A stretch of 42,373 nt of DNA from a virus. The position numbers and the translations under genes were made by a program. Shown here one piece after another: positions 1 to 42,373 of this stretch (position 1 is the first letter of the stretch; the number at the start of each line of letters is the position of its first letter). The notes below the pieces were generated by a model. That model saw only the letters and a program-made list of their open reading frames with translations. It had not been told where the DNA came from and did not search any database. The stretch is taken from positions 1 through 42,373 of the IMG/VR virus record IMGVR_UViG_3300017986_002826. One strand, given 5' to 3'.

Positions 1-375
1 AATTCAAAAGTTTTTGTTAATGGTACTCAAGTAAATGCTACACATTTTACAGTTGATTCATCGGACGAAACATATCAAATAAAATTTAGTGAATTCTTAA
101 ACGAAGGTGACAAAGTCTATTATGAATTATATCTAGATGTAGATGGTCCTGATGCTTGGAAAAATGCAGATGGCACAGACTTTGCAGCTAGTGTAAATGA
201 TATTGTTGAATGGGATGGTAGTAAATGGAATGTTATATTTAAAGCTATCAATACTTCTACAGAAACATTTGTTACAAATTTCACCACTAATAAACAATAT
301 AAATGGACTGGGTCAGAATGGATTCTTTCGTTTGAAGGAGAATATCCAGATGGCACCTGGAGACTTGCATACTAA
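1..375 (+). CDS. 3' end of a probable virion structural protein (5' truncated)
   Basis: Frame 1 is open from the left edge to the TAA at 373-375 and gives the last 124 residues of a protein whose start lies outside the window. The product is polar and rich in Thr, Asn, Asp and aromatic residues. Two W-(D/T)-G-x-x-W strand-turn motifs (E-W-D-G-S-K-W and K-W-T-G-S-E-W) lie near the C-terminus, and it ends in G-T-W-R-L-A-Y. Such short beta-strand motifs are common in phage tail and baseplate proteins, but I do not recognise the family. It ends 13 nt before the NUDIX start on the same strand. The frame is supported by its unbroken length and by the absence of a better reading in the other frames. 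The role as a virion protein is inferred from composition and neighbours only. Confidence 0.6.
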   Translation, partial: NSKVFVNGTQVNATHFTVDSSDETYQIKFSEFLNEGDKVYYELYLDVDGPDAWKNADGTDFAASVNDIVEWDGSKWNVIFKAINTSTETFVTNFTTNKQYKWTGSEWILSFEGEYPDGTWRLAY

Positions 376-388
376 CATAATTATTAGT

Positions 389-823
389 ATGAGTGATATA
401 GTTTGTAGCGGCGCTTTATTTTATAGTCTAGATACGCAAAGATTTTTATTTTTACATAGATCTAACGGAAAACGTAGTAATAACGTATGGGGTCTTGTTG
501 GCGGCACAAATGAAGGCGCTGAAACTCCTTGGGAAGGGTTAAGACGAGAAATTACTGAGGAAATTGGTGAAGTAGAAATTAAAAAAACTATTCCACTCGA
601 AACCTTTGTATCAAATGACTCTAAATTTCATTTTCATACATACCTGTGTTTAGTAAACACAGAATTTCTTCCTACACTAAACAGTGAACATGATGGGTAT
701 TCTTGGTGTAGCTTTGGCATGTGGCCAAAACCTTTACACTATGGACTACAAAATACATTAAACAAAAAAGTTAATCTTAAAAAATTAGAAACAGTATTTG
801 AAGTAATAAATTTACTTGACTAA
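389..823 (+). CDS. NUDIX hydrolase (GDP-mannose mannosyl hydrolase-like)
   Basis: This 144-aa protein has a near-perfect Nudix box: G39, five residues, E45, seven residues, then R53-E54-I-T-E57-E58-I-G60. These residues bind the metal ions used to hydrolyse a nucleoside diphosphate linked to another group. The sequence around H-R-S-N-G-K-R-S-N-N-V-W-G and the overall length resemble small sugar-nucleotide or dNTP Nudix enzymes. Substrate cannot be fixed from sequence. A longer reading from 197 exists, but it overlaps the preceding gene by 179 nt in another frame, and its first 64 residues look unlike a Nudix N-terminus, so the ATG at 389 is preferred. No clear Shine-Dalgarno precedes it. It may trim sugar nucleotides for the heptose operon that follows, or be a general house-cleaning phage enzyme. 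Confidence 0.88.
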   Translation: MSDIVCSGALFYSLDTQRFLFLHRSNGKRSNNVWGLVGGTNEGAETPWEGLRREITEEIGEVEIKKTIPLETFVSNDSKFHFHTYLCLVNTEFLPTLNSEHDGYSWCSFGMWPKPLHYGLQNTLNKKVNLKKLETVFEVINLLD

Positions 824-844
824 CACTCTGTTTTAATGTATAAT
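816..844 (+). promoter_or_regulatory. sigma70-type promoter for the heptose operon
   Basis: TTGACT at 816-821 (5 of 6 to consensus) is followed after exactly 17 bp by TATAAT at 839-844 (6 of 6). The -35 overlaps the stop codon of the NUDIX gene. The expected transcription start, seven bases after the last base of the -10, is 851, the A of the hldE-like ATG, so the transcript may be leaderless. No Shine-Dalgarno is seen before that ATG. This type of promoter would be read by unmodified host RNA polymerase, suggesting early expression, unlike the late promoters on the other strand. Confidence 0.7.
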
Positions 845-850
845 TGTAGT

Positions 851-1990
851 ATGAAAGTCTTAGTTATTGGCGATATAATCATTGACAAATACATTACAGG
901 AACTTCAACTAGATTGAGTCCTGAAGCACCTGTGCCTGTTGTTAATCAACAAGAAGTATGGGAACAATTAGGCGGCGCTGCACTAGTATATCAAAATTTA
1001 TTAAGTTTAGGCGTTGATGTAGAATTATTAGATTTGTCATATCCAAAATGTATTAAGACTCGTGTATTATGTGACGGACATTATGTTACACGTATAGACC
1101 AAGATCATTTTACTAATGGCCAAGGTGTACTTGAAATAATTTGTGCAAAAGATTTTAGTACATACGATTATGTTATATTAAGTGATTATAATAAAGGTGT
1201 ATTAGAATACTCAAACAATATTATAGAACACATTAATCAATATGATTGTAAAGTTATTGTAGATCCTAAACGTCATGTTAGTTATTATGACGGTGCTTGG
1301 TTAGTTAAACCTAACAAAAAAGAATTTGAAGATTTAGGATTTACAAGTTGGACAGGTAACATAATTATTACTGCTGCAAGTCAACCTACTATTGCAGAAA
1401 TAGATAAAACATATTATACCGTTGATGTAGAACAAGTTGAAGTTAACGATGTTACTGGAGCCGGTGATTGTTTTTTAGCAGCATTTGTTTATGCGCTTAC
1501 AAAAGGATACGATTACGAAAGTGCAATTAAACTTGCTGTACAAGGATCAACTGAAAGTGTTAAACATGTAGGCACATACATTCTTAACGAAAAAGATCTA
1601 AAGAAGCGTGTAGTTTTTACTAACGGCTGTTTTGATATATTACACAAAGGGCATCTTACACTGCTAAAAGAAGCACGTAGTTTAGGCGATAAACTTGTTG
1701 TAGGACTTAATAGCGATGGTAGTGTAAAACGTTTAAAAGGCGAAACTAGGCCATTTAACGATCTTGAAACAAGACGCGAACAGCTAGAACTTATTCCGTA
1801 TGTAGACGAAGTTGTTGTTTTTCATGAAGACACTCCATATGATTTGATTAAAGAAATAAAGCCAGACTTAATTGTTAAAGGCGGTGACTATACTGTAGAA
1901 GAAATTGTAGGACACGATTTAGCACCTGTGCATATTATACCTACAGTAGAAGGTTATAGCACAACTAATATTATAGAGAAAAGCAAATGA
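851..1990 (+). CDS. hldE: compact HldE-like bifunctional heptose-7-phosphate kinase / heptose-1-phosphate adenylyltransferase
   Basis: The N-terminal half (about residues 1-245) is a PfkB/ribokinase-type sugar kinase: G-G-A-A substrate motif near 41-44, S-D-Y-N-K-G, and the anion-hole/catalytic G-A-G-D at 203-206. The C-terminal half (about 250-379) is a cytidylyltransferase-like nucleotidyltransferase with F-T-N-G-C-F-D-I-L-H-K-G-H and later V-K-G-G-D-Y. In bacteria HldE makes heptose-1,7-bisphosphate and then ADP-heptose. E. coli HldE is about 477 aa; this one is 379, with most shortening in the kinase half, yet both active sites look intact. An upstream in-frame ATG at 836 lies inside the promoter -10 region and adds only M-Y-N-C-S, so 851 is preferred. 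The stop overlaps the next start (ATGA). Confidence 0.9.
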   Translation: MKVLVIGDIIIDKYITGTSTRLSPEAPVPVVNQQEVWEQLGGAALVYQNLLSLGVDVELLDLSYPKCIKTRVLCDGHYVTRIDQDHFTNGQGVLEIICAKDFSTYDYVILSDYNKGVLEYSNNIIEHINQYDCKVIVDPKRHVSYYDGAWLVKPNKKEFEDLGFTSWTGNIIITAASQPTIAEIDKTYYTVDVEQVEVNDVTGAGDCFLAAFVYALTKGYDYESAIKLAVQGSTESVKHVGTYILNEKDLKKRVVFTNGCFDILHKGHLTLLKEARSLGDKLVVGLNSDGSVKRLKGETRPFNDLETRREQLELIPYVDEVVVFHEDTPYDLIKEIKPDLIVKGGDYTVEEIVGHDLAPVHIIPTVEGYSTTNIIEKSK

Positions 1991-2538
1991 AGTACTTAGT
2001 AATTGACGATGCATTAGAACACAACGATGCTATAAATTTAAAAAACTTATTTGAATCTGAGGAGATATTTTGGAAGACAGGTCAACCTGTTCCTCAAAAA
2101 TTTCAAACAGAAGGCACAAGTCTTTACCAATTACAATTTTTTCACACAATTTATAAAAATTTAAATTGGACTACTAGCCCTGAAATAGGTGAAGCAATTA
2201 TTCCTTTAATTAATAGATGTCACACTTATACATTATTAAGATTAAAAGTTAATTTAACTCCAAGAGCAGATATTTTAACCACACACGGATTTCATATAGA
2301 TTTAGATCCTCCTCATGATTGTGCATTAACTGCTGTATATTATTTTAACGATAACAATGGATGGACTGAATTTAAAGATGGTACTAAGATTGAAAGTAAG
2401 TTTAATAGACTTTTAGTGTTTCCAGCTAAACAAGAACATTCAGGTAGTACACATACTGATGCACTTTCAAGGATTGTAGCAAATATTAATTTTATACCAC
2501 ATCCAGAAAATAAAGAATTTACAGAGTTAACAAAATGA
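1987..2538 (+). CDS. 2OG-Fe(II) oxygenase (prolyl-4-hydroxylase-like fold)
   Basis: The 183-aa protein has the features of an iron/2-oxoglutarate dioxygenase: H103-x-D105 within G-F-H-I-D-L-D, the distal H151 in E-H-S-G, and R162 in S-R-I-V-A-N-I-N-F, the expected 2OG-binding arginine on the last strand. These enzymes couple decarboxylation of 2-oxoglutarate to hydroxylation of a protein, nucleotide or small molecule. The substrate is unknown. It starts inside the stop codon of hldE and ends inside the start codon of hldD (ATGA both times), so it is translationally coupled within a heptose-nucleotide operon. That placement suggests, but does not prove, action on the sugar or its acceptor. It is not obviously related to the second oxygenase at 4362-5006. 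Confidence 0.8.
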   Translation: MKYLVIDDALEHNDAINLKNLFESEEIFWKTGQPVPQKFQTEGTSLYQLQFFHTIYKNLNWTTSPEIGEAIIPLINRCHTYTLLRLKVNLTPRADILTTHGFHIDLDPPHDCALTAVYYFNDNNGWTEFKDGTKIESKFNRLLVFPAKQEHSGSTHTDALSRIVANINFIPHPENKEFTELTK

Positions 2539-3344
2539 AAATTTTAATTACAGGGTTTGAAGGGTTTATTGGTAAAAATTTAAAATCATTCTTAGATAAA
2601 GATCACGAATTATTTGGATATGAATGGGATACAGAGTTTTTGCCTGAAGTAGAAGGTTTTGATTGGGTAATTCATCTTGGTGCAATTAGTGCAACTACAG
2701 AACGTGATATAGATAAAGTAATGCTTCAAAACTATGAGTTTTCCAAATGGTTGTTTAATGAATGCAATACTAAGGGTGTAAATTTTCAATATGCATCAAG
2801 TGCTAGTGTATATGGATGTAATACAGACTTTACAGAAGATGCTCCTAAACAACCACAGAGTTATTATGCTACAAGCAAATATCTATTTGACAGATGGGTA
2901 ATGCAACAACAACACAAAGTAATTGTACAAGGATTTCGTTATTTTAATGTATATGGCCCTCATGAAGATCACAAAGGCGACCAAGCAAGTCCTGTGACAA
3001 AGTTTTTTAAACAGGCTAAAGAAAACAAAGTTATCAAGTTATTTGAAAATAGTGATAATTACAAACGTGATTTTATATATGTTGGCGATTGTTGTAATAT
3101 ACATCGTTATCTATTAGGCACTAAAGAAACAGGTATTTTTAATATTGGAACAGGTATTGCAACAAGTTTTCAAACTGTTGCAGAATTAGTTGCTAAAAGA
3201 TATAACGCTAAAATTGAAACTATACCAATGCCAGAAGAACTTAAAGGTCAATATCAAGAATATACTTGTGCAGACATACAAAAATTAAGTAATGTAGTAA
3301 ATATTAATTTTACAAAATTAGAGGAATTTATCAATGGAAAATAA
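2535..3344 (+). CDS. hldD: HldD-like ADP-heptose 6-epimerase (short-chain dehydrogenase/reductase)
   Basis: 269 aa with a Rossmann nucleotide-binding start (G7-x-x-G10-x-x-G13 in I-T-G-F-E-G-F-I-G), catalytic Y111-x-x-x-K115 in S-Y-Y-A-T-S-K, and upstream S-S-A-S-V-Y-G. Several stretches match HldD rather than generic epimerases: A-I-S-A-T-T-E-R-D, G-F-R-Y-F-N-V-Y-G-P, H-K-G-D-Q-A-S-P, Y-K-R-D-F-I-Y-V-G-D and I-F-N-I-G-T-G. HldD converts ADP-D-glycero-D-manno-heptose to ADP-L-glycero-D-manno-heptose. It is shorter than E. coli HldD (310 aa), in line with the compact neighbours. The start overlaps the oxygenase stop and the end overlaps the cupin start by 11 nt. Confidence 0.9.
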   Translation: MKILITGFEGFIGKNLKSFLDKDHELFGYEWDTEFLPEVEGFDWVIHLGAISATTERDIDKVMLQNYEFSKWLFNECNTKGVNFQYASSASVYGCNTDFTEDAPKQPQSYYATSKYLFDRWVMQQQHKVIVQGFRYFNVYGPHEDHKGDQASPVTKFFKQAKENKVIKLFENSDNYKRDFIYVGDCCNIHRYLLGTKETGIFNIGTGIATSFQTVAELVAKRYNAKIETIPMPEELKGQYQEYTCADIQKLSNVVNINFTKLEEFINGK

Positions 3345-3729
3345 AACAGAACCTACACGTCTAAGTGGTGCAGTACAAAAAGGCTGGGGTTACGAATTAA
3401 TTTGGGCAACTAATGATCAATACTGCGGAAAGATTATGTTCTTTAATAAGGCAGGTAATAAAACAAGTATGCACTTTCATAAAGAAAAAGATGAAAGTTG
3501 GTTTGTAAACAGCGGAAGTTTTAAAGTTAGATATATTGATACTAAGGATTCAATGCTATATGAAAAAGAATTAAACGAAGGAGATGTTTGGCATAATCCT
3601 CCTTTACTACCTCATCAATTAGTAGCAACAAGAGACGAGTCTAGCATTACTGAAGTAAGTACACCAGATAGTGTTGAAGATAATTATCGTATTGGTCCAG
3701 GGGATAGTCAGTCAGCGCCAAATGAGTAG
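3334..3729 (+). CDS. cupin-domain protein, possible sugar-phosphate isomerase
   Basis: 131-aa single-domain cupin. The metal-site motif is visible as H47-x-H49 and E54 in M-H-F-H-K-E-K-D-E-S, with the distal H94 in P-H-Q-L. The opening K-G-W-G-Y-E-L-I-W and the closing E-V-S-T-P-D-S-V-E-D are typical of cupins related to type II mannose-6-phosphate isomerases and sugar-nucleotide cupins. It sits between hldD and gmhB, with GAGGA before its ATG and an 11-nt overlap with hldD. The operon has no recognisable GmhA, so this cupin may supply the sedoheptulose-7-phosphate isomerase step. That is inference; it could also be a binding or epimerising cupin. Confidence 0.8.
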   Translation: MENKTEPTRLSGAVQKGWGYELIWATNDQYCGKIMFFNKAGNKTSMHFHKEKDESWFVNSGSFKVRYIDTKDSMLYEKELNEGDVWHNPPLLPHQLVATRDESSITEVSTPDSVEDNYRIGPGDSQSAPNE

Positions 3730-4372
3730 TACTAGAATTGCATGGACTGAAGGTTACACAGATACTAGATTAGACACTGAGACCTTCTATAATGAAACTA
3801 ATATTGCACCAAAATGTGTAATTGGGTTAGACCGTGACGGAGTCATTAACGTTGACCGAGGAACATATACTTGGAGGGTTGAAGATTTTGTTCCTATTGC
3901 TGGTAGCTTAGAAGCAATGGCAAAACTTCGAAATTTAGGTCACAAAATGGTTATAATTACAAATCAAGCAGGCATTAATAAAGGACTATATACTCCTGCC
4001 GATGTAGAACGTGTACACGAATATATGTTTCAACTATTAGGCGAAGCAGGTTGTAAAAGTATAGATGCACTATTCTACAGCGAAAGTAATTTAAGAAGTG
4101 ATATATTTGCAAAGCCTAATATTGGAATGTTTAAACGATGCGAAAATGAAGTTAAATATATCAAATTTAAAAACGGATATTTCGTAGGTGATAAAATTTC
4201 TGATCTTAAAGCAGCATTTAAAATTGGTGCTAAACCGGTATTAGTACGCACAGGACACGGTGAAGAAACAATAAAAGAACTAAACAAATTTGCAAATCAA
4301 AAGATAAAGAAAAAGACTATTATTTTTGATGATTTACTATCTTTTGCAAATTGGATAGAATCTAAATCGTAG
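3722..4372 (+). CDS. gmhB: GmhB-like D,D-heptose-1,7-bisphosphate 7-phosphatase (HAD family)
   Basis: 216 aa with all HAD motifs: D37-x-D39-G in G-L-D-R-D-G-V-I-N, motif II T80 in I-I-T-N-Q-A-G, K131 in K-P-N-I-G-M, and D157/D161 in V-G-D-K-I-S-D. The order and spacing are those of GmhB and histidinol-phosphatase HADs. GmhB removes the 7-phosphate from heptose-1,7-bisphosphate between the two HldE steps. The Cys-rich zinc loop usually found before the K-P-x-x-G-M motif is absent here (Y-S-E-S-N-L-R-S-D-I-F-A instead). There is an N-terminal extension of about 30 residues. A start at 3671 is possible but would overlap the cupin by 59 nt; ATG 3722 overlaps by only 8. The gene runs 11 nt into the oppositely transcribed oxygenase gene. 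Confidence 0.85.
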   Translation: MSSTRIAWTEGYTDTRLDTETFYNETNIAPKCVIGLDRDGVINVDRGTYTWRVEDFVPIAGSLEAMAKLRNLGHKMVIITNQAGINKGLYTPADVERVHEYMFQLLGEAGCKSIDALFYSESNLRSDIFAKPNIGMFKRCENEVKYIKFKNGYFVGDKISDLKAAFKIGAKPVLVRTGHGEETIKELNKFANQKIKKKTIIFDDLLSFANWIESKS

Positions 4373-5006
4373 CACCAGTTTCTAAAACTATATTAAACGA
4401 CAAACTAATACGATCAAACTTAGTTCTATTTTCTTTAACACTGTGATCTAGATAGCTAGGCCACATAACTATTCTTCCTTGTTCAGGAAAAAACTCATTT
4501 TCGTGTGCATATGTAGATCCAATAGGGTTACATTTTAATGCTTTAAGAGCATTTCTAAAAACTATATTACCATCTTGACCATTTGTTTTAAACCAATATA
4601 CTCCGCTTATATGATTAGTTCCGTGATCATGTAAATGGGCATGTTGCCCCGGATTAGTTAAGGTTAACCAAGATGTACTAATTGCTGCTCGATAGTTTTC
4701 TTTAACATTCATGTGTACCATATAGTTTCCACAATGATGAAGAATAGATTGTTTAACATTTTTTAATTTTTCTGATGTTATTATACATTCTCTAAAATTA
4801 CCTCTATTTGATAATTGATGCGTATTTGAATTCCAATCAGTATTTTGTCCCCATTTATTTTCTTCGTATAGTTTATCAACTACCGTTTGAAGATCTTGTT
4901 GCATACCTTCGTATTCACCGCCTTCTATTTGATGTGTATACAACGGAGTAGGAAATAAACTTATTATTTGACCTTCTACTGGAACTTCAAGATTAGGCTC
5001 TATCAT
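4362..5006 (-). CDS. putative 2OG-Fe(II) oxygenase (phage type, 2OG-FeII_Oxy_5-like)
   Basis: 214 aa. The opening L-F-P-T-P-L-Y, the central S-W-L-T-L-T-N-P-G, the His cluster H122/H124/H126/D127/H128, S-G-V-Y-W, then W-P-S-Y-L-D-H188-S-V and R199 in D-R-I-S-L-S-F-N-I make the signature of a 2OG-Fe(II) oxygenase family that is common in marine T4-type phages. Which of the clustered histidines bind iron cannot be told from sequence alone. It is the last gene of the GT9-carbamoyltransferase operon: its ATG lies 14 nt inside the carbamoyltransferase gene, with AAGGAT as ribosome-binding site. The substrate is unknown; its position suggests hydroxylation of a sugar or of the modified acceptor. 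Its end overlaps gmhB on the other strand by 11 nt. Confidence 0.85.
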   Translation of the reverse strand: MIEPNLEVPVEGQIISLFPTPLYTHQIEGGEYEGMQQDLQTVVDKLYEENKWGQNTDWNSNTHQLSNRGNFRECIITSEKLKNVKQSILHHCGNYMVHMNVKENYRAAISTSWLTLTNPGQHAHLHDHGTNHISGVYWFKTNGQDGNIVFRNALKALKCNPIGSTYAHENEFFPEQGRIVMWPSYLDHSVKENRTKFDRISLSFNIVLETGATI

Positions 5007-6807
5007 TGTGGTCTATCCTTACTATCATTTGAGTTTTAGGGAAATACAAATAGTTAATTCCTGAATTATATAATGTACGCATAGCATCATCAATAGTTTC
5101 AACTAACGGCTCTCCACCTAAGTTAAAACTAGTATTAAATAATGCAGGTATTCCTGTTTGTGATTTAAACTCATTAATTAAATTATACCAATGTTCGTTT
5201 TGTTCTTTAGTAACAGTTTGTATTCTGCAAGTTCCGTCAACGTGTATTACAGCAGGTATCTTTTCTTCAACACCTGGCTGACAATTTACTGCATACATCA
5301 TACTAGGTGATTCTTTCATACCGCGCAAATCAAACCATTCATGAACATCATCTTGTAATACTGATGCTGCAAATGGTCTAAAATATTCTCTTTTCTTAAT
5401 TAAATTAACAAAATCTTTTCCGTCTGGGAATGTTGGGTCAAACATTAAACTTCTGTTACCTAATGCTCTAGGACCGTTTTCGCATCTTTCTTGAAATAAT
5501 GCTACAATATTTTTTTCTCTAATAATGTTAATAACATCTTTATAGCTAATGTTATTTTCAACAACACCGCCGTACTTATTAGCACAGTTTGTAATTTCTT
5601 CCTCAGTAATATTTTGAATAGGGCCTAAAAATAAGTTTTCATTTTTTTCTCTAACTCTATTATCTTTAGTAGTTTTATAGTAATGATAAAATGCTGCACC
5701 TATTGCTGTACCTGCATCTGTAGAAACAGGTTCAACATATAAATTTGTACCTTCTGGTAAATGTTTTAAATAGAAATAGTTAGCAACACAGTTTAATCCG
5801 TAACCTCCACTTACAACTACATTTTTATTTCCAGTTTTTTCAATTGCTTTTAATATTAAATCAAGTACTTTTTGTTGAGTTTCAGTTTGTACATTATATG
5901 CCATATTTCTGCGAGACTCTAACAATGTTAAATCTTCGCTTGCTAGTAATTCTTCAATTCGTGCTATTTCATCTTTATCTTCTTCAGATACTCCCATCCA
6001 TAATTCGTGAGGATTATATTTTCTATCGTGTAACTCTGGATACAATGCTTCATTTACTATAGCACCGTTTGGATATGTTGGTAGTATAATATCTCTATTA
6101 GCACTAACATTATCAAATATTTTTGGTGCTTTATTAGGTTGCCCGTATGGAAACAATCCCATAGTCTTTCCAGCTTCAATACTATGCCAACCGCAATATT
6201 GAGTTACTGCTTCATATGCTTTGACAATACCTGCTTTGTCGTCAACTATTATTTCCATATTTCCGTCATTTAAATATTCAGTTGCCCAAGGACCATTGCC
6301 TCCAAAGTGTTTATATAACTCAGCAAAGTTATCAGGATAAGATGCATAGTATATACTTTCTACTTCCCACATTGTTTGTTGATCGTGTCGTTTAGCAAAA
6401 GTACCAGCGCCGTCAACAATAACAACGTTTGCTTCATCAAATCCTGATCTATAAAAGGAACAAGCAGCATGATTTCTGTGATGTTGATCCCAGTACTCAA
6501 CAACTTGAGGATGGTTCCTACCTTGATTTGGATCAATTAATTTAAGTTTACGTGCTAAAGAAGTATACGGATCTTCAGCAGTATAATCTGTAAGATTTTC
6601 GTCAGCGTGTGTATGTGAAATAACTAGATAATCAATTTTGTCAGTATACTCTAATATTTTAATAATACTAGCAAACGGAGTACCGTCATATTTTTGTCTT
6701 GTTAATCTTTCTTCTTCAATTGAAAATACAATCTCACCATCTTTTAATAAACAAACACCTGCATTGTGTCCTCTAGCAATTCCTGCTATGTATCCTGTTT
6801 TATTCAT
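4993..6807 (-). CDS. NodU/CmcH-family O-carbamoyltransferase
   Basis: 604 aa, the normal length for the family. The N-terminal Kae1-like domain opens with G-I-A-R-G-H-N-A-G-V and F-S-I-E-E-E-R and has the metal-site H109-x-x-x-H113 (D-Q-H-H-R-N-H-A-A) followed by V-D-G-A-G-T around 131-136. The C-terminal YrdC-like domain shows E-N-G-P-R-A-L-G-N-R-S near residue 440 and R-E-Y-F-R-P-F-A-A-S-V. Members transfer a carbamoyl group from carbamoyl phosphate, via carbamoyl-adenylate, to a hydroxyl of a sugar or natural product (NodU, TobZ, CmcH; WapO on Pseudomonas core heptose). The start overlaps the GT9 stop (ATGA) and the end overlaps the oxygenase start, so the three genes form one unit. The acceptor here is probably a sugar, given the neighbours. 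Confidence 0.93.
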   Translation of the reverse strand: MNKTGYIAGIARGHNAGVCLLKDGEIVFSIEEERLTRQKYDGTPFASIIKILEYTDKIDYLVISHTHADENLTDYTAEDPYTSLARKLKLIDPNQGRNHPQVVEYWDQHHRNHAACSFYRSGFDEANVVIVDGAGTFAKRHDQQTMWEVESIYYASYPDNFAELYKHFGGNGPWATEYLNDGNMEIIVDDKAGIVKAYEAVTQYCGWHSIEAGKTMGLFPYGQPNKAPKIFDNVSANRDIILPTYPNGAIVNEALYPELHDRKYNPHELWMGVSEEDKDEIARIEELLASEDLTLLESRRNMAYNVQTETQQKVLDLILKAIEKTGNKNVVVSGGYGLNCVANYFYLKHLPEGTNLYVEPVSTDAGTAIGAAFYHYYKTTKDNRVREKNENLFLGPIQNITEEEITNCANKYGGVVENNISYKDVINIIREKNIVALFQERCENGPRALGNRSLMFDPTFPDGKDFVNLIKKREYFRPFAASVLQDDVHEWFDLRGMKESPSMMYAVNCQPGVEEKIPAVIHVDGTCRIQTVTKEQNEHWYNLINEFKSQTGIPALFNTSFNLGGEPLVETIDDAMRTLYNSGINYLYFPKTQMIVRIDHNDRA

Positions 6808-7739
6808 ACAGATTTAACTCCAACTGAACTTTTAATATCTTTAACAATCTGATTAATAGTTTTATCGTCAAGTTTCATTAAGTATTCATTATTTTTTTCA
6901 ATTCTAATATCATAAGACATTCTAATAGGCGAGTACATTTTTTTGCCTTTTCCGTTATCAATAATTTTCATATGTTTATTATTAGGATATGAAGTATTTT
7001 CTGGATATGTACTTCCAATAACAACTGTACTAGGTTTTCCTAGTGCATATGCAAGATGTTGTCCTACTGAATCACAACCTAAAAAATAGTCTGATGAGTT
7101 AATAATAGATGCCCATTGCAACAAACTAATTTGTTCTGGAACAATAATCCCTATAGAATTCTGTAATGGAATTTTAATATCTCCCATCATAATAACAGCA
7201 AAATCTTTGCTTAACATCTCTATTATTTTTAATAAGTCTTCTACTTCAAATGACCTTCCACTTTCATCAATAATATATTGACCTTCAAGTTTAGCAGCCG
7301 ATCCAAATGGCTGTATAACTATTGTTTTATCTTTCTTTGTATGTGCTTTTGCTTCTGTAATGAGATTATGTCCTGCTAGGTGATCTATCTTGCTGATAAA
7401 AAGATTGTATTCTTTCACAGGAGGAACTTCTTCTGGCGGCGTATCATAGTTAATTAACATGTCAAATGCTTGCACAAGATTTGCTCTTTGAGTAAAGTAT
7501 GCATTAAGTCTATACGGCTCCGGTGATATTACTTCTCTGTCTTGTAATTTTTCAAAAAGATTTGGATGATCATGAGGATATACATTATGCATAATTGTTT
7601 TGTTTAACAAACATAATTCAAGCCATCCTTCAACAATAATCATTGCTGTTGGGTCAACATTTTTTATGTAATGTTCTAGAGCTGGAATAGCGCATAATAC
7701 TCTACCGGCGCCACCGTTAATAAAGAAGGCTTTTTTCAT
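6804..7739 (-). CDS. GT9-like glycosyltransferase (heptosyltransferase family)
   Basis: 311 aa. An N-terminal G-G-A-G-R-V-L-C-A-I-P-A-L (9-21) matches the G-D-x-(V/L)-x-x-x-P-A-L start of family 9 glycosyltransferases. A central strand I-V-I-Q-P-F-G-S and the C-terminal F-L-G-C-D-S-V-G-Q-H-L-A-Y-A-L-G-K-P (about 219-237) with V-V-I-G-S-T-Y-P match the nucleotide-sugar site. GT9 enzymes use ADP-heptose to extend LPS inner core; a related group heptosylates serine residues of autotransporter adhesins. The phage makes ADP-heptose in the facing operon, so heptose is the likely donor. A late promoter lies 33 bp upstream, with an AGGA site before the ATG, placing the gene in the late class with the fibres. 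The acceptor is unknown. Confidence 0.82.
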   Translation of the reverse strand: MKKAFFINGGAGRVLCAIPALEHYIKNVDPTAMIIVEGWLELCLLNKTIMHNVYPHDHPNLFEKLQDREVISPEPYRLNAYFTQRANLVQAFDMLINYDTPPEEVPPVKEYNLFISKIDHLAGHNLITEAKAHTKKDKTIVIQPFGSAAKLEGQYIIDESGRSFEVEDLLKIIEMLSKDFAVIMMGDIKIPLQNSIGIIVPEQISLLQWASIINSSDYFLGCDSVGQHLAYALGKPSTVVIGSTYPENTSYPNNKHMKIIDNGKGKKMYSPIRMSYDIRIEKNNEYLMKLDDKTINQIVKDIKSSVGVKSV

Positions 7740-7771
7740 TAATATTGTATCCTTTTATACTAAGTTTACAA

Positions 7772-7779
7772 TATTTATT
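7772..7779 (-). promoter_or_regulatory. T4-like late promoter (AATAAATA)
   Basis: On the minus strand the sequence reads AATAAATA, 7 of 8 to the T4 late consensus TATAAATA, 33 bp upstream of the GT9 ATG and directly after the terminator at 7803-7828. It would drive the GT9, carbamoyltransferase and oxygenase genes. Confidence 0.65.
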
Positions 7780-7802
7780 ATGGCCTGATACTGTAGTCGT
7801 AA

Positions 7803-7828
7803 AAAAAGGCTTGTTGCCAAGCCTTTTT
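7803..7828. terminator. bidirectional intrinsic terminator
   Basis: A perfect 11-bp inverted repeat (AAAAAGGCTTG / CAAGCCTTTTT) around the 4-base loop TTGC gives a GC-centred stem with a U run on either strand. It lies 13 bp after the stop of the tail-fibre-assembly gene and ends the minus-strand structural transcription unit. It would also stop any plus-strand read-through. Confidence 0.9.
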
Positions 7829-7840
7829 AAACTATTAAGT

Positions 7841-8548
7841 TTAGCTACAACCGTCTGGTAGTTGATCAAGTGCTGCTTGATCTTCTGCTGTTCTATCTTC
7901 AATCCTAATAATATGAACATCAGGATCATCAAAGTCTGGATCTCCTACTTGATCAGGTGGATGGGGGAATCTAATTAGGTGATTAGGAACTATTGCATAG
8001 TTTACCGGAATGTCACGTAATTTTTGTCTGTAATCAAGCCACTTCTGTTTCAGTTCAGCTGGCATATCTTCTGAAATTCTTCCGTCACTTTCTGCTAATA
8101 GCTCGTTTCTTCTCTCTCTTATAAAATCGTCTGATTGTTCCTTAACATACTCTAAAAATTTAAGTGGTGCAGTATAATCCTCTACAATTGATATTTCGTC
8201 AAACACCATTATAATGTCAGTTGGATCACTAACAATAGTGTTTGGATCTTCTTCAGGTCCAATTGCTACTTCGTATTCTTTTGGAACCCAATGAGAATGA
8301 AGAATCATAATTTTAATATAGTCTTCGTCTGTTTCAGGAATAAATTCTACTCTTTCAATGTTAACAGCAAGTGCTTCAATTGGTGGTTCATCTTCTGGAG
8401 CCCATGTCTCCATAATCCTTCCTGTTTCATCATCAAGATATAAAATTAACTTTTCAGGTCCAATATATTCTTGGGTACTAGTTTTATTTAATTCTGATGA
8501 CGTACCATATAATGTATCAGGAATGGGATATGTTAATATTTTTGGCAT
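7841..8548 (-). CDS. tail-fibre-assembly / chaperone-like protein
   Basis: 235 aa, acidic, with no signal or membrane segment. The section K-Q-K-W-L-D-Y-R-Q-K-L-R-D-I-P, followed by R-F-P-H-P-P-D, is the typical W-x-x-Y-R-x-x-L-R-D-(I/L) and P-x-P-P signature of tail-fibre assembly proteins and related small phage proteins that follow fibre genes. The N-terminal half (L-Y-L-D-D-E-T-G-R-I-M-E-T-W) may form a small beta domain. It is encoded directly after the Gly/Cys-rich adhesin, with AAGGAG overlapping that gene's stop codon, and before the terminator. It probably helps fold or attach the adhesin or the S74 fibre. It could instead be a structural component of the fibre tip. Confidence 0.6.
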   Translation of the reverse strand: MPKILTYPIPDTLYGTSSELNKTSTQEYIGPEKLILYLDDETGRIMETWAPEDEPPIEALAVNIERVEFIPETDEDYIKIMILHSHWVPKEYEVAIGPEEDPNTIVSDPTDIIMVFDEISIVEDYTAPLKFLEYVKEQSDDFIRERRNELLAESDGRISEDMPAELKQKWLDYRQKLRDIPVNYAIVPNHLIRFPHPPDQVGDPDFDDPDVHIIRIEDRTAEDQAALDQLPDGCS

Positions 8549-8561
8549 AATAATTTACTCC

Positions 8562-9389
8562 TTAACTATATGATACCTTGACTAAGCCGCCAGCGCCCCA
8601 GCTACCCCAACAAGCATTTCTTGATGCAGTAACATGTCCTGGGCCACCGCCTCCTGGAAATACCGAGTGTGCTGAACAGCAAGCTAAGTTGCCTGTACAT
8701 GCATCTTTACCGCTTACACCGTGTACTGACGAAAATGGTCCAGTTGGCGTACCAGCAACACTAAACATGTGTGAACAGCAACTAACACCTTTATACATTG
8801 ACCCAGAAGTTCCTCTAAATTCAATGTCGCCGCCAAATGTTGCACTGTTACAATAACAGTTAATCCAGCCTGCGTTGTATTGACCTTTGTTACATTGTGT
8901 ATTACCTAAATAACAGTTATAACAACCACTCACTGTGTCAAAGTTTGTTGAACCTCCCATGCCGCCTTGAGCACAGAAGTTACTTAATCCTGAACCCTGA
9001 ACAAAGGACTTACAGCCATGTCTACAGTTAACACCGCAACGGCAACAACAACTACAACTTGACGTTCCGCCTGCACACATTCTGTAACCGCAGCCAGCAG
9101 CAAAGTTTCCTGCTGCTTTTCTTAAATGTTTTGAAGTATAGTTTCCGCCGTTTCCGCCAACTCCAAAATCGTAGTCGCCTCCTGACGCTCCGCCTGGGCC
9201 ACCTCCTGACAAAATTTCAAATTTAATTGAAGTTACCCCTGCTGGCACCGTCCAATAACAACAGCGTCCGCCGTTTGTAACATTCCAATGACTTCCGTTA
9301 TATACGTAAAATTCATGGTAATCAGTTAATGTTTCTTGTACAGTATTGTCAGGAAACTTAATGCCGACGTTATTAATTTCAGTTGCCAT
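8562..9389 (-). CDS. glycine- and cysteine-rich tail-fibre adhesin
   Basis: 275 aa. The start V-G-I-K-F-P-D-N-T-V-Q-E-T is typical of phage fibre N-termini. The rest is Gly-rich (G-G-G-P-G-G, G-V-G-G-N-G-G, P-G-G-G-G-P-G) and ends in G-A-G-G-L-V-K-V-S-Y, as in polyglycine fibre tips such as the T2-type gp38 adhesins. I count 23 cysteines, seven of them within a 16-residue stretch (C-S-C-C-C-R-C to R-H-G-C), plus several Cys-Cys pairs. This is very unusual for a protein folding in the cytoplasm and suggests metal binding or disulfides formed after release. It has its own late promoter and an AAGGAG site inside the end of the upstream fibre gene. Receptor binding is inferred. Confidence 0.75.
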   Translation of the reverse strand: MATEINNVGIKFPDNTVQETLTDYHEFYVYNGSHWNVTNGGRCCYWTVPAGVTSIKFEILSGGGPGGASGGDYDFGVGGNGGNYTSKHLRKAAGNFAAGCGYRMCAGGTSSCSCCCRCGVNCRHGCKSFVQGSGLSNFCAQGGMGGSTNFDTVSGCYNCYLGNTQCNKGQYNAGWINCYCNSATFGGDIEFRGTSGSMYKGVSCCSHMFSVAGTPTGPFSSVHGVSGKDACTGNLACCSAHSVFPGGGGPGHVTASRNACWGSWGAGGLVKVSYS

Positions 9390-9391
9390 TT

Positions 9392-11608
9392 TTAATTATC
9401 TCCTTTAAGACTATTTATTTCTTGTTTTAACTCTTTAATTGCTTCAATTAGCAACGGTACAAGTCTTTCGTATTGTACTGTTTTATAATCTAAACCTTCT
9501 TCGTCTGACTTATTATTTATTGGAGCATCTTGTACTACTTCAGGCATAACAGCCATAACTTCTTGTGCGCTAACACCTACTTGTCTATGATCACCTTCAA
9601 ATCCTAGCTCTTTAGCTCTATCATTACCTGTGTAATAGTAACCATTTAGTGCTGTTACTTTATCTAATGCATTATCAATATTACCTTCAAAATTCTTTAA
9701 ACGTTCATCTGAGTAATATGCAATAACTTGGTTAGTTGCTCTTAATTGTCCAGTTACTTCAGCACCACTAGAAAATGTATTAAATTTCTCAGCGCCGTTA
9801 TAATATAGTCTACATTCACTGTTAAAGATGTATTGTAACGCCCATTCGTTGTTTGCATCATCATACAAGCCCATTGAGTTTGCATTATCATGCATAAACA
9901 CAGCGCGGCCGCCAATGTTATAACCTTCCCAACCACCGTGTGCGCCACCGTCAATTTGAATTGAACCGTAGTTACCACTTACTGGTTGGAAGTATCCGTT
10001 ACCTGTATCACCTAATCTAGTGCCTGTTCCGTTAATTGTTACTTCTTGTACGCCTCCCACAATAATAGATATTTCATTGCCTTCAAAGTCAAGATATGTG
10101 TCAGTATCGCCTGCGTGTCTAATATAACGTGCAACATCTAAGTTGCCAGTTGCTTCAAGGTTTGTAAATTTACCTGTTGAAGCAGTTGTAGCACCAATTG
10201 TCATGTTGTTAATAGATCCACCGCCTGCTGGTGATAATGTAACTGTACCTGATCCTGTTGGTGAAAGTGTTACGTTAGCCCCTGGGCTTAGTGTAACTGT
10301 TGAGTTAGCATCTAGTGTTGTAAACTGACCTGAACTACGTGAAACGTTACCAATTGCACCTTGGAAACCGCCTCCTGAGTAAACTCGTTTAGCAATACTT
10401 GCACCACCTTCGCAGCGTAGTACTCCAGTGTCGCCTGAGTTATCAGTTGCTTCAGTTGTAGCTGTAAAATCTACAGTTGAGTTAGCATAAAGTGTAGTAA
10501 ATGCTCCTGAAGATCTAGTTGTAGATCCAACTGGAGTATTTTGCAAACTTCCTGCATATAATGCGCCGTTGATACCAACACCGCCGTCAACTTGTAATGC
10601 ACCACTGTTTACACCAGTAGCTGCTGTAGTATTTGTTATAGTAGTAACACCGTTTGCTGTAAGAGTAGTGAACGCTGCTGAACTTCTACTATCTCCGCCA
10701 ATTGGCGTTCCTTCTAATCCGCCTGCCCATATATCTCCGCTTACACCTACTCCTCCTGTAACAATAACGCTACCTGAAGTAGTGCTTGTAGAAGCAGCGT
10801 TTGCTGTAAACTGAGCAGTACCTGTACCAGTTAATGAAGTAACTCTAGCAGTTGCTGGTGTTGTTTGACCAATTGCAACATTGTCTAAATTACCTAAAAC
10901 ATCTGAACTAATTGTTAGTGTTCCGCCTGCGCCAATTATTGTATCGCCACCTGGGTCAATAGTAACTGCTGATGCAGCACCTGTTGGTGACATATTAATA
11001 GTTTGATTATTTGCTGTAAAGTCTAAGTTACCTGGAAATTCAGTTGGTTTTCCAGCTTCACCTAATGATATTGATCCTGATGCTGATGCTAAGATTAAGT
11101 TACCAGTTGGACGGATAGTTGCAGTTGCCCCAGGCTGAATTGATACTGAACTTTGTGGGCTAATGTCAACTAAACCAGTACCTGTTGGTTTAATTTCTAC
11201 ATTTTCATCTAGTGGATTTAATTCTACTTTGCCATTTGCATCGAGCAAATCTCTAAATTCAACTGGATCTTCAAACACTGCCGGACCTGATAACGCACTT
11301 GTTAGAACGTAGTTAGTACCATCCGAAGTCATAGTAAATGTTGAATTTTTTGGAATATCAATACTTGTTCCGTTTGGTACTGGAACACCGTTACCAAGTA
11401 TTAATCCTGCTGCTGTTGCAAGTGTACAGTGTCCGTCTGTTGCATTGTAAAATGTTTGTTTGCTTCCTGGGAAAAAGACTGGACTTACCATCGTAACAGT
11501 ATACCCAGTTGTACCAGTTAGAGAAATAATTCCTCCGGTAAATGCGTAAGTAAATGTCTGTTCACCTGTAACTTCTAACGTTTGCGGTGCTGTATTATAA
11601 CGTGCCAT
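9392..11608 (-). CDS. tail fibre with C-terminal peptidase S74 intramolecular chaperone
   Basis: 738 aa. The middle is built of fibre repeats: R-S-S-G-A-F-T-T-L and S-G-A-L-Q-V-D-G-G-V-G-I-N-G recur about four times (about 240-440), as in trimeric beta-fibres. The C-terminal 106 residues are a peptidase S74 / endosialidase chaperone domain: S633-D-E-R-L-K638, then G-V-S-A-Q-E-V, L-D-Y-K-T-V-Q-Y-E-R-L-V-P-L-L-I-E-A-I and a terminal helix. In characterised members the Ser and a Lys five residues later carry out self-cleavage after trimer folding, releasing the chaperone. Both are present, so the mature fibre probably ends near residue 632. The ribosome-binding site is a weak GAAGAG. The last codons contain the promoter and Shine-Dalgarno of the next gene. 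Confidence 0.9.
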   Translation of the reverse strand: MARYNTAPQTLEVTGEQTFTYAFTGGIISLTGTTGYTVTMVSPVFFPGSKQTFYNATDGHCTLATAAGLILGNGVPVPNGTSIDIPKNSTFTMTSDGTNYVLTSALSGPAVFEDPVEFRDLLDANGKVELNPLDENVEIKPTGTGLVDISPQSSVSIQPGATATIRPTGNLILASASGSISLGEAGKPTEFPGNLDFTANNQTINMSPTGAASAVTIDPGGDTIIGAGGTLTISSDVLGNLDNVAIGQTTPATARVTSLTGTGTAQFTANAASTSTTSGSVIVTGGVGVSGDIWAGGLEGTPIGGDSRSSAAFTTLTANGVTTITNTTAATGVNSGALQVDGGVGINGALYAGSLQNTPVGSTTRSSGAFTTLYANSTVDFTATTEATDNSGDTGVLRCEGGASIAKRVYSGGGFQGAIGNVSRSSGQFTTLDANSTVTLSPGANVTLSPTGSGTVTLSPAGGGSINNMTIGATTASTGKFTNLEATGNLDVARYIRHAGDTDTYLDFEGNEISIIVGGVQEVTINGTGTRLGDTGNGYFQPVSGNYGSIQIDGGAHGGWEGYNIGGRAVFMHDNANSMGLYDDANNEWALQYIFNSECRLYYNGAEKFNTFSSGAEVTGQLRATNQVIAYYSDERLKNFEGNIDNALDKVTALNGYYYTGNDRAKELGFEGDHRQVGVSAQEVMAVMPEVVQDAPINNKSDEEGLDYKTVQYERLVPLLIEAIKELKQEINSLKGDN
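9412..9419 (-). promoter_or_regulatory. T4-like late promoter (AATAAATA) within the S74 gene end
   Basis: AATAAATA on the minus strand lies 23 bp upstream of the Gly/Cys-rich adhesin ATG. It is embedded in the last codons of the S74 fibre gene, and the following AAAGGAG serves both as Lys-Gly codons and as ribosome-binding site. It would let the adhesin and assembly protein be made in excess of the fibre. Confidence 0.6.
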
Positions 11609-11629
11609 ATCTCTTCTTTCCCTTAATTC

Positions 11630-11950
11630 TTATGTAGTTGATGTTTCAATACCGTAAACAGTACAACCAACGTTAGCTGCGCTTGTGTATACTACTATAT
11701 TTAGCCCGCCTTGCATCACTAATCCAGTACGTTCAAAAACACCATTAGGAATAAGAACTGTATCATATTCTATCCATTCAGAGTCTGCAGGAGTAGCAGT
11801 TGTTGCCATCGCTACACGTAAATTAATAGAAGTTGGATTTCTATTTGTTAATGATATGTTTGCCACAGCGTAGGTTCCTACTGGAACTGTATACGCAGTA
11901 GTATTTGTTGTTGCAGGTATATCTACGTTACCTAGTCTTCCTGTTGCCAT
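11630..11950 (-). CDS. small beta-rich virion protein
   Basis: 106 aa, no signal peptide, alternating hydrophobic residues throughout, and N-terminal M-A-T-G-R-L-G. It looks like a single beta-sandwich: N-I-S-L-T-N-R-N, then I-N-L-R-V-A-M-A, L-I-P-N-G-V-F, G-L-N-I-V-V-Y-T and V-Y-G-I-E. The same pattern of strands is present in the 109-aa protein at 32553-32882 (G-F-S-L-A-N-L-T, I-L-P-P-N-T-S-L, N-N-L-Y-V-R-S, V-L-S-T-V-E-I), so the two are probably distant paralogues. Each lies next to a giant fibre gene, which suggests a connector or capping role. GGAG lies 10 nt before the ATG. The function is not known to me. Confidence 0.7.
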   Translation of the reverse strand: MATGRLGNVDIPATTNTTAYTVPVGTYAVANISLTNRNPTSINLRVAMATTATPADSEWIEYDTVLIPNGVFERTGLVMQGGLNIVVYTSAANVGCTVYGIETSTT

Positions 11951-11966
11951 TTTGTTTTATCTCCAT

Positions 11967-14900
11967 TTATCTCGCTAAGAAGAATCCTAATGCAACTGGT
12001 GCACCGTCAATTCCGCCTGTAAAGTTCATCTTTGCTGTTATATTTAGTTGACCTCCGCTAGTTGTAGTAATTTCATCGTTTGCAATGAATACTGTACCAG
12101 CTGTCAATGTGTTAACGTTCAAGCTACTCTGACCACCACCAATCTGTGCTGTGATATAGCTCTTAATTGCACGTTGCGTTGGAACAACACTATCACTGTT
12201 TGCAGTAAAGAACGGGTCTGTACTAAATTGTGTAATAATTGCTGAGCCAATGCCAAGTCCAATACCATTAAGCTGCAATGATTGTAGTCCTGCTAAGTTA
12301 AATGCATCAGCATCCAATGTCGCAGTACCTGTGGACTGTTGTACACCAAACAAGCCGCCGACGTTAAAGTTACCGTCTTGGTCTGTACTTGTAAAGAATA
12401 CTCGTCCACCGTTGCTTGCTAACTGTTGTCTTTCTTGTAGTGCAGTAGTAATATCTACATATGGATAATTAGTGTCTGCTTGGTTACCAGTACCAATGTA
12501 CAAGAAGTCATGTCCTGTTAGACGTACTTGTGAGTATTTGTTAGTTGTAGTAATTCTTGTACCGTCTAGTGGTGCAACTAGTGTTGTTAGTCCCGGACTT
12601 AACTGGAATGTTGCACTGTAATCACCGCTGTCGCCTAGTACGTTACTAATAGCAACTAACTTATAGAATGTTCCAACACGATCTGCAAATTCAACGTTTG
12701 AACCTGGTTCTGGTAAATCAAACAAGTTCTTAACAGCAATAAATGTACTTGCTTGGAATAAGTCTGCTGAACCATCACCACTAAGTTCAGTAGTAGCTGT
12801 TTGATAGCCTGTACCTCTATTAGTAAATGTTGGGTTAGCTAATACACCGTCGCCTTGTCTTGCATCTATTGGAGCAGCTTGTGTTGAATTAGGATCTGTA
12901 ATAGTTACTATTGGACCTGTTCTAAATTCTGCACCTGTAAATGTTGCTGTTTCAACAACTACTGGAGTACCACTATTAGCAATTAAACTAACTGTAATTT
13001 CAGTGCCTGATGGAATTGTATTAATGTAGTACAATGATTCATCTGTTAGTCCTGATTCTGTAACACCAGTAAATTTAATTTGTTGTCCAACAATCATATT
13101 ATCTGTTGTATTAACAGTAATTGTATTTGAAGCAGTTGTACTTGCTACAGTTCCTTTTGGATAGTTTGATCCTGGCTCAATTATTCTTATTTGATTAATT
13201 GCGCCGTCTGCTTCGGTCAATCTACTTCTTGCTTTAGCACCAGTATTAATTGAAGCAGAGTCTGTTGCTACATCATCTGTTAATGCGATCCAATATGGCT
13301 TTTTATTAACACTACCAAATGCTAGTGCATGCCAGTCGCCTAGTGTAATAGCATGTTTAGTCCATGTTAATCCATCCTGTGATGTTGCATAAACATCTGA
13401 ATCTTCTGCTACTGCTACAAACAATCCTTGTCCGTATCTAACTGTAGACCAAGTTTCAACACTTGGTAATCCGCTTACAGATTCAATCCAGGTAACACCT
13501 TTATCATAACTAATTGCTACATCACGGCCGCTTGATGCAACTGCAACAAATCGTCCATTACCATAAGCAATACTTGTCCAAACTGCTGTAGCTGGTAGGT
13601 TACCTCCTGCTGTCCAAAGAATACCATTTGAACTTACAAGTGTTTCGTTGCCGCCGCCATTGATTGCAACATAATAACCTGCACCGTATGCAACACCAGT
13701 GAGTGTTCCTGCACCAAGTCCCGGAGTTGTTCTTGATACCCAAGATGAGCCATCAGTAGATGTAGCTGCGCTACCTGCGCCTCCTGATCCGCCAACTGCT
13801 ACATAAGTACCGTTACCGTATATAACTGATGTAAAGTTAGAATTTGGAAGAGCAGTGCCTGCTGTCCAGTTATCTTGATCACCATCACTTAACAATAGTG
13901 AAGCATTATCAGTAGAACCATTAGCAACTGCAACAAATTTAGCATTTGGATCTGTAATAGTTACTACTGGATCACTAGTGTAACCTGCACCAACTAATGG
14001 ATTATCGTCTCCATCAAGATCAAACGCAAGTGAAACTACACCGTTATTATCTGTTGTTGCAAGAACTGTTGCTTGTGTACTTGCACCGCCACCGCTAAGT
14101 GTAACTGTTGGTGTTGTTAAGTAACCATTACCGTATGAATCTACAATTAGTTGTGTTACTTTATCAGTTTCAACTGTTACAGTAGGTGCACTTGCATATC
14201 CAGCACCTGTAGTTGTTACAATAACCTCTTGTATTGAACCATTTAGTACTGTACATATTGCAGTTGCTCCATTTCCGCCGCCGCCGCTAATTGAAATAGT
14301 TGGAGGGCTAGTGTAACCTTGACCACCATTAATAACATTAATACGTGCAATCTGCGTAGGACCTGGTAAACCAATACTGTTTAGTTCACCTAGTTCTGCT
14401 TCAAGAACTGCATCACGGCCTCCTAAGCCCCCAACAATAGCTCTTGCAGTTGCTCCACTGCCGCCACCAAATGTAGCTTCTGACCAATTAGCACTTGCTG
14501 GTAATGCGCCGCCTTGTGACCAAGTTACACCGTCTCTTGAGTAAATTGAATCAGTTCCGCCATTCTGTAATGCAACAAATTTACCGTCTGCAAACTGTGC
14601 TGCTCGGAATGCTGTTGCCGGACTTCCAGTTGCGTCAACATCAGTTGTTGTACCTGGAGCACTATATGTAATACTAGGTTCAACGGTATATCCTGTTGTT
14701 AAATCAAGTGCAGGTTCAATTGGTGTTCCTGCAATAACATGATCCCATCCAGCTGCATAAAGGATTACATCTTTAGTTTCGTTTGTTAGTGTTTCGTCTG
14801 CGCCGCCTTCTGATGTACTTACAGTAAATGTTGTTGTACTAGGTATAGCAGTTACGTAGTAAACTGTTGTGCCTGATAATCCGCCAATATCATCGCTTAA

Positions 14901-17900
14901 ATATATTGGCATATTAACATATAATGGATATGTATCTGCAACAGTTAATACATTACCTGTTGCACTAGTTGCAGTAACAGTTAAGTTTTCAAAACTATCT
15001 TTATAAACTTTTGCAATTTTAGTACCGTTACTAAACGATAGTATCTTTGCATATTGACCTACACCAGTACCTGCTGTTATTTGAATATGCATTCCATTAT
15101 AAGCATTTGCCAATGCAGTATCAGTTGCAGCAAGTTGAGCTGTAATTAAATCACCACCCTGTGCAACGTTTTTAGCAGTCACGTATTCTTCGCCGCCTAC
15201 ACCGTTACCGTCGTCCAAGTCAATTAAACGAGTTTCAAATATACCAGCATCTCTAAATTCATCTGCAACTACTGTTGCATTAAACCCGTCGCCGCTTATT
15301 GCATACTGTGCATTAGTATAATTAACACCTGCATTATCAAATTCGATGTTAAGTACTTGTTCACCGGTTGTTAAAACATCACCTGCAAATGCATCGTTTG
15401 AAAGGTTATCTACATTACAGTATAGTGGAACTTCTCCAACATCGGTACCTTCTGCAATAACACCATATGTACCATATGAACTGTTACCGTTTGTAGCACG
15501 TATTCTTGCACCGTAATCTGCAATATAACCTGCATAGTTGTAGTATGCAAACACAGAAACAAGTTCTGTTAGTGAGTTGTTACCGCTACACCATACACCA
15601 ATACCATCCGATAGTACTTGTGTAAAGTCGTTGGATACCATTGAACGGTTACCACCTGAGTGTAGTCCGCCATCAATCTTATTACCAACACATCCAACGC
15701 CAAATGTAGTTACGTTTTGTATATATGGCGATTTGTTAGTGATCCATGCTTCAGTATCATTTGGTCCAAAACCTGGGTCAAGTGCAACATAAGCACCTGC
15801 TGTTGGTCGTCTAGTACCAAAATCGTTTTCCTCGGTTAAGTTACCACGTAAGCCATTAAGTGTTTGGTTACGAACACCAGTTGAGTTACGTACACGATAC
15901 ATATCTGAACGCTCTGAACCATTTACAGCATTTAAGTATAGTTCTGCTGCTCTTAATGATTTAAAGTTTCCTGGATATTGTAAATCGTAAACAATAGAAT
16001 CAATGTATCTTTCCATATCTCTACGACATGCTGCTTCGTCAAAGTTATAAGTTACACTAGGAGTACCTGTTACTACTCCGCCAATTGCTACAACTTCGCC
16101 TCCAACTGTTAGTGCTACTTTAAATGAAAGGTTATCAACAACTTCTACAATATAGTAAGTAGTTCCAGCAGTTAAGTCAGCAACGCCTGTTTCAAATACA
16201 ACAGGATCATTAACTATAAACTTATGCGGAGATGTAACTTGCACTGTATCTCCATTATTAATAATATCTACAGTTCTACCAAATTCACTAGTAACCCAAG
16301 CTGTTGCTTCGTTAGCAAGGAAGTTTCTATTTGCTTTAAGAATATCAACACCGTTAATTATTTGAATGTTATTTCTATATGAAACTGTTCCTGTAATTTC
16401 TGGGCTATCGTTTTCACCTTTATCAAGAATATTAATAATAATGTCCATTAATGCATTTGCACGTTTCTTAGGAACAACAACGTTATTTCCAGTACCAATT
16501 GATGTGTTTGTTAGGAAAGAAGCAATAACATTTTTAAGCTCTCTGTACGATTGTACTGTAGCAGTTTTTTGTTCTCCTAATACTAAATCAGCTTGTGCAC
16601 CTCTAAAGTATGCTAGTGCTGCTATAATAGTACGATAGTTACTATCAAGTAGTAAGTCCCAAATAATTGCATCAACAATATATCCAACATCTCTTTCACA
16701 CTTAACAGTATCATAATCTAAAGTTGGATAATTTGTTTCAATATATTCTGAAACACTAGATTTAATTGATGCTACAGAACCTGACAAGTTAGAAGCTTGC
16801 TGTTTTAGTGTTGCATTAATCGAAGAAATATCTGGATTAGTTTTAGCAACAATTAGTGATCCAAATGGTGATGCATCATCTGTTAGCGGAAATTCTGAAC
16901 CATTAAAGAACGATGCAACAGTAAATGTTGTTGAACTAGGAACAGATTTTACATAGTAGTTTCCATCACCAAAATCATTAAATGTGCCGTTAGTTCTTAC
17001 TTCGTCACCTACTTTAAGATTATGGTTTGCAGATACAGTTATAACATTGCTAGTAATATCAACAACTGTTAATTCTGTTAGTGTTGATTCAACACCACCT
17101 GATTCAATAATAGTTATTACATTTCTTATTAATGCATCTACTCTTGAAGCAGAATTTGCATCGCCAATTTCTTGAATATCAGTATCTCTAAATTTTGGTT
17201 CTATTTCAGTTTGTAATACACCTGGACTTCCTATTGTGTTTTGTGCTAAATCTCCACATAAGAAAATCATATATTCATAAGCATTAAGCGTAGCTTCTTG
17301 ATCTGCGCCATCTATTTGTAATGCTGCTGCTAAGAAGTATGCATCTGCAAACTGCTGAGTTGCTGTATCGCCGCCGTATGTCATATCATAACGAACTGCG
17401 TCAACTAGCATGCCAATATCACGCTTACATTTTTCAGAATCAAATTCAATTCCAGGATATTCTATTGCAATCCATTCAAGTACTTCAGTTTGAATAAATT
17501 CTTTGTTTTCCCAAATAATAGTAGCACCAGCTACATCAGCTGTATCTGAAGAAGCATTTATTCTCCATTTAGTTGACGGTCTAGCACCTCCATTAATTGT
17601 AGCAGTAATGTCGTCAATAATTAATTCTGCATGTCCTGATGCTGAATCAGTAACAACATGCTTTAATTTATGTTTTAAGAAGTTTACTGCACCAATAGTT
17701 GCTTTTAGTTCATTATTAATTACTTCATTGGTTGAAGTTAATGCTCTATGATAGCTCATTCCTGCTTTAATTGAAGCAAAGTTTGATCCTGTTAATATGT
17801 CACGTGCAATAGCATCGGTCATTAAACCTGCATCTCTACGACACGTTGTTTGATTATATGCAAGATCTTGGTTAAATTTTTCTACCCAATATACAACGTC

Positions 17901-20900
17901 TTCAACAATCTCGTATCTAGTTGCTGCGATTGTATTAAACGCTGTTTCATAATCTTCTTCTGCCCATTCAGTTGCAATTTCAATTGTTGCATTTGGGTTA
18001 CCGTTGTTAATCCAGTCTAAAATATCGTCTACACGATCTTCGGCAAATTCAATTGATGCTGCATTACCTGGTGTACCAGTAGTATCTTGTACTTCTGTAA
18101 CTCCTGGGCTAGTTGTTACTGTAGTTTCTGCAATAACTTCGCCAATTACTGTACGCATTCTAGCATATGCTGCTAGTGTTGAGGGCAACTCATCAATACC
18201 AATCGTTAAAACAAAGTTTGAATAATATGCGCTACCTGCAATTAGTGATTGTGTATTACCGCCATAAATCAAATCATAACGTATAGCGTCTAAGATATAA
18301 CCAACATCACGTATACAACGATCTTGTGCACCACTTGATAATGTGCCCCAGAAAGTATCGTAACCATTTGCTGGATCTTCTAACCATTTACGCACTTCTT
18401 GTTGAATAAACGCATGGTTTGCTGCAAGTTGATTTGCTGCATCGCTATATGTAGCATTAGCACCTGTTGTGTTAGATGCTGTTGCAAAGGCAATGTCTTC
18501 TGTTAAATTATTTGGAACAGGAAGTTCTATACCTGGTAATGCTGCAAGACCGTTTTCAATAATATTTCTAATATCATCTGCACGTTTTGCTGCAATCATT
18601 GCAACTTCAGTTGTACCAAGATCACTAATTACACCAATTGTAATTCTTGTTAGTGCTTCTTCAATAAAATTAATTGTAGCAATAGTAGGTTCTAGTTGAT
18701 CAGCCAGCACTACTTCTGTTGAAGTTATACCTCTTAAATATGACATGCCTGCTTTTGCGCTGCGGAAGTCACTGCCAAAGATAACATCGTATGCAATAGC
18801 ATCGATCATATAGCCTACATCTCTTGAGCAAATATCTTGGTCATATACTAGATCTGGATACTGATTATTGATATAATCAATTACACTGTCTTGTATAATA
18901 GACTTTCTGCCATCAATTACTGATTTTAGATCTTGATATGCACTATCTACCCATGCAGTACTTGGACTAATTATTGCTGGATCATCACCAGTATCGATAG
19001 TGTTATAAATTTCATTAATACGATCTACTGAAAACGCTGCTGCGCCTGCACTACCAGCAGTTCCGCTAGTGTCTTGACTAGTAACGTTTCCTGCACTAGG
19101 AGTAATTGCATTACCTGTAGCAATATCATCAATAATTGTTGCAAGGTGACTTTGTATTGCCAACGTAGCAACTTTTGTACTACTTGGTCTTATGAACACT
19201 CCATTACTGTAATAAGAACGTGCTACAACTATAGTTTCTAAGTTTCCACGATATGTTAAATCGTAACGTAACGCATCAATGCTATAGCCAACATCAGCAA
19301 GCCATGCTGCTTGTTCTCCAGCAGTAAGTCCTGTCCAAACAGAATTGTAGTTAGTATTTAGGTATGCTTCAATTTCGTCAATTATAAATTGTTTGTTAGC
19401 AAAAACTAATCTACGAGCATCAAAGAATCCTGTATCGTATCCTGTTGGATCTGTAATTGTAAATGATGTAGGATGTACACCAGATATTATAATATCTCTA
19501 ATAAGTTCAGTACTTGCTTTTACAGCATTTGTCCCTGAAGTAATTTCTTTAATTTCTTCTCTTATATGATTAACAGTAGCTATTGTAGCAGTTAACTGAT
19601 TTTCAATAACAACTTCTGCAGAACTAATAGCTCTACGATAGGACATTCCTGACTTAAGAGATCTAAATTTACTACCAAACATTATGTCATAACGTAATCC
19701 GTCAATTATATATCCAACGTCTCTTGAACACTTAGCATGATCATATACAAATTCGCTATAGTTGTCAGTGATAAATTGTAATACAGCAGGAACAACAGTA
19801 GTATCTGCTAATACATCATCAACATCAGATTGAATAGCTGCTGTTGCCCAACTGTAGTCTGGATATGTTTTAGTTGGAATACTACTTAAACTTCCTGCAT
19901 CAATTGCACTAATTAGTATATCTAATAGTGTTGCAGCTTCAGCTTCTTCAGTAACTCCTGACATATAGCCAGTAACAATAGTTTTTAATTCTGTCATTGC
20001 TGCAACTTCAATTTGACGCTGACTTACTGGTAAAGTACTTGCCCAACCGTCAAAGTATGCCTTAGTTACTTCGATAGTTGCACTATTACCTCCGTACTGG
20101 ATATCATAGCTAAGTGCATCAACAATGTAACCTGTGTCTCTTTCGCATACTGCTTGATCATATGCAAAGTTTGGATAGTTTGTATTAATCCAATTTGTTA
20201 CATCTGTAATAATGTCAGCTCTATTTGTTTGTAGTTCAGTACGTGCTATTGTTTTATTTGTTACACCGCCTGGATCAGTCCAGTTAATTACATCTGCTGC
20301 GGCAGTGCCGTTTTGAATAATATCAATTACTTCAGTCCAATAAGCAGTATTTCTACTAATAGCAGTTGCATCATTTAGTAACGCTTCTACTAAGTCACGT
20401 TCTTCAGTAATTGCGCCAACTGTTTCTGTTAACTGATTTTCAATAACTTCTTTGCTTAAACTTCTTCTGTATGATAGACCATCTCTAACTGCATTATAGT
20501 TAGTTCCTAATGCAATATCATATGATGCGCCTGTTTGTAATAAGCCTGCATCTCTACGACATTTTGCACTGTCATATTTAAATGTTCCAAAGTTACTATT
20601 AACATAATCAATAACTGATTCCTGTATGCTTGGTGTAGCTGTTATAATACTGTTATTGATAGTAGTTAATGACGAAGCTACCCAAGTAGTGTCTGGAAGT
20701 ATTGGTGTTGCTAGTGTGCCGTCTGTATCAATAGTATCATAAATTTCTTGAATACGTGCTTCTGCAAATGTTTCTGCGCCTGCACTACCTGCTGTACCAT
20801 CTGTATTTTGTGTTTCTGTATTGCCTGGTGTAGGCGTAATTGTAGTTTCTGTAATTACATCGCCAATAATTGATTTAAGATGAGCATATGTTGCAAGTGT

Positions 20901-23900
20901 TTCATCTTTTTTACCAGTACCGTAAACTGGACTACCGTCTACAAAATAACTTCTAGCTGCAACTGTTGTTTCTAAGTTTCCGCCGTAGGTTAAGTCATAT
21001 CGTAACGCATCAATAATATAACGTGTGTCTCTTTCACAGTTTGCAGTATCAAAAGTAAACAATGCATCAAATGGTGCAATTACATTATCAACTTGGTATT
21101 GAATCCAAGCAGTTTGTTCTGCAACAATAAAATCAACATTTGCTTCAAGTTGTGCAACAGCATTAGCAAATCCTGAATCGCTTGCATTGTTTGTACCACT
21201 TGTAGGTGTTGTACCAACTTCTGGCAATGTTGGAACTATATCTAAACCTTCTACTAAAATATCTGCAAGTAATTTAGTACTGTTGTTTGTTCTATCAGTT
21301 GCAACTGTTGTTCCGCCATAACCATTTATAAAAGACTGCGGTGTTATATTTCCAGCTGTTGGTGCAATTTCAATATTTTGCATTAACTCAGGAATAACAT
21401 GTTTAATTCTATTCAACGCACTTGTTGTTTTATTTTTATCATTTGCAAGCAATTTAATTGCAGGTGCAGGCTGTACAACGCTTGTACGTAGTTCGTCACC
21501 TACTACCGCAGTGTATTCTGGAATGATAATTGGAAGAACTTCATTATAAGTTCCTGTTTTTAAGAATACAGTAGTATTTGGGTTTGTTACTGTGGGAATA
21601 GCAGTTGCAGAACCTGCCTCAATACCATGAGTAACAATATCTATCATATCGCCTGCTTTTTCAATTGCAACAGCTTCTGCTTCTAGTGATAGATCAATAA
21701 TTTGTGTTGCTCTATCTTCAAATGGTATTGCATTTATTGATTGATAACTAACAGGTTGTTGATTATTTAATACATCAATAACAATATTTTTTAAATGTTT
21801 GTATGCTGCAACGGTTTGCTCTCCTTGAGATCCAAATGTTCCATTAATGTATTCATTACCTGCAGGTGTGTAATAAGATTTAGCTGCGGTAACTGTTTTT
21901 AGAGTTCCGCCTCTTGAAATATCATAAATTAAAGCATCAACAAGATATCCAGTATCACGTTCACACTTAACAGTATCATATGCAAGATTACCTTCCATAC
22001 TACCTGAAGTTGTAGTTAATACTAAAGGTATACCACTATTTTGTATTGTACTAATTCTAAATGTAGTACTTGATTGTACAGTGTCAACATAGTAAATAGT
22101 TCCAGCAGTTACGCCACCTAGTGTGCCATCAAAAACAATTGGCATACCAGGACGTAGGTTAGAAGTATCAGCACAAGTAAATACTTGAGTTCCTGTTGTT
22201 GAAGCAGTAACAATAACTTTATATGTATAAGTAATCCATTCTGTTACTTCTTTCATTAAAAATTCTTTGTTGTTTTTTAGAATATGCTTTGCTTGTGGAT
22301 TTAAATATCCATCACGCACTTGTTCCATTGCATAACGTACACTTGCCCAAGGCTTATCAACTGTTAAACCTGATGCTGGAGCAGGTTCATTTGTACCTAG
22401 TGGGCCTACATATACAACATTGTCAATTAGGCCGTAGTTTGCCCAGGCCGGTGCTCCGTCTGTAACACGTAAAATCTGACCGTCGATACCAATTGGTAGT
22501 CTTGTAGGTCCATTATCACCGTAATAAACTAAATCACCTTGTGTAGTTAACGAAAGTGCTTCAGAACCTAAAGTTAATAAGTTCCAATATGTAGCAGTTA
22601 CATCGTTGTCAGGGCGATTGCTTATTGAAGCAGTATGCTTGCTTACACAAATAAAACTACTTGCACCAAAAAATACAACATCGCCTTTTTCGTAAAGAGT
22701 TGTTGCTTTCCAAGTTGACGAATTACCAGTTGATGTAATTGTATCAATTGCACCTGCAGTTGCTCCAGTAACAGTTACTCTAATATCGTTAGCAGGAGAT
22801 GTACCTCCAACATTTGCTCCCGAAATAATAATAACATCATTTTGGTTGTATCCTGTACCTGCAAAACCAGTTGACACGCTAACTGTATAAACAGTATTTG
22901 ATTTAACTACGTCAAAACGTGCTGCTGATCCTGAACCAATTTCGTTAGTGCCACTTACTTGTAGGAAAGTTTCTGTACTAACTGTCCAATTAATACCACT
23001 ATTTAATTGACTCCAATCTGCGTCTGTTGTTATGTCTGCTGATCCAAGATTGTCTGCTAATGCAACAAAGGTGTTGCCTCCTAAACGCACAACATCACCA
23101 ACTTTGTAACTAGTTAATGCTGACCAATCACCTTGGAATTTAAAACCAGTAGTAAATACGTCCCAGTCATCTGGATTATTTGTTGGTTGACTATTTGTAT
23201 TATTTGTTCTAGCAACATAAACATAGCCACCGTAAGTTACAGTATCGCCAACTTGGTAATTTGAAATAGAATTCCATGAATCTTCAAATTGGAATCCTTC
23301 AATAAATACTTCCCAATTAGCTTCATCTAATTCAAAATCATTTGATGTATGAGGAGCAGTGGCAATCCAAATATTGCCGCCGTATTTAATTAAATCATTA
23401 ACACGATATCTTGTAGCAGTAACCCATTCGCCTGTGTAGACTAATCCGTCACTAAACAAAGTCCATTTAGCCTGATCGTCTTCTAATCCTAATGCAGAAG
23501 TAGCAGCAGAAACGTGTGCTTCGTTACATACATAAACATAACCGCCATAGCGTACTAGGTCATTAAGTTTATATCTTGTAGCAGTTGTCCAGTCACTTTT
23601 CCAATCAAAAGAAGTAGCAAATTCTGTCCACTTTTCTAAGTCAGCTTCTAGACCTAAATAATTAGGAGCACTAAATGTTGCCGATGTATGGCCAGTTTCA
23701 GCAATATAAACGTTTGCACCATACTTAACAACATCACCTGGTGCATATTCAACTTCTGGTTCCCAATCTGCTTTCCAGCTAGTACCATCAGATACAATAT
23801 TCCATTTTGGAATAACATCTGTAAAGTCTGTATTGAACTCTGTTGATGCTGTGTGATTTTTAATACATATGTAAGATTTACCCCCAAAACTTACAACGTC

Positions 23901-23978
23901 ATCAGCTACATATACTGTATTTGCGGTCCAACTGCCTTGCCATACAAAGCGTATTCTACCTAGTTTAAATTCTGCCAT
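11967..23978 (-). CDS. giant 4003-aa virion fibre/adhesin
   Basis: Uninterrupted 12-kb gene with GGAG before the ATG and a late promoter 22 bp upstream. Order of parts: seven CBM5/12-like W-x-x-x-x-x-Y-x-x-x-D-x-V-x-Y/F-G-G repeats (1-450); a DUF1565-like entry motif V-Y-V-G-P-L-G-T (about 527); beta-helix start with G-T-Y-N-E-V-L-P and G827-D-E-L-R; a block of repeated, probably helical units with C-x-R-D (first unit near 665, the rest about 860-2690); beta-helix resumed with S-P-Y-I-Q-N-V-T and R-A-T-N-G-N-S-S-Y-G (about 2740-2845); YYV-type beta repeats; a BNR-like propeller (about 3118-3550) interrupted by G-x-G-Y repeats; and a C-terminal S-T-D-Q-D-G-N-F module (3857 onward). It is a virion surface protein by homology to its neighbours. 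Its size implies a long fibre or a large adhesive domain. No enzyme motif was recognised. Confidence 0.85.
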   Translation of the reverse strand: MAEFKLGRIRFVWQGSWTANTVYVADDVVSFGGKSYICIKNHTASTEFNTDFTDVIPKWNIVSDGTSWKADWEPEVEYAPGDVVKYGANVYIAETGHTSATFSAPNYLGLEADLEKWTEFATSFDWKSDWTTATRYKLNDLVRYGGYVYVCNEAHVSAATSALGLEDDQAKWTLFSDGLVYTGEWVTATRYRVNDLIKYGGNIWIATAPHTSNDFELDEANWEVFIEGFQFEDSWNSISNYQVGDTVTYGGYVYVARTNNTNSQPTNNPDDWDVFTTGFKFQGDWSALTSYKVGDVVRLGGNTFVALADNLGSADITTDADWSQLNSGINWTVSTETFLQVSGTNEIGSGSAARFDVVKSNTVYTVSVSTGFAGTGYNQNDVIIISGANVGGTSPANDIRVTVTGATAGAIDTITSTGNSSTWKATTLYEKGDVVFFGASSFICVSKHTASISNRPDNDVTATYWNLLTLGSEALSLTTQGDLVYYGDNGPTRLPIGIDGQILRVTDGAPAWANYGLIDNVVYVGPLGTNEPAPASGLTVDKPWASVRYAMEQVRDGYLNPQAKHILKNNKEFLMKEVTEWITYTYKVIVTASTTGTQVFTCADTSNLRPGMPIVFDGTLGGVTAGTIYYVDTVQSSTTFRISTIQNSGIPLVLTTTSGSMEGNLAYDTVKCERDTGYLVDALIYDISRGGTLKTVTAAKSYYTPAGNEYINGTFGSQGEQTVAAYKHLKNIVIDVLNNQQPVSYQSINAIPFEDRATQIIDLSLEAEAVAIEKAGDMIDIVTHGIEAGSATAIPTVTNPNTTVFLKTGTYNEVLPIIIPEYTAVVGDELRTSVVQPAPAIKLLANDKNKTTSALNRIKHVIPELMQNIEIAPTAGNITPQSFINGYGGTTVATDRTNNSTKLLADILVEGLDIVPTLPEVGTTPTSGTNNASDSGFANAVAQLEANVDFIVAEQTAWIQYQVDNVIAPFDALFTFDTANCERDTRYIIDALRYDLTYGGNLETTVAARSYFVDGSPVYGTGKKDETLATYAHLKSIIGDVITETTITPTPGNTETQNTDGTAGSAGAETFAEARIQEIYDTIDTDGTLATPILPDTTWVASSLTTINNSIITATPSIQESVIDYVNSNFGTFKYDSAKCRRDAGLLQTGASYDIALGTNYNAVRDGLSYRRSLSKEVIENQLTETVGAITEERDLVEALLNDATAISRNTAYWTEVIDIIQNGTAAADVINWTDPGGVTNKTIARTELQTNRADIITDVTNWINTNYPNFAYDQAVCERDTGYIVDALSYDIQYGGNSATIEVTKAYFDGWASTLPVSQRQIEVAAMTELKTIVTGYMSGVTEEAEAATLLDILISAIDAGSLSSIPTKTYPDYSWATAAIQSDVDDVLADTTVVPAVLQFITDNYSEFVYDHAKCSRDVGYIIDGLRYDIMFGSKFRSLKSGMSYRRAISSAEVVIENQLTATIATVNHIREEIKEITSGTNAVKASTELIRDIIISGVHPTSFTITDPTGYDTGFFDARRLVFANKQFIIDEIEAYLNTNYNSVWTGLTAGEQAAWLADVGYSIDALRYDLTYRGNLETIVVARSYYSNGVFIRPSSTKVATLAIQSHLATIIDDIATGNAITPSAGNVTSQDTSGTAGSAGAAAFSVDRINEIYNTIDTGDDPAIISPSTAWVDSAYQDLKSVIDGRKSIIQDSVIDYINNQYPDLVYDQDICSRDVGYMIDAIAYDVIFGSDFRSAKAGMSYLRGITSTEVVLADQLEPTIATINFIEEALTRITIGVISDLGTTEVAMIAAKRADDIRNIIENGLAALPGIELPVPNNLTEDIAFATASNTTGANATYSDAANQLAANHAFIQQEVRKWLEDPANGYDTFWGTLSSGAQDRCIRDVGYILDAIRYDLIYGGNTQSLIAGSAYYSNFVLTIGIDELPSTLAAYARMRTVIGEVIAETTVTTSPGVTEVQDTTGTPGNAASIEFAEDRVDDILDWINNGNPNATIEIATEWAEEDYETAFNTIAATRYEIVEDVVYWVEKFNQDLAYNQTTCRRDAGLMTDAIARDILTGSNFASIKAGMSYHRALTSTNEVINNELKATIGAVNFLKHKLKHVVTDSASGHAELIIDDITATINGGARPSTKWRINASSDTADVAGATIIWENKEFIQTEVLEWIAIEYPGIEFDSEKCKRDIGMLVDAVRYDMTYGGDTATQQFADAYFLAAALQIDGADQEATLNAYEYMIFLCGDLAQNTIGSPGVLQTEIEPKFRDTDIQEIGDANSASRVDALIRNVITIIESGGVESTLTELTVVDITSNVITVSANHNLKVGDEVRTNGTFNDFGDGNYYVKSVPSSTTFTVASFFNGSEFPLTDDASPFGSLIVAKTNPDISSINATLKQQASNLSGSVASIKSSVSEYIETNYPTLDYDTVKCERDVGYIVDAIIWDLLLDSNYRTIIAALAYFRGAQADLVLGEQKTATVQSYRELKNVIASFLTNTSIGTGNNVVVPKKRANALMDIIINILDKGENDSPEITGTVSYRNNIQIINGVDILKANRNFLANEATAWVTSEFGRTVDIINNGDTVQVTSPHKFIVNDPVVFETGVADLTAGTTYYIVEVVDNLSFKVALTVGGEVVAIGGVVTGTPSVTYNFDEAACRRDMERYIDSIVYDLQYPGNFKSLRAAELYLNAVNGSERSDMYRVRNSTGVRNQTLNGLRGNLTEENDFGTRRPTAGAYVALDPGFGPNDTEAWITNKSPYIQNVTTFGVGCVGNKIDGGLHSGGNRSMVSNDFTQVLSDGIGVWCSGNNSLTELVSVFAYYNYAGYIADYGARIRATNGNSSYGTYGVIAEGTDVGEVPLYCNVDNLSNDAFAGDVLTTGEQVLNIEFDNAGVNYTNAQYAISGDGFNATVVADEFRDAGIFETRLIDLDDGNGVGGEEYVTAKNVAQGGDLITAQLAATDTALANAYNGMHIQITAGTGVGQYAKILSFSNGTKIAKVYKDSFENLTVTATSATGNVLTVADTYPLYVNMPIYLSDDIGGLSGTTVYYVTAIPSTTTFTVSTSEGGADETLTNETKDVILYAAGWDHVIAGTPIEPALDLTTGYTVEPSITYSAPGTTTDVDATGSPATAFRAAQFADGKFVALQNGGTDSIYSRDGVTWSQGGALPASANWSEATFGGGSGATARAIVGGLGGRDAVLEAELGELNSIGLPGPTQIARINVINGGQGYTSPPTISISGGGGNGATAICTVLNGSIQEVIVTTTGAGYASAPTVTVETDKVTQLIVDSYGNGYLTTPTVTLSGGGASTQATVLATTDNNGVVSLAFDLDGDDNPLVGAGYTSDPVVTITDPNAKFVAVANGSTDNASLLLSDGDQDNWTAGTALPNSNFTSVIYGNGTYVAVGGSGGAGSAATSTDGSSWVSRTTPGLGAGTLTGVAYGAGYYVAINGGGNETLVSSNGILWTAGGNLPATAVWTSIAYGNGRFVAVASSGRDVAISYDKGVTWIESVSGLPSVETWSTVRYGQGLFVAVAEDSDVYATSQDGLTWTKHAITLGDWHALAFGSVNKKPYWIALTDDVATDSASINTGAKARSRLTEADGAINQIRIIEPGSNYPKGTVASTTASNTITVNTTDNMIVGQQIKFTGVTESGLTDESLYYINTIPSGTEITVSLIANSGTPVVVETATFTGAEFRTGPIVTITDPNSTQAAPIDARQGDGVLANPTFTNRGTGYQTATTELSGDGSADLFQASTFIAVKNLFDLPEPGSNVEFADRVGTFYKLVAISNVLGDSGDYSATFQLSPGLTTLVAPLDGTRITTTNKYSQVRLTGHDFLYIGTGNQADTNYPYVDITTALQERQQLASNGGRVFFTSTDQDGNFNVGGLFGVQQSTGTATLDADAFNLAGLQSLQLNGIGLGIGSAIITQFSTDPFFTANSDSVVPTQRAIKSYITAQIGGGQSSLNVNTLTAGTVFIANDEITTTSGGQLNITAKMNFTGGIDGAPVALGFFLAR
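15910..22030 (-). repeat. twelve C-x-R-D helical repeat units inside the 4003-aa protein
   Basis: Protein-level repeat with consensus Y-D-x-x-K-C-x-R-D-x-G-Y-I-x-D-A-x-x-Y-D. Units begin near residues 665, 975, 1140, 1280, 1420, 1560, 1717, 1887, 2046, 2184, 2427 and 2650. Two subtypes alternate: one continues G-G-N-L-E-T-x-x-A-A-R-S-Y-F with a following A-Y-A-H-L-K segment, the other G-S-x-F-R-S-x-K-x-G-M-S-Y-R-R-A with x-N-Q-L-x-A-T-I. Eleven of twelve keep the cysteine; the unit near 1560 has lost it. DNA identity between units is visibly low, so the expansion is old. Confidence 0.85.
22630..23970 (-). repeat. seven CBM5/12-like repeats, N-terminus of the 4003-aa protein
   Basis: Each repeat of 50-65 residues carries W-(K/Q/T)-x-x-W, an aromatic Y about seven residues on, (G/N)-D-x-V, then Y-G-G-x-x-Y-(V/I)-x, often followed by H-T-S and K-W. 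This is the pattern of the small three-stranded CBM5/12 (chitin-binding type 3) fold. The first six are in tandem; the seventh is separated by a beta-rich spacer. Confidence 0.75.
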
Positions 23979-23999
23979 TTAATTAACTCCGTGTTCATG

Positions 24000-24007
24000 T
24001 ATTTATC
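24000..24007 (-). promoter_or_regulatory. T4-like late promoter (GATAAATA) for the 4003-aa gene
   Basis: GATAAATA directly follows the stop codon of the 2706-aa gene, 22 bp upstream of the 4003-aa ATG, leaving a short leader that contains GGAG. Confidence 0.7.
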
Positions 24008-27000
24008 TTATTGCTGTCCTGAGCGTGTTGGATCGAATAATGTCTTAAAGAAATATGACATTGCTAATCCGTCACCTGCCCAACCGCTATTACCAAATGC
24101 ACCACTTTGGTTCATCTTTGTTCCTATTTTAATTTGCCAGCCTTCGGAACCTTCTTCAACTGAAGAAGTAATTATATCTGGACCACCTACTTTAACAGTA
24201 CCTGCTTGTAATAAGCCTGTAAATGTATCTGAACCACCTTGTGATAATCTACTTGTTAAGTATGTTCTAATTGCTTTTTGAGTTGGTACTAAATTATTAG
24301 AGTTAGCAACAAATGTGCCATCTGTACTAAACTGTGTAATAACAACCGGCGAGCCACCAAGTGCAACACCACCAATACTCAATTCACTCAAACCATCTAG
24401 TCCAAACTCGTCTGCACTCAATGTAACAATACCAGTCGCCTGTTCAACAGCAAACAAGTCACCAACTCTAAAGTTACCGTCTTGGTCTGTTGAACTATAG
24501 AACACACGCCCGTTATTTGTTTCTTGAACTTCGTCTTGCGGCTCTAAATTTGTATTCTCTGGTAACCCAGGATAGTTTGATTGTATTTCGTTACCAAAAC
24601 CAATATTTAAGAAGTCGTGGTTTGTTAAACGCACTTGACTAAACCTTGAACGCATTGTAAATGCTGTATCGTGTTCTGGTGAGTCTTGTTCAGTAATTTG
24701 TGGAGATATTTGTATATCACATGCTAAGTTTGGAACAGTTGTACCTCTTAATACCGTTGCTTTTGCAACTCGATATACAGTATCGTCCCAATCAAACTGA
24801 ATATTATCTCCAGGTTGTGGTAATCTTGTTAAATCTTTAACAATTATTCTTAACCCTGTTTGATATGCATCTGAGAATCCTGCACCTCTAATACTAATAG
24901 CAGTAGAATTAGTATTATATCCAGTACCTTTATTTGCAAAGGTTGGCGGGCCAAGAACTCCATTACCTATGCGAACTTGCGTAATAGCTTCTTTAGAGTT
25001 ATTTGGATCTATTATAGATATAGTAGGCACTGTAGCATAACCTGATCCTGATTGTTGCATACCAATACTTGTAAGTGTAGTATTATCAACTGTTACTCTT
25101 GATTGTGCTCTTGAGCCTGTAGATATTTTAGTTACAACACCAGAAGAGTCAGCAGTTATAAAATATCCCTTTTTAGTTGTGTTATCAAAACTAAATCCTA
25201 ATGCAGTATAATCTCTAACCTGTCCGTTTAATACTTTCCAGTTAACGCCGTCTTCACTTTGACAACATATACCATCTTCTACGTTTAATACTACAAATAC
25301 TCCGTTACCATATGAAAGTAATGTTCCTCTTACAGTTAAATTTGAAGCATACCATGTTATGCCATCAAAACTGTATACTGCTGATCTTTCATCTGATGAA
25401 ATAGCAACAAATCTTCCGTTTCCATACTGTATTTGAGTCCAGTTATTAACTGTAGAGTCTTGTGAATTATCTAATGTTCCTTCGCTCCAACTATTGCCGT
25501 TATCTGTACTATACTTAATAGTATGAGATGACCCAGATATGGCAACAAAAACTCCGTTACCATAAGCTAAATCAACCCAGTCATCATCACCAAAAGTAAA
25601 ACTATTGTAACTCCAAGATGCGCCGTTATTGGCTGACCAAGCAATAGTTTCTGATCCTCTTGCAACAGCAACAAATACTCCATTACCATATGCTATTGAT
25701 GACCATTCTTCGCCAGGCTGTAGTCCTAACAAGTTTGTTTCTAACCAAGTTACACCTTCAGATGCTGAATATAAAACTCTGCCAGATGTTGAAATTAATA
25801 CCCAAGTATTATTTCCGTAAGCTGCATCTGCCCAAATAACAGTTGCTGGATCATCAGCGATCGTAACCGGTAATGTAATTGGAATATCCCAGTTTTCAAA
25901 GTCTGATGTACTTACAGCATTGGAGCCAGATTCTGGAAATGCAATTGGATGAAATCCGTTTGATCTAATTAAATTATATGTACCTGAAAGACTGCTTGCA
26001 AATAATTCCTGTGTAAACTCTGGTCTATCATATTTAATTCTAGGTTCAACGTTATATATTGATGTTGCATCAAAATTAGTAACTAACGGTGTTCCAGGAT
26101 TAATATGATCCCAACCTACTGCACCAATTTGCATTGAACCAGTATCAGTAGCAAGTGCAACCGGAAGTCCGCTTCCTTGAGTAGATTCAACTGTGAATTC
26201 TTTAACTACTGTTGAATCATCAACATCTAATGTTATTGAAGTAATATTAATTGCTCCGGCAACCGGTGCTGTTTCTACGGTATTAGCTGTTATTGTTAAT
26301 CCAGCATTTGGAATTTGATCCCAATCGCTATCTAATGTAGCATATAGAGTTCCTTCTGTTACATCTTGAAGAGTTAATATTGTTCCAGCTTTTACATTTT
26401 GAATGTGTTGTAAAAATGCGTTAGTAACACTTGCATCAAGTTCAATTGTGATAGTGTTTACACTCCAAGAAGTTGTTGATACATTCCAGTTACTAGTATC
26501 TGGATATGTTGTAGTAGGCACAGTTTCAAATTTATCTAAAACATAATATGTTTGATTAGTAATTCCGCCATAAGTTTCTGTATAGAATTGACCTCCCATT
26601 GTAGCGCCACCACCTGAAGTAACTGTTTCTTTTTCGCCTGGCGACACACTTGCCATTGTTCCAGTATCAGTTGTAACTGTTACTGTATTAGCAAGTGTTC
26701 TAACAATAACACTTCCTGTAGCATTTAATAATGGAACTGCTGATCCTGACGGTGTTTCTGATATTGTAAATGATGTAGCATTGTTTACAACCTGAATGTA
26801 ATACACCTTATCATTGGTAACTCCGCCAAATGTTGTTCCTGATAATATTATAGGAGTCCCAGTAATAAATCCAGCTGTACTTGTTACTGTAATAAGGTTA
26901 GATGTTGCTTCTGTTGCTGTTGCTTCTGTTGTAATTACAGAACTAGAAACTGTAAAGTTTGTACCATCAATAATTTCGTTAATCCAGTATTGTGTTTTTT

Positions 27001-30000
27001 CTGCTAGGCCGCCTAATGCACCTGATTTAAACACAACTGGGTTTAAAGGAATTAAAACAGAAGTATCTGCTGTAGTAATACTATTATCACCTGCATCAGT
27101 TGCAGTAGCGTCAAACTCTATCTTGTTATTAGAAATACTAAATTGTGTATCATTATAAATTTCGTGAATATAATAAATATCACCTAATGTAATGTCGCCT
27201 AAACTTGTTCCAGTAAACTGTATTGGATAAGCTATTTCCATATCTGCTGTAGAATCTGCTTTTAAATAACTAGTATTTGAAGGATAGTTTATTGTAAAAG
27301 GTGCTACGTCAGTAGTAAGTACAATCGGAGCGCCTTGTGGATCTTCAATGTTTACGTTATTTAATGGCCAAACACCACCGCCTAATGTAGTTGAAATTTG
27401 AATTGTTTGGTCGTCAATTATACTAAGAATATAATAGTCAAATCCTGTAATTACACCACCAAAAGTTTCGCCTGTAAAGTTAATTTTTTGATTAACTCTT
27501 AACTTAGCAGTGCTTGTAACATACATATAGTTGTTTAAATCACCTAATGTACCCAATACTTGTAGTTGATCTTGAGCAGTTGAATTTATGTTAACATCAA
27601 AATATGTTGGTGTAAATTGAATTGGTTGTCCTGGATACACTGTGTGGAAATCTGAGTCTGAACTCAATTCAAATCTATCAGTAACTGAATTTGAACTAAT
27701 AACTTCTAAACTATCAAACGATTCTTTTAGAACATACGCTCTTTTCAGTGTGTCGTCGTAGCGTGATATTATTCCATATTGTCCAGCACCTAAACCACTA
27801 GAAACGATCAATCTCATACTTTCATATTCTGCCGGTGTTGCAACTTCTGATCCAGCAAGTGTTAGATACTCATCATTACCAGTTTGTGCATTATTAGATT
27901 GGAATTTATAACCAAGTCCTCCTTTAGCAAGTGTATCATCTTCTAGTATACGAGTTTGGAAAACGCCTCCACTTCTTAATTCGTCAGCTATGATAGATGC
28001 ATCTCTACCTGCACCGCTTACATTTACATTTGCATAACCTGTTGGTGTATTATCATCTGTTTCTAAGAAGAATGTTAAGTCGCCTATTTGTACTTGACTT
28101 CCATAAAAGTTTGTAGATCCCGAAATACCGTCAACACCACGAGGATATAATCTAAATTTTAAATTTGTATTTTGTGCAGTTTCATCCCAAAACGTAAACG
28201 ATATTCTCCACCATCCATCTTCAACAAAGTCTGCGCTATACGAAGTAGCAATAATTCCTCCGTCTGGTGCTTCTAACATACTCAATTCTTCAGTATCAAA
28301 ATTAAATCTTGCAATAGATGTTTTAGTATCATAACCATTAAAGACTGCATGTATATCAAAATAAGGTGCTGTTTGTTTTTTAGCATATATACTTGCAGTG
28401 TAAGGTAATGCACTACCTTCTGGTACTGTGCCTTCATGCGATACAGTTAAAATAGATGTAATAGACAAGCTAGTAACAGTAACAACAATGTCATTTGTTC
28501 CAGGAGGAGCACCAAATTCTTGGCCTGAAATGTTTATTTGGTTTCCAACATCGTAACCACTTCCTCCATTATTAACTGCAACTACATATCTGTCGCTAAA
28601 CACAGTAACATCAAATGTTGCATCAATACCTGAACCGTCAATATTCGTTCCTGCAATATTTGTGTATGTTTTACCTTGTGGTGCAATATTTCTAACTTGC
28701 TCTATATAACTACTATCCGTTAAACTTGTAATGCCTTCTATTTTCCAAGCAGTTTCGTTTTCAAACGGTGTAGTTGCTGATTTAGTAATATTAAGATTAC
28801 CATCAGTTACCCAAGTAGTATCTAAGAAATTATTACTTTGACGCATTAAGTTTGTTGCTGATGTATAATATTCTTCACCAGCATGACTGAATTGTATTTT
28901 TAAAATTTCAGCATTTGCACCTAATGCACCGACTGCACTAGCTTGTGCTTGATTTTCTCTGTTATTAACTTTACCTGTTGCTGGAATTTCATTGACATCA
29001 AACCCTTCTGCAATACAACCATATTGACCATAAGATGAGTTACCATTAGTAGCACGAATTCTGCCGCCGTCTTCTGCAAAGTACCCTGCATAGTTATAAT
29101 ATGAGAATACAGAAACACATTCAACCAATGCATCGCCGCCTGTACACCAAACTCCTATACCGTCTGATATAATTTGTGTAAAGTCGTTACAAACAATTGA
29201 ATGATTGCCACCGTTATGTAATGTGCTGTCAATTTTAAGTCCAGTACATCCTTTACCAAAGTTTGTTACGTTTTGAATGTATGGAGATCTGCGTGTAATC
29301 CAAGCAGTGGTGTCATCTGGATCTGTTCCAGGATCTAAACTTACATAGGATCCGCCTGTTGGACGTCTTGTTTCATACTCATTTAGCTCTGTTAATGTTC
29401 CTAACAATCCTGTTAATGTCATATTACGAATGCCTGTAGCATTTTGTACATAGAACATATCGTTTAATGCATTTCCGCCATAAACATACATATAGCCAAT
29501 ATTAGTTGTTAATTCAACTGGTGGTCCGTCTGGTGTCTCTGCAACACTAAAAGTAGTATCAGTAATACTACTGCCAATTACATAATACGTTTTTCCAGGA
29601 ACAACATCACCAATAACTGTACTAATTTCATCTACCGGATTTAAAGAAACAAATTGTACTCTAGAATTATGCTCCATATTAACAGTTGAGCCAACAACAA
29701 ATTGATTAATAAATCCAAATGTTCTAGTACAAAGTGTATTAATTATATTTGCAGGTTTAACTGCTGCACCGCGTAATTCGTCTCCGTTTAATGCACATCT
29801 TTCAGGAAGTACAATTGGTAATATTTCTTCGTATGTTCCTGACTTAAGGTTAATCGTTGTATATGCGCCTTGATTACCAGGTGGAATATTTACTGGAGTA
29901 CCTGATTCAAGAGGCTCTCTAATAATTCTTTCTAAACTATTAAGTATTGTAATAGTATCATTTTCAATAGTTAGCGCATTATTAAAATACTGTGTTGCAA

Positions 30001-32128
30001 AAGGAATAGAACCTGGAACATAATCGCCGCCTAGTCTATCTGCTTCTAACTGTTGATAATTTACTGTTGGAGCAACATTTGTTAATGCGTATTCCATATT
30101 ATTAAATAATTGTCCAAGAACTGCTGAATAATATAATGCTTGATCTGCAACAGTTTGGTTAGTAAATTGGTTTGTGCTTTCTAAGTCAAAATATGCAAGT
30201 GCATTGCGCACTGTTTCTGCATTTTGTCCTCGAGCAAGATCAGTTACTACTCCATCAAATGTAAAACGTATATCTCTTTTTGTAGAAAATTCATCAAAAT
30301 CTACAGAATCACCAAATGGTGGATTTCCTTGATTTTGTTGATATAAAAACCAATAATATGTTTCTTCAACAACCCATTCTTTATTTGCTTCGAGTAGTGC
30401 TTTTTCGTTTGGTTTGCGTGTACCTTGTGCTACAAGATCGCAAGCATATTTAATTGTTTTCCACGCAGTATCTGGGGTTGTTCCTCTATCTGGTAAATCA
30501 ATTCCGTTAGTAGCAACATAGTATACATTTGGTGTAAAATCTGTTTCTTGCCAAGCAGGTAAATCTCCAACTACTTTTAAAACATTAGACTGATTGCCAA
30601 TTGGTAATGCAGATTTTTCTCCATTAGCTTGTACTATGATATCACCTTTTTGTGTTAATGCATTTGTTTTATCGTGTTGTAAATACAAAACCCAATAATT
30701 ATGTTGGAAATCAGTATCTGGACGATTTACTAGTGCAGATGTATGCTCTCTAATACATTGATAAGTTGCATTACCATAATAAACAATATCATCTTGATTA
30801 TAAAGACTTCCGTCTGTCCATTTACCTTCCCAATTAAATCCTGGAATCATTAATTCCCAGTAACCATAATTAGTACCAACAAATGTTAAGACAGCACTGT
30901 CAGTAATAGTGCCATCAGGTGCATCACTTAATATAACAGTAGAAATATCTCCGTCTGTAGTAATAGATTGAACTGTTTGACCACGTGCAAACCCTTCGCC
31001 AATTACTGTCATACCAACAGTAATTGCTGCTGGATTTGTTGAGTCTTGTGTTTCTAATTTTAGTGTAGTTCCTGATGAACCAGCTTCTTCGTAAACTGCA
31101 TTAATTTCAAAATTACCTGGTACTATATTATTACTATCGTTAATAGCAACATATAGGTCACCACCGTAAGTAACTACATTACCAACTCTATATTCAGTTG
31201 CACTGTTCCATTCGCCTGTTACGTCCCATGCTTGACTAACTAATTCCCAAGCGTCTGAAGAGTCGCCTGAATTAAAAGAAGGCTTATTATTAATATTATT
31301 AATAACTAAAGATTGATACAAATAGCCACCATAAAGAACAACATCTCCTGGTTGGTATACTTCTATATCTGACCATACTTGTCCAAAGTCTAAACCTGGA
31401 ACCCATAGTTCCCATTTATTTTCATCAAAGGTTTGATATAAAGGAACATTTGATGAATAATCTACTAGATCAATTGCTGGAGCATGTCCTTCTATACATT
31501 TGTAAACACTAGGACCATACTTAACTAAGTCTCCTAATTTATAGCGTAGTATAGAACTATCTTCACTTGAAGTAGCATATTCGCCTCGCCACTGTACACC
31601 TTCTTTAACTAGTTTCCATTTAACTAAAGTACTATCAATACCAAAATAATCTGCTTCAAGACCTTCTAAGTCAGTATCTGCAGATATGTGAGAAATTATA
31701 CATTCGTATGCTGAACCGCCGTATTGAATAATATCGCCAACACCATAAGTAGTAGCTGATGTCCATTCGCTTTGCCAAGTTTTAGATTCTGCATAAACGT
31801 CCCACTTATCAATATCCGTATCAAGGACCGCACCTGCTACGTGTTGTGTGTTACATTTATAAACAATACCACCAAAAATTACAATGTTATCTAAACTATA
31901 AAACGCAAATTGCTCCCAGGGACCTTTCCAAGTTTGCCCTGTCATCATTAGTTCCCATTTAGGAATAGTATCACTTAGATCACTATAAAATCCGTTTGAT
32001 GTGTGTGGTACTAAGCATACATATGCTTTACCTTCATATTGAACAATTTCGTCTTTATTAAAGACTTTCTCATTTTCCCATTCTCCTACCCAGGAAAAAC
32101 GTAATCTACTTATTTTAAATTCAGCCAT
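24008..32128 (-). CDS. giant 2706-aa virion fibre/adhesin, paralogue of the 4003-aa protein
   Basis: Starts M-A-E-F-K-I-S-R-L-R-F-S-W-V-G-E-W, close to the start of the 4003-aa protein. Parts in order: seven CBM5/12-like repeats (1-460); entry motif V-Y-Y-V-A-T-N-G-I-D (about 540); one divergent helical unit (K-R-D-I-R-F-T-F-D, no cysteine); beta-helix with G-T-Y-E-E-I-L-P, G-D-E-L-R, S-P-Y-I-Q-N-V-T (about 950) and R-A-T-N-G-N-S-S-Y-G (about 1030); a jelly-roll-like module with W-W-R-I-S-F-T-F (about 1097-1357); six or seven beta repeats of the form P-I-x-F-T-G-x-x-x-G-G ... Y-Y-I; a BNR-like propeller (about 2098-2313) with Y-G-N-G-V-F-V-A repeats; and the C-terminal S-S-T-D-Q-D-G-N-F-R-V-G-D module (about 2543). 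It is preceded by a late promoter and an AGGAA site. Probably a receptor-binding virion protein; no catalytic motif was seen. Confidence 0.85.
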   Translation of the reverse strand: MAEFKISRLRFSWVGEWENEKVFNKDEIVQYEGKAYVCLVPHTSNGFYSDLSDTIPKWELMMTGQTWKGPWEQFAFYSLDNIVIFGGIVYKCNTQHVAGAVLDTDIDKWDVYAESKTWQSEWTSATTYGVGDIIQYGGSAYECIISHISADTDLEGLEADYFGIDSTLVKWKLVKEGVQWRGEYATSSEDSSILRYKLGDLVKYGPSVYKCIEGHAPAIDLVDYSSNVPLYQTFDENKWELWVPGLDFGQVWSDIEVYQPGDVVLYGGYLYQSLVINNINNKPSFNSGDSSDAWELVSQAWDVTGEWNSATEYRVGNVVTYGGDLYVAINDSNNIVPGNFEINAVYEEAGSSGTTLKLETQDSTNPAAITVGMTVIGEGFARGQTVQSITTDGDISTVILSDAPDGTITDSAVLTFVGTNYGYWELMIPGFNWEGKWTDGSLYNQDDIVYYGNATYQCIREHTSALVNRPDTDFQHNYWVLYLQHDKTNALTQKGDIIVQANGEKSALPIGNQSNVLKVVGDLPAWQETDFTPNVYYVATNGIDLPDRGTTPDTAWKTIKYACDLVAQGTRKPNEKALLEANKEWVVEETYYWFLYQQNQGNPPFGDSVDFDEFSTKRDIRFTFDGVVTDLARGQNAETVRNALAYFDLESTNQFTNQTVADQALYYSAVLGQLFNNMEYALTNVAPTVNYQQLEADRLGGDYVPGSIPFATQYFNNALTIENDTITILNSLERIIREPLESGTPVNIPPGNQGAYTTINLKSGTYEEILPIVLPERCALNGDELRGAAVKPANIINTLCTRTFGFINQFVVGSTVNMEHNSRVQFVSLNPVDEISTVIGDVVPGKTYYVIGSSITDTTFSVAETPDGPPVELTTNIGYMYVYGGNALNDMFYVQNATGIRNMTLTGLLGTLTELNEYETRRPTGGSYVSLDPGTDPDDTTAWITRRSPYIQNVTNFGKGCTGLKIDSTLHNGGNHSIVCNDFTQIISDGIGVWCTGGDALVECVSVFSYYNYAGYFAEDGGRIRATNGNSSYGQYGCIAEGFDVNEIPATGKVNNRENQAQASAVGALGANAEILKIQFSHAGEEYYTSATNLMRQSNNFLDTTWVTDGNLNITKSATTPFENETAWKIEGITSLTDSSYIEQVRNIAPQGKTYTNIAGTNIDGSGIDATFDVTVFSDRYVVAVNNGGSGYDVGNQINISGQEFGAPPGTNDIVVTVTSLSITSILTVSHEGTVPEGSALPYTASIYAKKQTAPYFDIHAVFNGYDTKTSIARFNFDTEELSMLEAPDGGIIATSYSADFVEDGWWRISFTFWDETAQNTNLKFRLYPRGVDGISGSTNFYGSQVQIGDLTFFLETDDNTPTGYANVNVSGAGRDASIIADELRSGGVFQTRILEDDTLAKGGLGYKFQSNNAQTGNDEYLTLAGSEVATPAEYESMRLIVSSGLGAGQYGIISRYDDTLKRAYVLKESFDSLEVISSNSVTDRFELSSDSDFHTVYPGQPIQFTPTYFDVNINSTAQDQLQVLGTLGDLNNYMYVTSTAKLRVNQKINFTGETFGGVITGFDYYILSIIDDQTIQISTTLGGGVWPLNNVNIEDPQGAPIVLTTDVAPFTINYPSNTSYLKADSTADMEIAYPIQFTGTSLGDITLGDIYYIHEIYNDTQFSISNNKIEFDATATDAGDNSITTADTSVLIPLNPVVFKSGALGGLAEKTQYWINEIIDGTNFTVSSSVITTEATATEATSNLITVTSTAGFITGTPIILSGTTFGGVTNDKVYYIQVVNNATSFTISETPSGSAVPLLNATGSVIVRTLANTVTVTTDTGTMASVSPGEKETVTSGGGATMGGQFYTETYGGITNQTYYVLDKFETVPTTTYPDTSNWNVSTTSWSVNTITIELDASVTNAFLQHIQNVKAGTILTLQDVTEGTLYATLDSDWDQIPNAGLTITANTVETAPVAGAINITSITLDVDDSTVVKEFTVESTQGSGLPVALATDTGSMQIGAVGWDHINPGTPLVTNFDATSIYNVEPRIKYDRPEFTQELFASSLSGTYNLIRSNGFHPIAFPESGSNAVSTSDFENWDIPITLPVTIADDPATVIWADAAYGNNTWVLISTSGRVLYSASEGVTWLETNLLGLQPGEEWSSIAYGNGVFVAVARGSETIAWSANNGASWSYNSFTFGDDDWVDLAYGNGVFVAISGSSHTIKYSTDNGNSWSEGTLDNSQDSTVNNWTQIQYGNGRFVAISSDERSAVYSFDGITWYASNLTVRGTLLSYGNGVFVVLNVEDGICCQSEDGVNWKVLNGQVRDYTALGFSFDNTTKKGYFITADSSGVVTKISTGSRAQSRVTVDNTTLTSIGMQQSGSGYATVPTISIIDPNNSKEAITQVRIGNGVLGPPTFANKGTGYNTNSTAISIRGAGFSDAYQTGLRIIVKDLTRLPQPGDNIQFDWDDTVYRVAKATVLRGTTVPNLACDIQISPQITEQDSPEHDTAFTMRSRFSQVRLTNHDFLNIGFGNEIQSNYPGLPENTNLEPQDEVQETNNGRVFYSSTDQDGNFRVGDLFAVEQATGIVTLSADEFGLDGLSELSIGGVALGGSPVVITQFSTDGTFVANSNNLVPTQKAIRTYLTSRLSQGGSDTFTGLLQAGTVKVGGPDIITSSVEEGSEGWQIKIGTKMNQSGAFGNSGWAGDGLAMSYFFKTLFDPTRSGQQ
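30750..32125 (-). repeat. seven CBM5/12-like repeats, N-terminus of the 2706-aa protein
   Basis: The same small repeat as in the 4003-aa protein, seen around W-V-G-E-W, W-K-G-P-W, W-Q-S-E-W, W-R-G-E-Y, F-G-Q-V-W, V-T-G-E-W and W-E-G-K-W, each followed by Y-x-x-(G/D)-D-x-(V/I)-x-(Y/F)-G-x-x-x-Y. As in its paralogue, the seventh copy is set apart by a beta-rich spacer. Confidence 0.75.
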
Positions 32129-32157
32129 TGTGCGGTTCCTATTTGCTTTCTACGTCT

Positions 32158-32165
32158 TATTTATG
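32158..32165 (-). promoter_or_regulatory. T4-like late promoter (CATAAATA) for the 2706-aa gene
   Basis: CATAAATA on the minus strand contains the stop codon of the 126-aa gene and lies 30 bp upstream of the 2706-aa ATG. The leader holds AGGAA as ribosome-binding site. Confidence 0.65.
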
Positions 32166-32541
32166 TGACCACTTGAGTAGGGTCATAAACATAGGCTTGG
32201 TTAATTCTCACTACTAATTCGCCTTCTTCATTTACATAATAATACGCATTTTTATTATCCCAACGATATTGATCCCATTGTAAATTATTGTAAGGACGAC
32301 TATGATCGCTTTCTAATCGTCCATCAAAAAAGTCAACTCCATATTCAAATTCTGTAAAGTCATCTGCAGATGAACCTGGATTGTTTACTGTAATTGTATC
32401 AGTATCTTTAAGCTGATCAATCTTTGCAAAAAACAATGTACCATTTTCTGTTCTACGCAATGCATAAAAATATCTAGGCTGACCTTCGCCTAATAATTCT
32501 GATATACCTGGTGTTTGACCTACGTAATGTGTTGATGCCAT
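32161..32541 (-). CDS. 126-aa virion-associated protein of unknown function
   Basis: Good AAGGAG site before the ATG; no signal peptide. The protein opens M-A-S-T-H-Y-V-G-Q-T-P-G and has an aromatic, acidic core (F-E-Y-G-V-D-F-F-D-G-R, then Y-N-N-L-Q-W-D-Q-Y-R-W-D, then A-Y-Y-Y-V-N-E-E-G-E-L-V-V-R-I). The pattern F-F-A-K-I-D-Q-L-K-D-T-D-T-I suggests a small beta barrel. It is cotranscribed between two giant fibre genes, so a structural or connector role is likely, but I recognise no named family. Confidence 0.7.
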   Translation of the reverse strand: MASTHYVGQTPGISELLGEGQPRYFYALRRTENGTLFFAKIDQLKDTDTITVNNPGSSADDFTEFEYGVDFFDGRLESDHSRPYNNLQWDQYRWDNKNAYYYVNEEGELVVRINQAYVYDPTQVVT

Positions 32542-32552
32542 TTTATATCTCC

Positions 32553-32882
32553 TTATACAATCTCTACTGTACTTAGAACGCAGTCAATGCTTTCATCAAC
32601 ATTTGATCTTACATACAAATTATTGTTTGGTGTTAAAATTAATTTTTCGCCGCCATTTAATACACGTAACGATGTGTTAGGTGGTAAAATCATTTCTTTT
32701 GCATAATATCCTGTAGCACTATCTGCATCTCTTAAAGTAACATCTATCAACACAACACCGTCTGTTAAGTTTGCTAAACTGAACCCAACAACAGTAATTC
32801 TGTTATTATCGTTCGTTGCAAGAACTTCAGTTGTTTCTGTTCCTATTTGTGTTACTACTTTATTTCTAAATGTTGTTGCCAT
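32553..32882 (-). CDS. 109-aa beta-rich virion protein
   Basis: Starts 4 nt after the 1584-aa gene ends; AGGA spans that gene's last codons. The strand pattern (I-T-V-V-G-F-S-L-A-N-L, V-V-L-I-D-V-T-L-R-D, M-I-L-P-P-N-T-S-L, L-I-L-T-P-N-N-N-L-Y-V) is an eight-stranded-looking beta sandwich similar to the 106-aa protein at 11630-11950. It lies between two fibre genes and probably makes a small virion subunit. Function unknown. Confidence 0.7.
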   Translation of the reverse strand: MATTFRNKVVTQIGTETTEVLATNDNNRITVVGFSLANLTDGVVLIDVTLRDADSATGYYAKEMILPPNTSLRVLNGGEKLILTPNNNLYVRSNVDESIDCVLSTVEIV

Positions 32883-32886
32883 ATCG

Positions 32887-35800
32887 TTATCCTAATACTA
32901 ACACTGTTGACAGTGCAATCTCTTCTGCGTCATTTCTTGTTATACCAGAAGCACTACCTGCAACTGATACCCAGTTTTGTCCATCCCAAATTTCAACACG
33001 ACTATCGTCAGTATTAAATCTCATTTGTCCTAGTTCACTAAAACTTAACGGAGGACGTTCACCGCTTGAACCTACTGGAATTACTACGCCGTATGTGCCA
33101 TCAAATTTAATATAACCGTCCCCAGTGCTTGTAAATGTTGTAATACTATCTGAAACTCTGTTAGTGATTATATTGTCTTTAAATGCAAAATTATCAAAGC
33201 GTACTGAACCAGTTCCGTTTGCTGTAAGTTCTAAGTTTTTATTTCCATTATTTGTAGTAATAACATTTCCGTCTATGGTAATGTCATCTACTTCAATTTC
33301 TAATGCTGATAGACGATTATTATCAATGTCAACAACAACATTATTGTTAACATACATTCTAATCTTGTTATCATTTGATCCTTCTGTAGATTCAGCAGTA
33401 ATACGTGTATCGCCGTCTAAATCTTCTACGCCTTTTAGGTTAACCCAATTAGTACCGTTGTATCCTTCATAACGGTCTAACTCTGTATTAAATCTAATAT
33501 AACCTTCTACATCTGCAGGACGCTCTGCTGTTGTACCTGATGGAAGTTTTAATCCTCCAGTTGCATTGATATTTACTACATCATTTCCTGGAGTAATATT
33601 AAATTCTCCTGTTGTAGTTATTGTATTATTATCAATACTAAATGTATCTATTACAATAGACCCTGTACCAGCTGCTCTTAATTCTAAATTACTGTTTGAT
33701 ACAGTAGTAGATATATTATTATCATCAATAAATATATCTCCTGTACTAAAACTAGTTGCAGTAATATCACTTGTACTTGTAATATTAGAAACTGTAATTA
33801 AACCATTAACGGTTAAATTATTTGTAATTTCTACATCGTTGCTAGGAACAAAAATTAAACCAGTGCCGTTAGCACGTAATTCTAAATTTGCATTTGATTC
33901 TGTAGTAGTTAAAGAATTTCCGCTAAGTGAAATTTCTTCAAATTGTATAACACTAGCACTAATAATAACTTCGCCTGTAACATCTAAATTACCAGTTAAG
34001 TTAATATCACCAATTTGATTTACATTTCCTATATGTGTTATAGTTCCATCTATATTAGTATCTTTTAATGTAGTATTTCCGTCTACTGTTAAATTTTGTG
34101 ATAAAACAACATCATTGCTAGGAACAATAACTTCACCGGTTCCGTTAGCACGTAATTCTAAATTACTATTTGAAAGTGTAGTTTTAATAACATTATCATC
34201 TATTAAAATATCACCAGTACTAAATCTATTTGCAGTAATTGTTCCTGCACTATTAATATCGCCAACTGTAATTGTCCCGGATACATAAAGGTCATTAGTA
34301 ATTACAACATCGTTTTGCGGTACAGAAATTTCACCGTAACCTGTTGCACGTAAATCTAAATCCGAATTACTTAATGTTGTAGTAATAAAATTATCTTCAA
34401 TTTTAATATTTTCTAATTGTGCTGTACTAGATAGTGTAAGGTTTCCGGTAATACTATAATCACCAGTTTGTGTAGTATTACCAGTTTGTGTAGTATCACC
34501 TATATGAGTAATATTACCTTGAACAGTAACATCTTGTAAACTAGTAGAACCTGCTACATCTAAATCTTGCACAAGATCAACATCGTTGTTTGGAATAACA
34601 ACTTTACCAGTTCCATTTGCACGTAAATCTAAATCACTATTTGATTGTGTAGTTTCAATATAGTTGTCATTAATTAAAATGTTACCTGTAGTAAAACTAT
34701 CTGAAGTAATTAAATTTGATACTGTTACATTGTTAGCGTTAATATCATTATCAACAGTTAAGTCATTAACAATTTGTACATCATTGTTTGGTATTAATAT
34801 TTTTCCAGTTCCACTAGCACGTAGTTCTAAATCTGCATTTGAGCTAGTAGTTGTAATGTAGTTGTCGTCAATTAGAATTTCTTCAAACTGTGCTGAACCA
34901 GTAACATCTAAATCTTGTGTTACTGTAACATTACCGTCAACTGTTGTATTACCAGTCTGAGTTAAATCTCCTACTAGTGTAAGTGTACCTGTAATATTTG
35001 CATCTGCAAGATTAGTTGTTCCGCTTACAGTTAAATCGTTGTCAATTTGTACATTGTTGTTGGGAACAAGTATTTCTCCAGTTCCGTTGGCACGTAATTC
35101 TAAATCGCTGTTAGACAATCTAGTTTCTATATAGTTTTCACGTATTTGAATATCGTCTACATTAATTTCATTTACAAATAAATTTTTCCAAGTTTTAGTT
35201 GCAGTACCTAGTGTATAAGTGCTTGCAGTTTTTGGAATAATGTCACTGTCAATGCCTGCAACAATTTGAATAGTGTCTGTTGCTTCGTCACCAATTGTAA
35301 TGTTGCCACCAATAGTAACATTACCAGTTACATCAAGACTTCCTGTTACATTTACATTACCATTTAGATTAACTTCGCCGCTGCCTGCTTCAAAGTTAGC
35401 ATCTTGTGTAAGTGTTTGGATAGTGTTGCCACTAATGCGCCAGTCACCAGTTTCAATCTTAGTACCATCTACAAAAGTAGTATTGCCACCTGTTGTAAAT
35501 GTTACACCGTTTTCTGTGTTAATTTCAAAATCGCTTACTGCAAATGTTACGTTACAAGTTTCTTGATTTACATAAAATAAATCGCCAACACGGAAGTCAC
35601 CTTTGTGGTCTACTGAGTTGTAGCGGATTTTAGCACCTTGACTTTCAACAATTTCGTTTGCTTGTATTACTGTGTTTGGGTCGTTTGTAACTTCTTTTCC
35701 GTTGCCAATGTATGCAAGATTTTGTCCTATAGCATACATAATAACACCTGGGCCTTGCCCAACTAATCCAAAATTACCGTAAACTGATGCAGAAGCAATT

Positions 35801-37641
35801 AAACGTACTTCTGCACCAAATTCACGTAAGTCGAAACTATCAATTGTTGTTGCTGTTGCTGTGCCGTCTGTAATGCTTTGTGGTGTTAAATCAAACCCAT
35901 CTAATTCTAAGTAATTGCTAATGTATAAATCATTGCCGTCTACTTCATCAATTGTACCTGTTAGCACAGTTGATGCGTCAGTTGAAGTAACTGTAAGTGT
36001 ATTGCCTTGTGTAAATGTGCCTGTAACGCCGCTTAGTGTAAGTTTAGTTCTACCCGCTAGTCTACGTCCATCTTTGCTGTCGTATGCATACATAGAGCGA
36101 TTAGCAAAATATGTGAAGCTGTTTAGCCACTCAACTCTAGCACCGTTGGTCATTGTAATTGCGTCAACGCCAGGTGTAATAAATGTTGCTGAATGGAATA
36201 GTAGTGCTGTATTTACAGAACTTGCTGTGCCGTATGCTCCGTCAATATATGCACCTTTACCAGCATCGCCTGCGTTAAATCCTCTAGGATCTGATACGCT
36301 TGTTGTGCTACCGTTTGTAATTACAGTAATGTTTCTAATGTAAGGTGAACGACTAGTTGCTTCGTAATCTGTTGCATAACGGAAGCCGTATCCGTTGTCT
36401 GGGAACGTTCTAGTGTCATTGTTGCAACTAAATGTTAAGTTGCTTAGGAAAACATCATTACCGAGTGTTGCTGCTGGTCCTGCGTGTGTAACAACTAATA
36501 CGCCTGTAGTATGTGTATATGTTGCACCAGTTACAGCATAATCAGCGCCACCAATATTGATAGTTCCGCCGCTAACATAAGTATGAGCAAAAGGAGCAGT
36601 GCCAACATTAACGGTTGTACTTCCTGCTGCGGATCCTGTGACTTCAAAATAATTTCCTCCACTGTAAAAACCAGTGAGTGTTAAATCTTCTACAGTTGTT
36701 TCGCCGTTAAGTAAAATAGCGTCATTGTAACGTGTTTCTGTTGTTGGCTGAATAGCTACACTACGAATGCCTTCGCCTTTTAGTGTAACACCTTGTGGAA
36801 TAGTTAGTGGAAATTCTTCTGTATATATTCCTGAACTAATAAGAACTGTGTCTCCACTTTGTACTAAATTATCAAGAGCATATTTTATACTACCAACTGG
36901 ATCAAGTATATGATCACCTGAATTTGTATCGTCACCATTAACAGCAACGTACCAAGTATTGCCGTGGCGCAGTGTTAAATCGACGCCATCTAAATCTAAA
37001 TCAGCTGTGGTAATACTAGAAGCAATAAAGTTTCTAGCCCATACATCGTGCCATTCTTTGCCGCCAGCAGTTGGATCACTACCTAGTTTATAAGTATCTG
37101 TTACATCAGGAATAATATCTGATGCAACTTCGGCATTAAAGATAACGTTGTCAGTGTTTGCGTCACCAATGTTGATGTCGCCGTCTGCTGTGATGTTTCC
37201 ACTAGCGTAAATGTTTCCATCAACATTTAGATCGCTGTGAACATTAACTGAGCCTGTTCCATTAGGGCGCAGTTCTAAATTTGCATTTGAATCGTTTGTT
37301 GTAATAGCATTACCTTCAATATCAATGCTATCTATTCTTAATTTATTTAAAGATACAACAGTATCAAATGTTGCTAAGTTTAGGTATGGTTGTGTTGTAC
37401 TAATAGTATTGCCATTAATGTTAATATCAGCAATATCAGCATTATTAGTAACAATTAAATCTGTAGTTTGTGTAGTTCCGTTGACGTCTAACTCATATTG
37501 AGGTGTTGCATTGTTGATGCCGACACGTTGATTATTATTAGCAACGTTTAGATATAATAAGTCTGTCTCGAAGGCTAAATCAACCCCGTTTCTCACGAGA
37601 TTGGACTTCAAGAGTGGACCTGATATGCGACCAACAGCCAT
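32887..37641 (-). CDS. 1584-aa beta-helix fibre with E-L-R-A-N-G-T-G repeats
   Basis: Strong GAGGAG site before the ATG; late promoter 117 bp upstream. The N-terminus M-A-V-G-R-I-S-G-P-L-L and R-V-G-I-N-N-A-T-P are typical fibre motifs. Residues 226-240 hold W-Y-V-A-V-N-G-D-D-T-N-S-G-D, the DUF1565-like start of a parallel beta-helix, followed by G-I-Y-T-E-E-F-P, R-S-P-Y-I-R-N-I-T, E-W-L-N-S-F-T-Y-F-A-N-R (about 501) and D-H-K-G-D-F-R-V-G-D (about 680). From about 770 to the end it is mostly repeats of I-L-I-D-D-N-x-I-x-T-T ... L-E-L-R-A-N-G-T-G ... N-D-V ... N-D-L-T-V, and it closes with R-F-N-T-D-D-S-R-V-E-I-W-D-G-Q-N-W. A long trimeric fibre or baseplate spike is the likely role. Confidence 0.85.
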   Translation of the reverse strand: MAVGRISGPLLKSNLVRNGVDLAFETDLLYLNVANNNQRVGINNATPQYELDVNGTTQTTDLIVTNNADIADININGNTISTTQPYLNLATFDTVVSLNKLRIDSIDIEGNAITTNDSNANLELRPNGTGSVNVHSDLNVDGNIYASGNITADGDINIGDANTDNVIFNAEVASDIIPDVTDTYKLGSDPTAGGKEWHDVWARNFIASSITTADLDLDGVDLTLRHGNTWYVAVNGDDTNSGDHILDPVGSIKYALDNLVQSGDTVLISSGIYTEEFPLTIPQGVTLKGEGIRSVAIQPTTETRYNDAILLNGETTVEDLTLTGFYSGGNYFEVTGSAAGSTTVNVGTAPFAHTYVSGGTINIGGADYAVTGATYTHTTGVLVVTHAGPAATLGNDVFLSNLTFSCNNDTRTFPDNGYGFRYATDYEATSRSPYIRNITVITNGSTTSVSDPRGFNAGDAGKGAYIDGAYGTASSVNTALLFHSATFITPGVDAITMTNGARVEWLNSFTYFANRSMYAYDSKDGRRLAGRTKLTLSGVTGTFTQGNTLTVTSTDASTVLTGTIDEVDGNDLYISNYLELDGFDLTPQSITDGTATATTIDSFDLREFGAEVRLIASASVYGNFGLVGQGPGVIMYAIGQNLAYIGNGKEVTNDPNTVIQANEIVESQGAKIRYNSVDHKGDFRVGDLFYVNQETCNVTFAVSDFEINTENGVTFTTGGNTTFVDGTKIETGDWRISGNTIQTLTQDANFEAGSGEVNLNGNVNVTGSLDVTGNVTIGGNITIGDEATDTIQIVAGIDSDIIPKTASTYTLGTATKTWKNLFVNEINVDDIQIRENYIETRLSNSDLELRANGTGEILVPNNNVQIDNDLTVSGTTNLADANITGTLTLVGDLTQTGNTTVDGNVTVTQDLDVTGSAQFEEILIDDNYITTTSSNADLELRASGTGKILIPNNDVQIVNDLTVDNDINANNVTVSNLITSDSFTTGNILINDNYIETTQSNSDLDLRANGTGKVVIPNNDVDLVQDLDVAGSTSLQDVTVQGNITHIGDTTQTGNTTQTGDYSITGNLTLSSTAQLENIKIEDNFITTTLSNSDLDLRATGYGEISVPQNDVVITNDLYVSGTITVGDINSAGTITANRFSTGDILIDDNVIKTTLSNSNLELRANGTGEVIVPSNDVVLSQNLTVDGNTTLKDTNIDGTITHIGNVNQIGDINLTGNLDVTGEVIISASVIQFEEISLSGNSLTTTESNANLELRANGTGLIFVPSNDVEITNNLTVNGLITVSNITSTSDITATSFSTGDIFIDDNNISTTVSNSNLELRAAGTGSIVIDTFSIDNNTITTTGEFNITPGNDVVNINATGGLKLPSGTTAERPADVEGYIRFNTELDRYEGYNGTNWVNLKGVEDLDGDTRITAESTEGSNDNKIRMYVNNNVVVDIDNNRLSALEIEVDDITIDGNVITTNNGNKNLELTANGTGSVRFDNFAFKDNIITNRVSDSITTFTSTGDGYIKFDGTYGVVIPVGSSGERPPLSFSELGQMRFNTDDSRVEIWDGQNWVSVAGSASGITRNDAEEIALSTVLVLG
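33190..35125 (-). repeat. beta repeats of the 1584-aa fibre, similar at DNA level
   Basis: About nine copies (eight here, one near 37265) of the L-E-L-R-A-N-G-T-G motif, spaced about 190-270 bp apart. On the plus strand a core close to GCACGTAATTCTAAAT recurs near 33870, 34150, 34350, 34615, 34820 and 35090. Repeats this similar at DNA level can recombine with one another and with those at 38100-40760. Confidence 0.75.
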
Positions 37642-37751
37642 CTTTTCTCCTCAATACGGGGATCCTGTCCCTCTACCCAAATTTTCAGCTTGCGCTCTTT
37701 GCCGGATAACCACAGTTCGTCCTGCCACGGATTGGTCTTCCTTTGTGGCAT
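37608..37751 (-). CDS. possible 47-aa small ORF in a GC-rich leader
   Basis: The stretch between the two E-L-R-A-N-G-T-G fibre genes contains an open frame of 47 codons, starting M-P-Q-R-K-T-N-P-W-Q-D-E-L-W and ending V-A-Y-Q-V-H-S, in a different frame from the 1584-aa gene, whose first 34 nt it overlaps. Its ATG lies about seven bases after the late promoter, so its transcript would be leaderless. Codon use (CTG, CGC, GGC, CCG) and a rough GC of one half differ sharply from the surrounding AT-rich genes. It is basic and Trp-rich and not recognised. It may be a small imported gene, a regulatory leader peptide, or only a structured 5' leader with a chance ORF. Confidence 0.3.
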   Translation of the reverse strand: MPQRKTNPWQDELWLSGKERKLKIWVEGQDPRIEEKRWLLVAYQVHS

Positions 37752-37757
37752 TAATAG

Positions 37758-37765
37758 TATTTATC
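37758..37765 (-). promoter_or_regulatory. T4-like late promoter (GATAAATA) for the 1584-aa gene
   Basis: GATAAATA on the minus strand lies just after the stop and hairpin of the upstream fibre gene and 117 bp before the 1584-aa ATG, giving the longest leader in the window. Confidence 0.65.
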
Positions 37766-37773
37766 GATTATTT

Positions 37774-37793
37774 AAAAAAGGGGTTACTTACCC
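37774..37793 (-). terminator. weak intrinsic terminator
   Basis: On the minus strand GGGT-AAGTA-ACCC forms a short 4-bp GC-rich hairpin overlapping the stop codon of the right-hand fibre gene, followed by CTTTTTT. The stem is short, so termination may be partial. Confidence 0.4.
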
Positions 37794-40700
37794 AAAGATT
37801 AGAGTATATTCTAATATGAGATCATCCATCTCATCTGCTGAAATTGTTGCAGCACTACCTGCTGCTGTAACAAACGTATTACCATCCCAGGTTTCAAGTA
37901 TAGTATCATCAGTGTTCCAACGCATCATGCCAACTTCTGGCACAAATGGAGGACGCTCTGCATCTGAACCTGCAGGCAAGCGAACTGCATTTGTATCAGC
38001 AAATTTTATTTTTCCGTAGCCTCTATTAGCAATCGCTAAAGCACCATTATTAGTGTGGTGTATAACATTATTAGAAATGTCTATATCATCAATTCTTAAA
38101 ATTCCAGTTCCGTTAGCACGTAATTCTAAATCACTATTTGACAAGGTTGTTTTAATAGAATTATTTTGAATTAAAATATCATCAACATCAAGGCCGTGGA
38201 TATTTAGACTATTAGAATCAACTGTACCAACTAGTATATCATTTACTGTAAAGTTAATATTGTCGTTAGTAGGATGAGCTGTTACACTTGTACGTCTATT
38301 ATCTGAATATATTCCATTAAAAGTTATCGTGTTGCCGTTATTAAATGCTTCAAATAAATTATCAGTAGTATTAAATCTTATATTATTAGTTGACTCTTGT
38401 CTTTGAGCAAAAGTACCTACTGGAATCTTTAAAGCAGTGTTTGAATTAATATTAACATTGTTTGTTGCATTGATATCAATGTCAGCAACACTAGTTCTAA
38501 TTTCGTTATCTTTAAAATATATACCTTCAAATCTAACGCTTGAATCTACAGTTCTTAACTCTAAATTACTGTTAGTATTAGTTGTTGTTATTACATTATC
38601 AAATATTTTAATATCCGAACTTAATTCAAACGAATCAGCTTCTAACGCATTGTCAATATTAATAGTAGAAGCATTTAACGTTCCTAAAGTAACATTATTT
38701 TTAAATCTTACATCATTACTTGGTATAGTTAAAATACCAACACCGTTTGCACGTAATTCTAAATCTGCGTTGCTGTTAGTAGTCTCAATATAATTGTCGT
38801 TAAAAATTATATCATCAAATTGTATTTCACTTTTAATGTTAGATGTACTTACAGTAACAGTACCTGTTACTGCTAGATCGCCTATTTGATTTCTAGTGCC
38901 AGTATGTGTAATATCGCCTGTTATTGATGTATTTTTTAAATTTGAAGTTCCGTCAACTGTTAAATTGTTAGTTATTGTAACATCATTTAAAGGAACAATA
39001 ACATTACCTTCTGCTCTTAATTCTAAATTAGCATTTGATATTGTTGTACTAATAAAGTTATCATCTATTTCAATAATACTGTCAGTAATAACAATTTCAT
39101 TTAGTTCTAAATCTCTAGTTACAGTAATATCTGTTGTATTAATAGATGCTGTAAAAAGGTCTTGTGCAACTCTTACATCATTATTTGGTATAATAACACG
39201 CCCAGTACCGCTCGCAACTAAAGTAAGATCTGCTCTATAATAATCGCCTAAGAAAATATTACTATTATATTTTCCTGGATTAGCAAATTCATCTTCTAGT
39301 AATTGTTCAACTGCATTATGCAAAAACATATCAACTGTATCGTCGTTAGATGAACCGTTAGCAATATATTGTAACCAAGCAAGGCGATCGCTTGATGTTA
39401 ATGTCCCTGATTGGTTAACATCAACATAGTTGTTGTTTTGTAGGAAATTAATAAGGTTTTGTTCAGTTTGAGCATAATTGCCAATTGGGCCTAGTGTACC
39501 GTTAACTATTAAATCAATAATACCTGGAATAGATTCTGTATCAGAAATATATGCAGGATTTAATCTTAAATCTTCTCTATAATTCTGTATTACATTATTA
39601 TTAATATTAAAATGTGAAGTAGTAAATTCATTGCTTACTGTTAAATTTCCATCAATATCTACATCGCCAGTTTGATCAACATCGCCAGTTTGTACAGTAT
39701 TTCCTGTATGAGAGATTGTAGTTGTAATATCTACTTCAACCGGAGTAAATGTTGTAACGTTACCAATGTCTTCAAACATTGATACATTATCCCATTCAAC
39801 AACAGTATTAACAGCACGGAAAATAATGTCAATTGCTGTAGTTTGTGGAACAAATGATGCTGTTAATAATTGATCAGGAACAAGTCCGCTAGTTTCATTC
39901 CATTCAAATAGCGTACCTACACCAGATTCAAATATTCTTAAATAGAAAGGATTGCCATTAGATACACTTCTAAATTGTGCTTCGAAGTCGTAAGTTTTTC
40001 CTGCTTCGACTGTAATTTCTTGTGATACGTTACGTGCAGCACCTGTAGCATTTATTTGTAAATTACCGTTTACATCATTTGCGCTACCGCCACCTGTTTG
40101 CGACCACCCGTTTACATTATTATCAAAAGTTCCGTTAACTACTAATTCTGGACCGTATTCGTAATTAGTTGTATCATCTTCAAATCTAGTAGTTCCTGCA
40201 ACTGTTAAATTGTTTGTAATATCTACAGAAGATTCAGCATGTACTGTTCCTGTTCCGCTTGCACGTAATTCTAAATCTGCGTTTGATATTGTTGTAGTAA
40301 TGTAATTTTGTGTAATTGTAAGATCATTAATATTTGCTTGATTGAATGCAGTTTGTAACGTATTATTAATATTGCTAACTGTTATGTTATCAGTAGATAA
40401 ATTGTTTACAATGTTTACATTATTATTTGGAATAAGGACTTTGCCTGTACCAGCTGCACGTAATTCTAAATCTGCGTTTGAAGTAGTTGTAGTAATAAAA
40501 TTATCGTCAATTAGTATTTCTTCAAATTGTGCTGATCTAGTAACGTCAACATTACCAGTAATGTTAAAATTAGTTGCAGTTCTATTTCCTGTTTGATCAA
40601 AAGTTCCTACATTACTAAATGCACCTGCAAAACTTGCTGCTTGTAAATCAGTGACTCCGCTTACTGTTAGATTATTTGTAATGTTAACATTATTACTAGG

Positions 40701-42373
40701 AACATAAATTAATCCTGTGCCACTAGCACGTAATTCTAAGTTTGCACTTGAAACATCTGTTGTTAGTACATTTCCGTCAAAGGTTATATCACCTACTTCT
40801 AATTTAGAAAGCCAAGAATTTAACCAAGGGCGTTGTACTTCTCCTAAACTATGTGTTAAATGTTGATGAGGATTAAAATCTTGTTCAAATTGAACATTAA
40901 AAACTAATCTGTCTGCTGCGGTATCTCTACCAGGCTGATCTCCTGCAATATTAAGTGTGCCGCCAAAACTAAAGTTATCAATAATATCTAAGTTACCACT
41001 AACATTTGTATTATTGTTAATATTAATTGTTCCTGTTGCACCTTGTAAATTTAAATCTCCAACATTAGTACTGATAGTGTTGTTAGTAATTAATATATCA
41101 CCTGTACTAATATAACTACCATCTAATACTGTAGTTCCGCCAACAGAATTAATAACCATACCAGTTATTGTGTCAATACTAGCAGTATCAATATTAAGAC
41201 TTGTATTTCCTGTTTCTAAATCAACAAAGAAATTATCTCCAACTCTAAAGTTACCAACTTGGTCTGTAGACACATAATGTATTTGTCCGCTGTTTAGTTC
41301 AACTACTTCGTTTGCTTGTATAACTAAATCTAAATCGTTTGTATTATCTGTGCCTGCGCCTATGTATGCAAAGTTATGTTGTATTAGATACATTAGTGTA
41401 TCTGCACCATCTGCTACTGTGCCGTAATTACCGTAAATGTTTGCCGAACCAATTGAACGTAATTCTGCGCCGCCGTCAACTCCGTTAAATGCATATAAAC
41501 CTCTGTTAGCATAATATGTAAAAGAGTTTAGCCACTCTACTCTAACATCATTTGTCATGTTTATAACATCTGCATTTGGAGAAATAAATGTACAACTATG
41601 AAACAACATTGTTTTGTTAGTGCTTAGTGCATTTACTTCTGATCCATCAATCCAGGCGCCGCGTCCTGCATCGTTTGTTACATTTGGTGTTGTTTCGTTT
41701 GTTAAAACAGTTATATTTTGTATATAAGGACTGCGCTCAGTTAGCACTGCGCCTGGTGCTAATCTAAAAGCATATCCAGTATTGTTTACATTATCGTAAT
41801 AAAAGTTTTTAATGGTTATATCACTAATAGTTGTATTGTCGTTTAAATGAAATACGTCTTCACTTTGACTACTAGTGTCAGGCATAATAACTGTATTACG
41901 AATATCTGATCCAATAATAGTAACATTATTTGGAACTACTAATGGTAATGCTTCTTGATATTCTCCAGGAGAAACTTTAATTGTTACTGGCTGTGTTCCA
42001 CTTGCTTCTGCTGCTTGTAAAGCTCTTGCAATAGTAGCAAACGGTGACAACATATGATCACCTGAATTTGCATCATTGCCTTCAACAGCAACATATAATG
42101 TTCCGCCGTAACGTAGTTTGATATTAACAAGACCTACGTTTAATTCGTCTGTTCTAGCAAACTGTCCGTTTACTAGATTAGTATATAAGTAATGCCATTG
42201 CTTTTCTTCTGAACCTAAATTAAATTGATTAGACTGATCTGGTATAATGTCAGAGTTTATATCAGAATTGAATGTAACGTCATCAGTATCTTGATCACCT
42301 AGTGTAATTGTACCTTCAAAAGTAATATTGCCTGGTGTATGTATATTTCCATAAACATTGAGATCATTTATAA
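37788..42373 (-). CDS. beta-helix fibre, paralogue of the 1584-aa protein (5' truncated by the window)
   Basis: The frame stays open without a stop from the TAA at 37788 to the right edge, so the M-L-S-P-F-A-T at 42053 is an internal Met, not the start; about 1,528 codons are visible. Upstream of it the sequence reads L-Y-V-A-V-E-G-N-D-A-N-S-G-D-H, matching the same point in the 1584-aa paralogue. Next come G-E-Y-Q-E-A-L-P, S-P-Y-I-Q-N-I-T, E-W-L-N-S-F-T-Y-Y-A-N-R, T-D-Q-V-G-N-F-R-V-G-D, about eight L-E-L-R-A-x-G-T-G repeats, a carbohydrate-binding-like jelly roll (E-L-V-V-N-G-T-F-D, coded near 39770-40160), a dockerin-like D-V-N-Q-S-G-T-L-T-S-S-D (about 39395-39425) and a C-terminus ending R-W-N-T-D-D-T-I-L-E-T-W-D-G. 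A virion fibre is the likely role. Confidence 0.85.
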   Translation of the reverse strand, partial: INDLNVYGNIHTPGNITFEGTITLGDQDTDDVTFNSDINSDIIPDQSNQFNLGSEEKQWHYLYTNLVNGQFARTDELNVGLVNIKLRYGGTLYVAVEGNDANSGDHMLSPFATIARALQAAEASGTQPVTIKVSPGEYQEALPLVVPNNVTIIGSDIRNTVIMPDTSSQSEDVFHLNDNTTISDITIKNFYYDNVNNTGYAFRLAPGAVLTERSPYIQNITVLTNETTPNVTNDAGRGAWIDGSEVNALSTNKTMLFHSCTFISPNADVINMTNDVRVEWLNSFTYYANRGLYAFNGVDGGAELRSIGSANIYGNYGTVADGADTLMYLIQHNFAYIGAGTDNTNDLDLVIQANEVVELNSGQIHYVSTDQVGNFRVGDNFFVDLETGNTSLNIDTASIDTITGMVINSVGGTTVLDGSYISTGDILITNNTISTNVGDLNLQGATGTININNNTNVSGNLDIIDNFSFGGTLNIAGDQPGRDTAADRLVFNVQFEQDFNPHQHLTHSLGEVQRPWLNSWLSKLEVGDITFDGNVLTTDVSSANLELRASGTGLIYVPSNNVNITNNLTVSGVTDLQAASFAGAFSNVGTFDQTGNRTATNFNITGNVDVTRSAQFEEILIDDNFITTTTSNADLELRAAGTGKVLIPNNNVNIVNNLSTDNITVSNINNTLQTAFNQANINDLTITQNYITTTISNADLELRASGTGTVHAESSVDITNNLTVAGTTRFEDDTTNYEYGPELVVNGTFDNNVNGWSQTGGGSANDVNGNLQINATGAARNVSQEITVEAGKTYDFEAQFRSVSNGNPFYLRIFESGVGTLFEWNETSGLVPDQLLTASFVPQTTAIDIIFRAVNTVVEWDNVSMFEDIGNVTTFTPVEVDITTTISHTGNTVQTGDVDQTGDVDIDGNLTVSNEFTTSHFNINNNVIQNYREDLRLNPAYISDTESIPGIIDLIVNGTLGPIGNYAQTEQNLINFLQNNNYVDVNQSGTLTSSDRLAWLQYIANGSSNDDTVDMFLHNAVEQLLEDEFANPGKYNSNIFLGDYYRADLTLVASGTGRVIIPNNDVRVAQDLFTASINTTDITVTRDLELNEIVITDSIIEIDDNFISTTISNANLELRAEGNVIVPLNDVTITNNLTVDGTSNLKNTSITGDITHTGTRNQIGDLAVTGTVTVSTSNIKSEIQFDDIIFNDNYIETTNSNADLELRANGVGILTIPSNDVRFKNNVTLGTLNASTINIDNALEADSFELSSDIKIFDNVITTTNTNSNLELRTVDSSVRFEGIYFKDNEIRTSVADIDINATNNVNINSNTALKIPVGTFAQRQESTNNIRFNTTDNLFEAFNNGNTITFNGIYSDNRRTSVTAHPTNDNINFTVNDILVGTVDSNSLNIHGLDVDDILIQNNSIKTTLSNSDLELRANGTGILRIDDIDISNNVIHHTNNGALAIANRGYGKIKFADTNAVRLPAGSDAERPPFVPEVGMMRWNTDDTILETWDGNTFVTAAGSAATISADEMDDLILEYTLIFG
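38100..40760 (-). repeat. beta repeats of the right-edge fibre
   Basis: About eight degenerate copies of the L-E-L-R-A-x-G-T-G unit. Plus-strand cores like CACGTAATTCTAAAT occur near 38115, 38755, 40262, 40457 and 40722. They are the same family as the repeats at 33190-35125. Copies near 38570 and 39010 have drifted (L-R-T-V-D-S-S-V-R; L-R-A-E-G-N-V-I-V). Confidence 0.7.

Follow-up and report, generated by a model that had tools for sequence, protein, structure and literature searches.

The 4003-aa tail-fibre protein of a T4-like aquatic phage contains a long insert in a loop of its predicted beta-helix. The insert is best explained as a row of tandem domains with a globin fold that share ancestry with phycobiliproteins and with bilin-binding globins; these domains probably carry covalently attached bilins. 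The window in which it lies is the whole stretch of viral DNA analysed (42,373 nucleotides; IMG/VR virus record IMGVR_UViG_3300017986_002826, positions 1 to 42,373).

The fibre genes and the insert

The open reading frame (ORF) of this protein (11967-23978, minus strand) matches PHROG tail-fibre families, and comprises seven N-terminal CBM5/12-type stretches (PF02839), a predicted beta-helix, the phycobiliprotein-like array and a C-terminal part. Its 2706-aa paralogue (24008-32128, minus strand), recognized from the ORF list and the unit profile, has the same layout with one unit only. The tail-fibre assignment rests on annotation and PHROG category: the same proteins make up the cyanophage tail-fibre families PHROG 9851, 4527, and 5342, inside which the unit domain falls and which carry tail-fibre labels with no fold or ligand attached. 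The units are flanked by stretches predicted to be all-beta, for which beta-helix tailspikes and carrageenase come up as matches at low confidence. In a model of the paralogue, the beta part is predicted, at low confidence, as regular short strands (pLDDT about 35-80, mostly 40-65) whose best matches, of low probability, are tailspike and carrageenase beta-helices. The CBM5/12-like stretches (chitin-binding type), seven at the N-terminus of each large ORF, lie at approximately 22599-23930 and 30740-32080 (minus strand). Elsewhere in the window, an S74 intramolecular chaperone domain forms the C-terminus of a 738-aa fibre (9533-9712, minus strand), and carbamoyltransferase and glycosyltransferase family 9 genes (4993-7739, minus strand) adjoin the tail genes, perhaps for the modification of virion or surface glycans.

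In the 4003-aa ORF, the motif GDELR occupies residues 827-831 and MYRVRN begins at residue 2693. The 1,861 residues between them (15903-21485, minus strand) constitute the insert, as delimited by the motif positions and by comparison with a relative (L034) in which the same loop is a clean 5-6 residues (GDELRGTTISPA-AGYEQDNMFYVRN). The initial annotation had counted about 1,860 residues here, in agreement with this figure; its count of about 113 for the 2706-aa paralogue is too high, as 104 residues separate GDELR (782-786) from MFYVQN (891). In the two smaller paralogues the equivalent loop is short, as had been noted, but measures about 14 residues by translation rather than 15-25. Beyond the insert, the restarting beta-helix stretch (15318-15902, minus strand) is 60% identical to that of the paralogue.

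The comparison of insert length across related phages, suggested at the outset, sets the short loop of L034 beside full-length orthologues of about 4,000 aa that keep the same insert (independent contigs L011, L013, L014, L015, L018, and L020; 59-81% identity). In other relatives, the loop ends with one helical unit directly ahead of the beta-helix restart. An assembly error joining separate genes is ruled out because the orthologues on independent contigs carry the same insert.

Organization of the array

The insert consists of 11 tandem copies of a domain of about 120-150 residues, and one more copy lies upstream of GDELR. With an iterated profile, the 4003-aa ORF gives 13 significant stretches (E 1e-6 to 1e-41), which correspond to about 12 units, and the paralogue gives one. 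The spacing of units is 138-171 residues in the compact part of the array. The unit consensus is C-x-R-D-x-G-Y-x-x-D-A-x-x-x-D-x-x-x-G-G-N, followed by a Tyr ten residues further, and C-x-R-D is kept in every unit of the ORF except the sixth.

All units were located with the profile and lie on the minus strand. Unit 1 (21756-22298; residues 561-741; CERD), upstream of GDELR, precedes unit 2 (20829-21209; residues 924-1050, E 1.8e-38; CERD), unit 3 (20355-20738; residues 1081-1208; CRRD), unit 4 (19941-20324; CERD), and unit 5 (19518-19880; CSRD). Comparison of orthologues reveals that unit 6 (19095-19496) has lost the site, reading WLAD where five orthologues have CLRD. Then come unit 7 (18636-19004; CSRD), unit 8 (18108-18482; CIRD, with FIQD in L014 and FITD in L018), unit 9 (17634-18017; CRRD), unit 10 (17232-17600; CKRD, with FTTR, KKQE, and FNRD in orthologues), and unit 11 (16494-16847; CERD). 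Unit 12 (15921-16433; residues 2516-2567 and 2571-2686; CRRD) is interrupted, within its B-E loop, by a beta module, and its end adjoins the beta-helix. The single unit of the paralogue (30077-30481), supported by profile, orthologue comparison, model, and Foldseek, reads TKRD and has thus lost the Cys.

A module of about 75 aa, all-beta in appearance, recurs in both large ORFs (approximately 21980-22220 and 16050-16280, minus strand). In units 1 and 12 it occupies the B-E loop ahead of C-x-R-D. ApcE has a loop insertion at the same place.

Fold and homology of the units

The units have, with high confidence, a phycobiliprotein-like fold and share ancestry with phycobiliproteins. An AlphaFold2 model of unit 4 (residues 1222-1372), built with 75 aligned units, has a pLDDT of 91.3 and a pTM of 0.83, and its six helices fit globin helices A, B, E, F, G, and H. 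Structure prediction on pieces, which the initial annotation had called for, therefore yields a single unit that is all-alpha at high confidence, and rules out that the units belong to a continuous beta-helix. The earlier description of a chain of helical units in the loop of a beta-helical fibre is supported by the all-alpha units and their predicted all-beta flanks; what it missed is their identity as bilin-globin (phycobiliprotein-like) domains.

In a Foldseek search of the PDB with this model, each of the 50 listed matches has probability 1.00 and is a phycobiliprotein, an engineered relative, or the bilin domain of ApcE (TM-score 0.54-0.69 by query length and up to 0.72 by target length among the matches listed; best E 2e-3). 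The strength of this model-based comparison is the unanimity of its matches and not their E-values, none of which is below 1e-3. A second model, that of the paralogue, was built from a different, shallow alignment, and its unit matches phycobiliproteins as well. When the unit profile is compared with PDB sequences, 34 of the first 35 matches are phycobiliproteins, with phycocyanins on top (best E 4e-4). The Pfam family Phycobilisome (PF00502) matches the 4003-aa protein (P0001) at residues 1274-1358, at unit 4, and the protein scores 26.2 bits against a cut-off of 22.2. Of 62 units searched singly, only 9 give a match at E<=0.1; the score of the modelled unit by itself is 19.0. An hhalign comparison of units with phycocyanins scores 41.9, the maximum over 60 column shuffles being 18.7 and the reversed control 14.5. 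Of eight whole cyanobacterial genomes, six give any match to the unit profile at E<=1, and in each of these the sole match is at the phycocyanin locus; the genomes were chosen via that locus, yet each was searched whole, and the E-values of the single matches lie only in the range 0.16-0.9.

Taken one by one, the sequence matches are weak, and the pairwise identity of units to phycobiliproteins is about 15-26%, which would suit a convergence of some generic helical bundle around a chance motif. Such convergence is extremely improbable: the sequence profile, the genome-wide best match, the fold search, and Pfam agree on one family, the shuffled controls are far lower, and the second model matches the same family from a different alignment.

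The units share with phycobiliproteins (phycocyanin, phycoerythrin, allophycocyanin) and with the ApcE bilin domain the globin helices A, B, E, F, G, and H and, in helix E, the register C-x-R-D-x-G-Y...Y...G-G with the usual Lys before the Cys. In contrast to phycobiliproteins, the units lack the N-terminal X/Y helices on which alpha/beta assembly relies (the first helix of the model is A, at residue 17), have a shorter B-E loop, and carry Asp in place of the Arg in phycocyanin's LRM. Phycobiliproteins form alpha/beta discs, whereas the units are tandem beads in one viral polypeptide of 4,000 aa. Because the X/Y helices are missing and the pigment is only predicted, the units are kept apart from phycobiliproteins proper; their place is with the bilin-globin fold, which they may also resemble in function.

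The C-x-R-D site

CXRD has been published as a bilin-attachment motif, found in phycobiliproteins and in some bilin-binding globins of heterotrophs (PMC10151467). Among 132 non-redundant units, the Cys, Arg, and Asp are present in 89, 88, and 95%; for 77 further units, from 15 additional contig regions, the figures are 88, 88, and 96%. With kinship ignored, absence of the Cys goes with absence of the Arg (p=4e-10 in the first set, 7e-4 in the second) and of the Asp (p=5e-7 and 1e-3). D59, D64, and G68 do not track the Cys in either set; G55 tracks it in the first, and Tyr80 and N70 in the second. Among orthologous units, site losses occur at six positions, several to Trp or Phe, and the Arg is almost always gone too.

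Binding of bilin by most units is a prediction that we consider slightly favoured, at about even odds. What the computation shows is that the units are repeats, are predicted to share one fold, specifically resemble phycobiliproteins, conserve C-x-R-D, and tend to lose its residues together. The pigment steps that we infer are as follows. The lone Cys of a unit would bind a linear tetrapyrrole (bilin) covalently, with the Arg and Asp holding its propionate and pyrrole nitrogens in the manner of phycobiliproteins. A phycobilin-making host could supply the pigment, or it could come from heme oxygenase and bilin reductase encoded by the phage. The assembled virion would then have many pigment sites at its receptor-binding end, and in a speculative last step light, acting through the pigment, might tune fibre conformation or adsorption.

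It is also conceivable, if doubtful, that the domains derive from phycobiliproteins and are free of pigment, the globin bead serving as a stiff spacer or lateral contact and C-x-R-D being kept for packing or contact with a neighbour. The persistence of site-lost units in the arrays and in the paralogue indicates that the fold stands without pigment. Against a pigment-free bead are the retention of the Cys in about 88% of very diverse units, the loss of Arg and Asp alongside it, and the uncoupling of the structural residues D59, D64, and G68.

A third explanation, that the site binds another ligand covalently or reversibly (another tetrapyrrole, a flavin, or a host thiol) or that the Cys forms inter-chain disulfides at the trimer axis, is quite improbable. 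Ten of the 11 Cys of the insert are motif Cys, so intra-unit disulfides are excluded for nearly all units. An isolated Cys in a presumably extracellular protein would suit another ligand or disulfides between chains, and losses to Trp or Phe suggest a filled pocket; however, motif, helix, and register are the same as at the phycobiliprotein bilin site, and disulfides leave the joint loss of Arg and Asp unexplained.

Bilin biosynthesis-associated globins (BBAGs; Rockwell et al. 2023, PMC10151467) are, like the units, relatives of phycobiliproteins, and some have CXRD. They act outside light harvesting and occur with heme oxygenase (HO) and bilin reductase (FDBR) genes, as do some unit-bearing phages. 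BBAGs are cellular proteins encoded beside bilin genes, whereas in the phages the units are repeated within a fibre protein: clustering of the BBAG type with pre-PcyA or HO was not seen, and the HO/FDBR cassettes on some unit-bearing contigs lie away from the fibre gene.

Distribution among phages

All isolate matches in tblastn are cyanophages, except for one uncultured ‘Marine’ record. By profile, the units per whole record number 14 in S-WAM2, 11 in S-RSM4, nine in S-PM2, eight in S-H9-1, seven in Syn1, five in B23, four each in DSL-LC03, P-HM1, and P-HM2, and three in Syn9. The same whole-record search finds none in P-SSM2, P-SSP7, HTVC008M, Mosig, T4, CBB, PA5oct, Vibrio 2.275.O, or Phosso, and divergent units are absent from P-SSM2, Mosig, and HTVC008M even at E<=10. 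A search of a collection of genome contigs gave no close relatives of one unit.

Units are found in 8 of 10 aquatic far-T4 contigs picked by the capsid gene gp23. The isolates suggested that units are confined to cyanophages; this is ruled out as a rule by far-T4 contigs that carry units and have no detected psbA or cpeT. The psbA gene was not found in the 20 unit-bearing contigs searched for it, nor cpeT in the 15 searched; most of these contigs are fragments, so photosynthetic and non-photosynthetic hosts are both conceivable. Matches range from 1 to 24 per genome or contig, a free variation in number that would suit a pigment-free bead. The longest array seen, on one of the far-T4 contigs picked by gp23, is that of a 5,616-aa ORF (L315; contig G048:28000-46500), which holds most or all of 24 matches.

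Bilin genes and light-dependent adsorption

Aquatic phages carry cassettes of HO and FDBR (PcyX, PebS) genes for making bilins; the paper describing them leaves the pigment acceptor unassigned and offers phytochrome or BBAGs as possibilities (PMC11480375). Some phage cassettes of this kind share a contig with units. HO and FDBR genes occur together in the unit-bearing contigs G014, G007, and G029, where they form tight ClpS, HO, FDBR operons, and in P-HM1 and P-HM2, which infect Prochlorococcus and also have units; the several capsid-gene matches on G007 suggest that this contig may be mixed. In contigs of T4-like aquatic phages, an operon of ClpS, heme oxygenase, and bilin reductase, with a tryptophan halogenase, a pair of fatty-acid desaturases, or no further gene ahead of the reductase, is seen at L153:1575-4609, L066:2721-5766, and L154:2637-4816.

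Neither HO nor FDBR is present in eight unit-bearing Synechococcus phages. The lack of bilin genes in many unit-bearing phages speaks for a pigment-free bead; in these eight, it would fit a bilin supply by the host. Both genes are present in P-SSM2 and Mosig, which lack units, and 9 of 18 contigs picked by FDBR have units, compared with 8 of 10 picked by gp23, so there is no enrichment. Tracking of FDBR genes by units is thus unsupported, given P-SSM2, Mosig, the eight Synechococcus phages, and these proportions. The pathway genes are compatible with bilin binding and do not prove it.

Several cyanomyoviruses are known to depend on light for adsorption. In the dark, P-HM2 fails to adsorb, whereas P-SSP7 adsorbs (PMC7112961). 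Units are present in P-HM2 and absent from P-SSP7, but the latter is a podovirus and very few phages are compared. Adsorption of S-PM2 is light-dependent, and P-SSM2 adsorbs in the dark. The presence of units in the former and their absence from the latter would fit a link with light, and light-dependent adsorption via the units is no more than a lead.

Implications for phage biology

Titles and abstracts in the open-access literature yielded no report of domains of the phycobilisome, phycobiliprotein, or bilin type in the tail or virion proteins of phages; on the evidence of that search, a virion protein with a phycobiliprotein-like domain would be new. The broadest proposal, that many aquatic T4-like phages build pigmented virions whose fibre arrays, with host- or phage-made bilins, sense light and switch adsorption, is unlikely on present evidence. 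Two questions become directly testable: the purpose of phage bilin genes (HO, PebS, PcyA, PcyX), above all in hosts free of phycobilisomes, which a 2024 paper still asks, and the cause of light-dependent adsorption in some cyanophages. A bilin acceptor in the phage's own fibre would be a candidate answer to both. If true, pigmented, light-sensing fibres would account for the failure of some cyanophages to adsorb in the dark and for the presence of genes for making bilins in phages.
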